Positions 1-64,000 of a DNA stretch of 64,000 nt are shown here, in pieces. The notes beneath the pieces were generated by a model that saw only the letters and a list, made by a program, of their open reading frames with translations, was not told where the DNA came from and searched no databases. Origin of the DNA: Dysidea avara (Eukaryota; Porifera; Demospongiae; Dictyoceratida; Dysideidae); assembly GCF_963678975.1 (NCBI RefSeq), contig NC_089276.1, positions 31,636,368 through 31,700,367 on the forward strand, given 5' to 3'. Both the position numbers and the translations under genes were made by a program. Numbering within the stretch: the first letter of the stretch is position 1; every line of letters begins with the position of its first letter.

Positions 1-510
1 CTAAAAATATTACAAAATCTTTTTGTTCAAATGTTAGACATAATATTTACGACCAATCAAAATTTTCACAATACATTTCCTATGTGGAAGCAGTATAAGT
101 ACAGTGTCCATTATAGCCCTTTCCCGAACTTGTAATAGAGCCAAACCGTACGTGTCTGTTGTTAACACCTTTGCTGTTACCAATAATCATCTGATAGGCT
201 GAAATGTTAACTCTGTTGAGAAAAAATCCACTTTTAATTTTTAGCTGTTTTTCAGGATTCAGCTCAACGTGAGCATACTATAGCAGAAGTAGATAAATTA
301 GATGGGCCAGGGTATCTGCAAAGGTAAAGTCCCAGAGCAAGGGAAAGCCCTGTGACCAAGAAATCAATGACATACCATCTGGCCTCTTACCATCATCACA
401 ACACACACTGACTGGCTCTAATAACTATTGCAATTCCCCACCACTGCCTGACCTGGGAAGGTTGAGTGTGACACTGCATTACTTAGGACATTATTTTAAT
501 TTACTCTTCC
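1..510. other. no gene recognised
   Basis: AT-rich sequence without a convincing ORF, exon or repeat structure. Nothing in it matches other parts of the window that I could see. Confidence 0.5.
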
Positions 511-513
511 TTA

Positions 514-834
514 TGCACCTATCAATGTTATCCCCCACCTACCCCTCCCGGGTGTAGTGGGGGAAATGGTGGGGATTTGACTTTTTGAAAAATCCAAATT
601 CTCCACCCATGGGGGAACGACTAGTGGTCAAATCTCCATGTAGTATGGCTGTAAGGTACTTTAGGAAACAGGTCAATTCCTTTAGCTTGCAAGTTAAAAC
701 AAACGCCTAAAGTTTCGAACGGTCAAATGCCCCACTAGTGGGGCAGAGTTTCAGATCAAATCAGGTCAAAATCCCCCACTAATTCCCTAGTAAGCCCGGG
801 AGGGGGGTAGTGGGGCTTAACATTGATAGGTGCA
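514..834. mobile_element. Harbinger-type MITE
   Basis: The ends are inverted repeats beginning TGCACCTATCAATGTTA, followed by a diverged G/C-rich subterminal part (CCCCCAC... and GTGGGG...). The flanking trinucleotide TTA is duplicated at 511-513 and 835-837. A 3-bp TWA duplication is the hallmark of PIF/Harbinger transposition. At 321 bp with no ORF it is non-autonomous. Confidence 0.8.
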
Positions 835-964
835 TTAGGGGACAGAATTGCTGCTAACACTACATTGGAGTTACACAACTCAGAAAATGATTGCCTCAAC
901 CCTACACATACATGAGGCTATGCTGAGTGTACACATATACTGTGCCAGTGACATAAACCAGTTA

Positions 965-1417
965 GGCCCCTATTTGGTGATTATTAGTTTCTCATCCAGC
1001 CTTTCTAATTATTATGATGCGGGCGGGAGGGTATTACCATTATACCATTATTTTATAATATTAACACACTGATGTACAGACCTTCAGTTGTCCAAATTGT
1101 CTTTCTTACTACAAACATTTCCTTCACCAGCTGATTCTACTTTTGGTGATCGCCAACTGTTTTTTGACAGTCAACTGAAAGCCTGCTTTGATGAAGTCGA
1201 TAGAACACGATTGCAACTGGTACTGCAGCAATTTGCTAAGGAAAACAACAGTTCTCCTGGCGATAAATAGCGCATTGTAGCGTTCAACAAAAAAATATAT
1301 CAGTTTGGTATCACATGTTCTTCTGAGCATGCACAGAGTAAATAATGGCTTACCATGCGGTAGCTTAAGAAGGATGCGGGCGGTGGATGAGAAACTAATA
1401 ATCACCAAATAGGGGCC
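965..1417. mobile_element. Harbinger-type MITE with an exon-like insert
   Basis: About 33 bp of terminal inverted repeat starts GGCCCCTATTTGGTGATT and is bounded by TTA at 962-964 and 1418-1420. Unlike a typical MITE, the centre holds a coding-like stretch at 1132-1270. It follows a pyrimidine-rich tract ending in CAG and reads open to a stop (ADSTFGDRQLFFDSQLKACF and on, 45 residues). It could be a captured last exon of a host gene or a scrap of the parent transposon's gene. I do not recognise the protein. Confidence 0.8.
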
Positions 1418-1420
1418 TTA

Positions 1421-1815
1421 TGTACCTTCCATATTGAAGCTATCAAACCAGCTCAGCGCTATATCTGGTAAACAGATATATACCATCTTGTGATCTAGAT
1501 ACCAGTCCTGGACATGGTTAACACATAATCACCGAAAGGTCATTCGCTATGTTTTGTTACGCGGAGAAACAAAGGTTGAGCATGAGGTACTCAACACACG
1601 TGAGTAGGGGGCGCGCGCCCGTGTTAAAGTCTGCACATAATGAGAAGCGAGAGTTATTGTTGTTATTGTTGTACTGGATTAAACCCGAGATTAAACCCGA
1701 GATTAAACCAGGACCGTGATCGAATTTCTATGCTAAATTTAAGGTGTAGAACTGCTCCAAAGTGGTAAATCACTAACAAATTGCTCGACGGATTGATTGG
1801 ACTATACACTTGAAA
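1421..1815 (+). promoter_or_regulatory. 5' flank of SEFIR-Death copy 1
   Basis: The last 150 bases are nearly identical to the sequence upstream of copy 2 (15660-15807) and less like that of copy 3, so the duplicated unit includes the 5' flank. The segment 1676-1708 has a direct repeat of GATTAAACCCGA. No clear TATA box was seen. Confidence 0.45.
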
Positions 1816-3543
1816 ATGGATTACGTTTCGTCGACATACGCGGTTCCCGATGTGTTTTCTCGGATTCATAAGCCAAGCAAACACCAGCAGTCATTTCATG
1901 GCTACGATCCATCATCTACTGCGACCAACAACGAGAAGCTGCAACACCAGCGTAGCCGTAGACTGAGTCTTCATCTTGCACTTTAATGGTATTGCGGTAG
2001 TCTCGCGTGGCCAGACCGCTTTTTCTCCGTCACGGCGCTTATCGATTAGAGATTATAAGCGCCTACTCCGAAATAGGGTCTGGTCCAGAATCAATACGTG
2101 AACTCGTTTTCACACCCCAAGCAAGAGCTCGGGGTGTTTAATCAACTGTCATCATATAACGTATACTTCCTTTTGATTTTCAAGCCACGTACGCACTGGA
2201 AATGCCATGAACGATAGCCGGCCAGTAGAGTCGATGAGAAACACTGAGGCTGGTTTTCTAAGGCTAAAAAGAACACGGGTTGATTCCTTGCTCAGTTTGC
2301 CTTTAGCCTTTTGTTTTCACAAGGAATCGATCCGTGACCTTTTTAACCGTAGAAAACCAGCCTCAGCGTCTCTCATCAACTCCACCGGCTATCGTTTATG
2401 GCATTTCCAGTGCGTACATGGCTTGAAATTTAAAAGGAAGTATACGTTATATGACGAAAGTTGATTAAACACCCCGAGCTCTTGCTTGGGGTGTGAAAAC
2501 GAGTTTACGTATTGATTCTGGACCAGACCCTATTTCGGAGTAGGCGCTTATAATCTCTAATCGATAAGCGCCGTGACGAAGAAAAAGCGGTCTGGCCACG
2601 CGAGACTAGTATTGCGGATGTTCGAAGTAGAGCAATTATGAAACTGGCTGCGAAGTTGAGAGAAATGTGTGTTAATGTCACTATTGATCTGTTTGAATAT
2701 GACACCCCTCCTGAGAATTGGACAGCTTGGTATGAGCAAAAGCTGAGGGAGTCAGATGTTGTCCTCTGTATGATTGATGAAATGTTCTACAACAACCTGA
2801 CAAGTGGTAGTCGAGTGGTGGGGTACACTGTATACAACTTGATGAATGACCCCAACACCAATGTCACCTTCAGAGCAGTGTTCCTTGACATGCCAAAGAA
2901 CATGGAGTATGTACCACCAGCAATGCAAGGAGGAACATCGTACTGCTTATCATCAAGTTGTCTTGGTGTTGAGAGTGAGGAATGTGCTAGTCTCTATGCA
3001 TATTTAACTGGTCAAAATCGAATACAGAAACCCAAGCTAGGCCAAATGGTTAAACTTGCTCCAAAAACAGGAAGATTTGGTCAGCAAAAAGTTAATCAAC
3101 ATGTAGGAACTGATAATATTGTTCAGCCACAGATGCAGAGACATAATGATCAATGTAGCTATACACAATTGACAAATACTGCTACTATGCAAGGTCCAAA
3201 AAGCAGACAAGCTAATCTCATATTTAATCTTCTTGGGGATGATGCTACACAAGTTGGTGCACTTTCTTCCCATCAGAGGATGCTCATGTCACTGGCAGCA
3301 AACATGGTAGCAGAGTGGGAGGCTTTGGGAAGAATGCTGAATGTCAGTGAAGCAGACTTGTATGCCATCAAAAGAGATTACATGTTTTCAGTGCAAGAGC
3401 AAGCTGTACAGGTGCTACGGAAGTGGCTGGACAAGAATGGCTCGAAGGCAACTCTAGGGGTTCTCATTACAGCAATTTATAGTTTAGGACCATCATATTG
3501 GAATTTACTGGACATTGTTAGTAAGTATGCACCAATCAGATAA
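1816..3543 (+). pseudogene. SEFIR-Death domain gene, copy 1, broken
   Basis: This is the same single-exon gene as copies 2 and 3. The reading frame opens with MDY at 1816 and follows copy 2 for about 45 codons. It is then shifted by four extra bases near 1963-1968, just before the SEFIR strand VFILHFNG. It is next split by a 611-bp foldback transposon at 1998-2608 with a 9-bp TSD. Downstream, 2638-3543 is still fully open for 301 codons. That part keeps most of the SEFIR domain from MKLAAKLREM, the linker and the whole Death domain. An N-terminally shortened product from the internal Met is conceivable but lacks the first SEFIR strand. The 3' part is almost identical to copy 2, so the break is young. 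Confidence 0.85.
1998..2608. mobile_element. Mutator-like foldback MITE inside the SEFIR gene
   Basis: A near-complete palindrome with arms of roughly 290 bp and ends TAGTCTCGCGTGGCCAGACC. The target GTATTGCGG is duplicated exactly at 1989-1997 and 2609-2617. The uninterrupted site is present once in copies 2 and 3. A 9-bp duplication with long inverted repeats fits MULE/Mutator elements. The 85-codon ORF inside is only a palindrome by-product. Confidence 0.85.
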
Positions 3544-3965
3544 ACATTGCTCTTGTATAATATTGATTGTAATATTTGTGTTGCACAGCATTAATATTGA
3601 TGATGTAAAAATATTTAATTAATTTTGTTGTTTCAAAAGAAATTTCAAATGCATACATGGTTGTGTGGATTGCTATAATGGTTTATCAATAATTTATATC
3701 AAGATCACACAATAGTGTGTTGTACAGCCAAGGAAGCTGGTGTATCACACCAGTGTGTTATTGACAGGGAGAACAAAAGTATGATATTAATGCATACGTA
3801 GATCTGTGATGCCTTTATGAAGTAACTGAATTTTTGCTAAGCAAGTGCCCTCCACTTTCGGTATATAGTCTATATACCAAACATGAACACAATTGCTTAC
3901 GACAACATTAAAGCAGTAAAGAGGGGTCATACATGTTGAAAATCACTATGTATCACCCTGTACAG
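3544..3965 (+). repeat. downstream module of SEFIR gene, copy 1
   Basis: The 3' flank continues the similarity to copy 2 (16894-17300) and copy 3 (41028-41451 and 43338 on). It contains CACAATAGTGTGTTGTACAG, a TATTGACAGGGAGAACAAAA stretch and the CCCTCCACTTTCGGTATATA stretch. It ends with the first bases of the minisatellite (ATCACCCTGTACAGAG). The terminal sequence TGTGTGGATTGCTATAATGG near 3660 recurs inverted at 4100-4122, so a foldback element overlaps the module. Confidence 0.7.
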
Positions 3966-4005
3966 AGTTATCATTAATTGACAAATGTTTATCTTAAAAT
4001 CAAAT

Positions 4006-4105
4006 GAGATCAATGTTTGGAGTAGTTAGGATGTCCCCATCTTTAAAATCTTACCGTGATTGTCTCTCAGTCAATCTCCTTTACGATATTATTAACAAAC
4101 CATTA
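4006..4105 (-). mobile_element. LINE fragment, endonuclease part
   Basis: About 100 bp closely match the 5' part of the LINE at 18050-20535, in the same orientation (antisense to +). They begin at ATGAGATCAATGTTTGGAG and end at the same TATTAACAA junction as that copy. A 5' piece without a 3' end is not what target-primed reverse transcription normally leaves, so it was probably trapped inside the surrounding foldback element. Confidence 0.6.
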
Positions 4106-4124
4106 TAGCAATCCACACAAAAAA

Positions 4125-4372
4125 TGGTGCAGCCTAAAAAGCCCAAGTGAAAAATTGTGAAATCAAAAGTGGCAGCTTACTATGATGTTAATGCTAATAA
4201 ATATTAGTAATGTCTGTCTGTGTACATTGTTAAAATTTCTTCGGATTAACATCATTGCAACCATTTCTTGGCTGCTACCTTTGATTTCACAACTTTTTCA
4301 CTTGAGCTTTTTAAGGCTGCACCATTATTTCACAGCTTGGCTGTTTTTGTGTGGATATAAAACATGACAAGA
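4125..4372. repeat. dispersed hairpin-rich repeat, two inverted halves
   Basis: Two inverted copies of a module found also at 14583-14697, 15424-15538, 21890-22160 and 31076-31192. Shared pieces are TTAACATCAT, CCATTTCTTGGC and CACAGCTTGGCTGTTTT. The arrangement is that of a foldback element with TIRs of about 100 bp. Confidence 0.55.
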
Positions 4373-4389
4373 GAAGGGCCATTCATACT

Positions 4390-4850
4390 GCATTCATTCA
4401 GCGTCTTGTTAAATTGTGGTGCCTTGACATTGATGGTAAACTTACTACACTGCGCATACCTAACACACCATAATTTTAAAAAGCATGACACATTCCCGAT
4501 ATAAAGTGGGCGTGGCTCACGAAAGAAACTGACCTTGCCCTATCTCATACAACAACAATCGTTTAGTGGGCATGGCTACACATAAGCCAGCAGGCAACTA
4601 TGAGCATGGTTCGTACATACCTGTAGATATTAATATCACCGATAAATGGGCGTGGCTGCACGTGTGGTTGCAGAAAGTTGTCCGATAAGTTGGCGTGGCT
4701 TACATCAGGACTTGACTATGGCACGTTTATACACTTCTCTACCGTACAACTAAACAATTTGCTTCGCACGTGATCCAATCCGGATAATTTTTAAAGCGGG
4801 TCTGACCATAGATAATACCTTAGGTATAATTATGTTGATCACCCCCCCCC
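4390..4850. repeat. GTGGGCGTGGCT repeat element
   Basis: Several diverged copies of a roughly 60-bp block with GTGGGCGTGGCT occur here. The inverse sequence (AGCCACGCCCAC type) is at 39130-39660, where it shares TCACGTGCGAAGCAAATTGT. It is therefore a dispersed element seen in both orientations. A run of 14 C lies near 4841-4854. Confidence 0.6.
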
Positions 4851-4902
4851 CCCCGGGGCGTATCTGCAATTTCCGTCTGCCCAGTAACAATAAATAATCA
4901 AG

Positions 4903-5700
4903 ACACATGGTAGTGTGTCGTGCGGCCCAAGAAGCCGGCGCGCAACACCCGTGAGTATATTGACAGGAAGAACGAAGACGCAATTTTCGCACCTCCATAG
5001 CTCTGTGCTGCCTTGATGAAACAAGACGATTTTTGCTGTGGACACTCCCTCCAACTTCAGAACTCCACATTCCAAATTGGAGCGATTGCGTTCCGGAGAT
5101 ATACGACTTCAAAAATTGGCTTAGTTTCTTCGGTTTTTTCTTATTCTTCTTCCTCTTTTCGCACACTTACAAAAACTGCTATAAAACGCGAACTCCATAT
5201 CCAATCGCCTTGAAATTAGGCACACAGAAGGGGGTTATAAAGGCGCATCTCTGTACCAACTTTGGCTGGAATACGATAAACAGGCAAAGAGTTATGAGCG
5301 ATTATTCACGAAAAATAACACCAATATGTTGTCACGCCTACAGGGTAAACCGCGTATGGGAAGAAGCTGAAAGTCGGTATGTGAATAGGTTAACTATTGA
5401 ACCTCAAACCTTTTGTGGTTTTAAAGAAATCGAGCTAAAAACCAGGAAGATACAACGAAAAAACCAACAGTGTGTAACAATTACGCAATCGAGATTAGCT
5501 AATAAAAAACGACTGCTTGCCACGCCTACCAGATAAACCGCTTCGGGTAATGCTTTGAAAATCGCTGTATAGATGGAGTTATCATCTTAGAAAGGCTCTT
5601 CAATGGTGTAGAAGAATCAGACTTAAAGCCACGGAGTTATAACACGAACTCCAACTTGGTGTAGCAAGTGCGAGATCGAGATACTCTAATAGAGCAGTCA
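4903..5700 (+). repeat. head of minisatellite-bearing element
   Basis: The start (GTAGTGTGTCGTGCGGCCCA) is a diverged relative of the module found behind each SEFIR gene copy. Here the head runs about 800 bp and leads directly into the large minisatellite array. The 27-bp palindromic motif sits at the junction (5674-5700). The ORF at 5033-5536 shows no recognisable domain and I do not call it a gene. Confidence 0.55.
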
Positions 5701-8545
5701 CCCTGAAGAGAATTCAAGAGATCAGCTAGAAACAAGTAATCTGTATAGAGATCAGCTACAAACAATTCACCCTGTAGAGAGATCAGCTAGAAGAAGTTAC
5801 CTTGTAGGGAATTCATGCAACTATAGAAAGAGATAGTTCAGCTAGAAGAAATCACCTTGTAGAGTTCAGCTACAAAGAAACCACCATGTACAGAGTTTAG
5901 CTACAAACAAATCGCCCTGTAGAGAGATCAGCTAGAAGAAGTTACCTTGTAGAGAGTTCAGCTACAAAGAAACCATCATGTAGAGAGTTCAGCTGCAAAC
6001 AAATCACCTGTAGAGAGTTCAGCTACAAACAAATCTCCCTGTAGAGAGATCAGCTAGGAGAAGTTACCTTGTAGAGAGTTCAGCTACAAACAAATCACTC
6101 TGTAGAAAAATCAGCTAGAAGAAGTCACCTTGTAGAGAGTTCAGTTACAAAGAAACCACCATGTAGAGAGTTCAGCTACAAACTAGTGACCTTGTGGAGA
6201 CATCAGCTAGAAGAAGCTACCTTGTAGAGAGTTCAGCTACAAAGAAACCATTCTGTAAAGAGCTCAGCTGCAAACAAATCACCTGTACAGAATTCTGCTA
6301 CAAACAAATCACCCTGTAGAAAGATCAGCTAGAAGAAGTTACCTTGTAGAGAGTTCAGTTACAAAGAAACCACAATGTAGAGAATTCATTTACAAACTAG
6401 TGACCCTGTAGAGACATCAGCTAGAAGAAGATACCTTGTAAAGAGTTCAGCTACAAAGAAACCATTCTGTAAAGAGCTCAGCTGCAAACAAATCACCTGT
6501 ACAGAATTCAGCTACAAACAAATCACCCTGTAGAAAGATCAGCTAGAAGAAGTTATCTTGTAGATAGTTCAGCTACAAACAAATCACCCTGTAGAGAGAT
6601 CAGCTAGAAGATGTTACCTTGTAGGTAGTTCAGCTGCAAACAAATCACCCTGTTGATAGATCAGCTAGAAGAAGTCACCTTGTAGAGAGTTCAGCTACAA
6701 ACAAACCACCATGTAGAGAGTTCAGCTACAAACTAGTGACCTTGTGGAGACATCAGCTAGAAGAAGCAACCTTGTAGAGAGTTCAGCTACAAAGAAACCA
6801 TTCTGTAAAGAGCTCAGCTGCAAACAAATCACCTGTACAGAATTCTGCTACAAACAAATCACCCTGTAGAAAGGTCAGCTAGAAGAAGTTACCTTGTAGA
6901 GAGTTCAGTTACAAAGAAACCACAATGTAGAGAATTCATTTACAAACTAGTGACCCTGTAGAGACATCAGCTAGAAGAAGTTACCTTGTAAAGGGTTCAG
7001 CTACAAAGAAACCATTCTGTAAAGAGCTCAGCTGCAAACAAATCACCTGTACAGAATTCAGCTACAAACAAATCACCCTGTAGAGAGATCAGCTAGAAGA
7101 AGTTACCTTGTAAAGAGTTCAGCTACAAAGAAACCATTCTGTAAAGAGCTCAGCTGCAAATAAATCACCTGTACAGAATTCAGCTACAAACAAATCACCC
7201 TGTAGAAAGATCAGCTAGAAAAAGTTATCTTGTAGATAGTTCAGCTACAAACAAATCACCCTGTAGAGAGATCAGCTAGAAGAAGTCACCTTGTAGAGAG
7301 TTCAGCTACAAACAAACCACCATGTAGAGAGTTCAGCTAGAAGAAGTCACCTTGTAGAGAGTTCAGCTACAAAGAAACCATTCTGTAAAGAGCTCAGCTT
7401 CAAATAAATCACCTATATACAGAATTCAGCTATCAACAAATAACCCTGTAGAGAGATCAGCTAGAAGAAGTTATCTTGTAGATAGTTCAGCTACAAACAA
7501 ATCACCCTGTAGAGAGTTCAGCTACAAATAAATCACCCTGTAGAGAGATCAGCTAGAAGAAATTACCTTGTAAAGAGTTCAGCTACAAAGAAACCATTCC
7601 GTAAAGAACTCAGCTGCAAACAAATCACCTGTACAGAATTCAACTACAAACAAATCACCCTGTAGAAAGATCAGCTAGAAGAAGTTATCTTGTAGATAGT
7701 TTAGCTACAAACAAATCACCCTGTAGAGAGATCAGCTAGAAGATGTTACCTTGTAGGTAGTTCAGCTGCAAACAAATCACCCTGTTGATAAGAAGTCACC
7801 TTGTAGAGAGTTCAGCTACAAACAAACCACCATGTAGAGAGTTCAGCTAGAAGAAGTTACCTTGTAGAGAGTTCAGCTACAAAGAAATCATTCTGTAAAG
7901 AGCTCAGCTGCAAACAAATCACCTGTACAGAATTCAGCTACAAACAAATCACCCTGTAGAAAGATCAGCTAGAAGAAGTTACCTTGTAGAGAGTTCAGTT
8001 ACAAAGAAACCACCTTGTAGAGAATTCAGCTACAAACAAATCACCCTGTAGAGAGATCAGCTAGAAGAAATTACCTTGTGGAGAGCTCAGCTACAAAGAA
8101 ACCACCATGTAGAGAGTTCAGCTGCAAAGAAATCACCTTGTAGAAAATTTAGCCACAAGCAGATTGCCCTGTAGAAAGATCAGTTAGAAGAAGTTACCTC
8201 GTAGAGAGTTCAGCTACAAAGAAACTATTCTGTAAAGAGCTCAGCTGTAAACAAATCACCTGTACAGAATTTAGCTACAAACAAATCATCCTGTAGAAAG
8301 ATCAGCTAGAAGAAGTTATCTTGTAGATAGTTCAGCTACAAACAAATCACCCTGTAGAGAGATCAGCTAGAAGATGTTACCTTGTAGATAGTTCAGCTAC
8401 AAACAAATCACCCTGTAGAGAGATCAGCTAGAAGAAGTTACCTTGTAGATCATTCAGCTACAAACAATTCACCCTGTAGAGAGAGCAGCTAAAAGAAGTC
8501 ACCTTGTAGAGTGTTCAGTTACAAAGAAACCACCATGGAGAGTTC
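5701..8545 (+). repeat. 30/31-bp minisatellite array
   Basis: About 90 tandem monomers alternate between a 31-bp type built on TTCAGCTACAAACAAATCAC and a 30-bp type built on ATCAGCTAGAAGAAGTTACC, each ending CTTGTAGAGA or CCTGTAGAGA. Longer blocks recur (for example 6190-6370 and 6745-6920), giving a higher-order structure. Short decayed stretches of the same monomer lie at 17300-17650 and 43370-43790. There are no unique spacers, so this is not a CRISPR. Confidence 0.9.
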
Positions 8546-8570
8546 TGTGATAAATATATGTATTATATAT

Positions 8571-9197
8571 CCCATCCAAAAACAGCTTATAGCTGTAAAA
8601 GAAGTGCGCGTCCAAGTAAAGCAGAGTTAACTACGACAAAAAGTAATGATATCATAATGCGGCCATGTGCAAGGTGTGCAAGTTGTAAAATTAATATTAG
8701 CTAATCAGATAATACAATGTTATTGTTAAAGTGTTAATGAGAACTATGTGATGCTGCTAGTTTTTAAGTGTGTGAGCATCTTCATAAATGCCACATAAAT
8801 TTAATTCTCAATAAAGCAATGTGTATAGATTCTCTGATAGTAATAAATAGTTTGAGTTTGGCCGCCTTTCCTGTATACAGCAATGCTACGAACAAAGGAA
8901 AGGTGGCCAAACTCAAACTATTTATTACTATCAGAGAATCTATACACATTGCTTTATTGAGAATTAAATTTATGTGGCATTTATGAAGATGCTCACACAC
9001 TTAAAAACTAGCAGCATCACATAGTTCTCATTAACACTTTAACAATAACATTGTATTATCTGATTAGCTAATATTAATTTTACAACTTGCACACCTTGCA
9101 CATGGCCGCATTATGATATCATTACTTTTTGTCGTAGTTAACTCTGCTTTACTTGGACGCGCACTTTTTTTACAGCTATAAGCTGTTTTTGGATGGG
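8571..9197. mobile_element. 627-bp near-perfect palindromic MITE
   Basis: The left arm starts CCCATCCAAAAACAGCTTAT and the right arm is its reverse complement, with only a few mismatches over about 300 bp and a short loop near 8880. The ends resemble those of the hairpin-rich repeat at 14583 (ATCCAAAACAGCC... GCTGTAAAA). No clear TSD was found. The paired 72-codon ORFs in the arms are mirror artefacts. Confidence 0.85.
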
Positions 9198-9199
9198 AT

Positions 9200-9600
9200 T
9201 TCAATACTTTATGTTAGAATAAGCAATGCACTGTTGATAACAGTAGGTGAGTTTCCATGGTTTTGACAGAAGCCCCAAATTACAGTGACAGAATATTAAA
9301 ATATAACTGTAATTTTAGTGGCCAGGGCCGCCCACATTGGGGGTAACTGGGGTATTTTGCCCCCTACCACAGCCTGAAAGGGGCCACTTGAATACCTGTT
9401 TAAAGAAAGATCGATATACTCTAATAGAGCAGTCAGGATCTAGACCCTTCCTTGCCCCTGGGCCCCTCTTTAACTCTTTTCCCTGGGCCCTCTAATTTCT
9501 CTGGACGGCCCTGTTAGTGGCATGCAACTGCAGTCAACTAACAACCATTTTAACTAGTAAACCCTTAACAACACTTTGCCTTTCATCTTGTACTGCATTG
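9200..9600. other. repeat scraps, no gene
   Basis: Contains one copy of the 27-bp palindromic motif (9409-9435) between G/C-rich scraps that look like ends of hAT-like elements (GGCCAGGGCCGCCCAC and similar). No coding signal was seen. Confidence 0.4.
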
Positions 9601-9604
9601 AAAC

Positions 9605-9787
9605 GATCAAGATATTCTATTAGAGCAGTCACAAAACAGCTGTAACACAGCAATCAATATTTAGCATAGTTACAACTTCTGCTTAGCATCGGATTGTATA
9701 GTTTAAATTACTAGCTACTTACAGACTTTATAATATAAAAATATGGCACTTGTAGAAATGTGACTGTTCTATTAGAGTATCTCGATC
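9605..9787. mobile_element. small element with the 27-bp motif as inverted ends
   Basis: Inverted copies of the motif (core TCTATTAGAGCAGTCA at 9605-9631, reverse at 9761-9787) enclose 129 bp of AT-rich DNA. This is the only place in the window where the motif stands as a terminal inverted repeat. It may be the source element of the motif, or two chance neighbours. Confidence 0.45.
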
Positions 9788-9799
9788 TACTTCAAGCAT

Positions 9800-10388
9800 T
9801 GACTAATTCAAGTGAAGAAGCTACGCCCCTGCCAAGAGATCTTGTGAAATGAAATGAGAATAGTAGAGAAAAGGCAGGTATGTACAGAGACAATAGATGG
9901 GCGCGTAATTATGTCCTGTTGTAAATAAACGCCTTTAAAATTTATATTACTACTAAATAAACGCACCAGAATAGGCTTGTGTGGCTGTTGTCTCCAAGGT
10001 TGTCTCATTACTTGTCTTTTCGTGTTGAAGGGATTTAGTCGCAATTGGTGAGTTTAACTATACATGTATTTGTGTTTTAAAACTTAATTGTAAAAAGGCG
10101 ATTAGCACATATCATGATAAACATGTATTTGTCACAGTAGAGTCTCTCACGAAGTCACGATTATCACGAGACATTGGACCAGGGTAAAAAATTTACTGCT
10201 ATATTTAGAGGTTGTAGCGTTTGTATATCTTAGTATCTTAATTAGGTTTATTGATTTTGTAATTATTAAGTAGTTCATGTTCCTTTTGTATTTGTTTGTG
10301 TGTAATTGTACATGTGAATGTATGTTCTGTGTTGGGGATCACCTTGTACAGGCAGTATTGCCTTTGTGTTACCCATCTTTGGAAAAAT
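9800..10388 (+). mobile_element. intergenic, with a LINE 3' end
   Basis: From about 10250 the sequence resembles a LINE 3' UTR: ATGTATGTTCTGTGTTGGGG, CACCTTGTACAGGC, then GATAATAATTAT. The same sequence is at 49410-49490. Nothing was recognised in 9800-10240. Confidence 0.45.
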
Positions 10389-11491
10389 TGATAATAATTA
10401 TACAACCAAGTACTAAGAATAATACGAAACGCGGTTAAAATTACGTCATAAATAAATAAATAATTAATAATTAATGTTTGAGAAAACTACGAGGCCTAGA
10501 GACATGAACTAACCGGGGATAGATTCGCCTGTGAATGAAGGCACAAACGTATAATCGTCGCTCCTGTTTGTGCTGATGACTTGACCATACGTGTAATTCT
10601 ATATAACGCCCAGTACCACACCCTTGCTTAATTACTTACATATTGCGCGAAGAAGATTAGTGATGCCCGTGCAGGAGAGCCAGAAGCCACTTGTGTAAAC
10701 AAGAAGATTACAAGTAAGTTTTTATGTTTGTAATATCTCAAGTCTCCATGCCAGCTGCCAGTGGATTCATTCACGTAAATAAACAATACAAGAAAACATT
10801 AAACTGACATATGCCACGCTCTTTACAATAAGCTTACAGTTACATATAAAATACAAGTAAACAATTTTGTCTTGTGTAGCTGGCATGGCGAACTTTCTTT
10901 GTGTTGGTGTCACGCAATTCAATACGTGCTTAATCTTTTTTGCCTTCACCTGGCGTAGCTACTAGGCTCTAGTGGCTTGGCTATCTTCCTTTATCTGGTT
11001 CATCTGGCTTGCATACGCCTACAACATTGTGTAGCTATCTCCTGAAAGTTGTGTATGCATAACTATAGTGTGTCACCCATCACTGTGCCATTGCTACATC
11101 ACTGATGAACCTTACTTAGCTCTAGTTGATGTTGATATGCATTGCTGTATATTGGCTAATAATTTTTATCTGCATGGTGATGTTGCCTATAATGTATTGC
11201 TGCATACAATACTGCAATAATGTATAGTTCTCTCCTGTATGTTTTGTATACATATACTTTGTACACATCACTGTGCCATTTATACCACACCAATGATGTA
11301 CTGGCACTTAGCTACTGGTGGCCTTTAGTTACGATGCCACTATTGTGTTATATCTGTCACTACTGTGACATATTGAGTTGATTTGGGGATAATGCATTCA
11401 CCACCTAATAGCCTCACCGGGGGGCTGTCACGTTGGTGTATGTACTTGGTTGTATGTGACACGGTCCTAGTAATAATAATAATAATAATAA
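10389..11491 (+). mobile_element. element A, complete copy
   Basis: A 1.1-kb non-coding element with the inverted ends ATACAACCAAGTAC and GTACTTGGTTGTAT, followed by GTGACACGGTCCTAG and a (TAA)n run. A second copy, broken by two insertions, occupies 46012-54725 and is nearly identical. Both copies begin in the AT-rich tail of a LINE 3' end. Subterminal inverted repeats, a CTAG-type 3' end and a (TAA)n boundary suggest a Helentron/HINE-like element. A retroposon with its own tail is the alternative. Confidence 0.65.
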
Positions 11492-11526
11492 ATAATCCCC
11501 CATGATCACTAATCACTAATAGTACA

Positions 11527-11625
11527 GTGAAAACTGGTCATTATTCAGGCCGTAGGGACAAAATTTTCTAACCTTGCCTTATTAAAGAGGTGGCTGCATT
11601 ATGCGGCCTTAAAAAAGGTAAGAAG
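11527..11625. mobile_element. half of a mariner-like MITE
   Basis: Starts TACAGTGAAAACTGGTCATT and carries the GGCC...TTATTAAAGAGGTGGC parts found, in the other orientation, in the MITE at 12383-12564. The right end is missing. Confidence 0.45.
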
Positions 11626-12382
11626 CATGCTGTTCTAACTGGCTATAGAGATGGATTTAGTGTATGACAGCATATGAGACAGTGAGTGCTGGCAGCAAGG
11701 GGGCAGCCAATCTGTTAGAGCACCAAAAGCACTGCTTCAGACATAGGCAGTTGACTGTCAGCCCCAAGTGTAAAAAGTTTCACTATTGGTCCTTATAAGC
11801 TCCTGATAAAGAAAGTGATGGAGTCATTATCCATAGGATATATTTTTCAGAGTATCCATTTCAGTTCTACAATATAGTAGCCAAGCATAAGATGAACATA
11901 ACACAGCATTCCAGTAGTTTAGTGGTGACCACAACACTGCCTGAGTTAAACTGTGGTGAGATTTGAGACTACCAGAAGCCCTGGATTGTCTTCAACACAT
12001 GAAATACCAAATATCTAATGCCTGGCTTTCATCCACAGTGGACCTGTCTTGGTGGCCACTTGTACAGAAGGGAAACAGCTGCCACACAGTCTTGCGAGCG
12101 AAACAGCTAGTTGCCACACCCCTAATAATTATCAATTTGTAAAATCTTTAGCAAAATTGTGTGTGCGAGCAAGTGCGATGTGGCAGTGCCGTGTATATGG
12201 TTGCTGCCTAGCAGTGACACATCACGAGTATTGAAGTCACAATGCGTTACTGTATCATCCATCTAAATACAATCTCTGAATGTGTCATTTTGTGTAGAGA
12301 GCAATCTTCCACAAGAAGTGACCTGCAAGTTTCAGTGTATATTGTTAACCATTAATATTGTTCACAATATTGTGAACTATAT
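11626..12382. other. no gene recognised
   Basis: The short ORF at 12049-12234 has no recognisable domain and no splice support. Otherwise AT-rich unique-looking sequence. Confidence 0.4.
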
Positions 12383-12564
12383 GTACAGTGAAACCTCACT
12401 TAGTGGCCACCTCTTTAATAAGACCACCTCATTATATTGGCCACCTCTAGTAGGTCCCAAATATAGCTAAGCATTACTTATGACCTCATTAATAAGGCCA
12501 CCTTGTTATTCAGGCCAAATTTTTTGGTCCCACAGCCTGCCATATTAATGAGGTTTCATTGTAC
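12383..12564. mobile_element. mariner-like MITE
   Basis: Terminal inverted repeats GTACAGTGAAACCTC and GAGGTTTCATTGTAC, one mismatch, with TA within the termini. The interior has three GGCCACCTC-like blocks. A CAGTGAAACCTC end is typical of Tc1/mariner-derived MITEs. Confidence 0.7.
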
Positions 12565-13529
12565 TTATGTGAATTTTTATTTTTCGTAACTTTTCTTCAG
12601 GTTTACTGATGGGCACTATGAAGCATTGTTGACTGGTACGTGTATAATGTGGTGACTTGAAATGCTAAAACAGTACGTAGCATGTCTTGTATGTACATGT
12701 AATGTGTTGTAATGTGTCCACACATCCACACATCTTAGAAATAAATATAATTGTATTCTCTATAAGTAGTCAGTTCCATTGTGCCACTGGGTCATAAGTT
12801 GGTTGAGTATGGATCATCCAGGGCACTTGAGTAACATTTTGTCCTGGCCAAGTGGATCTCATCCACTGACAGAATATACAGGATCAGATCACGTATATAA
12901 ATTACGGTGGAACTTGTTTATTGCCACCTTCACTCATTCAGCAGGTAACAGTGTATAAATTCTCAATTGGAATTGGCTTTTCAAGAGTGGTTGTCTTTCT
13001 ATACTAGTGGCCATTAAGATAGGTTGTACTGATAGAGTGTACATACTAGAGATGCAACAATATCCTCCACTTAGTGTCGTTTGATAGTGATGCAATGGAG
13101 ACTATGTATTATTGCATTTAAATACTATACTATTATATTGCAACTCTAGCACGTATTTATAACAGGAATGTTTGTTAACTGTTTAGACATACTGGAGCCA
13201 CACCCACTCATCTGGATTCTACAAATGGAGTCATACCAACTTGTTGTCATTGTACTTACTCGTTACTCCCATTGTGTTTGGATGAATATACATGCCGTCA
13301 TGTGAGACTTGCTACCATGGCGGGCCACTGGAAAACATTTGCATAGCAGTTATATTACAGTCATTATTGTACAATTCTTACATTATTGTTGTGAAAAGTG
13401 TTTGGTATTCATGTGTCTCCTCTGTATGTTGTAATTACATGTGTAATTTTGTGTGGGGGTGCTATAAAATGCAATAATGCATGGTGACAATTGTATTAGG
13501 CGATTTTGCACACTTCCTTTAAGCTAGCT
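12565..13529. other. no gene recognised
   Basis: No supported gene. A 35-nt exon-like segment with good splice sites at 12601-12635 is discussed among the rejected items. Confidence 0.4.
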
Positions 13530-13870
13530 ATACATGTGCTAATTACTCACAGCTTGTGTCAACAACTGGTAACCGCAGTTGTACTCTTGTGTCATTCTTT
13601 AAGCCGCGCCCTTAGAGGACAAATTATGTGGGGGCGACTAATTTCAAAACGAAGGATGGTATGCAGCACCATAGATTATATCTATGGACTATAATCTATG
13701 GCAGCACACTTCTTGGTGGCTATATGTACTGATTAACTACATAGAGCGCCAGTTCATCAAATACGCAGTTGTGCTCTGCGTTATTCTTTCAACTTCGAGT
13801 AAAATTCTTAGAGAGCAAATGACGTGGGGGCGACTAAATTCAAACTAGCCATTCTCGAAAACAAATGTTT
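13530..13870. repeat. diverged tandem duplication of about 200 bp
   Basis: The block GCAGTTGTACTCTTGTGTCA ... TGTGGGGGCGACTAATTTCAA (13575-13650) recurs as GCAGTTGTGCTCTGCGTTAT ... CGTGGGGGCGACTAAATTCAA (13765-13848). Divergence is clear, so the duplication is old. The micro-element at 13670-13700 sits between the two. Confidence 0.6.
13670..13700. mobile_element. 31-bp palindromic micro-insertion
   Basis: Ends CATAGATTATA and TATAATCTATG enclose nine bases. The 7 bp GCAGCAC is repeated exactly on both sides (13663-13669, 13701-13707). The element at 39327-39370 has matching ends and also a perfect 7-bp TSD. Confidence 0.65.
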
Positions 13871-13879
13871 CAATCTGAA

Positions 13880-14580
13880 CGAAACTTTCAGAACAGTTTA
13901 AAGACACGTGAAATTACCCTACATGCCAAGCGAGTATTGCGGAAAACAACAATCTGGGATTTGTATTTGGCCTCTAGGTCGACTGAAGACGACTGAAACT
14001 TAGTTTGGTGCTGAAATCACGACTGTAGGGTAATCATGTATGGTGAAATCGATGATGTGAATCTTGAGGTGATTGAGTGAATACTGAAGCGATAACAGGG
14101 CGATCAATGTTCGGAATGCACAAAGGAACGCAAGGCATACACCTGCGGTTACGTCTAACCGCATGCGATTAAAAAAAAAAATGAAACTTCCCCTTTGATG
14201 TCGGCAACCTCGATCACGAAACAATCGGCATGGATTTGCTTCACTGCTTGTGTGGTAGTTACTAGTGACACGATGAGTTCAACTCCAGAGTTTCAGAGGG
14301 ATAGCGTAAGTGACGGGTGGATTACAGGAAGGCCGAATTTGACAACGTTCGTTCTTGTAAAATCCTCACGTAGTGGTCGCGTCATTTATTGTCTGCGGCG
14401 CGCGTTTCTGTTTTACTGGCCGCGCGACTCGATATAATTTGTACATTTACTGATAAAATCAGAAATATCTAAAGTACATCTGCTTCATCTTTTCTTCTTC
14501 CTGTGGCAAAGAAAAAAATATAGGTAAAAAAGTCCCAAAGCCGGCCATAGGCCGGATTTGGGGTATGCAAATACAAAAAG
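13880..14580. other. no gene recognised
   Basis: Slightly higher GC than its surroundings. The ORF at 14195-14437 (80 codons) has no recognisable domain. A small hairpin GCCGGCCATAGGCCGG lies near 14541. Confidence 0.35.
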
Positions 14581-14713
14581 AAGTGAAATCTAATCCAAAA
14601 CAGCCAAGCTGTAAAAAAAGTGTGCGGCCCTCAAAAGGGCTATGGTGAAAAAAGATGTGAAGTCCAAGGTGGCGGCCAAGAAATGGCTGTGATGGTAGGT
14701 TAATGGTAAAAAA

Positions 14714-14930
14714 TATAGAATTATAAATGATTGGAATGGACTCCCATATGACTCAGTTAATGTTCATTCAACCAATTTGTTTAAGACACACCTAGATAGA
14801 TTTTATTATGATTACCAGTATGATATTGTATAGTTATTTTTGTAGTAGTTTGATTGTATAGATCAGGTTTTTACAGGCTTTGCCTCCTTACCTGTACCCC
14901 CAATAATAATAATAATAATAATAATAACGA
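14714..14930 (+). mobile_element. LINE 3' end
   Basis: An open stretch reading NDWNGLPYDSVNVHSTNLFK with a stop at 14832-14834 is the typical last segment of a LINE reverse-transcriptase protein (W-N-x-L-P motif). A short 3' UTR follows (TTACAGGCTTTGCCTCCTTA) and ends in (AAT)n. Confidence 0.7.
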
Positions 14931-15021
14931 CAATTCAGGTGAATTTTGTGCCAATTGACTAAGTGGCACCAAAATTCACCTGAATTGTCGTTATTAAATT
15001 TTTTACCATTAACCTACCTAG

Positions 15022-15343
15022 TTTATTTGATTTACCATACGAAACTCGTCTAGAGAGACTTGGTTTATATTCACTGTATTGTAGACGTCAAAAGGGAGAT
15101 CTAATTGAGACCTACAAGATATTGAATGGTTACTATGACATCAACCCTACCTCATTTTTCATTTTGAGTAATACGGATACCACCAGAGGTCACCACCGTA
15201 AACTCTTTAAATTTCGATCTCGGCTACTAGTGAGGCATAATTTTTTCGCCAACAGAGTAGTTAATTTGTGGAATTCTCTTCCAGCAGATGTTATTTCTGC
15301 ACCAACCGTGGCATTATTTAAGAAGAATCTTGATGATTTATAG
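15022..15343 (+). mobile_element. LINE C-terminal fragment
   Basis: Open without stops from 15022: LPYETRLERLGLYSLYCRRQ ... ILNGYYDINP ... VNLWNSLPADVISAPTVALF, stop at 15341-15343. This is the region behind the reverse transcriptase in CR1/Jockey-like LINEs. The RT itself is missing, as in a 5'-truncated insertion. Confidence 0.75.
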
Positions 15344-15574
15344 AGAACAACAAGATATGGGCACTCTCAAATGACAGTCTTGTACTGCCAAGCAACTTTT
15401 GTCCATTGATATTAATAATAATAATAATACCATCACGGCCATTTCTTGGCCGCCACCTTGGATTTCACATCTTTTTTCACCATAGACTTTTTGAGGGCCG
15501 CACACTTTTTTACAGCTTGGCTGTTTTGGATTAGATATTAATAAACAGTATATAAAATTATTATCTATGATCTG

Positions 15575-15655
15575 ACCAGGACAAAATGTGACCCGGTCTC
15601 GGACCCGGTTGACCCGGATGACCCGGATGACCCGACCCGGTTTAAACGGGTGCAC
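15575..15655. repeat. GACCCGG short tandem repeat
   Basis: GACCCGGT/GACCCGGAT units. Related CGGGTC repeats flank the element at 36419-39775, and the shared context CTGACC.GGACAAAATGTGA shows that these are pieces of one dispersed element. Confidence 0.6.
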
Positions 15656-15807
15656 AGATCGAGACTAATCTCGAGAGTACTGGATTAAACCCTGACCAGC
15701 TGGGAATGTGATCGAATTTCTATGCTAAATTTAAGGTGTAGAACTGCTTGAAAGTGGTAAATCACTAACAGATTGCTCGACGGATTGATTGGACTATAGA
15801 CTTGAAA

Positions 15808-16893
15808 ATGGATTACGTTTCGACATACGCGGTTCCTGATGTGTTTTCTCGGATTCATAAGCCAAGCAAACACCAGCAGTCATTTCATGGCTACGATCCA
15901 TCATTTACTGCGACCAACAACGAGAAGCTGCAACACCATCGTAGGGTTTTCATCTTGCACTTTAATGGTATTGCGGATGTCCGAGGTAGAGCAATTATGA
16001 AACTGGCTGTGAAACTGAGAGAAATGTGTGTTAATGTCACTATTGATCTGTTTGAATATGACACCCCTCCTAAGAATTGGACAGCTTGGTATGAGCAAAA
16101 GCTGAGGGAGTCAGATGTTGTCCTCTGTATGATTGATGAAATGTTCTACAACAACCTGACAAGTGGTAGTCGAGTGGTGGGGTACACTGTATACAACTTG
16201 ATGAATGACCCCAACACCAATGTCACCTTCAGAGCAGTGTTCCTTGACATGCCAAAGAACATGGAGTATATACCACCAGCAATGCAAGGAGGAACATCGT
16301 ACTGCTTATCATCAAGTTGTCTTGGTGTTGAGAGTGAGGAATTTGCTAGTCTCTATGCATATTTAACTGGTCAAAATCGAATACAGAAACCCAAGCTAGG
16401 CCAAATGGTTAAACTTGCTCCAAAAACAGGAAGATTTGGTCAGCAAAAAGTTAATCAACATGTAGGAACTGATAATATTGTTCAGCAACAGATGCAGAGA
16501 CATAATGATCAATGTAGCTATACACAATCGGTAACTGTACAAGATCCAAAAAGTAGACAAGCTAATCTCATATTTAATCTTCTTGGGGATGATGCTACAC
16601 AAGTTGGTGCACTTTCTTCCCATCAAAGGATGCTCATGTCACTGGCAGCAAACATGGTAGCAGAGTGGGAGGCTTTGGGAAGAATGCTTAATGTCAGTGA
16701 AGCAGACTTGTATGCCATCAAAAGAGATTACATGTTTTCAGTGCAAGAGCAAGCTGTACAGGTGCTACGGAAGTGGCTGGACAAGAATGGCTCGAAGGCA
16801 ACTCTAGGGGTTCTCATTACAGCAATTTACAGTTTAGGACCATCATATTGGAATTTACTGGACATTGTTAGTAAGTATGCACCAATCAGATAA
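15808..16893 (+). CDS. SEFIR-Death domain protein, copy 2
   Basis: A single open exon of 361 codons. Residues 1-45 are an unstructured leader. Residues 46-190 fit a SEFIR domain: first strand VFILHFNGIADVRG, helix MKLAVKLREM, strand NVTIDLFEYD, then W-x-x-W and SDVVLCMIDEMF. A Q/N-rich linker follows. Residues 270-357 fit a Death domain (MVAEWEALGRMLNVSEADLY, EQAVQVLRKWLDKNG). SEFIR domains mediate IL-17 receptor/Act1 contacts and Death domains mediate homotypic assembly, so a cytoplasmic adaptor in innate signalling is likely; this role is inferred. No signal peptide or membrane segment is present. I start at the MDY Met because copies 1 and 3 share it; a Met two codons upstream is not conserved. 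It is nearly identical to broken copy 1. Confidence 0.88.
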   Translation: MDYVSTYAVPDVFSRIHKPSKHQQSFHGYDPSFTATNNEKLQHHRRVFILHFNGIADVRGRAIMKLAVKLREMCVNVTIDLFEYDTPPKNWTAWYEQKLRESDVVLCMIDEMFYNNLTSGSRVVGYTVYNLMNDPNTNVTFRAVFLDMPKNMEYIPPAMQGGTSYCLSSSCLGVESEEFASLYAYLTGQNRIQKPKLGQMVKLAPKTGRFGQQKVNQHVGTDNIVQQQMQRHNDQCSYTQSVTVQDPKSRQANLIFNLLGDDATQVGALSSHQRMLMSLAANMVAEWEALGRMLNVSEADLYAIKRDYMFSVQEQAVQVLRKWLDKNGSKATLGVLITAIYSLGPSYWNLLDIVSKYAPIR

Positions 16894-17650
16894 ACATTGC
16901 TCTTGTATAATATTGATTGTAATATTTGTATTACACAGCATTAATATTGATGTAAAATGATTAAATTAATTTTGTTGTTTCAAAAGAAATTTTAAATGCA
17001 TACATGGTTGTGTGGATTGCTATAATAGTTTAGCAATAATTTATATCAAGATCACACAATAGTGTGTTGTACAGCCAAGGAAGCCGGTGTATCACACCAG
17101 TGTGTTATTGACAGGGAGAACAAAAGTATGATATTAATGCATATGTAAATCTGTGATGCCTTTATGAAATAAAACAATTTTTGCTAAGCAAGTACCCTCC
17201 ACTTTCGGTATATAGTCTACATACCAAACATGAACACAATTGCTTACGACAACATTAAAGCAGTAAGGAGGGATCATACATGTTGAAAATCACCATGTAC
17301 CACTTTCACAAGTCACCTTGTAGAGAGGCCAACTACATACAAGTCTCCCTAAAAACGTTTACCCAGTATAACGTTTAGCAAATCATCTTGTAGAGAATTC
17401 AACTAGGTTACAAGTCACCATGTGGAGAGTTCAGATATATATGTCACAAGTCTTCCAGTAGAGAGTTCAGCCATACAAACAAGTCATCCTGAAAAAATTC
17501 AGTTACATTACTGGTCACCCTGCATGCATGCATGTAGAGAATTCAGCGTCACCTTGTAGAAAGTTCAGTTACACCCTGTAGCTAATTAAAGAGTTCACAG
17601 AGATCAACTGTGTTACAAGCTATGCGCACTGTAGAGAGTTCAGCTACATT
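16894..17650 (+). repeat. downstream module of SEFIR gene, copy 2
   Basis: The head (16894-17300) matches the one behind copy 1. It passes into decayed minisatellite monomers at 17300-17650 (CACCTTGTAGAGAG, GAGAGTTCAGCTAC and similar). Both parts lie in the same order as at copy 3. Confidence 0.7.
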
Positions 17651-18047
17651 GTACATTATGAGGAGATTCTGTGCATCACGTTCTCCAATTACTGCTACTT
17701 ACTCTGTGAATGATATACCACTTTGGTGGTCCACCTCAGTATGCTATTTGAGGCTTTATATCACTACTAATTTATATTGGTCCAAACACTGTAGAATTAT
17801 TGCTGCTAAGACCACCGAATATTTTGAATTACTCTATCTGGTGCCACTCCACTAATTAAACCCACTGCCTATAGACGTGTTGTTGGAGTATGGATGTCAG
17901 CTATGAAATCCTTTTACTCAAAAGAACATTCAGTCTTTTATTTGGAAAACATCCAATGTCATGCTGCTCATTGAGTATGTGGTAGTGCATTATGATTATG
18001 ATTATATACTGGGTTGAGACAGCACAGCTGATAATTGACCCAGGTAA
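17651..18047. other. no gene recognised
   Basis: No coding or repeat signal that I can support. An 81-codon ORF at 17610-17855 overlaps the minisatellite remnant and is taken as chance. Confidence 0.4.
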
Positions 18048-20535
18048 TTACAAACAAAAAAAACATTTAACATATACATGCATACATAAATTATTTATTG
18101 TGTGATGACAAGGTGGTTGGTAAAAATTTCTGTGGATTGCCGGCTCTTCAATAAAATTGTTAGGTAAAGTGTTCCATTCTCTTAAAGTATTCGGAAAGAA
18201 ACTTTTCTGATACGATACAGTGGAATTGACTGGGATAATAAATCGGTGTTGATGGAGCTGTCTAGTTGGATACTGAGTTGGTAAGAAATAAGATGGTAGC
18301 TGTATGGAAGGAGTAAGCTGATGAACAATTTTGTGAAATTGGCTTAACCTATTAATGTGTCTTCTCTCTTGTAGGGTTGGCCATTCAAGGAAATTCAACA
18401 TATCTGTCACACTACTGTACCAACTAAAATCAGAAAGGACCCATCTTGCAGCACGTCATTGGATTTTTTCTATGTCATATATTAAGTATTCATGATAAGG
18501 GTCCCAGACACAAGCTGCATACTCTAACAATGGTCTTATAATGGTAATGTAGGCATTTTGCTTGACATTACTACTACATTTACTTAAGTTGCGCCGAAGA
18601 AAATTTAAGGATATGTTTGCTTTAATGCACATAGCTTGAATATGATGCGACCATTGCATGCTTTCATGAAAAAATAAGTCCCAGGTATCGATGTTGTTCT
18701 GTTACGTGAAGAGTTTCGTCATTTAAATTATAGTCATAATTAATGGAAGATGTTGATCTTGTACACCTTAATACTACACATTTGTCAATGTTCAATTGCA
18801 TCTGCCACTTTTTAGTCCAGTTAAGAATGGTACTGAGGTCTCTTTGAAGGCACAGTGAATCTTCTAAGGAATCAATTATCCTATACATAACGCAATCATC
18901 AGCAAATAGCCGAACAGTTGAGGAAATATTTTCATCAATGTCATTAATGTACAGCAAAAACATGAGAGGTCCCAATACGGTTCCTTGTGGAACTCCAAAC
19001 TTTACGGGTAGTTTACTTGACACATGATTTTCTAGAGTTACTTGTTGGTTTCTTTTAGTCAGCCATTGCTCTATCCATTTAACAAGGTTACCAGTAATTC
19101 CATAGTGCTTTAGTTTGTTTAATAGCTGTCTATGTGGCACTTTATCAAAGGCTTTGCAAAAATCTAGATCTACTTGTTTCTTTTCATCCATAGCTTTAAG
19201 AATGTCATCGGTTAGTATCAGTAGCTGACTTTGACAGGAATGAGAAGGCCTGAAACCGTGTTGATGCTTATTAATGATGTTATTGTTGTTGAGATGTTCC
19301 ATTATGAAATGAAATACAATATGCTCCATTACTTTACAACATGTAGATGTAAGAGAAATAGGCCTATAGTTGGATGCCAGGTTTCTGTTACCCTTCTTGT
19401 GGATCGGTACAATGTTAGCAGATAGCCAGTCTGTAGGAAGTGTCTGATTTTTAAGGCTTTGAGTGAAAATTACCTGTAGTACTGGAGCAATGATTGAGCT
19501 ACAGAGTTTTAGTACAAAGTTAGGGATACAGTCAGGTCCAGGAGATTTATTAGTAGACAGATTGTTTAAAACGTTTTCAATTCCTTTAGTAGAAAAACTA
19601 AGACTTCCAATTAGTGGAAAAGTGGTTTCTAAGTTTGAGAATGAAGTATTTTCATCTGTAAAAAAAGTAAAAAATTGGTTGTTCAATGTTTCAGCTTTCT
19701 CTTGTGGAGAGGTAATGCATTGCCCATCAACTTCTAAGGATGTTATGCTGGAGAAGTCTTTCCGCTGATGTTTAATCAGTGACCAAAATCTTTTACGATT
19801 ATTAGTATGAGAATCATCAAATAGATGTGTACAATAACTATGATAGGCATCTTTCATTAAGTTATTAACCTTGTTTCTCACATGCCTATATGCGGACCAA
19901 TCTGATCCTACTTGTGTGCATTTAGCATGAACATATAATTTGTTTCAGAGTTTCATTTTTTACTTGATAAACCGATTTAGCCAAGGAACATCTTTATGAG
20001 GCTTAATTACTTTAGTGGGTACAAATTTCTCAATGATATCAATAATACTAGTTTTAAAGAGATGCCAATTATCTTGGATAGTTCGACAGTATGGATCGTG
20101 TTCAAAGAATGTTTCACAAAATTCATGCATTTCTGATATAATTCCATCTTTGTCAGCTTTGTGAAATTGGAATATTTTTCTTCTTTGTATTTTGTGCTTT
20201 TCTAAACTAGTGAGCACTTCAAAGCTTACAGCATCATGATCTGACATACCTGGAATTGTATCTATTTTATTTATTGTATTGGGTTGGGATACAAGCACTA
20301 GATCTAATGTGTGATTTTCTCTAGTACATTCGTAGACTTGCTGTTCAAGTCCAAATTCATTTACTATATCTAGAAACATACTATTTACTTCTCTAGGGTT
20401 CCCTCTGTGTTCTCTTGGCCCAGTCTTGGACCAAATCATGAGATCAATGTTTGGAGCAGTTAGGATGTCCATCTTTAAAATTTTGCTGTGATTATCTCTC
20501 AGACAATCTCCTTTACAATATTATTAACAATAAAA
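18048..20535 (-). mobile_element. LINE (CR1/Jockey-like), 5'-truncated and decayed
   Basis: Read on the - strand: part of an apurinic endonuclease domain (20530-19960, motif GMSDHDAVSFEV), then a reverse transcriptase (19881-18664), then the C-terminal region (18659-18050, ending in an R-E-W-N-T-L-P segment). The endonuclease lacks its N-terminal half. Two in-frame stops lie between endonuclease and RT, and others around 18660 and 18450, so the copy is inactive. Its 5' junction TATTAACAA is the same as that of the small fragment at 4006-4105. Confidence 0.88.
18664..19881 (-). CDS. LINE reverse transcriptase segment
   Basis: A 405-codon open stretch of a non-LTR reverse transcriptase. In order it shows KSPGPDCIPNFVLK (fingers), NYRPISLTSTCCKVMEHIVF, HGFRPSHSCQSQL, DLDFCKAFDKVPH (first catalytic Asp), VPQGTVLGPLMFLLYINDI, and FADDCVMY with the catalytic Asp pair. 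These are the blocks of the CR1/Jockey group. The first Met is not a true start; the frame is part of the larger element. It would make LINE cDNA by target-primed reverse transcription if the element were intact, which it is not. Confidence 0.9.
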   Translation of the reverse strand: MRNKVNNLMKDAYHSYCTHLFDDSHTNNRKRFWSLIKHQRKDFSSITSLEVDGQCITSPQEKAETLNNQFFTFFTDENTSFSNLETTFPLIGSLSFSTKGIENVLNNLSTNKSPGPDCIPNFVLKLCSSIIAPVLQVIFTQSLKNQTLPTDWLSANIVPIHKKGNRNLASNYRPISLTSTCCKVMEHIVFHFIMEHLNNNNIINKHQHGFRPSHSCQSQLLILTDDILKAMDEKKQVDLDFCKAFDKVPHRQLLNKLKHYGITGNLVKWIEQWLTKRNQQVTLENHVSSKLPVKFGVPQGTVLGPLMFLLYINDIDENISSTVRLFADDCVMYRIIDSLEDSLCLQRDLSTILNWTKKWQMQLNIDKCVVLRCTRSTSSINYDYNLNDETLHVTEQHRYLGLIFS

Positions 20536-20754
20536 TCGCTGTTAAATTTCGTGATTTTTGGTTTTTTGTGTCCTCTTGTATGAGATGGCATTCCCTTTCC
20601 ATTCTCCCACTGCGGTCCACCATCAACTCACTCCAGTATTCTTTTTTTTTGGCAATGCACCATTTAGCTATCTAGAACAAAATTCCATTTAACATTTTAT
20701 CATTGTCAAATCGTAATGCTTTTCATCACACTGTAAAGCTTTGGTTCTGCATAA

Positions 20755-20985
20755 TATTTTTGTTACTTTGTCTTGTGTGTGTGTGTGCGTGTGTGTGTGT
20801 GTGTATTGAATTTTCTTGCTTTTTGTGTTCTCTGTGTGGCTAATTTTGTATGCTGTAGTAACCTGTACGTATACGTGTGTTTGTAATATTTTGGGGAAGC
20901 ACCCTTGTAGTGTAGGCCTAGCCCTTTGGTGCCACCTCTTCCAATTTGGATGAATCAGAAAAATAAATAAATAAATAAATAAGAC
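20755..20985 (+). mobile_element. LINE 3' end with (AAAT)n tail
   Basis: A (GT)n stretch is followed by GGGGAAGCACCCTTGTAGTG and a TTTGGTGCCACCTCTTCC segment, then (AAAT)5 at about 20962-20984. A G/C-rich final segment plus a short tandem tail is the pattern of the other LINE 3' ends here. No coding part remains. Confidence 0.5.
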
Positions 20986-20999
20986 TGTCTGTAGCTATG

Positions 21000-22340
21000 C
21001 GATACATTATATATGATCCCTTGCTATAGAATTCAGCTGCTTAACAAGTCACACTGTATAGCTATAGTGCATTCAGTTATCTGATATATATTTATATAAG
21101 CAAACTATAGTTCAATTCAAACATAAAATACAATTACTGTAGTTATAGAATTTATATCTTTCATTCATTCAGCAATGCCAACCAAAGTTATGCAAAAGAT
21201 TATACTATGTAGCTTAATGTGTTCCATTTATCCACTGGTAGAATTAACACTGTTTTATCCTGAAATTTCTTTCTCTCCTCTGCCCCTCCCCTAGCAATGT
21301 CTCCTACATCCACCTTAATTCCTGTCAGAGTATAATAATGAGTGTTAGGCTAGGAGGGAGGCCAGACATAAGAATAATAAAACTGGTGTTGCTACTGTAC
21401 ATGTGCCTAAAATATTTTAGCTAATTGGCATTGCATGTGTACTACCGAACATAGGTAAAGCCAAGAAGGGCTTTACCCCCCCCCCCCCCCATCCTTTACA
21501 GAATTGTATGATTGACACTATAAGCTCACTCACAGTTATAAGGCGCAGAAATCCAATAGGCAAAGAGAAGACAATTATATGCACTTAGTATGTATTAAGA
21601 CAAAGTTTTGTGCCAAGATACCAGTAGAGAGCTTTCATTACTCTACTACAACAGTCACATCTAATAGGCCACAATTGTAGTGAATGAATTATGACAACAC
21701 TGCCTATTAATTTGTCTTAGTGTAATTTTTGCCATCAAACAGGTTTAATTTCACATACTTTTCAAATCATATACTTTGTTAAATAACTGCTATCAAAAAT
21801 GCTATGAAATTCAAACAAACATGTAGGAGGAAATTTTCAATGAAGTTATCTAAACTACTCCTCATTGCTGCAGTAAAGACAAGTAAAAGAAAGCCTTAAA
21901 GCCAGCCATGGGTCAGCTTTGAGGCTTAATTGCATTAACAAGTATCTATACTGAAGCTACAAAAAATGTGTGTGACCCTCAAAAAAAGTTAGGGCAAATA
22001 AAGTTGTGAAATCAATGGGTGGAATGGCTGCAATGATGTTAATGCCAGTCATTTTTCATGATCACACTCATAATTAAAGATGATTAGCATTAACATCATT
22101 ACAGCCATTTCTTAATCACCACCTTAAAAAGTTGGTTTCACAACTTTAGCAAGCTATATAGTTATATTTTTGTTAGCTCAGTATTAAGAGATCATCACAA
22201 AAATAGCCATACCATTTATTTCAGTTGCATAATTATTTCTATACAATAGCCTGACAACTTATGTAGCTAACTGACCAGCAATTGTTTGGTGTCCGATCAT
22301 TATTTCACACACTGTGACCAAGATGCTTGTAGTAGAACAG
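21000..22340. repeat. dispersed repeat scraps, no gene
   Basis: The stretch 21337-21420 is the reverse complement of 44735-44810. The stretch 22245-22330 matches 44868-44942 (CAGCAATTGTTTGGTGTCC) in direct orientation. A diverged copy of the hairpin-rich repeat (TTAACATCATTACAGCCATT) is at 21890-22160. A run of 14 C is at about 21477-21490. Confidence 0.5.
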
Positions 22341-23689
22341 TCTTTTAGGTTCTGCTGGACAGCGTAGGTATTTATTAAATAATTATACAATTAATGTTCA
22401 CCATCCCAAACATCCAAGGAAATACTCTAGAATAACCACACAATATAAATGGCTTTTCTCGTGTTTTATACGTAGTACTTTAGAATATTGCATGATTTCT
22501 GGGGGTGCACTTCTAACCTCAGCTTTAAACTTAAACTATACTGGATTATGTATGCTGTTTGTAAAAAGCATGCCATTTCAATTCAAGCATGGTAATAAAT
22601 TAATAATTCAAACATATAAAAATTCAAAACAGTTTCACAAAATCGTAATGATGAACAAAATACTTCAAAAAATAATTAAATTTCATTATAACAAGTTTGG
22701 ATATTGGATAAATACATCCTCTAGCTGTCTAACTATATATATATACTGCACATTCTATCACACTACAGGAGTCTTATGTGCTCACAAGCTTTAAGTTTAC
22801 TAACCAATTTCCTTCAGTGAAACGAGCTGTTTATTATATAATAATTGATACCATACAAGTTAAAGAACAGCCAACCCTCATCAGTACCAATTACCTCAAC
22901 CTTATACACACCAGTAATGTTGTTATGATGAAATGTCAAATGTACTAGTATTATACAATACAGTGAGTAGTTCCAGAGTGGTATAAGATCTATATGCCTT
23001 GCTCCCAAAGCACACATATTGGAGGATCCTCATTTACACTGTAGTAACCAGCTGTAAACAACTTTCTTTGGGAAAACATTTTCTTTAGTGTGGAATTAAT
23101 TTTTTTCCATTTACACCTACTCTAGCAGCACACAAATAAAATGTTACCAGCTTGGGAGAGTTCCTCACTAGAGGTGTTATACTTTCAGCTGTATGTATTA
23201 TTTACCATGCATGCATATGTATCGTGCAATGCATCTGTAAGAATATTCCATCCCCACTTCAGATCAGGGTCATAATCTATAGAGCTCTACGCATCGGCTC
23301 ACACGAAGTCATCAGATCTTTAGCTAGGTAAGGGTTTTAAAAGGCTCGAATTTCCCGCGCAAAAACATCACGCGGAGCGCTCGGCGTGGATGGAATGTTC
23401 AAACGAAAATGAAATCAACAGTACCCATCCCAGTCCTTTGACATTGAACCACTACACACTAGAATGATCACTCTTTTCATGGATACCAAGAAACGGGTTT
23501 TTAACAAGGAGAAATTCCCTCTAGATTTTTTATAAAGAACGGCTTCTTTCAGTTCAGTCTCGGCACCTTTCGTGCTTATTAATCACCCTCCTATAGCCTT
23601 CGAAAGCATTGCCAAAGATGCAATTTACTTCCATGGCAACCATGACTTCTCTCCACTGCCAGAACAATACTGTAAACACGCTATACAAA
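22341..23689. other. no gene recognised
   Basis: The ORF at 22492-22794 (100 codons) is AT-driven and has no domain. The stretch 23330-23640 has higher GC and CpG (CCCGCGC, CGCTCGGCG) and could be a promoter or first-exon region on either strand, but I cannot support an exon. Confidence 0.35.
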
Positions 23690-24320
23690 ATCGAGATATA
23701 CTCTAATAGAGCAGTCACCTATAACTACTCTAATAGAACATTCACTGGAAACATGTAGTTGGTTCTGTTACGGAATGTTTCCAAATCTGCCTGCATCTAT
23801 ACATACAATGAAGTGCATTGGTCTGTTTAAAGGGCTTCATTCATCTACTTGTATAGTTAATATGTATGGCAATACTTAATTCAGGTACACAATTTCCATT
23901 GAAAATGCTCTCAGATTCAATCTTAATTGTATTGTTCAAATTTCAAAATTTTCCACTTTCAACATTATTATTCTAACATGCACCTATTCAGTGTTGTGCA
24001 ATTGTGAGAGGGGTGCATCATGTGCTTGGTTGTCTATACCTACCCAAACTTTCCATTAGCAAAATGCTTCAGAGAGTCATACCTATAATCTAAAGGCAGT
24101 ATATAAAATATCTACAGGCAGAAAATATTATGAATTTTATGTGGACATATCTCCAAATTGCAGTATTTTAGCATCTATTTTTCAAAATATTCCTCGGGTG
24201 GGGGGGGGCTGTTTCCAGCATGCTTCACATGTTGGGAAGTGTGCTTCGCACACCTCTACCCAAGAGGTTAGTACTTTGAGTTAGCCCCCCCCCTTTTTAT
24301 AAATCCTAGATCCGCCCCGG
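23690..24320 (-). mobile_element. hAT-like element (5-bp TSD family), truncated
   Basis: Inverted relative to the full copies at 32201-33062 and 43842-44701. It keeps the end AAATCCTAGATCCGCCCC and the body, but is cut off at the internal 27-bp motif (23690-23717), losing about 230 bp and one terminus. Confidence 0.75.
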
Positions 24321-24446
24321 TAAGTTTCAATCATGCACTTGGCTTTTATAATATGTCCATCACTGATGGCTTCTGACGCCTTCACTTGCTCCATATCCCA
24401 TTTCCGATTTCCTAATTTCTCATTTTCCTCCTTTTAGTACCACCCA

Positions 24447-24582
24447 CAGCGATTCTAAGAGACCTTGCGCGACAACAAAACGTCACGTTCGACAATTATA
24501 GTTTTTAGATTTGATTGGACGAAATGTTGTGCACGTGATTTTGTTTGTTTTTGTTGTTGCGCAAGGTCTCTTAGAACCGCTG
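24447..24582. mobile_element. 136-bp foldback MITE
   Basis: Ends CAGCGATTCTAAGAGACC / GGTCTCTTAGAACCGCTG, with the inverted similarity running about 35 bp inwards through TTGCGC. A CAG...CTG end fits hAT-derived MITEs, but no clean 8-bp duplication was seen. Confidence 0.65.
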
Positions 24583-24883
24583 TATAGACCTTTTGGTTCT
24601 GATAGACTACTTAAGCTACATTGCTTGTAGGCGTGAGATTCAACACATTGGGCGTGAGAGCGTGAGATTGCACCTCAAATCGTGATAATCATGCTAGAGG
24701 CGTGACAGTTGAGAGGTATGAATTTAATTTCGTCAGGTCATGTGACAAAGGTATGCAGTAGGAGTTAGTTGAATTACCTTATTTGCCATGTTGGTTTGTA
24801 TACGTATATGTTAGTGTCTAGCATGTGATTGACCACACAGTTATTTTGTTGGTTGGACATAACAACACTATACACACATAGCG

Positions 24884-25245
24884 AAGGCTACTTCAACTAA
24901 ATCTAGTGGGTCAGTAGGTAGGTAAAAATAAAATCATAATAGATGGTAATAATTTTTTAAACTGTAGTTATGACAACGTGTGTAACTATGGTGTTTGATA
25001 ACAAACTACGTATTAGTTATGGTTAGTACATTTAAATGACCAAACATCCATCCATAACCTGCTTTACAACGTTTCTTCTAATAACCAAGCTTGCCCCATG
25101 CAGATATGGATGGCCAACAATACATCGATACTACAAACTCATGTGATCAAACATGTGATCTTTAAAAATGAACAAAAACATTTTATTAACAATTTTTTAT
25201 GGGTTAGTTGGGTCCGAGAAAAAAGAAATTTAGTTGAAGTGGCCT
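24884..25245. mobile_element. possible MITE
   Basis: An 18-bp inverted pair, AGGCTACTTCAACTAAAT and ATTTAGTTGAAGTGGCCT (one mismatch), encloses 326 bp of AT-rich DNA. No TSD was identified. Confidence 0.45.
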
Positions 25246-25249
25246 AAAC

Positions 25250-25896
25250 TCACGCAGATGCACGTACATGCATACTTTACACACTACTAGCTCCTCTTAC
25301 ACATCACTCAACCTTCTAAAAACAAGGTCATATCAGAACAGTTACTTCTCCAGAACTCATTGAAACTTCTGACTCTGATTATTTACATCACTTTTACAAT
25401 CACATTACTGCACTAGCTTGTAATTAGATAATATTGGTTTACATTGTAACTTGTTTCCTGAGCATACCAGCAGGGATGACTGCATGTTCAGTATAAATAT
25501 ATATAAATGAAGAAAGGGGTAAAAGGCGGACCAGTGATGTCATGCCAACTGTTCCCACCTGATTTACTGGCAGTAGTCATGGCACAACCCCATGGAAACC
25601 AGGTGATACATTGAAACAGTTGATACATTGAAACAATTTGACATTATGAAATTGCTAATCACAGTGACCACATGCAGACAGTCACATGCATTGACCAAGG
25701 TAAGTAGTGATATTTTTTGTATCGACTTTATAATTACCAGCTAAACACTGGAGGACAAACACAGAGGGCAGAACTTGTACATGGTGTCAGGTGTCAAGAT
25801 ATGTGAGATCTTGACGTTATCATGGGATATAGTCTTCATGTAATTGTGTGTGTCAGTCACACAGACACATGCATGGTCAACATCACTGGCTCTTTA
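25250..25896. other. no gene recognised
   Basis: No feature that I can support, apart from a direct repeat TGATACATTGAAACA near 25611-25640. Confidence 0.4.
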
Positions 25897-25904
25897 CATG
25901 TGGA

Positions 25905-26430
25905 GAGTGTTGGGCAAGTTACTTTTTAAAAGCAACTAGTTACATATTACATATTACTTGCAACTGAACTATTTAGTTACAGTTACATATTACCCATAAA
26001 ATAAAGTAACTATAATAATATTACATATTACATTACTTTGTGTCCACAGCCTTAATCTGTCATGTATGAAACTACCACCTTATCACGTGACATGATTGTG
26101 TTGTTGGACAATGTGAAAATCTTGGTTATATGTAAGAAGCTGGTGAATAAGCTGCATTCAGTAGGCTTCATTACTTCGTTGTGGCTAGACGTTACTCAGT
26201 GGATTACCTGTGACGAGATTAGTAACTTCGTTACTTGTAGTAATAACATTATGTAATATTACATTCGTTACAGTAAGTATATTACTTAAGTAACGCATTA
26301 CATTTGTAAGTAAAGTAACTTGAGTTATACTACCTGTTTTTATAGTGTATTTTGTTATATTACTTAGTTACTACAAAAGTAATAATATTATGTAAAACAT
26401 TACATAAGTAACGTGTTACTCCCAACACTG
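25905..26430. mobile_element. hAT MITE
   Basis: Ends AGTGTTGGGCAAGTTACT and GTGTTACTCCCAACACTG, interior rich in GTAAC/GTTAC. The 8 bp CATGTGGA is duplicated exactly at 25897-25904 and 26431-26438. It is the uninterrupted relative, in reverse orientation, of the hAT element at 51118-54590 and shows that element's empty site. Confidence 0.88.
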
Positions 26431-26439
26431 CATGTGGAT

Positions 26440-27120
26440 TATAAAGCCAAGGCTTCTCTCTCACATGTAACTAGGGATCTCATAAAATTCACAACTATAA
26501 TATTATTATTGAATCGGTGTATGAAGCAACAGAATTTTGTCATTTCAAATACTCTGCATGTAGCTGCTAAAGCAGGGCATGCACTTAATAGATTATAGTA
26601 TCGCTTCATGAGAGGAATGACACAGCCTACATGGGGATCTTCTATAATGACATTTGTGCCTTAAATAGTGGCAATTTTATCCTTACAATTGGTTAGTGCA
26701 TGTTTGTAATCCTTGTAGCTTTTGTGTAAATTAATTAATTCATTCATTGGTAAATTGTTCACTCTAAATACTGAAATATGAATGTCGTACAAAATTGCCA
26801 CAGGAACCATACAAAAATAAATGGTGATTTTGTATATAAAGAGAAACCTGCCTATGAACATAGCTTGATTAAAATCGTCACAAGACTTTTACAATCTATG
26901 CTACACACACACACAGACATAAAACACACAAACCACAAGATTACACAAACTGGAAAAGGCAAAAATGCAACAGCACACATGATAACTGTATAAAAATATA
27001 CCTAAACACAAATTAATTACAGTCAATCAATGTTCGTATCCATTTTGATGGCTGTACCATATGCATCCTACACACCAAGAGATCACCATTTTGTACAAGC
27101 CTTAAGTGCAACATCTGAAA
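26440..27120. other. no gene recognised
   Basis: Three short ORFs without domains. AT-rich. Confidence 0.4.
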
Positions 27121-27124
27121 ATTT

Positions 27125-27430
27125 TCTGTCCCATTATTATTATTATTTAATTAGCAATGTCCACCAGGGACAATGCATGACCTATTATATTTATTTAATT
27201 ACAGTGTTCTAAAATGTTTCAAGATCAATTTTCAATCAATCTCGTAGGGAGTTCCATTGAATGATTGCTCTGGGTAAGAAAAAATACTTGTATATACACC
27301 TTAACTAATGATTGTATAATTGAGCGCAATAGCATAAGGGGATGTTGAGCATGAGTGTGTGACACTGCATGCAGAGTTGGTAATGGTAAGCAGCAATTAG
27401 TAAATTCTTAACATTCTGAAAAGTAAGGTG
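27125..27430 (-). mobile_element. decayed LINE 3' end
   Basis: Matches the LINE at 42556-43190 in the same order: a (TTA)n tail, TTAATTAGCAATGTCCACCAGGGACAA-type 3' UTR, then GTTCCATTGAATGATTG with a diverged coding part. Too mutated to read. Confidence 0.6.
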
Positions 27431-27749
27431 ACTGCGGTTCTAACAATTGTTCTTCCATTTTATTAGTGTATGCATGGCAAGCATTGCAATACATCTGTAT
27501 AGAAATAATATTTATATTAGTAATCTCAGTGCCAATGAATGGGTTTCTAGTACCACTGCATACCAGACTTACATATATATTTTGTGCAGATACAGTAACT
27601 GTTTGAAACACTGAGTTTAGCAACAGTTAATTAAACACAATGCATGAGTTCACAATACAGCGATTGAAAACCAACTGCAATTAAATATAATGGAGCTGAC
27701 ACAGTAGCTAGTCACCTATAGCTATATTGCATGTCACTATAAAGAAGTG

Positions 27750-28529
27750 TTATGCACTTGCAGATGGTTCTGAAACAACACAGTTCAGTGGGCGTATTTT
27801 CATCTCTATCAGGATGAATGAAGTGTATCCCTTGGTCGGAGAATATGCCACAGGGGTATCCCAGTTTGGACTGATCCTGTAGCCTTTGTTAAACCACCAT
27901 CCATTGCCATCTACTGCAGCACCATTCCAGCTAGATAAATCATTGTCATTGTCAAAGGTACTGAATTTCATGCCATTATGGTAGGCAAAAACATCTTGGT
28001 CTGCAATACCAGTAAATCCACCTACAGTTAGGGGATATTCATCACCAGAATCTCCAACCGAAAAGGTTGTATAGTGATAGTAGGTCCACGTTTTATCTTG
28101 AAGTTGACAGTCAACTCTTAGTTCCCATTTCCCTGTATTCGTTAGGTAATTTAAAGCCTTTAAGCCAAACCAAAATTTGCTGCCATTTAGTGTTCCAAAA
28201 CCGTTTTCATATTCGACCCAATTTTTATTGAAGTATGGTGACAAAAATCCATCGATTACACCATTTCTCTGAATCACAGTCCATCCTCCACCTGCAGTAT
28301 CCATGTCACAATAGACCTCAGATGTGGTAAAATGATTCCCACAAACACTGTTCATTTGGTAAATACCAGAGGTAGCTTTACTCTCGGAGGTGAGATCACA
28401 ACAATTCTTGATTTTATTTGGACTACACTGGGTCTTGTACTGCATACAGTTATCAAGTAGTTGGTCTGCTTTACTACAATTCAAAAAAGAGATGACAATC
28501 GTCAGAATTAACCCAATTTTAGCATCCAT
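27750..28529 (-). CDS. secreted fibrinogen-related domain (ficolin-like) protein
   Basis: A 259-residue intronless protein. Residues 1-21 are a signal peptide (MDAKIGLILTIVISFLNCSK, cut near A21). A short Cys-rich neck follows. A fibrinogen C-terminal domain spans about residues 42-247: SGIYQM, VYCDMDTAGGGWTVIQRNG, GFGTLNGSKFWFGLKALNYL, WELRVD and KFSTFDNDND. Such proteins are extracellular lectins that bind acetylated sugars in innate recognition or adhesion; the ligand here is unknown. The calcium-site region DNDND is kept. The usual second disulfide is absent: NCA is NGA (residues 202-204) and the partner Cys after WW is Gly 216. There is no collagen stalk, so it is not a true ficolin. A TATAAA at 28670-28675 (- strand), about 140 bp upstream, is a possible promoter. 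Confidence 0.9.
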   Translation of the reverse strand: MDAKIGLILTIVISFLNCSKADQLLDNCMQYKTQCSPNKIKNCCDLTSESKATSGIYQMNSVCGNHFTTSEVYCDMDTAGGGWTVIQRNGVIDGFLSPYFNKNWVEYENGFGTLNGSKFWFGLKALNYLTNTGKWELRVDCQLQDKTWTYYHYTTFSVGDSGDEYPLTVGGFTGIADQDVFAYHNGMKFSTFDNDNDLSSWNGAAVDGNGWWFNKGYRISPNWDTPVAYSPTKGYTSFILIEMKIRPLNCVVSEPSASA

Positions 28530-28875
28530 ATAGCTAGCTAGTTTGTTGCTGAACTTTAATCCGTAAAACGCTATTGTAGATCAGATCAGTTGAGCTAGCT
28601 ACAATGCTACTCCAGCAGCACTCAGTGTAAAATAAATAAATATTGCTTATAGCTACGCTATAGATGCGTTTATAATGCAGCTAACTGCTTGATTACGAAA
28701 TACGCACTATATGCTTGCATGCATGCACATCTAACAACGTTGAGATCAAATTCTAATTGATTTCCTGTTTCTGGTCACCTGACCGACGCGCAAAGGTATA
28801 TGGCAACCAATCTCGTTATGTACGGACTTAGCTCAACCACAAAATGATGTAATACCGGGAACAAAATAATATCAC
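28530..28875 (-). promoter_or_regulatory. upstream region of the fibrinogen-domain gene
   Basis: 346 bp between the start codon and the tail of an inserted LINE. Contains a TATAAA on the - strand at 28670-28675. The upstream limit of any promoter may be set by the LINE. Confidence 0.3.
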
Positions 28876-28879
28876 GTGA

Positions 28880-30150
28880 CTATTATTATTTATTTATTAG
28901 CACTTTTTTGTTTTGGGAAGACTGCATCAGTAGAAAAACTACTGCTTTTCAGCAGTGCCCATACATAACATACAATATAATTACATACACATTAACATAC
29001 ATGCAAGTAAAAATTAGCTAAAATGAGATTTATATAAGTGTTTAAATGTTCCAAGAGTAGCTGCAGTGTAAATTGAGGCATTCATTGAGTTCCAAATCTG
29101 CGTTCCCTTATAGTAAAAACTATTCTTTCCATATGAAGTCCTGACTCTTGGTACAAAAAGGCGATGACTGTTTCTTCCAACATGGGAGGTAACGATTGTA
29201 GTGTACTGAAATGTTTCTCTCAGGTAAGCTGGTGAGAGCTGATGAAGAGTTCTATAAATAAGGATAGCAGTATGGAATCTTCTACGTTCAGCCAAAGTAT
29301 GGCACAAAAAACTTTGTGTAGCTGGGATCAACAAACAAAACTTAGAATGAATACGTTCAAACTTTTTAAAGTACTGTACAGATGAAGGTGACCACACAAC
29401 ATCACAATAGTCCAGTAAAGGAAGTACAAATAAAAGCACAATACAACTTGCCCAGCAGCTTGTTAGATCAGGGACACAAACGATAAAGACAGTGCAGCCT
29501 AGACTGCACTCTCTGATAAACATATTGAGTATGCTTCTGCCAAGTCAAATTTTCATCAATGTAAACTCCAAGATATTTAAGAAATGGTACTCGAGAAAGC
29601 TGTTTTCCGCTGATATTAATACACAAATCACTATCCCGTAATTTCTGTCGAGAGCCAATCAGCATTACATGAGATTTTCCCACACTAAGACTTAACTGGT
29701 TGGTCCGCAACCAAAAGTCAACAGAATCCATATCATTCTGCAAGCCACATTGTGCTGAGAGCAAGTCACCACTAGAGCAATGTAGCTCCATATCATCACA
29801 ATACATATTTAGTTGAGAGCCTTGAACAGTAGACGGTAGATCGTTAATATATATACTGAACAACAAAGGGCCCAAAATGGACCCCTGAGGCACACCAGCA
29901 TAAACCGTACCCCAGCTAGAAGCTGATCCCTGAAAACACACCCGCTGCCTACGCCTACGGCACGACAAATAACTAGCAAACCACACAAGAGAATCATCCA
30001 TTACTCCATAGCAAGCCAACTTTGACAGTAGAATGCACATGATTCACACAATCAAAGGCCTTAGACACATCCAAGAAGGCGGCAGCAGTAAATTTACTTT
30101 CATCAATGGCCTTGCGCCAACAGTCAGTGACATAGCTACATTAAAACATC
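28880..30150 (-). mobile_element. LINE, 5'-truncated, with YCDD reverse transcriptase
   Basis: Read on the - strand: the reverse-transcriptase palm starts at 30150 (AFLDVSKAFDCVNH), then VPQGSILGPLLFSIYINDLP, MYCDDMELH, LKYLGVYIDENLTW, and the C-terminal region to 29014 (WNSMNASIYTAATLGTFKHL). A frameshift lies just after the CVNH block (about 30040) and another around 29500. The catalytic box is YCDD instead of the usual YADD/FADD. The 3' UTR ends near 28880 in an (AATA)n-type tail. Confidence 0.85.
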
Positions 30151-30151
30151 C

Positions 30152-30457
30152 TGAGTAGAGTGTTGTGGGCGAAAAACACACTTTACAGTGATCAGCACTT
30201 TATTGTGATACCAGTAATGCGAGTGACCTTTTATCGATTCTAATGGACTCAGGAGTCATGGGGGAACTCACCCTCGAGCTTACTGTTTTTTCATGTTCCA
30301 GCATATCTATTGTACTTTAGCCGCTACTAATTAAGGTTGGCACACATGGTGCTGACGACTGCAGATAACTTCTCCCATTATGCCATTGTTACACAATTGC
30401 TAACAATCCTTAACTGGCTGACCCTTGCTGAATGTAGAGAAGAACAGAAAGCTATTA
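30152..30457. other. no gene recognised
   Basis: Nothing supported between the LINE and the next hAT-like element. Confidence 0.4.
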
Positions 30458-31075
30458 CAGGAGCGGATCCAGGGGAGGGGGGCTGAAGCCCCCCTTCATA
30501 TTTAGGCTTTACTTGATCAATATGCTGAGTATTACAATGAAATTTTTTCTTAGCATTATTATATAATTAATAATAATACAAATACTCCTAAACCCACCTT
30601 ATAAACATTTTTCCAAGGTATTATCAGTGGATTTATGTTAAAGGTTATGCAACAAGGACCAGGATCAGCATGGAAGTTGTACAAGATCGAGATACTCTAA
30701 TAGAGCAGTCACCTAACTACTCTATATCAATCAGTGGATGGTTCTGTTATGGAATTTTTCCAAAGCTATCTGTACCTATGCATACAATGAAGTCTGTTTA
30801 AAAGGTTTGATTCATCTACTTGTGTAGTTGTTATGGATGGCAATACTTAATTCAGGTACACAATTTCCATTGAAAATGCTCTCAGATTCAATCTTGTATC
30901 ATTCAAATTTCAAAATTTTCCAATTTCAACATTATTATTCTAACATGTACCTATCGTTGTGCAATTGCTGTGCATCATGTGCTTGACTGTCTGAACCTAG
31001 CTACACAAACCTTTCCATTAATAATTGCTGCAGAGAGCAATACCTACAAATCTGAAGGCATCATACAGTATATAA
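30458..31075 (-). mobile_element. hAT-like element (5-bp TSD family), truncated
   Basis: Starts CAGGAGCGGATCCAGGG, inverted relative to the full copies. It carries the 27-bp motif at 30685-30711 and stops where the hairpin-rich repeat (31076) begins, losing the other terminus. Confidence 0.75.
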
Positions 31076-31192
31076 AATCTAATCCAAAACAGCCAAGCTG
31101 TAAAAAAAGAGTGCGGACTCAGAAAGACTATGGTGAAAAAAGATGCGAAATCCAAGGTGGCGGCCAAGAAATGGCTGTGATGGTAGGTTAAT
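31076..31192. repeat. hairpin-rich dispersed repeat, one half
   Basis: Same module as at 14583-14697 (ATCTAATCCAAAACAGCC through GCCAAGAAATGGCTGTGATG), here in a single orientation and joined to two hairpins. Confidence 0.65.
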
Positions 31193-31211
31193 AGTTAAAA
31201 TTTTAATAACA

Positions 31212-31378
31212 ACAATTCAGGTGAATTTGGTGCCGCTTGGTCTTGACACAAAATTCACCTGAATTTTGTGCCAAGACCAAGTGGTGTAATTAACCTTAAC
31301 CATGATGATCCACAAAGTAGTTCTGCACATTGCTAGGATACTAGCAATGTGCAGAACTACCTTGTGGATCATCATTTT
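31212..31378. repeat. two adjacent hairpins
   Basis: The first pairs CAATTCAGGTGAATTTGGTG with the complement ending near 31265 and is related to the hairpin at 14931-14996. The second pairs ATGATGATCCACAAAGTAGT with ACTACCTTGTGGATCATCAT (31299-31373), arms of about 35 bp around a short loop. Confidence 0.7.
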
Positions 31379-31379
31379 A

Positions 31380-32200
31380 GTGCTGTCAGTTATTGCAGTA
31401 ATAATATAGTACACTAAAACACTCAATTAAACAACTACATTGTATTATGTAAAAAGTATATGCATTTCTGTGCTTACATATATTCAGCATTATTATTCAT
31501 CAATCTACATAAACTGCTCTATGGAACATTCAAAGATGTATTTTCATAAACAAGTATGAAGTTTGTATGTTAGGCAACAAGCATATAGGTGTCTATATGA
31601 TTCACAGTTTGCTGTAAGATAGACTCTCAATTACTATATGTATGTGGTAACAAGAGTACTTACGACTGGGACTAAAGTTCATCACTGCATTTACCAACAA
31701 AACAGACTAAGAGCATACAACAAATATAGCAATGAATTGGTAAACAACTTTGCTGTGTTTTCATGAAGTCTGGTATCTAAATGCTACACTGATTAATGTC
31801 CAATTAATTATAAATTCTAGACATTTGAACACCTTTACTGGAAGACTATATCATATGTAAATTTGTGTATTCATGGCTACAACACATAGATAAACTGGTA
31901 CTGAGTGTTTCATTGCTGATATTAGTTGCCGTTTGTTGGTCTTTCTCTATAGAGTTGTAAATGCTATAATTAAATGTATGGGCAAGTGAATACAATACAC
32001 TTAGTCATTAACTCCTTACAAGCCATGCATTCTGAGTATAGGTTATAAGCCACTGATATAATTATGGAGAAATAAATAAGGACAGGTTGTAGTATTTTGT
32101 ACATATGTTACTGTCTTAATGACAGCATTGATAATAATTTGTAGTAAGACAATCTTATTCAGCAGTCCAACAATCCTTAGTACGACTAAACATGTGGGAG
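31380..32200. other. no gene recognised
   Basis: AT-rich, no coding signal, no repeats matched. Confidence 0.4.
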
Positions 32201-33062
32201 CAGGGGCGGATCTAGGATTTATAAAAGGTGGGGGGGCTAACTCAAGGTACTAATCTCTTGGGTAGAGATGTGTGAAGACACTTCCCAGCATGCAAAGCAT
32301 GCTGGAACTAGGGGGTCTGGGGGCATGCTCCCCCAGGAAAAATTTTGAAAAATAGATGCTAAAATATTGCAATTTGGAGACATTTCCACATAAAATTCAT
32401 AATATTTTCTGCCTGTAGATATTTTATAAAGATCTACTGCCTTTAGATTGTAGGTATGGCTCTCTGAAGCATTTTGCTAATGGAAAAGTTTGGGTAGGTT
32501 ACAGACAACCAAGTACATGATGCACCCCTCTCACAATTGCACAACACTGCATGTTAGAATAACAATGTTGAAAGTGGAAAATTTTGAAATTTGAACAATA
32601 CAAGATTGAATCTCAGAGCATTTTCAATGGAAATTGTGTACCTGAATTAAATATTGCCATACATATTAACTACACAAGTAGATGAATGAAGCCCTTTAAA
32701 CAGACCAATGCACTTCATTGTATGCATAGGTGCAGGTAGATTTGGAAAAATTCCATAACATGTTTCCAGTGAATGTTCTATTAGAGTAGTTAGCTGACTG
32801 CTCTATTAGAGTATCTTGATCTTGTACACCTCCAATGCTGATTCGAGTCCTTGTTGCATAAACTTTAGCATAAATCCACTGATAATACCTTGGAAAGATG
32901 TTTATAAGGTGGTTTTATGAGTATTTGTATTATTAGTGATCATACAATTATGCTAAGACAAAATTTCATTATAATACTCAGCATATTGATCAAGTAAAGC
33001 CTAAATATGAAGAGGGAGGCTTCAGCCCCCAAAGCCCCCCCCCCTCCCTGGATCCGCCCCTG
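32201..33062 (+). mobile_element. hAT-like element, complete, 5-bp TSD
   Basis: Terminal inverted repeats CAGGGGCGGATCTAGG and CCTGGATCCGCCCCTG. GGGAG is duplicated at 32196-32200 and 33063-33067. The interior has a strong hairpin (GGGGGCATGCTCCCCC), then AT-rich DNA and the 27-bp motif at 32795-32821. No coding capacity. CAGGGGCGG ends are usual for hAT elements; the 5-bp TSD points to a hAT5-like group. Confidence 0.85.
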
Positions 33063-34128
33063 GGGAGATTAGCAAGACAATAGCAAAATGCCATTCAAAT
33101 CAGAAGTGGATTTCTCCTTTGTTTACTGAGTGCACACAATGTGTTCTTTTTGATGGAGAAAAATCTGATCTCATTTAAGTAATATCTGAAGTACCATATG
33201 CAAGTAACTGTACATGTGTCCGTTAATCAATGTTTTTTTTGGGGCTGTTGGGGGTGGGGGGGGGGGGGGGGGAGTCCCTTCTAAAATCTCAGACTCCTCC
33301 CCCCCCCCCCCTTAATAACAACTGCACTATATATATGTTTAACTTATACATGTTTGTTCTAAAGACCTGAATGTGAAATGGATAATATGATTGACGATTA
33401 TTGACAGTAAAATTTGGCAGTATATGCAAAAACCATATCAGTATGAAATTGCAGAATATAATTAGCTAAGTCATTATAATAATATCCAACAGTCAGTTTC
33501 AACATATTGTAGATTCCTTGTTTCCTGTCACCCACCCACATGGCAATTTTAGAGCCGCATGCAAATTTATTATTGCATTTGATAGTCATGTGATCTAAAT
33601 ATTAATACTTATGATACTGGCAGGAGTTCATGTCATTGTGATGAAGACTAAGTTATTGGGTAGGTGGACTCTGATGTGAGTTTCTGATGTTATTTAGTGC
33701 ATGGCATCCGGCCTAATACTAGCAGTGAATCTCTTCAGGTAGCCATTGGTATAAACTTGAGATGTGCATAAACACGAGTCCCATTCTCTGCCATTCTCAA
33801 TCTGTTATTAATGTGTGAAACATTCAGAAAATTTGTTCTGTTGAAGTCGATGGTACAGAGTCAGGCTAGTAAGTACAGTGCTAGTGAACATATGTCACCA
33901 CAAGCATGGCAAACCCAGCAACCCTTTATGTAATTGCCTTTCTGGATGCTCAGGAATAAACACTGCAACACTTCAAATCTAATCTTCTATGGGTTTGATT
34001 CTTAGTAAAATCTTTCAAATTACAACAATCTTTCAATTACAACTATCTAGTTCTCCTGAATTTAAGAGGAAATAAGCAATTTGGAGTTTTTGGGCTCCCT
34101 TTAATATCCTTGATATTAAATAATAGCA
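33063..34128. other. G-run/C-run hairpin and unrecognised sequence
   Basis: A G run (33257-33272) and a C run (33299-33310) face each other across GAGTCCC...GACTCC at about 33240-33312, a strong hairpin. The rest, including a 63-codon ORF at 33398-33589, is unrecognised. Confidence 0.4.
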
Positions 34129-34378
34129 AGAGTTCATAATAGTTGTATGGTGGAGAGTGTCTAACTTGAATGCATTCACCAAACATCCTGCGTAAAGTAA
34201 CAGCTCAGCCTTATTTCAGAACAAAAGCTTTGCCTTCGTCAACACTAATCAACACCAATCAACAGTTTTCTATCCCCAGTGAAGGTGTTGATTTGATAAA
34301 AGGTGAACTTTACCCAGGGTGTTTGTACAGGCCATACTGAGAGTTAGACACTCTCCCCCATACAACATTATGAACTCT
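34129..34378. mobile_element. MITE inside a reverse-transcriptase remnant
   Basis: Ends AAGAGTTCATAATAGTTGTA and the complement ending GAACTCTT, similarity about 38 bp. ATAATAG occurs just outside both ends, an imprecise 7-8 bp duplication. It abuts the remnant at 34379. Confidence 0.65.
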
Positions 34379-35240
34379 TGATAATAGATTCCGCCCACAT
34401 GGCAATCTTGGTATCACAGAGAGCAGAAGGTTCAGGTAAGCCAAGACCACCCCAGTGAGTGGGGAGAGAGAAAAGCTTATGCATCGAATCAGATGGAAGT
34501 GAGCAGCCAGTTACAGTTGGAATAAAAACCTGGCAAATAACATTGTCTGGTGGCTGTAGGCAAGAGGAGATACCAGGTACAATGCGACAAATATGAACAA
34601 TCACCGACTTCAAAGTCCATAAGTGAAAGCACTGTAGGCAGCATGAGGTTGAGTCTCAGCAATCTTAAATAACCATTTCACATCATCAGACCAGACTTGA
34701 ACCATCTTAGAGACAGAATTCTGGATGTAAGAAGTGGTACCAATTGCAGCCCCAAGGTAGGGGCGTCCTTCACTAGTCACATTGACCCCAGAACCGGAAA
34801 ACAATTGTTTGGCATCAGGAAGAAGGTTCCCCTTAGTAAATAGCCAGGTCTTCAGAGCGTTAACAAGATAACCAAAAGAAGGACCTACACAGCAAAGATG
34901 CTGCCACCACTGGTACAAACTGCCAAGCTTACCACAGGCACATGTATCACTAACATGCTATATTTGTTCAACATTCGTTGGTAACTGCTTCAGAAGTGGA
35001 ATTGGCTGTACCTTCCCTAGACATTAAGACATCTGTTCACCTGAGATAAATAGGCAAGCGGGAGAGTGGTAAAAGTTGATAAGGAGTGTGGAGAAGGGTA
35101 GGCAAAGCTGACAGATGTTGTGAAGGGCCACAATATGATTTAAGGAGTTAAAAGCATTGCTTCCATCAACTAATAAAATGGCATCACAGTCATTATGAGC
35201 AAAGAGAGAATGAACTGAGTGGACCACATCAGGAACCACG
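34379..35240 (-). mobile_element. reverse-transcriptase remnant, clade unresolved
   Basis: Three open pieces on the - strand in the expected order: DAILLVDGSNAFNSLNHIVA (first catalytic Asp block) at 35239-35024, a middle piece (WWQHLCCVGPSFGYLVNALK, EGRPYLGAAIG, SQPHAAYSAF-like) at 34918-34610, and a C-terminal piece (ICRIVPGISSCLQPPDNVIC, THWGGLGLPEPS) at 34613-34368. The block carrying the catalytic DD pair is missing. LVD.SNAFNSLN and GGLGLP proteins are frequent in cnidarian and sponge genomes. I take it as a LINE-type relic. Confidence 0.7.
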
Positions 35241-35409
35241 CAAGTCGAAATATAGAGTAATTCACCTAGCTAATATCAGACGGGTCACCCTGGACAGTTA
35301 CACGATTATAGAGACTGATGGGTTACAATATTTAAATACTTTATCTGTATTGATATCCAGGGTAGTGCTGGGTCTTTTCAGCTGTGTGCAGGGCAACTAG
35401 CTGATGTTG

Positions 35410-35560
35410 ATTGATCGATTGATTGATTTATATATATTTAACCTCCAAGCAATCGGCTACAGCTGTTCTTTCTTGCCTGGAGGGACACAGTACAATACAT
35501 AGATAATACACACAAAACTAAACAAAAACAGAGTATAACCGATACAAAAACAAACAACTT
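35410..35560 (-). mobile_element. LINE 3' end with (AATC)n tail
   Basis: On the - strand: TGTGTCCCTCCAGGCAAG, then CCGATTGCTTGGAGGTTAAA, then a run of AATC units at about 35411-35427. The layout is that of the other LINE tails in the window. Confidence 0.5.
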
Positions 35561-35564
35561 ACAG

Positions 35565-35700
<136 letters not shown>

Positions 35701-35810
35701 TGCATATAGTTAAAATCATATTAATGTTATCAAAGGAGTGAGTCACAATCACAGTGCTGCTTAAGGACATCCACGTATATACTCATAAAATGGAGAATTA
35801 ATACAGTCAT

Positions 35811-36005
35811 TTACAGATGATGGCAATGTATTCCATCATTGAATGGTTTTATAATGAAAAAAACATTGAGTAAAGCATAAGCGGAACATAGGTATGTTTG
35901 CAAATATACTGGTGTCCTTGTAGAAATAGTTCCACCAAAAACAATTGGTGGTTTAAGTAGAATACTTTTAACTTGGTGGTACTGCATGGTGTTGAGACTG
36001 CCATG
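35811..36005 (-). mobile_element. LINE C-terminal remnant
   Basis: On the - strand an open frame with HQVKSILLKPPIVFGGTIST and ALLNVFFIIKPFNDGIHC resembles the post-RT end of a LINE protein. Together with 35410-35560 it would be one LINE interrupted by the microsatellite. Low sequence quality. Confidence 0.45.
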
Positions 36006-36007
36006 TA

Positions 36008-36085
36008 CAGTTTTCTCGGATTCATAAGCCAATTGTAGCTAACACCAGCTTCATGTAACACCAGTTTCAGTCATTTCATGTAATT
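36008..36085 (+). pseudogene. relic of the SEFIR gene first segment
   Basis: ACAGTTTTCTCGGATTCATAAGCCAA matches the start of copy 3 (codons for QFSRIHKP) with one change and is followed by AACACCAG and CAGTCATTTCATG from the next codons of the gene, with gaps. No SEFIR or Death part follows. It is too short to rank as a gene copy. Confidence 0.5.
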
Positions 36086-36126
36086 TCATTTAATGTAACA
36101 AGTAACACCAGCTGTTGTCCACTGTG

Positions 36127-36375
36127 TCATGATAGATTGTTCCATTCTTTAATAGTTCTGTAAAAATAATTCATTTGGTATTTGGTGGTGATGGCTGCTG
36201 GCAGTATGAGTCTGAGTGGGTGGTATTGTCTTGTGCTGGTGGATTGTGGCAGAAAGTAATGTCCACTGTGTCCTGTGGGCCAAATGAAATGTATATTCAC
36301 GCGCTCTATGGTGCAGCTGCAGGCGGTGACGGGAAACAAGGAATAAAAATTAGATCTAACAGGATGTGAAATCAT
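36127..36375 (-). mobile_element. LINE C-terminal fragment
   Basis: 82 codons reading HYFLPQSTSTRQYHPLRL ... YFYRTIKEWNNLS. The closing W-N-x-L segment and the preceding pattern match the end of the LINE at 18048 (YFLPTQYPTRQLHQHRFI). Confidence 0.65.
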
Positions 36376-37309
36376 AATAATTATAGCTATACTAATAAAG
36401 TGACATCGTTTCCTGTGACAGCGTTGAAACCGGGTCGGGTCGGGTCGGGTCGGGTCTATGGAACGCCGTTTGTAACAAAAATATACCTGACTCCAGCTAC
36501 CTTATTATCGCCGATGATAAAACACCATCCTTATTATCGCCGATAATAACACTTATTATCGCCGATACTAAGACCTCGCCTTATTATCGCCGATAATAAC
36601 ACTTATTATCGCCGATAATAAGACCTCACCTTATTATCGCCGATGATAAGACCACAGCTTTATTATCGCCGATGATAAGACTACAGCTTATTGTCGCCGA
36701 TGATAAGGACTCTAACTTATTATCGCCGATAATAAGACAGCGCTTATTTTCCTAGGATATAATTAAGACAGCGCTTAAATTATGTCCTCGGGCGCGTATA
36801 TAGATCTATTAGCTTTTATTATTAATAATAATGTTAGCTAGCTAAGTCATGGCTGCTTCAGTGAATCATGGAATCATCAGTGACCAGCTGCAGTATGGAG
36901 TTGAACAAGGTCGTAGGCAGACACCAGCTGATCTAATCAAAAATAATTATTTCGAGGGGCAAATTTTTCGAGGTTGAGCATTGTTGCTAAAAATTTTCGC
37001 GGATTTGCAAACACTCCCAAAATGTATTAGCTAGATTATATGGAGGTCTAGAATAAACTTCTCGCTGATAACTACCCCCATGCAAAACCGCGAAAACTAC
37101 TGATTTTCCCCTCAAAGTATTTGGTACAATACCTAATACATGCATCATATGCAACTATCCAAATCATCAATCTTTATTAACAGATCATGTTATAAATGGT
37201 AGCTACATAACACACATGCAAAAATCATTAAAGTAATATACACAGCGTCCTGGCTACAACTGGTGTACTGACAGTCAACAAGCATTCATGTCCCAAGCAC
37301 AGTTATCGA

Positions 37310-38238
37310 TCAGCTAAAACTGATGGCATTGAACTCTTTCTCAAACTCAAGATAGCTGAGATAGGTTGAAGGCAGTTCCAATTCACACCCACATGTATGG
37401 GCAGTAGGTCGCCAGGCGAATCCTGATAAGCTGTTAAAGCCAACAGTTATATGTTCACCAATCAACACTAAACTCCCTGTGGTATACCTCAAGAAACACC
37501 TAGCCTCTTCATTCTTCATGTTCCCAACATAAAGCTCTAAATAGCCAAAAACAGTTGCTTGGGTAGAATTCTCCTCAATGGGTTCATCTAGTATAGCCAA
37601 AACCTTTTCTGGAGTCGCACTAAGTGAATNNNNNNNNNNNNNNNNNNNNNNNNNNNNNNNNNNNNNNNNNNNNNNNNNNNNNNNNNNNNNNNNNNNNNNN
37701 NNNNNNNNNNNNNNNNNNNNNNNNNNNNNNNNNNNNNNNNNNNNNNNNNNNNNNNNNNNNNNNNNNNNNNNNNNNNNNNNNNNNNNNNNNNNNNNNNNNN
37801 NNNNNNNNNNNNNNNNNNNNNNNNNNNNNTAGAAGGGACTCCACAGCCAATGCTTACCATTTGCATGCAGACATGGAATAAGCAGGTTTGATCCTTAAAA
37901 AAAGTGGAAATAAGCAAATGCAGAAAACATATCATGACACACTCCACCATAGTCTATTGCCTGCTCATTTGCAAATTGAATTTTGAGAGGAAACTCTTCA
38001 AACACTTTATCTTTGCTCAAAAGTTCCATGGTATCTCGAAACACTTCTTTTCATCATATCACATAAGCAGTCAGAATTGGAGGTGTCACTGGACAAATTT
38101 GGTTCACAAACTCCAAACTTTTGTCTTCCGCTACAACATACAAAGCTATATAGTAACATTTTGTAAATTAATACCATATCACATACCTCTCTCAATAATT
38201 TTTCTGTCTTCTGGGAAGAGTTCAATGCCATTTTAGCT
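37310..38238 (-). pseudogene. HECT-type E3 ubiquitin ligase domain gene, interrupted
   Basis: Read on the - strand. The first visible exon (to 38187) encodes GIELFPEDRKIIER. A 56-bp GT-AG intron follows (38186-38131). The frame then continues AEDKSLEFVNQICPVTPPIL into the HECT N-lobe (VFRDTMELLSK, FPLKIQFANEQAIDYGGVCH). After the 200-bp assembly gap comes the C-lobe: TPEKVLAILDEP, CFLRYTTGSLVL and AHTCGCELELPSTYLSY with the catalytic Cys, stop at 37310-37312. HECT enzymes carry ubiquitin as a thioester before passing it to a target. At least two stops near 38060 and one near 37895 break the N-lobe, unless unseen introns remove them. It sits between the long inverted repeats, so it is transposon cargo. 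Similar HECT sequence is in element 2. Confidence 0.75.
37630..37829. other. assembly gap (200 N)
   Basis: Exactly 200 undetermined bases inside the HECT region; its true length is unknown. The missing part should hold the middle of the HECT N-lobe. Confidence 1.
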
Positions 38239-39189
38239 GATGATGACTATGCTTGGGACATGAATGCTCTTTGACTGTCAGTACACCAGTTGTCAAGTCA
38301 TTAGGTCTAAGTCCCTGAAATTAGGTTAGGTAATCCTAAGGCTGCAGCACATGTTGCTGTCAGACCTTCAGTGCTGGTCACTGTAAAGTGCTAATAATAA
38401 TAAATAAAAATAATAATAAACATTGATGATTTTGGATAGTTGCATATGATGCATGTGTTAGGTATTGTACCAAATACTTTGAGGGGAAAATCAGTAGTTT
38501 TTGCGGTTTTGCATGGGGGTAGTTATCAGCGAGAAGTTTATTCTAGACCTCCATATAATCTAGCTAATACATTTTGGGAGTGTTTGCAAATCCGTGAAAA
38601 AAGTTTTTAGCAACAATGCTCAACCTCGAAAAATTTGCCCCTCGAAATAATTATTTTTGACTAGATCAGCTGGTGTCTGCCTACGACCTTGTTCAACTCC
38701 ATACTGCAGCTGGTCACTGATGATTCCATGATTCACTGAAGCAGCCATGACTTAGCTAGCTAACATTATTATTAATAATAAAAGCTAATAGATCTATATA
38801 CGCGCCCGAGGACATAATTTAAGCGCTGTCTTAATTATATCCTAGGAAAATAAGCGCTGTCTTATTATCGGCGATAATAAGTTAGAGTCCTTATCATCGG
38901 CGACAATAAGCTGTAGTCTTATCATCGGCGATAATAAAGCTGTGGTCTTATCATCGGCGATAATAAGGTGAGGTCTTATTATCGGCGATAATAAGGCGAG
39001 GTCTTATTATCGGCGATAATAAGGATGGTGTTTTATTATCGGCGATAATAAGGTAGCTGGAGTCAGGTATATTTTTGTTACAAACGGCGTTCCATACGGG
39101 CCAACCGGGTTCTGACCGGGACAAAATGTGATCATCCTGGATGGGATCACGTGCGAAGCAAATTGTTTAGTTGGATTGTACGGAATAGT

Positions 39190-39246
39190 CAGTCTGGCGC
39201 CGCCCGCCCCTTACTTTTTGAGAAGGGGCGGGCGGCGACAGACTAG
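39190..39246. repeat. GC-rich hairpin
   Basis: AGTCTGGCGCCGCCCGCCCC pairs with GGGGCGGGCGGCGACAGACT across a 13-base loop. Strikingly GC-rich in an AT-rich window. It is absent from the related element at 4390-4850, so it is an insertion. Confidence 0.75.
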
Positions 39247-39326
39247 GTACGGATATAAACGCGTCATAGTCAAGTTCTGATGTAGCTCAGCTTCTTTCGT
39301 GAGTCACGCCCACTTATCCGGACGAC

Positions 39327-39370
39327 CATAGATATACTAACCCCAATTACCTGGGGTTTGTATATCTATG
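39327..39370. mobile_element. 44-bp palindromic micro-insertion
   Basis: Ends CATAGATATAC and GTATATCTATG, with inner arms AACCCC/GGGGTT. GGACGAC is duplicated exactly at 39320-39326 and 39371-39377. The related repeat near 4680 has the site once and without the insert, which confirms insertion. Ends match the 31-bp insertion at 13670-13700. Confidence 0.75.
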
Positions 39371-39775
39371 GGACGACTGCCTGCAACCATACGTGCAATC
39401 ACGCCCATTTATCGGTGATATTAAAGTCTACAGGTATGCACTAAACCATGCTCATAGCTGCCTGCTGGCTTATGTGGAGTCATGCTCACTAATCGATTAC
39501 TATTGCACGAGATAAGTCTGGATGGACTGCCCTTGCCTACCACCCCCAGCACAAAGAAAGCATGTGCTGGACAACTGAATAAAAAGGACCAGAAAGCGTA
39601 TCTTGTTTTTGCAAACTTACATGGAATCGTGCCCACTGACTACCATCGTTAAGTATAGACACCCTCGTGCTTAACGCTAGTCGGCGCAAAACGTAGCAGT
39701 TGGCGCACGCCTCACTTTAAATTAATCCGGTCAGGGGTCATCCAGGTCAACAGTAGTGACCCGGTTTCAACGCTG

Positions 39776-39941
39776 ATAGGTGAGAACTTGTCTAGACTAG
39801 TCTGGCGGTGCGAAACAGCTGGCTTTAGCTGGCTGGACCATGTGATCGAATCATCTATTTAAGGTGCAGAGCAGCTGTTCCAAAGTGGCATTAGCTATGA
39901 ACAAATTGAAATAAAGCTCATCAGATTGATTAGACGAGAGA
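39776..39941 (+). promoter_or_regulatory. 5' flank of SEFIR-Death copy 3
   Basis: Keeps scattered identity to the flanks of copies 1 and 2 (GTGATCGAAT, TTTAAGGTG, CCAAAGTGG, AGATTGATTAGAC), more diverged than those two are from each other. Confidence 0.45.
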
Positions 39942-41027
39942 ATGGATTACGTCTCAACTTGCGTTCCTGATGTGGCACAGTTTTCACGGATTCATAAGCC
40001 AAATAAACGCCAACAATCATTTCATGGCTATGATCCATCATCTACTGCGACCAACAACGAGAAGTTACAACACCAGTGTAGCCATAGGGTCTTCATCTTG
40101 CACTTTAATGGTATTGCGGATGTTCGAGGTAGAGCGATTATGAAACTGGCTGTGAAGCTGAGAGAAATGTGTGTTGATGTCACTATTGATCTGTTTGAAT
40201 ATGACACCCCTCCTAAGAATTGGACAGCTTGGTATGAGCAAAAGCTAAGGGAGTCAGATGTTGTCCTCTGTATGATTGATGAAATGTTCTACAACAACCT
40301 GACAAGTGGTAGTCGAGTGGTGGGGTACACTGTATACAACTTGATGAATGACCCAAACACGGATGTCACCTTCAGAGCAGTGTTCCTTGACATGCCAAAG
40401 AACATGGAGTATGTACCACCAGCAATGCAAGGAGGAACATCATATTGCTTATCATCAAGTTGTTTTGGTGTTGAGAGTGAGGAATTTGCTAGTCTCTATG
40501 CATATTTAACTGGTCAAAATCGAATACAGAAACCCAAGCTAGGCCAAATGGTTAAACTTGCTCCAAAAACAGGAAGGTTTGGTCAAAACAAAGTTAATCA
40601 ACATGAGCAACAGATGCAGAGACGTCATGATCATCAATTTAGCTATACACAGTTGACAAATACCGCTTCTTTGCAAGATCCACGAAGTAGTCAAGCTAAC
40701 CTCATATTTAATCTTCTAGGAGATGATACTACACAAGTCGGTGTACTTCCTTCCCATCAGAGAATGCTCATGTCACTGGCAGCAAACATGGTAGCAGAGT
40801 GGGAGGCTTTGGGCAGAATGCTATATGTCAGTGAAGCAGATTTGTATGCTATCAAAAGAGATTACATGTTTTCAGTGCAAGAACAAGCTGTACAGGTGCT
40901 TCGCAAGTGGCTGGACAAGAATGGCTTGAAGGCAACTCTAGGGGTTCTTATTACAGCAATTTATAGTTTAGGACCATCATATTGGAATTTACTGGACATT
41001 GTAAGTAAGTATGCACAAATAAGATAA
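39942..41027 (+). CDS. SEFIR-Death domain protein, copy 3
   Basis: 361 codons, single exon, same layout as copy 2: leader, SEFIR domain (VFILHFNGIADVRG, VDVTIDLFEYD, SDVVLCMIDEMF), Q/H-rich linker (EQQMQRRHDHQFSYTQ), then the Death domain (MVAEWEALGRMLYVSEADLY, EQAVQVLRKWLDKNG). It is the most diverged of the three copies, mainly in the leader (MDYVSTCVPDVAQFSRIHKP) and linker, while SEFIR and Death stay almost unchanged. That pattern suggests both domains are still under constraint. A cytoplasmic adaptor role in IL-17-receptor-like or other Death-domain signalling is inferred from the family. Its 5' neighbour is the nested HECT element and its 3' neighbour the shared downstream module. Confidence 0.88.
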   Translation: MDYVSTCVPDVAQFSRIHKPNKRQQSFHGYDPSSTATNNEKLQHQCSHRVFILHFNGIADVRGRAIMKLAVKLREMCVDVTIDLFEYDTPPKNWTAWYEQKLRESDVVLCMIDEMFYNNLTSGSRVVGYTVYNLMNDPNTDVTFRAVFLDMPKNMEYVPPAMQGGTSYCLSSSCFGVESEEFASLYAYLTGQNRIQKPKLGQMVKLAPKTGRFGQNKVNQHEQQMQRRHDHQFSYTQLTNTASLQDPRSSQANLIFNLLGDDTTQVGVLPSHQRMLMSLAANMVAEWEALGRMLYVSEADLYAIKRDYMFSVQEQAVQVLRKWLDKNGLKATLGVLITAIYSLGPSYWNLLDIVSKYAQIR

Positions 41028-41451
41028 ACATTGCTCTTGTATATTGATTGTAATATTTGTACACATCGTACAGCATTGATGATGATGTAAATTAATTTTC
41101 TTGTTTCTCAATGCAAAATAAATTACAAATGCATATATGCATGGTTGCGTGGATTATGACTCGATAAGCTCCTGTAATAATAGTTCAGCAATAATTTATA
41201 TCAAGATGCACTATCATGTGTCTTGATATAAATTATTGCTGAACCATTATATCAATCCACACAACCATGTATATGCATTTGGATAGTGTGTCATACAACC
41301 AAAAAAGTTGGTGTATCACACTAGTGTGTTATTAACTGCATGGGAGAATAAAAATGCGATTTTCATACATACGTAGATCTATGGTGTCTATGAAGCAAGA
41401 CACTTTTGCTATGCGAGTGCCCTAGTCTACATACCCAAATATGAACATAAT
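41028..41451 (+). repeat. downstream module of SEFIR gene, copy 3, first part
   Basis: Head sequence as behind copies 1 and 2, with a foldback at 41150-41280 (ATAATTTATATCAAGATGCA against its complement). It is broken off at ATGAACATAAT by the insertion at 41452-43337 and resumes at 43338. Confidence 0.65.
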
Positions 41452-42556
41452 CAGGGCCGGAGGAGGGAAAATTGAGTTGGTCAGGCCATTGACTATAATG
41501 TTGAAATTGCTACTATATACATGCCAATGAGAGAGGAGCTGTTGCACAGTGTGCGAAGCACGAGCATTCTAGGGGGGTCTGGGGGCATGCCCCCAGAGGA
41601 AAATTTTGAAAATTAGACACTCAGATATGCAATTTTAGTGATATTTCACTGCTAGCTAGCTATATAAATATGCTCAAGCCTATATCTGTTGTTCTGCAGA
41701 CTTTCTGTACTATCTATAATTGTAGACCTGACATACAGGGGACACAGCATGAAACTTGCTGTATGGTTCATTTACTTAAAGTTCAAGGGAGGTCTGGGGT
41801 GCAACCCCCAGGAGCTGCAGAATTTTTACAATTTAAAATGTCTTAAATTTTAAAATTGATGCTAAATTTTAAAGTAAACTAGCTAGCAACTTGCAACTTT
41901 CCCCCCACATTTCACAGGGAACCCATGCAGCATGGCCCCCTTTAGCTAGGATACAAGTACTATACAGTGAATTCACACAGCTACAATAAAAAGCTACACA
42001 GCTACAAAAATACAGTATACTACTATACTGGTTTGTATTAAGTGAACGGATCATCACGTAAATATACTGGTGGACAGTCACGAGACCAATCAGTATTCGA
42101 AAATGGCACTATGTGGGTGAGACAGAGTTTGCTCAGTATCTCGACAGGACGAGTGGGTAGTTGAAGAGGAGTGATTTCTACTCAACATCTCATCCAGATG
42201 GCCACCATGTAATGTATGGTACCGGTGTACAGCTTCTTGCCGCAGAATGAGTCATCTGGTTTGTCACTGCCAGCCCTTCCGCGCCCAGTAAAAGAAGCCA
42301 AGAGAGACAAGCCAAGGAATGCTAATGATTATTTTATGAAGATTGAATTGTGATATAAGTGTGCTGGTTTAGAATCAAAGAAGGCACCTGCCTTACACGT
42401 GATAAATGCCAACTGTCAGCACACGTGATACTGTACGTAGAACCCACAATCATTTCTGTACAAAACGATACGAATGCAATGCTGTACTGTAAGGTAATTG
42501 GAGTTACTATACGTGTAGTTCTGTGCTTTAGTTAGGCTGAGAAACTAGGTAACTAC

Positions 42557-42587
<31 letters not shown>

Positions 42588-43337
42588 TAGCAAAGCCCAC
42601 CAGGGGCAACACGCTAATGTTCATTACAATTACACACAATACCAATCAGATTGTTCTTAAAAGTGTCAATGTCAGTCTTGTCAATATCAGAGATAGGTAG
42701 TTGGTTCCATTGAATAATTGTTCGTGGTAAGAAAGAGTATTTGTAAACATCGATTCTTGTTGGTAAGTGAAATAGCTTGAGGGAGTGGTTGGAACGAGTA
42801 TATGATACTGGAACTGATAGTGGTATACAACGATCAGGTATGACTATTAACCTTCTCAAAATTTTAAATAGCAAAATAAGTCGAGTCATTGTCCTTCTGT
42901 CTTGGAGACTAGGCCATTCAAGGTATGTCAGCATATCTGTTATACTGTCGTGTTGTTGCTCACTAGATCTGAACCATGGTTTGTTTAGAACAAAACGAGC
43001 AGCCCGATGCTGGATCATTTCAAGTTTGTATATACTTGTATTGTGGTAGGGATCCCAGATGGCTGAACAATACTCAATGGATGGTAGTAATAGTTGTTTG
43101 TATAGGTGGTCTTTAATTTCTATTGGTGCAGTGTGCAAGGTCCTTTTTAGGAAGCCAAGAAGTACTCGTGTCATGCATTTTCAATAACATCTGTAAAACG
43201 TACGTAGCCACATGTAGATGTGATCGTCCAAAGATTGCATGAGAGTAATATAGCTCGAGCTGGTCAACTAGTTGGTTCAACTCCAGATTATTGGTCCGGC
43301 TCAGGCCTGACCAACCGGACCGTTTCCTCCGGCATTG
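41452..43337. mobile_element. hAT-like element with 5-bp TSD, holding a LINE
   Basis: Diverged terminal inverted repeats CAGGGCCGGAGGAGGGAA and TTTCCTCCGGCATTG, similarity continuing to GTTGGTCAGGCC inside. ATAAT is duplicated at 41447-41451 and 43338-43342. The paralogous downstream modules of copies 1 and 2 show the uninterrupted site (GAACACAATTGCTTAC). The left part carries the hairpin GGGGGCATGCCCCC in the same setting as the 32201 family. Confidence 0.75.
42556..43190 (-). mobile_element. LINE 3' half-kilobase, 5'-truncated
   Basis: On the - strand a 186-codon open frame covers the region behind the RT (LYKQLLLPSIEYCSAIWDPY, ITDMLTYLEWPSLQDRRTMT, IIQWNQLPISDIDKTDIDTF). It is followed by a 3' UTR (GTTGCCCCTGGTGGGCTTTG) and a (TAA)n tail at 42556-42586. 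Same family as 27125-27430. Classic 5' truncation. Confidence 0.85.
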
Positions 43338-43800
43338 ATAATTGCTTACAAAAATGAAGGGGTCAGTTATAAAATGTTATGAGTTTCCTGCAGAGAGTTC
43401 TGCTACATACAATTCATGATGTAGAGAATTCAGCTACAAACAAATCACCTTGTACAAAATTTAGCTACAAACAAGTAACTGCAGTAAATTCAGCTACTAA
43501 CATTGCAATTCCTACAGATAACATTTCACCCTATAGAAAATTTGGCTTTGTTCCAAGTTACCCTGTAAAGAGCTCAGCTACATACATAACAGGTCACCCT
43601 GTAGAGAGTCCAGCTACAAAACAAATCACCATGTGGAGAGTTCAGCTACATTACAAGTCTCCCTTGAGCTACACCCTGTAGAGAGGTCAACTACAAACAA
43701 GTCTCCCTAAAACATTACCCAGTAAATATTCAACTGCAAGCAATTCATCTTGTAGACAATTCAACTAGTCACCCTGTGGAGAAGAGAAGGGCCAGGGGTG
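43338..43800 (+). repeat. downstream module of SEFIR gene, copy 3, second part
   Basis: Continues the head (TTGCTTACAAAAATGAAGGG), then decayed minisatellite monomers (GAATTCAGCTACAAACAAAT, GAGAGTTCAGCTACATTACA) to about 43790. The order equals that behind copy 2. Confidence 0.65.
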
Positions 43801-43841
43801 CAAAACCTCACTTGGCCTCCCTTCAGATCTGCCTATGTTCA

Positions 43842-44701
43842 CAGGGGCGGATCTAGGATTTATAAAGGGGGGGTGGGGGGGGGCTAACTCAAGGTACTAA
43901 TCTTTTGGGTAGAGGTGTGCAAAGCACACTTCCCAGCATGCGAAGCATGCTGGAACTAGGGGGGTCTGGGGGCATGCCCCCCCAGGAAATTTTTGAAAAA
44001 TAGATGCTAAAATACTGCAATTTGGAAACATTTCCACATAAAATTCATAATATTTTCTGCCTGTAGATATTTCATATACTGCCTTTAGATTATAGGTATG
44101 GCTTTCTAAAGCATTTTGCTAATCAAAATGTTTGGGTAGGTACAGACAACCAAGTACACGATGCACCCCTCTCACAATTGCACAACACCAAATATGTGCA
44201 TGTTAGAATAATAATTATAATGTTGAACGTGGAAAATTTTGAAATTTGAACAATACAAGATTGAATCTGAGAGCATTTTCAATGAAAATTCTGTACCTGA
44301 ATTAAGTATTGCCATATATATTAACTACACAAGTGGATGAATGAAACCCTTTAAACAAACCAATGCACTTCATTGTATATATGTATAGGTGCAGGCAGAT
44401 TTGGAAAAATTCCATAACAGAACTAACTACATGTTTCCAGTGAATGTTCTATTAGAGTATCTCGATCTTGTACACCTCCAATGCTGATCCGGGTCCTTGT
44501 TACATAAACTTTAGCATAAATCCACTGATAATACCTTGGAAAGATGTTTATAAGGTGATTTTATGAGTATTTGTATTATTAGTGATCATATAATTATGCT
44601 AAGACAAAATTTCATTATAATACTCAGCATATTGATCAAGTAAAGCCTAAATATGAAGGGGGGGCTTCAGCCCCCAAAGCCCCCCCCTGGATCCGTCCCT
44701 G
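43842..44701 (+). mobile_element. hAT-like element, complete, 5-bp TSD
   Basis: Same family as 32201-33062: ends CAGGGGCGGATCTAGG and CCTGGATCCGTCCCTG, TSD GTTCA at 43837-43841 and 44702-44706. Hairpin GGGGGCATGCCCCCC near 43970, 27-bp motif at 44441-44467. Confidence 0.85.
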
Positions 44702-44719
44702 GTTCAGTAGCACACATGC

Positions 44720-45934
44720 AATGCCAATTAGAAAAAATATTTTTAAGGCCCATGTAGCAACACCAGTTTTATTCTTACATCTGACCTCCCTCCCTAGCCT
44801 AATGTTCATTAAAAACTTTAATTTGCTATACTCTGAAAAATATTATTTCTATACAAATATAATTATAGTCTGACAACTTATGTGCTAATTGGCCAGCAAT
44901 TGTTTGGTGTCCAACCATTACTTGTGCCCAAGATGCTCTATATCAGCATTGGAAGATATCCAATGAAATGCCTGGAAGAATTTTGATGACTCCCTGTTTG
45001 GTTACAGAACAAAGCACTTTTAGCAGTTGGCATGAGATTTTCAAGGGCTTCCTAATGGTGCAAATGTGAAATTCATAGCTTATTGCATTAGCAAGTTACT
45101 ATTAATTTATATGAATGCATAGCTACTGAATCAGCATGTCAATAATAATAATAATCTACTATATATGTGTAGTCTTCAGAAAATGCAATAATTGGCCACC
45201 TTGAATGGTATCAATCAGTTAAATTTGGATGGTCAGCTTACAGACTTATGGTCTGAGTGTAACAACATAATTATTAATTTTTATAAAATTAATAGTTAAT
45301 TTATTGTTATCACAATTATACACATGCAATGAAGTAAAATCGGCATAGTACCTTTCTTTGTACATAATTATAGGTTTAAGTACAGCACATGAATGTGAAA
45401 CTAGGTAGATATGCTTTACTAAATTGCACAACAATCACAAGATAGCTTTCTTTCAAAAACATACTATTTTAATAAATATCAGGTGCTGCAAAATTTCTGC
45501 ATTATTGTTACAAAATTTAGAACTAGATACAATAGATCTAAAAACCATAAATGTACAAATAGTTGAATAATTGTGGTTGTTACCATGGTAACAAGTGTAC
45601 AAAGATGTGATAATCCTTGAGAGTAATCATGTGCAAAAAAAACAGAATTAAAGTATGCTGGTGGTGTAGATCAAAAGTTACAATCAAAAATATGAAATTT
45701 AAAATTTCTTGGAATTGATATCTTGTTGCACCATAAACAGGGGCCGTACAGTGGGAAAGCTACTAATTCAGCATTGCTATCATGCTAATATACAATCTAT
45801 AAACACGTATCTTTCAGGAAATGTATGATAGGATTGGCCACCTTGAATGGTACTGCTCGGTCAAATTTGGGTGGTTGGCTCACAGACTATTATTGTTAGC
45901 TATGTTGTAAGGAATCATTTAAAGTCTCCAATTC
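44720..45934. repeat. dispersed repeat scraps, no gene
   Basis: The part 44735-44942 matches 21337-21420 (inverted) and 22245-22330 (direct). A block starting GGCCACCTTGAATGGTA occurs at 45193 and again at 45839, about 646 bp apart. No coding signal. Confidence 0.5.
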
Positions 45935-46011
45935 TTGTTAGGTTAGGCAATCCAAAGGCTGCAGCACATGTTGTCAGACCTTCAGTGTTGGTCACTGTAA
46001 AATGCTAATTA
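45935..46011 (+). mobile_element. LINE 3' end
   Basis: GGTTAGGCAATCCAAAGGCT through GTTGGTCACTGTAAAATGCT matches 38322-38392, where it ends in (AATAAT)n. Here element A begins in place of the tail. Confidence 0.55.
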
Positions 46012-47069
46012 TACAACCAAGTACTAAGAATAATACGAAACGCGGTTAAAATTACGTCATAAATAAATAAATAAATAAATAATTAAATAATTAATAATTA
46101 ATGTTTGAGAAAACTACGAGGCCTAGAGACATGAACTAACCGGGGATAGATTCGCCTGTGAATGAAGGCACAAACGTATAATCATCGCTCCTGTTTGTAC
46201 TGATGACTTGACCATACGTGTAATTCTATATAACGCCCAGTACCACACCCTTGCTTAATTACTTACATATTGCGCGAAGAAGATTAGTGATGCCCGTGCA
46301 GGAGAGCCAGAAGCCACTTGTGTAAACAAGAAGATTACAAGTAAGTTTTTATGTTAGTAACATCTCAAGTCTCCATGCCAGCTGCCAGTGGATTCATTCA
46401 CGTAAATAAACAATACAAGAAAACATTAAACTGACATATGCCACGCTCTTTACAATAAGCTTACAGTTATGGGGTGCCATTTGTGCCAAAATAGTACAAA
46501 AACACCTTATTTATAAACTATAACCATACTTTATAAATCAATACACTACTTTATAAAGTATAGACATATACTTTATAAATCATACACATACTTTATAAAT
46601 CATAGACATATACTTTATAAATCATACTTATACTTTACAAATCATGCATATACTTTACAAATCATGCATATACTTTATAAACCATACACGTAATTTGTAA
46701 ACTATTAACATACTATATAAACATGATTTATTAGGCATTTAGTATTTCCACAAACACATGATATTATCGTTTGGTAATGATTGTCAATAATCGATACCTT
46801 TCTGCACGTGTAGAATAAATCCTCGCACGTGCAACCGAAAGCAGGATGGCGGATGTCGTACCGGGTTATCACAAGCTTTGGAACAAGCGTTTTTAACATT
46901 TGCTGGGGCAATAACACAGAACCAAGTACAAAACGTATGGATCTAGCATACAACAGTGTGGCTTCCTCCGTAAGCATCCATGTGATGCCACCAGTTGTCG
47001 CAAGACTTGGACATCTCAACAAGGTATCTATTGCCTGTGGTGTAGTATTGATGTTTAATTTCAATTCAA

Positions 47070-47357
47070 ATAAACAAAGCATTGGCTGACTTTCAAGGTG
47101 GTTGGAACTCTGACACTCTGCGGTCAACTGAGGGTGACATGACTCCCATGCAATTGTACCTAGAAGTCTTCGTAGATGATTTACAGGCCACTGAGTGCAG
47201 TATCATGCCTCAAAAAGTAATCTGGATTAACAAGCAGACTACAAGATTTAATGCTAGAGGAGACGGACCTTGTAGAGATTGTTGGCATGGTTTTGTTGTA
47301 TGTCCTTTTAGCCACCAATACAACTGTACTGTAAGAAAAATGCAAACAGGTTGTTAA
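47070..47357 (+). pseudogene. C-terminal piece of a DDE integrase-like transposase
   Basis: From 47070 the + strand reads INKALADFQGGWNSDTLRST, then EGDMTPMQLYLEVFVDD, to a stop at 47355-47357. The spacing IN+L..F...WN...LR(T/S)...TP.QL is that of the last helix region of integrase-type transposases common in sponge and cnidarian genomes. The catalytic core is not visible upstream; the preceding part (46845-47040) lies in the inverted repeat. A possible 3' splice site ends at 47095, so an exon start there is an alternative. Confidence 0.6.
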
Positions 47358-47524
47358 TGAGCTTATTACCCTGGAACAGGTTGTACAGATTTTGAAAACA
47401 ATTTTATGAGCAATGTAAATACTAGGACAACACTAATTTTACAAATCAACAGTAACACATGTCACCTATAATTGATATTGTATTATATGTCATAACAATG
47501 TGTACAATTTTATATACTTAACAC

Positions 47525-48379
47525 CTAATTTCTATTAAGAAATGTAACTTGTCTTAGAGCTTTTCTGTTAAACTTCTCCATACCCCTGTGAGTTGAAGAT
47601 GTTGAAAGCATTTTTCCAACAGTATAGTAAGTGTCATTAGCAACAGCCATGACATCATGAAATAGGATTCCCAGATCAACTGCTTCTTGTCTTATGAAGC
47701 ATGCTTTCAATAATTTCTCTACATCAAACGCCTTCTTTGAAAAATGTCACAGGGCATCAGAATACACTTGTGATCTTCTGATATTGATCCTTTGAACATC
47801 CTCATTGTTTGAAAATTTTATTGCACGTAACTGATGTTGCTGAATCACATGCTTTATAACAGCACTATCAATAGGCCCTTCTCTGGTTCCCTGATAAGCA
47901 TATCATTGTATCGGTAGCTATAGAGGTGGCAGCAGTGGTACTGGTGAAAAAGGTGCAAATGGTAACATAGAGGTTGCATTGGTGTTGGAGATTGTGGTAT
48001 TTGTGATGGGGATTGTGGTGTTGATGCAGAGTAAGTTTCCACAGGACTGTTCACTTCAATATCCCCTTGATCACCCTACATGAAGAATTAATTATGTAAT
48101 TAGTCTGCAAATTAAATTATATGTGTACACCTCTACCCCTCTTCAGTGGAGTAGTGAAGGTCAGCTTGTGCCCGTATATAAATAATATTGTGCCCAACTG
48201 GCTAGAGAAGCGAGCCACCTGCTGTGGAGTCCATTAAAAGATGAGCTTTGCGATGGTATAGTCAATGATTTTGCACCAACACCTGTCACTTGCAGGTACA
48301 GAAATGAAAAATTGGAATCATTTTGCATTGTTCCTTGAAAAATTGACCAAATTTCACATTCAACATCATTGTCCATCAT
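47525..48379 (-). pseudogene. HECT-related gene remnant
   Basis: On the - strand: a leader piece (48379-48161, MDNDVECEIWSIFQGTMQND, LTIPSQSSSFNGLHS), a Ser/Pro/Gln-rich stretch (about 48054-47960), then VQRINIRRSQVYSDAL and HFSKKAFDVEKLLKACFIRQ followed by EAVD. The latter resembles the start of a HECT domain (R..v..DaLr.fs...fd..k.LkV.FigE.AvD.GG). A TGA replaces what is usually Arg after DAL, and the frame shifts before this block, so it is decayed. The lobe with the catalytic Cys is not found. It points towards the integrase piece (convergent). Confidence 0.55.
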
Positions 48380-48699
48380 CTCTGATGTGAGGTGTAGCTT
48401 ATACCAATTAGACCATTGTTTGCCAAAATAAAAGCATAAAGAGGTAAAAGCATATTAATAATGTATTCAAGTTTGGCTCTGGCTAGTTGTAGACAGTACG
48501 TGCATACTCCAAACTACTAATAATGTATGTTACTACTTAGGGCCATTGCAGAAAGACTTGAAAAGTAGTCAAATGTTTGTGTACAAGAACTCCACAATCA
48601 GCCATGCCAAAATGGTCCATATCTTCTATTGCGAACTGCGATGGCCCTTGCCCAAAGCTCATCGAAAATTATCTATTTCCTACTACATCTTTCATAAGA

Positions 48700-49079
48700 G
48701 AACAGCCATTGATTTTTAAAAATATTTTCAATTCCGAGTCAATATGTTAGCCACAAGGTCACATTCTTTGACTTTGAACCTAGTGCCATTAACTATTAAC
48801 GCATTTAGGCCACACTCTCCTTTTTGGTGGTTGCACCAATGTTATGGAACTCTACACCATTGGCAGTTTTGTCTCAACTAACTGCAGGAAATTTTACGTA
48901 TAGGCTTAAGTATTTAGTTTGTAATTGTGTGGTCTTTTGTGTGATTGTTAAATATAGCTAGTTAGCTTAAGTAGTTTAATTTTGTTTTGTATTTGTGTCT
49001 AATAATAATTATATAATTGTACCTAATACTGTAGTTTCCTTTTTTCTTGGGCACATCATCTGTGCTGATTGCCCAGTAA
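48700..49079 (+). mobile_element. LINE 3' end
   Basis: The + strand reads PMLWNSTPLAVLSQLTAGNF in the C-terminal LINE pattern from about 48837, after a frame change from MLATRSHSLTLNLVPLTINA (48747 on). The 3' UTR ends TCTGTGCTGATTGCCCAGTAA and is cut by the insertion at 49080. Confidence 0.65.
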
Positions 49080-49377
49080 CAGGGATGTACTGAGGGGGTT
49101 TCAGGAAACCCCTTTGGATTTTACACAGTACTTGAAAAATAAAAGAAATTGAAACTTCAGGTTTCCGGAATGTGGAAACTATCATGGAACAGGACTTTAC
49201 ATAGTTAAATAATAGTTTCTAACATGATGGCAACACCTGCAGCATTGTTCTGAATTATGATTTTGGTGAAAAGATTGAGATACTCTAATAAAGCAGTCAG
49301 ATAATATAAACTACTCTAATGTAACAGTCACTTAGCTGTAGGGGAAACCCTTTTCAAAATTACTGCGTACGCCCCTG
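49080..49377. mobile_element. small hAT-like element, 6-bp TSD
   Basis: Ends CAGGGATGTACTGAG and CTGCGTACGCCCCTG, with CAGTAA duplicated at 49074-49079 and 49378-49383. Carries the 27-bp motif at 49273-49299 and a second half-copy about 30 bp on. A related copy without clear ends is at about 55140-55460. Confidence 0.65.
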
Positions 49378-49383
49378 CAGTAA

Positions 49384-49920
49384 TCATAAACAGATAAACT
49401 GTAGGTGCGTATGTATGTTCTGTGTTGGGGACCACCTTGTACAGGCTAGCCTTTTATGTTAGCTACCCTTCTTCAGAGAAATAGAGCACGCTTCTTTTAC
49501 CCCTACTACTGGGGAATGGGAAAAGAAGCCATAGTTTTCTATAGATGTTTGGCTGACCTACTGTTTCATTGAGATTCAACTGCATACAGCTGTACTCTGG
49601 CCTGCACACTGTCCTTTTCTCTGTTGCCCTCAACAACAGTGTGTATCAGTGGTAGTAGGTCCACCTTGCTACGATCTGCTAACATCTCTCCAGAGATGGG
49701 CCACTGTGATGAAAACAGGGACTACTGAGTCCAACCTTCTGTCTCTTAGTTGTCCAGCACATGCCAACTAGTGCTGGGGATGGTGGCAAGGGCAGTCCAT
49801 CTAGCCCGGAAATAACAATAAAAAACAATAATACTATAAGTAACACTTTATATTCCATTCACCCCAATTCGGGTTAGTTAATTAACTTGCCTCAAGCAGG
49901 CAACTCCGAAAGTAGCTAAC
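49384..49920 (+). repeat. LINE 3' UTR and dispersed scraps
   Basis: The part 49410-49490 matches the LINE 3' end at 10310-10388. The part 49755-49805 is the inverse of 39510-39570 (GGATGGACTGCCCTTGCC). No gene is supported. Confidence 0.5.
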
Positions 49921-51117
49921 ACATGTAACAACTTGGTTAAATACCTTGTTGAAGAAGCAATAAGAGCCGGAGAGAAAGTGGTTGTGGAAGCGTCGGAAGC
50001 AACTCAGCATGGCCGAGTGAGGTGGCTGATCTCAGAGCCGAGATTGGCTGTTGGACCATGGGTCCAGTCAGTCTGTGGTACACATTGCTGTGACGTAGTT
50101 AGTTCTGCGCTATATAGCCCCAGCGAATGGTAAAAACACTTGTTCCAAAACTTGTGTGACCAGGTAAGACCCGAGGTAAGACCTGCTTTAAAAGCTGCAC
50201 GTGCGAAGATTTATTCTACACGTGCGCGAAATTACTTTATCGATTACTGACAATCGTTACCAAACGATAATATCATGTGTTCGTGTTTGCTTATTGAAAT
50301 GCTAAATGCATAATAAATCATGTTTATGAAGTATGTTAATAATTTACAAATTACGTGTATGGTTTATAAAGTATATGTATGATTTATAAAGTATAAGCAT
50401 GATTTGTAAAGTATAAGTATGATTTATAAAGTATATGTCTATGATTTATAAAGTATGTGTATGATTTATAAAGTATATGTCTATACTTTATAAAGTAGTG
50501 TATTGATTTATAAAGTATGGTTATAGTTTATAAATAAGGTGTTTTTGTACTATTTTGGCACAAATGGCACCCCATATACAGTTACATATAAAATACAAGT
50601 AAACAATTTTGTCTTGTGCAGCTGGCATGGCGAACTTTCTTTGTGTTGGTGTCAGGCAATTCAATACGTGCTTAATCTTTTTTGCCTTCACCTGGCGTAG
50701 CTACTAGGCTCTAGTGGCTTGGCTATCTTCCTTTATCTGGTTCATCTGGCTTGCATACGCCTACAGCATTGTGTAGCTATCTCCTGCAAGTTGTGTATGC
50801 ATAACTATAGTGTGTCACCCATCACTGTGCCATTGCTACATCACTGATGAACCTTACTTAGCTGTAGTTGATGTTGATATGCATTGCTGTATATATTGGC
50901 TAATAATTTTTATCTGCATGGTGATGTTGCCTATAATGTATTGCTGCATACAATACTGCAATAATGTATAGTTCTCTCCTGTATGTTTTGTATACATATA
51001 CTTTGTACACATCACTGTGCCATTACCACACCAATGATGTACTGGCACTTAGCTACTGGTGGCCTTTAGTTACGATGCCACTATTGTGTTATATCTGTCA
51101 CTACTGTGACATATTGA

Positions 51118-54100
51118 CAGTGTTGGGAGTAACGCGTTACTTATGTAACGCGTTACGTAATATTATTACTTTTGTGGTAACAAAGTAATATGTGACTGGA
51201 TTTTGGAAAAACGATCCAAATCGCACATTGGAAGTTCCGAGATAAACGGTTTTAAAGAATTGAAGCCAGCACAACTCTCCAAGGATAGCAAGCACGCGTA
51301 TGAAATTTACACAAAAGATGCATCAATCTGTTACCTTTCAAGCCACTTCCAGTACTTGTAGCTGCTTGTACAGTTTCCCGCCAAATAAGATAGAAAATCT
51401 GAGCAGTTGTACGAGCGAAGTAGTATCACGAGTGCTCACAAAGGGGTGGAGGCTGGGGGGTGGTGGGGAGGGCAAAATTTAGACCTCAAAATGGAGGCAG
51501 ACCACGATTGGAGTCCAGACACGAGATTACAGGGCTGTGCTGGCTCCTTAGTGGCTGATATGTAGCAAAATCAACAGAGAACACGTCTGGCCAACATTAT
51601 AAGGCTGTCCACCAGTAAACCACTGACTCTTGCCAAGCCAGGTCCTTCACAAGGCCTGAAACCGCCATTTGAGCACTCCACACCACCCAGAAAAGACGTG
51701 TGTAAAAACCAGCCTCGTGTAGTTTGAGTAGTGCTGAGGGTCAGAACTTGTAGTACGATGGTGTAGCTATCCACTGGTGGTGTTAGTTTGATTTTGCCTG
51801 ATGTGCGATTTGGATCGGTTCTGTAAAATCTGGTCACATATAAATTATTTCTGGAGCATCACGTGAGATCACGTGACCTGGCAAGAATCCTGGTGCAGTG
51901 GAAAGAAGTCTGGTCAGTGTGTGGTGGCTGGCACTGGTCATGGAGTGATTCCAAAGTATGTTTTTGTGTGTTTGGCTCCTTTACAGCCAGATGAGTATTA
52001 TAATAATTATAAATTATTTCTGGAGCATCACGTGAGATCACGTGACCTGGCAAGAATCCTGGAGCAGTGGAAAGAAGTCTGGTCAGTGTGTGGTGGCTGG
52101 CACTGGTCATGGAGTGATTCCAAAGTATGTTTTTGTGTGTTTGGCTCCTTTACAGCCAGATGAGTATTATAATAATTATAAATTATTTCTGGAGCATCAC
52201 GTGAGATCACGTGACCTGGCAAGAATCCTGGAGCAGTGGAAAGAAGTCTGGTCAGTGTGTGGTGGCTGGCACTGGTCATGGAGTGATTCCAAAGTATGTT
52301 TTTGTGTGTTTGGCTCCTTTACAGCCAGATGAGTATTATATGTGACTGGATTTTGGAAAAACGATCCAAATCGCACATTGGAAGTTCCGAGATAAACGGT
52401 TTTAAAGAATTGAAGCCAGCACAACTCTCCAAGGATAGCAAGCACGCGTATGAAATTTACACAAAAGATGCATCAATCTGTTACCTTTCAAGCCACTTCC
52501 AGTACTTGTAGCTGCTTGTACAGTTTCCCGCCAAATAAGATAGAAAATCTGAGCAGTTGTACGAGCGAAGTAGTATCACGAGTGCTCACAAAGGGGTGGA
52601 GGCTGGGGGGTGGTGGGGAGTGCAAAAGTTAGACCTCAAAATGGAGGCAGACCACGATTGGAGTCCAGACACGAGATTACAGGGCTGTGCTGGCTCCTTA
52701 GTGGCTGATATGTAGCAAAATCAACAGAGAACACGTCTGGCCAACATTATAAGGCTGTCCACCAGTAAACCACTGACTCTTGCCAAGCCAGGTCCTTCAC
52801 AAGGCCTGAAACCGCCATTTGAGCACTCCACACCACCCAGAAAAGACGTGTGTAAAAACCAGCCTCGTGTAGTTTGAGTAGTGCTGAGGGTCAGAACTTG
52901 TAGTACGATGGTGTAGCTATCCACTGGTGGTGTTAGTTTGATTTTGCCTGATGTGCGATTTGGATCGGTTCTGTAAAATCTGGTCACATATAAATTATTT
53001 CTGGAGCATCACGTGAGATCACGTGACCTGGCAAGAATCCTGGTGCAGTGGAAAGAAGTCTGGTCAGTGTGTGGTGGCTGGCACTGGTCATGGAGTGATT
53101 CCAAAGTATGTTTTTGTGTGTTTGGCTCCTTTACAGCCAGATGAGTATTATAATAATTATAAATTATTTCTGGAGCATCACGTGAGATCACGTGACCTGG
53201 CAAGAATCCTGGAGCAGTGGAAAGAAGTCTGGTCAGTGTGTGGTGGCTGGCACTGGTCATGGAGTGATTCCAAAGTATGTTTTTGTGTGTTTGGCTCCTT
53301 TACAGCCAGATGAGTATTATAATAATTATAAATTATTTCTGGAGCATCACGTGAGATCACGTGACCTGGCAAGAATCCTGGAGCAGTGGAAAGAAGTCTG
53401 GTCAGTGTGTGGTGGCTGGCACTGGTCATGGAGTGATTCCAAAGTATGTTTTTGTGTGTTTGGCTCCTTTACAGCCAGATGAGTATTATATGTGACTGGA
53501 TTTTGGAAAAACGATCCAAATCGCACATTGGAAGTTCCGAGATAAACGGTTTTAAAGAATTGAAGCCAGCACAACTCTCCAAGGATAGCAAGCACGCGTA
53601 TGAAATTTACACAAAAGATGCATCAATCTGTTACCTTTCAAGCCACTTCCAGTACTTGTAGCTGCTTGTACAGTTTCCCGCCAAATAAGATAGAAAATCT
53701 GAGCAGTTGTACGAGCGAAGTAGTATCACGAGTGCTCACAAAGGGGTGGAGGCTGGGGGGTGGTGGGGAGTGCAAAAGTTAGACCTCAAAATGGAGGCAG
53801 ACCACGATTGGAGTCCAGACACGAGATTACAGGGCTGTGCTGGCTCCTTAGTGGCTGATATGTAGCAAAATCAACAGAGAACACGTCTGGCCAACATTAT
53901 AAGGCTGTCCACCAGTAAACCACTGACTCTTGCCAAGCCAGGTCCTTCACAAGGCCTGAAACCGCCATTTGAGCACTCCACACCACCCAGAAAAGACGTG
54001 TGTAAAAACCAGCCTCGTGTAGTTTGAGTAGTGCTGAGGGTCAGAACTTGTAGTACGATGGTGTAGCTATCCACTGGTGGTGTTAGTTTGATTTTGCCTG

Positions 54101-54590
54101 ATGTGCGATTTGGATCGGTTCTGTAAAATCTGGTCACATATAACGAAATACGCTATGAAAACAGGTAATATAACGCAAGATACTTTACTTACAAACGTAA
54201 CGCGTTACCTAAGTAATATAATTACTGTAACGAGTCTAACATGACGTAATATTATTACTAAAAGTAACGAAGTTACTGATCTCGTTAGCAATCCTCTGAG
54301 TAACGCCTAACCACAACGAAGTAACGAGGCCTACTGAATGAAGCTTATTCACTAGCTTCTTACTTATAACCAAGATTTGCACATTGTCTAACAATGCAAT
54401 CATGTCACGTGATAAGGTGATAGTTTCACACGTGACAGCTTACGGCTGTGGACACAAAGTAATATAATATGTAATATTATTACAGTTACTTTATTTTATG
54501 GGTAATATGTAACTGTAACTAAATAGTTCTGTTGCAAGTAATATGTAATATGTAACTAGTTACTTTTACAAAGTAACTTGCCCAACACTG
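51118..54590. mobile_element. hAT element enlarged by an internal array
   Basis: Ends CAGTGTTGGGAGTAACGCGT and AAGTAACTTGCCCAACACTG, with an exact 8-bp TSD CATATTGA (51110-51117, 54591-54598). Without the array it would be about 520 bp and match the hAT MITE at 25905-26430. Confidence 0.9.
51192..54137. repeat. 1150-bp higher-order tandem array
   Basis: Three copies of a 651-bp foldback unit (starting at 51191, 52341, 53491; ends GTGACTGGATTTTGGAAAAA and AAATCTGGTCAC) are separated by two blocks of three 169-bp repeats (for example 51842, 52011, 52180). The 1150-bp periods are almost identical; differences are a few bases such as CAAAATTTAG against CAAAAGTTAG. The whole array interrupts the hAT element at a single ATAT, duplicated at 51188-51191 and 54138-54141. 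The repeated 60-96 codon ORFs are by-products. Confidence 0.9.
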
Positions 54591-54691
54591 CATATTGAGT
54601 TGATTTGGAGATAATGCATTCACCACCTAATAGCCTCACCGGGGGGCTGTCACGTTGGTGTATGTACTTGGTTGTATGTGACGCGGTCCTA

Positions 54692-54725
<34 letters not shown>

Positions 54726-54727
<2 letters not shown>

Positions 54728-55680
54728 GTACACTAACTATTGAGTACTTTTATGGCTTCTACAATACATTTTCTATTTGTTTTATTTGTCTATTGGTAAT
54801 TCAATGGCACCATATCTAATTTGAAACACAAACAAATATTGTACCAAGTTTGGTGCTTTTGTCAAAAATTTCCACTTAGCCCCTCTTCCATTGATAGTGT
54901 TCCTCTGTTATCATGTATCCATCTGGGCCAGTGCCTCCACCTCCATCTAACTTATTTTGTAATAATATGATCTGTAATGGTGACAGGATATATAATCACT
55001 ATAGTTTATTGCATCAATAAGTCTGGAACGTAAACTCCTGTGTACAATATAGCCACTTGGTGCACTTCCATAATTAAAGCATTTAGTTCAAAATCTAAAA
55101 TTGACCTTAAGAGCTTCTTGGTCAAATCGGATGCCTCAATGATTAGACCAGGAAAGTACCCTAGGAGTTTCCAGGGATTTTAGGAAACCGTTTGGCTTAT
55201 ATTCATTACAAGAAATTGAGACTCTAGGTTTCCAAAATCAGGCATCCAACTTGGAAAAGGGCACATTATAGGTAGAGTAATGGATCCATACATGATAGCA
55301 ACATCAATTTAGTAGTTACTTTGAACTGCAATTTGTGTGAAAAAATTGAGATACTCTAATAAAGTTGTCTGGTAATGTTATTTTACTACTACTACTCCCG
55401 GCTAATAAAACAGTCACTTAGCTGCAGTAGAGACTACTTTTCATAATTCCTCTATACACCTCTGAACTCATATTGGCTGGTCACAAAGTGTCCTTAAAAT
55501 GCAGGCTCCATTGTATACTTGCTAACATGCATTATTCTATGCATTGAGTATCAAAACTTATGCAATAGCAATTTAGTTACTGAAGAGGAATCATCCATAC
55601 AAAATTGCAAATCTTACACTATAATTGGCTAGGGTATCTGCTGAAGCATTGATGACCATGCATGGTCTGTAGCTATATAA
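54726..55680. repeat. diverged repeat, no gene
   Basis: The part 55140-55460 is a worn relative of the small hAT-like element at 49080-49377 (GGAAACC, AATTGAGATACTCTAATAAA at 55344). The rest is AT-rich and unrecognised. Confidence 0.45.
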
Positions 55681-56088
55681 GGCCACTCCAAATAAATTCT
55701 CTGTTTCCCGTCTACCGCCCGCATCTAGTTACTGTCAGTTCAAAATATTCCATTATTCCGTATTCTTCCATTATTTTCCGGTTATTCTTACATACTGACA
55801 GGCTCAGTAAAAGCCATCTCGAAACAGGGTCAGCTCACGTGTCAGCAGTGCTATCAAGTCGGCACAAACTTCACGTTTGTGTTATTTTTGCAACTTAAAA
55901 GGGAAGGAACAAGCTTAAGCATGCTTTTATCGGCAGCTTTTTATGGTTATGCCAGCCATTGCCAGGCAAATAATGGCTTGAAAAGCTGCCAATCTTATAA
56001 TGAAATATTGGAAATGGACCGCCCGCCCGCCCGCATGCAAATATGCTTGAATCCAGGACGGGAAGCAGAGAATTTATTTGGAGTGGCC
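55681..56088. mobile_element. Harbinger-type MITE
   Basis: Inverted ends GGCCACTCCAAATAAATTCT and complement, flanked by TAA at 55678-55680 and 56089-56091. 408 bp. The centre has an inverted pair GGCAGCTTTT/AAAAGCTGCC and a (CCCG)n run. Confidence 0.85.
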
Positions 56089-56616
56089 TAATGCAAGTGA
56101 TGTACAGTGAGTTCAGTGTCATAAGGTCTTTGAGTGCAATACTTGGCACTGTGTCACCATCTTCACTCCACGTTTTTTATCTACGCTTTAAATTCCAGAC
56201 TTTTTCAAATTACAAAGTATCTGATTGGCTGTTTTTCACGTGATATCACCAGCGAAAGAAACTGACAAAAAAGTGGTAAAGTGCATGTTTTGGTTGTACT
56301 TTTCATTGCCATATTAGTACTGTGCATTTTGCACGTATAGTTGTTCTATACCATATGCGTATTTTGTACCATACGCGTATGGTACATACCATATGCGTAT
56401 ACGCGTACGGTACAACCATACGCGTATGGTACGGAAAATCGTACCATCTGAGTATAGCTAACCTGGTATGCGTATAATATCAAGCAGAAGGTTTTTGCAC
56501 TGCCGTACCTATTGACTACTCCTGATGGCACTCTGCTGTTCGGGGAAGAGGGAGGGGGGAGGAGCTAGTCTTTCTGTTCAGTGAAGATCGAGATACTCTA
56601 ATAGAGCAATCATATA

Positions 56617-56870
56617 TTTTATTATTATTATATGATTGCAAGACCTCACACAGCGAGTATAAATGCAATATTCAAATCAAAATATATAGCTACAGCTAAC
56701 TAATTACAATTTTACAGTTCATTTATAAGAAGGTTGTTAAACACGGTGATAGATGAAGCTTCAAAAGTCTCTGGTTGCAAGTTGTTCCATATAGCAGTGG
56801 AAGGAAAGAAGCTGAATTTATATGTGTCAATTCTAGTGAATGGCAGGGTAAGTTGATCTGATTACTGCAA
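56617..56870 (-). mobile_element. LINE 3' end
   Basis: On the - strand the end of a LINE protein (INTYKFSFFPSTAIWNNL-like, W-N-x-L motif) near 56840-56720, a short 3' UTR and a (TAA)n tail at about 56617-56632. Confidence 0.55.
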
Positions 56871-57579
56871 TTAAGATACAATTTACTTTACCGCATAATG
56901 CAAACCTATTTAAAATAAAGCATTCCTTAAAATAAAAGAATAACATGATATCCCTGCATGACTATATATAAGTGATGAAACTGACATGACATCTTGATTT
57001 AGGACAATATATGATAAAACCAATCATGAATTCATCACAGTGTTGACAGATCCAGTCTTGAATTGTGTTAAGTCCTGCTGATCTGGTAGGATCTGATGAA
57101 ATTCTACATTGTCAAAACTAATAAAGGTCAATCATCTGGGTTGGAAGCTTTACGAAAAACATGATAACACCTAGCTGCATACAGTATAAGTCTGAAAAGT
57201 ATAATCAAAGGAAGGGGATTAAATATAATATGTCTTGATTTATACGTAGTCATTGGTGTATATCTATAGCTATAACAATGTATCTCGTTGTCTGTTTAAC
57301 ATTTCATTTCATCAAAGCATCTGACAGTTCCACAAAATACATGCAATAGAGCCATCACCCATATAATTATGATGGTTTATGTATAAGCACCTGTGGATTA
57401 TTTTCTTGATGTCTTCTGACTTTTGTACATATTGATTTATTGCCTCGTCCTGCTGTCTACTGCCTTATTTGTCATGGATTTCCATCTTGCATTTTTATAA
57501 TAAATGACTTCATTTATCCACAGTGTAATTGATTTGAAAGTACACAAGCTGGCATACTGTATATGTTGTTGAGTTAAAA

Positions 57580-57843
57580 TGACCAGGTTTGTGAAAAGGT
57601 ACCTTTTCCACACATTTTACATACCAGCAAACAAAATGGCGTAACACTTGACTCCTTACACTGATAAACTTGCTCTTAGTATCAAAATGCAGATAGATAC
57701 TAGTAGCTACTGTACACTCATGGATAATTGCATACAGGCAATTATAAGGTATATGTTCAAAAACTTACGAAACCCCGAAGTTCAAAATATACATGGGTCA
57801 AATTTTGTCGGTGAAAAAGGTACTTTTTTGCAAATCCGGTCAC
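57580..57843. mobile_element. possible MITE
   Basis: TGACCAGGTTTGTGAAAAGG (57580) and the inverse of TGACCGGATTTGCAAAAAAG (to 57843) form an imperfect 24-bp inverted pair. The end resembles GTGACTGGATTTTGG of the 651-bp foldback unit at 51192. Confidence 0.5.
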
Positions 57844-60186
57844 AAATTATCTAGCTGTTGCATAGCAACTGCACACACTGTATGGTAAATTTTAATTTTT
57901 GTTTCTTCTTCCACACAGTACATTGTGGCTGCAATTGCTACACATATATTACTTCTTATTGGATTCATGATCCATTGTTGATACAATGAAAATTCAAAAA
58001 CTAGGCCATTATTACAAATGCTACTCCTCCTTCATATCTATAATAGAGTTAATGATGTAATGTAATGATGTGACATGATGTAATATAATCTAATTTATGC
58101 ATACCTGTAACATTAATATTGTGTACTGTAGTTGTAAGGGTTAGTTGTTATTGTGTACTTTCAGTTATTGATTAATAATATTATATACAGTAGTCTGTTT
58201 TGCCTATAAATGGTCTGCCTACAGTTCCCTACAATTAGAACAATACCCACACATAATATTTATGTGTTTACAAATACTCCTGAAGATAGTCAAAGATTAG
58301 TACAATAATTAAAAGCTATATAGAGCGACATTACCCAAAACTCTGCTAGGGGTTTCTCTATACTTGTATATATGAACTTTGTAAAAATGTGTTTGGGTTT
58401 AAAGGTGCCCAATTATCCCTTCAACATAAAACAAGAACAGTATGTTCCTTGTCTTACTCAGAAACTGAAATTTGAAGTTTGATCATCTAAAGCATTCTTT
58501 AGGACAAAAGACATTGATTTCTTTTAGGCTGTAGAATTGTGCCAGCATATTGATTTTCACAATTTTTCAATGAATATAACTGGAATGCATAGTGATATAA
58601 ACGCTAAGCCAGTAGAGGTAGCATTGTAGCTAAATATAAACATAAAATTTTGATATAATTATCCATATATTACATTCTGATTGGTTACAACATAGCAACC
58701 ATATTAAATAATTTGCATCCATTGGCAAATGGAGCCAATTTTTTCAGGCATATATATATTATTTCATTAAATATTTTATTCTATTGTTGCTACATATAAT
58801 CTATTGTTTACCTTTAATTTGTTAGTATACTATAGCTTCCACTTAAAAATGGATATTTATGCCTGGTGGCACTAAAGGTGTGTCACAGTTGTGCAGACAA
58901 TTTTAATCAGATGAGCTTGAGAAGTACAATGTATAATGATTGCTCAAACAGAGGAAGACCTGGAGAATACTGATACAATAACATTGAGGGAGGTAGCAAA
59001 GAGATATAACTATAGAGAAAGTAATGTTTTCAGTTTGCTAATTAATGTAAATCTGCATGGCTGTAGCTTATAGCAATATTAGACATGCTATACTCTAAGA
59101 CTGATGCGCATAGTAATTAATTGTGCAATAAATTTTTAAAAACTGTAGTTCGCTGAATCTTTGCTATTGAATGAGGCATGTGCATTGCCTGCTGAGATGA
59201 AGTAGGAAAACATAACATGGCAGAGATTTTATGGTGAGTTTATGAGTTCTAATGTATAGTTCAGTAATGAATGTATATTAAGTAGCATTGTTTTATTATT
59301 GTTAAGTGCGTTGTATAGCTACTCGCTACTTACTGTATGGGAAGACAATGTGTTTAGCTACTCTTATCTGAATGTACTCTTTAAAGTTAACAACATCCAC
59401 ATTAATTTGTGCTGTAGGTCCAGTGTGATGAATATACTATTTACAGTATGTATAAACAAGAAAAGTACGTAAACAAGAAATTGGATCCTCAAAAGAAGAA
59501 TGCACATAGTATATAAAAATGCAAATACAGTGAGGAGCCATGTTGCACAACTGATGACATTCACGAAGTTCATTTTCCAGTCAGTTATTAGCTTTGCACA
59601 AGCAGTATAATTATGTATAATTCAGTTAGAACTTACTAGCTACCATGCATGTTGTAATTGCTCTCCTTGCTTATTTACCCAATTCTGTTGTAAATTCTCA
59701 GTTATCCACACTTATAATTGAGTATATTATAAGACCATCTGCATGCTTCTGATAGCTACTGTATAAAGTAGCATACATGCACTGTACCATTTATGTAAAG
59801 TTCTGCAGACAAAGTGACATAAGATTTAGGTACATTAGTATAGGACTATAGTGGGTATTGCATGGGCACGGCAAGGATAAAATGCATATGTGCATGTGCT
59901 GATGAATAAATTTATAGTTACAGCTCAGTAGTAAGCAGATTATTGTGTTGAGTTCTAAGTTTGCTCAGCTAGAACTGAATGCTTGTAAAGACAGCCCATT
60001 GTAGCTAGGTGATGGCAAGGCTAGAGAAAAGGCATAATACGCATATGGTACGTACCATACGCGTATGTCTATACCGTACGCGTATGGTACGGAAAATCGT
60101 ACCGTACGCGTATGGTACGTACCATACGCGTATGGTACATACCATACGCGTACGGTACAAAATACGCATATGGTATAGAACATAGT

Positions 60187-62245
60187 CACACTGATGTGTC
60201 CGAGCATAGATTAATAATCCGGCTATGATCCGAGGTACGCGTATTTGTAATTGTGTGTTTTGCGGAACATCTCAGGTACAGATCGTTTTTCTCTATGATT
60301 ATTAAAGCAGACTAGATCATATCAAAACATGCTATTGGGATTTGTAAAGTCAGAATGGCAAAAATGGCAAAATCAAATTTACAGCCAGTAATCATTTTAT
60401 CAGCAATATTGTACATTACCAGTGTCCTTTGTTTGTTTTCTACCCTTAGATCATGAAATAGACTGAGTAAACACTGATTTTTTTCAAAGGTTTCAGGATG
60501 GATGGATCACTTTTTCAGTTTCTCCAATACAAACTCCATACATTTTACATCATTTTGTATATTCAATAATTGCAAGCACTAGACACGATCAAATACCATA
60601 AAACTTAATATCATTCAACTCCTTATGAATTGCTCTATCCGATTCCGGCTGAACAAAATTCGTAATCGCTATGGTAACGGCGTGATTCCGCTAATTAATT
60701 AGAACGCGAAATTCGTGATTTGCTCTCCAATGGATTTTGTACTGCGTAAGTTGCTATTTACCATCGTTTGTTGTAAATTTGCAAGCTGTAAACACTTTAG
60801 CTTCGAATAAATTTTGTTACCATCGGATAGAGGAGTGTTATGCGTGTATAATGGCGGCCGAACAATTTTGATACCGCCTTCAGAACCAGAGTTATGGTGA
60901 ATAATGTAACTTAAAACTAACTTACCTCCATAGGCTGCTGTACATTGATTTTACGCATAATAATATTTTACGGAAAATTGTAATGTATGGGTTAATTTTA
61001 CATGAGTTTTGATATGTTCAATAATCATCCACTCTACTGTTTGATTTTGCTGTTGGAATTAAATTATTTGGGCCTTCTCGTAGCGAGTTTCATAGCCCGT
61101 AAAAGCCCCTGAATGCGATACGTGACGGCGTTCAATAGCCCCGGCGTTATTAAACCGACTTTTGGTTCAGTAACCACTGCAATAAAAGAAACATCACGTT
61201 GATCTCATGGTCGAACGTTCAGGCGTTGGTGGCTTAAAAGTTAAAACTAACCATATTACGTATGGGGGAAAACCTAATAAAATAACCTATACGTAATCAT
61301 ACATTTCCAAATTTAGATGTTCTTTGCTAGCACTGTGGTTTCAGAAGTAAACCTAAACCTTGGTATTGTATTATTGGCCAAATCCCTCTTCCTCCATTAT
61401 GAGACTCTTATCATTCCATTTGGGAGTCTGCCATCCTCCGTGGCAACTGCTTTATCATAATATCAAAGATTAAATCTCTGTGTTGTCTCATAGGGGCATT
61501 TTTCACAAGAAAGGGTTAATCAAATAAGTAGAGGTGACTTATTTCTTTTTGGGACACAATAGCTCTTCTGGTCCATCTTGGAAAGATATAGTATATATTT
61601 ATATGATTTTTCTGCCACTATTATGTGGAGCTGTAATGACATCGTCTGTATCACTGAACTGAGAAATGGAATGACCACTAATAATCCCTTAATTAAATTC
61701 TGTATGGGAGAGTGGCCATGGATTGTTAAGTGTCCTATTTAATAAGGGGTCTACATATCAGAGTGATGATTTTCTGTCAGTATATGGTGACTTTTATAGA
61801 TTGCAGACAAGTGTCCTGGATGTTATATGGTTCAATATAGTAGCTATAAGCACAGAAAGATGAAATTTATCACCTAGCTGAAATGATGTAAAAAGTGAGC
61901 AATCAAATAAACTGATACCAAGTGATACGTACATTAAAAATGTTAGCTATGGCGAGAAACTGCATGCCGTGCATCCTATAAACAATTATGATTAAGCTAT
62001 AGCTACATGTAGCCATAAAACCAATTTTGTTATAGCAACAGTAGCTACTTATGTACCTGATGCATATAAAATAAGCAATAAGTTTGTAATGATGTAATGA
62101 ACTACAATCAAACCAACACTAGAGTGCATGTAACTAGATGACTACTACAACAATAATACATACATGATTGCAGAGGAATGCAACAAAATATAGCTTGTGT
62201 ACAGTACGTATGTATGTATCAATCGCTTAAAAATTCCCTCTAAAT
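60187..62245. other. no gene recognised
   Basis: Moderate GC at 60640-61260 with CpG-containing patches, no ORF above 60 codons with a domain. May contain the 5' UTR or promoter of the gene at 62654; no exon can be supported. Confidence 0.4.
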
Positions 62246-62246
62246 A

Positions 62247-62292
62247 AAGCACATTCTATCTGCAGTCTGAACTGCAGGTAGAATGTGCTTTA
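62247..62292. repeat. 46-nt hairpin
   Basis: AAAGCACATTCTATCTGCAG and CTGCAGGTAGAATGTGCTTT form a 20-bp stem with one G-T type mismatch and a 6-base loop. It lies 360 bp upstream of the membrane-protein gene. It may be a small foldback insertion or an RNA hairpin; nothing in the sequence decides. Confidence 0.6.
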
Positions 62293-62653
62293 GAATCAGT
62301 ATTACAAACTGAACCTGTATACATAGCCACTTACAATCTGTTGTGGTCGACCCTGAAATATACTACAGCTATACTTACAAGCTATAGACAAAAGGTTTCA
62401 GTTGCAATGTTGAATGCACTATGTTTCATAATATATTTGTACACATATAGCATTAAGAAAAGAAAAAATAAACAACAGCATAGTGCAGGTGAAAGAAACT
62501 ATAACTACCATAATATATACCACAACATCCTTTTGGTCAACAATCGTGTCATATGACACACCACAAATGTGCATTGTATGCATTTAATATCTAGATATAA
62601 TACGTGCATATATAATTTGTGTGCAGCATAGTTTTCCTTTCTACTTAATCATT

Positions 62654-64000
62654 ATGATGGTCTACAAGTGGTATCAGTGGATTTTGTTGGTATCAGCATT
62701 GCAGAATATTTTTACTGCTCAAGTTTTGGCTGAATCTGATGAAGCAGGTGCTCATGAATGCAGTGAAATGGAGGAGTGTATCATGCACTACACAGAGCTG
62801 GAGGCATACATTTTAAGTAACAAAACCATACTTAGTAATCTCTCAGAAGCATTTTTTAGGACTGATAAACCAGTTATAACTAAGTTTCTAAGAATTATGT
62901 ACCACTTACAAATTTCTGATCAACACAATCATTCAGAGTATCTAGATGACATTGGCACTGGCAATAACTGTACTGATCATCAAATAGTTTACATTTGGAG
63001 TAAAGCACCACTTTATCTTCTTGGACCAAAACAACTCTTCCTTTTAACTTTACTTGCTGTAGACGTATCTGAAATCAGTGTTACTATTAAATTACCATGT
63101 CTCTGTAGAGATGCTTCTTACAGTTTGCTGTCTCGGCTAACATATATGGTAAGCAAAAATTTGTTGTTACATGTATACACTGTACATGCCTTATCTTTAA
63201 GATCAAGGAGTACTCTGTAACAGATGGAGTTAGAAATAAACAATTTGTGGATTTCATTAATTCAAATTTCTTCCGTGTTAAAGGTCATGATGATGAGAAT
63301 TACAACATAATTCTGACCATATTTTTAATCTTAGTGCCTTATCCAATAACATCAGCAATGTTGTTAATTGCATTGACAGATCATTACATCCATCCAATAA
63401 TATACCATATTATAGTCTGTTATGCAACTCAAGGAAAATCGAGAACCTTACCTTCACCATATTCTCTACTAAATTCTATAAAAATTACTGATGGTAATAG
63501 GGAAATGGCTGATGGTGGTACAATTGATGAAAGTGATGCAGAAAACCAGCAGATTAAACATCTGAATTTGCGATCATTGCTTTTTACCAATTGGACGATA
63601 ACCATAGCATTGTTTATCATCCATGTTATATCTAATGTAAAATATATCCGATATGGCAATGAAGTTTTGCACGACCAGCCTGTTGGTAATTTAAACATTA
63701 GTCATCAAGCCATACCAATAATCCATACAGTTATTTCATTGCTCACAATGATTATTTCTCTGCTTTTTGTAATAGTGAGATATGCCTATTCGTATAGAAA
63801 AGAGTATAAAATGTATCATCAAAGAAAAGGGTATAGACAGATAAATAAAACAGAAGTACAATGTTCGCCACCATCCAAGCTCAATAAAACAGTGGCAGTG
63901 TCAGTAGCTTTTAACATTATCTATTTGGGAAGCTATTTTTCTCCTTTCATGGCATTGGCTTTTATCCATGATCCATTACGGACCTGTTTTCTTTACCTTC
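62654..64000 (+). CDS. multi-pass membrane protein, 3' end outside the window
   Basis: Two exons joined by a 53-bp GT-AG intron (63149-63201, phase 0). The second stays open for 266 codons to the window edge. I start at the first ATG of an ATGATG pair; an AG at 62618-62619 could be the splice acceptor of a 5' UTR exon. Residues 1-26 look like a signal peptide (MMVYKWYQWILLVSALQNIF). An ectodomain follows with N-glycosylation sites (NKT, NLS, NHS, NCT) and several Cys. Hydrophobic segments follow: IILTIFLILVPYPITSAMLL; TITIALFIIHVI; IIHTVISLLTMIISLLFVIV; VAVSVAFNIIYLGSYFSPFM. A Lys/Arg/Tyr-rich loop (YSYRKEYKMYHQRKGYRQIN) lies between the third and fourth. I do not recognise the family; a receptor or channel-like protein is possible. 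Confidence 0.75.

Follow-up and report, generated by a model that had tools for sequence, protein, structure and literature searches.

The window, a stretch of 64,000 nucleotides of the Dysidea avara genome, contains two related transposons, named here elements 1 and 2, whose features are collected in Table 1 together with those of three full-length elements found elsewhere in the same genome. A first-pass annotation had delimited both elements, and its coordinates proved exact. The terminal sequence is TATGGAACGCCGTTTGT in element 1 and TATGGGGTGCCATTTGT in element 2, and in the window the motif TATGGnnnGCCrTTTGT is present only at the four ends of these elements. The 6-bp target-site duplications (TSDs) that had been claimed were recovered in both cases: element 1 is flanked by CGGGTC and CGGGCC, identical at 5 of 6 positions and adjoined by a CGGGT tandem repeat, and element 2 by TACAGT on both sides (6/6).

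The terminal inverted repeats (TIRs) of element 1 extend over about 720 bp, with 639 aligned bases at 96.6% identity plus a 96-bp tip at 98%, and those of element 2 over 483 bp at 88% identity. The arrays that they contain have units of 28-29 bp and 20-22 bp. These had been described as tandem palindromic units, a description that is correct for element 1, where the array unit is self-complementary at 20 of 21 positions. For element 2 it applies only in part: the core TTTATAAA is repeated 15 times, the 14-base palindrome TACTTTATAAAGTA occurs twice, and an idealised 16-mer was absent.

As the first-pass annotation had noticed, HECT-related sequence is present on the minus strand of both elements, more weakly in element 2. 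The HECT of element 1 reached 267 bits with a transposon-HECT profile, which contains one member of element 1's own family, and 16.8 bits with the Pfam HECT model alone, under the cut-off of 23.9; no transposase match was found in this element. The HECT of element 2 had no Pfam match and gave 8.3 bits with the first transposon-HECT profile. With an N-lobe profile built from five transposon HECTs it scored 24.0 bits (E 4.1e-6), a value to be compared with a maximum of 11.7 in 2000 shuffles; a C-lobe was not found. The same N-lobe profile placed segments over element 1 (82.6) and over element 2 (two overlapping ones, at 23.0 and 21.4) first among the window's 1284 six-frame segments; the next scored 2.3. 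The integrase-type C-terminus reported for element 2 was also recognised, with 22.9 bits against the end of PF24764, where the cut-off is 26. Neither HECT of the window is intact; both are dead relics. In the C11 relative the HECT relic of the element 2 branch is already broken, and the first HECT profile gave nothing significant there.

Table 1. Features of the two window elements and location of the full-length elements (window positions unless a contig is given).
Feature	Position	Strand	Description	Evidence
Element 1	36457..39096	.	Non-autonomous HECT-bearing transposon, putatively IS3EU/GingerRoot-type	Ends, TIRs, flanks
Left TIR, element 1	36457..37180	+	Palindromic-unit array 36499-36739	
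HECT C-lobe, element 1	37313..37627	-	Open frame, TAHTC cysteine motif	60.4% identity to A HECT, 101 aa, E 3e-35
Assembly gap in element 1	37630..37829	.	200 N	
HECT N-lobe start, element 1	37862..38167	-	Stops and frame change	41.9% identity to A HECT, 105 aa, E 5.8e-17
Inverted second copy of HECT 3' end (37256-37338), element 1	38216..38293	+		89% over 83 bp
Right TIR, element 1	38414..39096	-	Array 38859-39054	
Element 2	46468..50576	.	Non-autonomous relative, relics of both genes	Ends, TIRs, perfect TSD TACAGT
Left TIR, element 2	46468..46929	+	Array 46510-46722	
C-terminal end of integrase-type transposase core, element 2	47052..47357	+	Open frame	PF24764 E 7.8e-5, residues 6-45
HECT N-lobe relic, element 2	47528..47902	-	One in-frame stop	24.0 bits, transposon HECT N-lobe profile
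Right TIR, element 2	50095..50576	-	Array 50323-50518	
Full element A	C8:1647907-1657310		Transposase and HECT	TSD CTCCCG
Full element A'	C6:9786691-9796135		Transposase and HECT	TSD CGTACG
Full element B	C14:11665917-11675553		Transposase and HECT; third family	TSD GTATTG

The search of the window's own genome (550.8 Mb) showed three full-length elements of 9.4-9.6 kb, A, A' and B, with perfect TSDs and matching ends, each carrying a DD34E transposase gene and a HECT gene arranged tail-to-tail. This supports the lineage pairing a DDE integrase with a HECT ligase that had been proposed from the window. Elements 1, 2, A, A' and B all present TATGG..CCATA ends, and the terminal 26 bases of element 1 recur in A with one change. 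A and A', which carry the end motif of element 1, are 97.8% identical over 9.1 kb and have therefore moved fairly recently. Exact occurrences of the motif TATGGnnnGCCrTTTGTnnCAAAA in the genome number 252 in forward and 273 in reverse orientation, and those of the reversed pattern 0 and 0. Among the 18 listed elements, 14 presented identical 6-bp flanks; apart from element 1, the flanks of L012, L016 and L020 did not match. The ends, the 6-bp TSDs and the integrase-type DDE transposase resemble those of IS3EU/GingerRoot elements, which the available parts of PMC10045372 and PMC12730594 describe with TA..TA ends (TAYGG..CCRTA in fungal families), TSDs of the same length and a transposase of the same type. 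The IS3EU placement already suggested thus appears to fit.

HECT sequence, on whose presence in other copies the first-pass annotation had made the lineage depend, is carried by 16 of the 20 element-1-type regions examined, and the transposase core by none of them. Ten of the 20 contain the transposase N-terminus, with the HECT piece on the same strand, unlike the convergent arrangement of A. The middle of the HECT is deleted in most of these copies, and a whole-domain alignment was obtained only for L021. Around L032, L033 and L034, no ends were found in the 8-13 kb examined for each.

The transposases matched PF24764 with 246.6 bits in A and 267.4 bits in B, and their D and E, 34 residues apart, were invariant in the 7 sequences aligned. 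The HECT of A aligned to E6AP over 54-354, with the cysteine of its HTC motif on that of E6AP; this catalytic cysteine (C336), near the C-terminus, is invariant in alignment A1 (4/4 aligned). The Pfam HECT cut-off was exceeded by L031, L021, L032 and L033; the B HECT exon gave no Pfam HECT match, and 12.3-12.5 bits with the transposon-HECT profile. With two lobes and a catalytic cysteine, the product of the full-element gene is a predicted E3 ubiquitin ligase.

Between families, pS was 0.75-0.78 and pN 0.31-0.46, a comparison that rests on pS and pN because dS is infinite there. These HECTs are only 36-52% identical and their synonymous sites are saturated, yet their frames remain open in full and the cysteine is retained; selection has therefore maintained the ligase in some branches. 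In close HECT pairs dN/dS was 0.37 (7 differences) and 0.56 (9 differences), numbers too small to demonstrate constraint. The possibility of two unrelated host captures had been set against the lineage from the beginning. However, the transposon HECTs retrieved one another and the top Pfam HECT loci of the genome were not among the 98 rows retrieved, which argues that such captures did not give rise to them. No relative was found in the viral contigs scanned with the HECT alignment and with the A transposase exon.

Another aspect to mention is the pairing of the two genes across the genome. A PF24764 core lies within 5 kb of 22 of the 59 A-type HECT loci (0.10 expected) and of 14 of the 40 B-type loci (0.07 expected), the expected numbers coming from a uniform null that ignores transposon clustering. 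The A-type pairs are convergent in 21 of 22 cases, with gaps of 314-804 bp, and 12 of the B-type pairs are convergent as well. HECT type sorts with transposase similarity: the partner is at least 48% identical to the A transposase in 18/22 A-type pairs and in 0/14 B-type pairs, at a cut chosen after the values were known. The fine branching differs: the pair L032/L033 is the closest by transposase (62.7%) and the least similar by HECT (36.5%). There is no HECT match within 5 kb of 46 of the 86 core loci, and no core within 5 kb of 37 of the 59 A-type HECT loci; 16 of those 37 lie in examined element-1-type loci or in the window. Chance as an explanation was rejected by the shuffles, the segment ranking, the pair counts and the end-motif counts.

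We consider it likely that the window elements are non-autonomous members of an IS3EU/GingerRoot-type lineage whose full elements carry a convergent DD34E transposase and a HECT ligase that may act against the host. The two genes between common ends would encode a transposase with an HTH N-terminus and a multi-exon E3 ligase. The HTH region would bind the arrays at the ends and the DDE core would carry out insertions staggered by 6 bp; relic copies could be mobilised in trans. Targets ending in CG may be preferred by the element 1/A family. The HECT could control or remove proteins that affect movement of the element. With less certainty, it may be an anti-host factor ubiquitinating silencing or repair proteins where the element moves, in parallel with the TET/JBP enzymes of fungal IS3EU, which have been proposed to act against silencing.

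Within the same lineage, the HECT might instead act on the transposase, limiting its amount or marking the post-insertion complex for p97/proteasome, which seems to us rather unlikely. Both genes of B start with a SAM-type exon pair, inverted and 79% alike in DNA, with SAM_2 at 22.5 bits on the transposase side (cut-off 20.5) and at 18.2 and 17.2 bits, below the cut-offs, on the HECT side. RAG1, derived from a Transib-type transposase, has a RING with ligase activity, according to the available part of PMC4411706. In A, however, Pfam recognised no such shared domain in the two upstream HECT exons tested; furthermore, defective HECT copies still spread. A two-component machine, in which the HECT would bind its own transposase (through the SAM domains in B) and ubiquitinate the post-insertion complex or the chromatin of the site for clearance by host p97/proteasome, is more doubtful still. 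If true, a eukaryotic transposon would itself encode an equivalent of the disassembly of the Mu complex, which is driven by ClpX.

The broken state of most element-1-type HECTs and of that of element 2, and the close pairs lacking clear constraint, would suit an unused passenger from one ancestral capture, with frames open due to the youth of the active copies. This explanation is disfavoured and very improbable, since full frames and the cysteine persist at the divergence described above and the two genes are found together, mostly in convergent orientation, for both HECT types. It is hardly credible that the pieces are separate captures of host genes or chance neighbours of unrelated transposons. 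Transposons do cluster, a fact that the uniform null leaves aside, and some HECT matches lie 6-10 kb off in other orientations; but at three sites both genes lie between one and the same pair of ends, with matching TSDs, and 21 of the 22 A-type pairs hardly vary in gap and orientation. A, A' and B contradict this possibility unless all three loci were misassembled.

As to known systems, no HECT-bearing IS3EU was found among the papers listed by our literature searches. PMC2837046 contains no occurrence of "transpos", "mobile element" or "integrase", and the passages of PMC8195603 and PMC5560861 deal with other matters. The present elements differ from IS3EU/GingerRoot, as described in the available parts of PMC10045372 and PMC12730594, in having a HECT ligase as second gene; neither HECT nor ubiquitin occurs in those texts. 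In the TET-bearing IS3EU of fungi, whose accessories are an alpha-kinase and a TET/JBP dioxygenase, the accessory gene is opposite in orientation to the transposase (PMC12730594, in the part available), an arrangement that recurs here with a predicted ubiquitin ligase in its place. The HECTs share homology and the catalytic cysteine motif with E6AP, RSP5 and AREL1, but are distant from these solved chains and much closer to each other.

Ubiquitin enzymes linked to transposons have been described before, in the parts of the sources available. The VTD deubiquitinases are also encoded by eukaryotic transposons, Helitron/Helentron elements (PMC9741609), but they remove the ubiquitin that a HECT would add, and Helitrons are unrelated rolling-circle elements. 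The RING of RAG1 (PMC4411706) similarly ties ligase activity to a DDE transposase relative; however, that RING is fused to a host-encoded recombinase, and here the predicted ligase is a separate HECT gene of the element. Whether mobile DNA uses ubiquitin against silencing or for managing its own transposase becomes testable, and annotation-based HECT gene counts may include transposon genes. With a HECT ligase encoded separately and maintained next to integrase-type transposases of several families, the accessory genes of IS3EU would come to include a ligase.

The ends starting with TATGG, which the first-pass annotation had ascribed to both elements, are present in elements 1 and 2, and in the window the motif TATGGnnnGCCrTTTGT is confined to their four ends. 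The 6-bp target site duplication (TSD) is perfect in element 2 and agrees in five of six positions in element 1. The terminal inverted repeats (TIRs) contain arrays in which units of 28-29 bp and 20-22 bp are repeated in tandem; their proposed palindromic nature holds for element 1, whose unit is a near-perfect palindrome, and in part for element 2, whose unit has a palindromic core, TTTATAAA. Minus-strand HECT sequence is also found in both. In element 1, an N-lobe start interrupted by stops and a frame change is separated by a 200-N gap from an open C-lobe carrying the TAHTC motif. In element 2, an N-lobe relic faces a plus-strand integrase core end, the integrase-type C-terminus noticed previously, which matches the Pfam transposase core PF24764 (E 7.8e-5). 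This relic had no match in the Pfam search; it reached 24.0 bits with a profile built from five transposon-borne HECT N-lobes (2000 shuffles gave at most 11.7), a targeted test, as the profile was made once the family was known. In a six-frame scan of the window with the N-lobe profile, elements 1 and 2 alone stood out. Among the other features of the window, the direct duplication is either a very recent event or an assembly artefact.

Transposons and other repeats of the window (plain coordinates) and full-length elements of the D. avara genome (contig:position)
Feature	Location	Ends or composition	Flanks
Element 1	36457-39096	TATGG..CCATA	CGGGTC/CGGGCC, adjoining CGGGT repeat
Element 2	46468-50576	TATGG..CCATA	TACAGT, perfect
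Full element A	C8:1647907-1657310		CTCCCG
Full element A'	C6:9786691-9796135		CGTACG
Full element B	C14:11665917-11675553 (L030 joined to L039)		GTATTG
Third palindrome-array element, 3839 bp, separate family	56343-60181	GTTCTATACC..GGTATAGAAC; inverted arrays of ATACGCGTA-type units (87% across 92 bp)	ATAGTT/ATAGTC, 5/6
Direct duplication	51600-52700 and 52750-53850	100% identity across 1101 bases compared; contains 169-bp tandem repeat	
Satellite-like array, 2.8 kb	5717-8543; related units at 43392-43651	~31-bp units	
Long inverted repeats	23684-24318 with 32203-32826; 30478-31060 with 32438-33030	85-87%	

Searches of the genome gave at least 107 matches to PF24764 and at least 122 to the Pfam HECT domain; only the best candidates were scored, so these and the following counts of matches are lower bounds. 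Two PF24764 loci were fetched before the HECT search and six loci after it, some being extended. Three complete mobile units, A, A' and B, carry both genes between the same TIRs and are each flanked by a TSD. A and A' are 97.8% identical across 9.1 kb, and the tip of A equals that of element 1 in 25 of 26 bases. The layout of A comprises a TIR, plus-strand open frames, a 372-aa last HECT exon, the reverse transposase C-exon and then N-exon, and the other TIR. B, of another family, has a forward transposase of 482 aa in one frame and a reverse HECT gene with a C-lobe-like end containing the cysteine; this gene was under detection in the Pfam search and gave 12.3-12.5 bits with the transposon HECT profile. 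A SAM-type exon pair heads both convergent genes of B; the pairs are 79% alike and inverted, and pass the Pfam cut-off on the transposase side only. Locus L035 represents an incomplete copy of A (98.4% across 2.3 kb), and L032, L033 and L034 carry both genes convergently, their element ends not being found within the 8-13 kb read. By eye, translations of L011, L015, L022, L031 and L033 present reverse-transcriptase-like open frames in or adjoining HECT-bearing elements.

The pairing of the two genes extends across the genome. HECT matches retrieved with A (at least 98) merged into 59 loci, and PF24764 matches into 86; 22 of the 59 lie within 5 kb of a PF24764 core, against 0.10 expected under uniform placement, and 21 of these pairs are convergent with gaps of 314-804 bp (the other is divergent, at 2861 bp). 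With the HECT of B (at least 43 matches, 40 loci), 14 loci are paired (expected 0.07), 12 convergently and two on the same strand, and with Pfam HECT (68 loci) 11 are (expected 0.12; nine convergent, two same-strand), rising at 10 kb to 17, five of them divergent. Among the matches listed, a HECT lies within 5 kb of 40 of the 86 cores, the other 46 having none at that distance. Conversely, 37 A-type HECT loci are without a nearby core; of these, 16 belong to the fetched element-1-type set or to the window. Pfam HECT flanks one core on both sides at C11:14321354, 14326485, 14330544 and at C4:35118457, 35126755, 35135264, resembling a larger element with a copy of the ligase in each arm.

The two genes are co-inherited at a coarse scale. 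Among A-type pairs, 18 of 22 have a partner transposase at least 48% identical to that of A; among B-type pairs, 0 of 14 do. This cut was picked after the fact, and the stretches compared are of unequal length; without the four copies of A, the identities still differ (Mann-Whitney p 6e-5). At a finer scale the genes disagree: the L032 and L033 transposases are the closest (62.7%) and their HECTs the least similar (36.5%).

Regarding the relics, the element 1 TIR has at least 59 matches in 550.8 Mb (best 40 of 1246 candidates scored). Other copies do carry HECT, which was matched in 16 of 20 fetched regions; the transposase N-terminus of A was matched in ten and its core exon in none. In all ten, the HECT piece and the N-terminus share a strand, in contrast to the convergent genes of A; therefore, this branch has lost the core and has its HECT inverted. 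Although most copies lack ~118 HECT residues, L021 aligns across 13-371 of A's 372 and retains a 387-aa open frame (Pfam 27.8 bits, cut-off 23.9). The element 2 TIR has at least 66 matches and its coding core at least 44, of which 24, the window's own among them, span 850 bases or more at a minimum of 83%; two remoter ones (77 and 74%) overlap PF24764 matches C11:7737392 and C6:33502546. Since the HECT relic of the C11 relative shares an identical in-frame stop with element 2 and gave no significant match to the first HECT profile, the ligase in this branch died before these copies spread.

Identical 6-bp flanks were observed in 14 of the 18 both-ended elements compared (elements 1 and 2, A, A' and B included); besides element 1, those of L012, L016 and L020 are mismatched. 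Twelve of the 14 belong to the element 1/A family, and all twelve duplications end in CG (seven fit CGNNCG), a dinucleotide whose share of the window is 0.0166, which points to a target preference of this family for such sites.

Both genes have kept open frames over the long term. HECT proteins of different families share 36-52% identity (pS 0.75-0.78, pN 0.31-0.46), and the transposase behaves likewise; the close pairs A/A' and L032/L034 gave dN/dS of 0.37 and 0.56, from numbers of differences (7 and 9) too small for a conclusion. The HECT cysteine is conserved in all four sequences aligned and lines up with the E6AP one, and the transposase D and E, 34 residues apart, are invariant in 7/7 (the first D falls outside some exon fragments). 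A recent capture of the ligase from the host is unlikely, because the genome's top-scoring Pfam HECT loci (e.g. C13:5774315, C7:1819808, C11:17870643) are absent among the 98 matches listed for the HECT of A; an old capture is possible.

As to how the elements would work, HTH regions, with weak Pfam HTH matches under the cut-off, may bind the arrays at the element ends, the DDE core would cut and join with a 6-bp stagger, and relic copies could be mobilised in trans. The ligase might regulate the transposase, for which the SAM exons of B are the best hint. We consider a host-directed role the more likely, in view of the parallels with TET/JBP in fungal IS3EU, proposed by the author of PMC12730594 as an aid to escape silencing, and with Helitron deubiquitinases (PMC9741609).

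HECT-bearing IS3EU elements did not appear among the papers listed in searches of the open literature. In fish and coral annotations many transposon-like HECT proteins bear names derived from G2E3; the pair may thus be widespread, and already noticed in part. The suggested IS3EU affinity is supported by the ends, TSD length and transposase type, which all agree with the IS3EU/GingerRoot description in PMC10045372 and PMC12730594. The opposite placement of the accessory gene also has a precedent, since in the fungal TET-bearing IS3EU, as described in PMC12730594, an alpha-kinase gene is opposed to the transposase, as the HECT gene is in A, A' and B.
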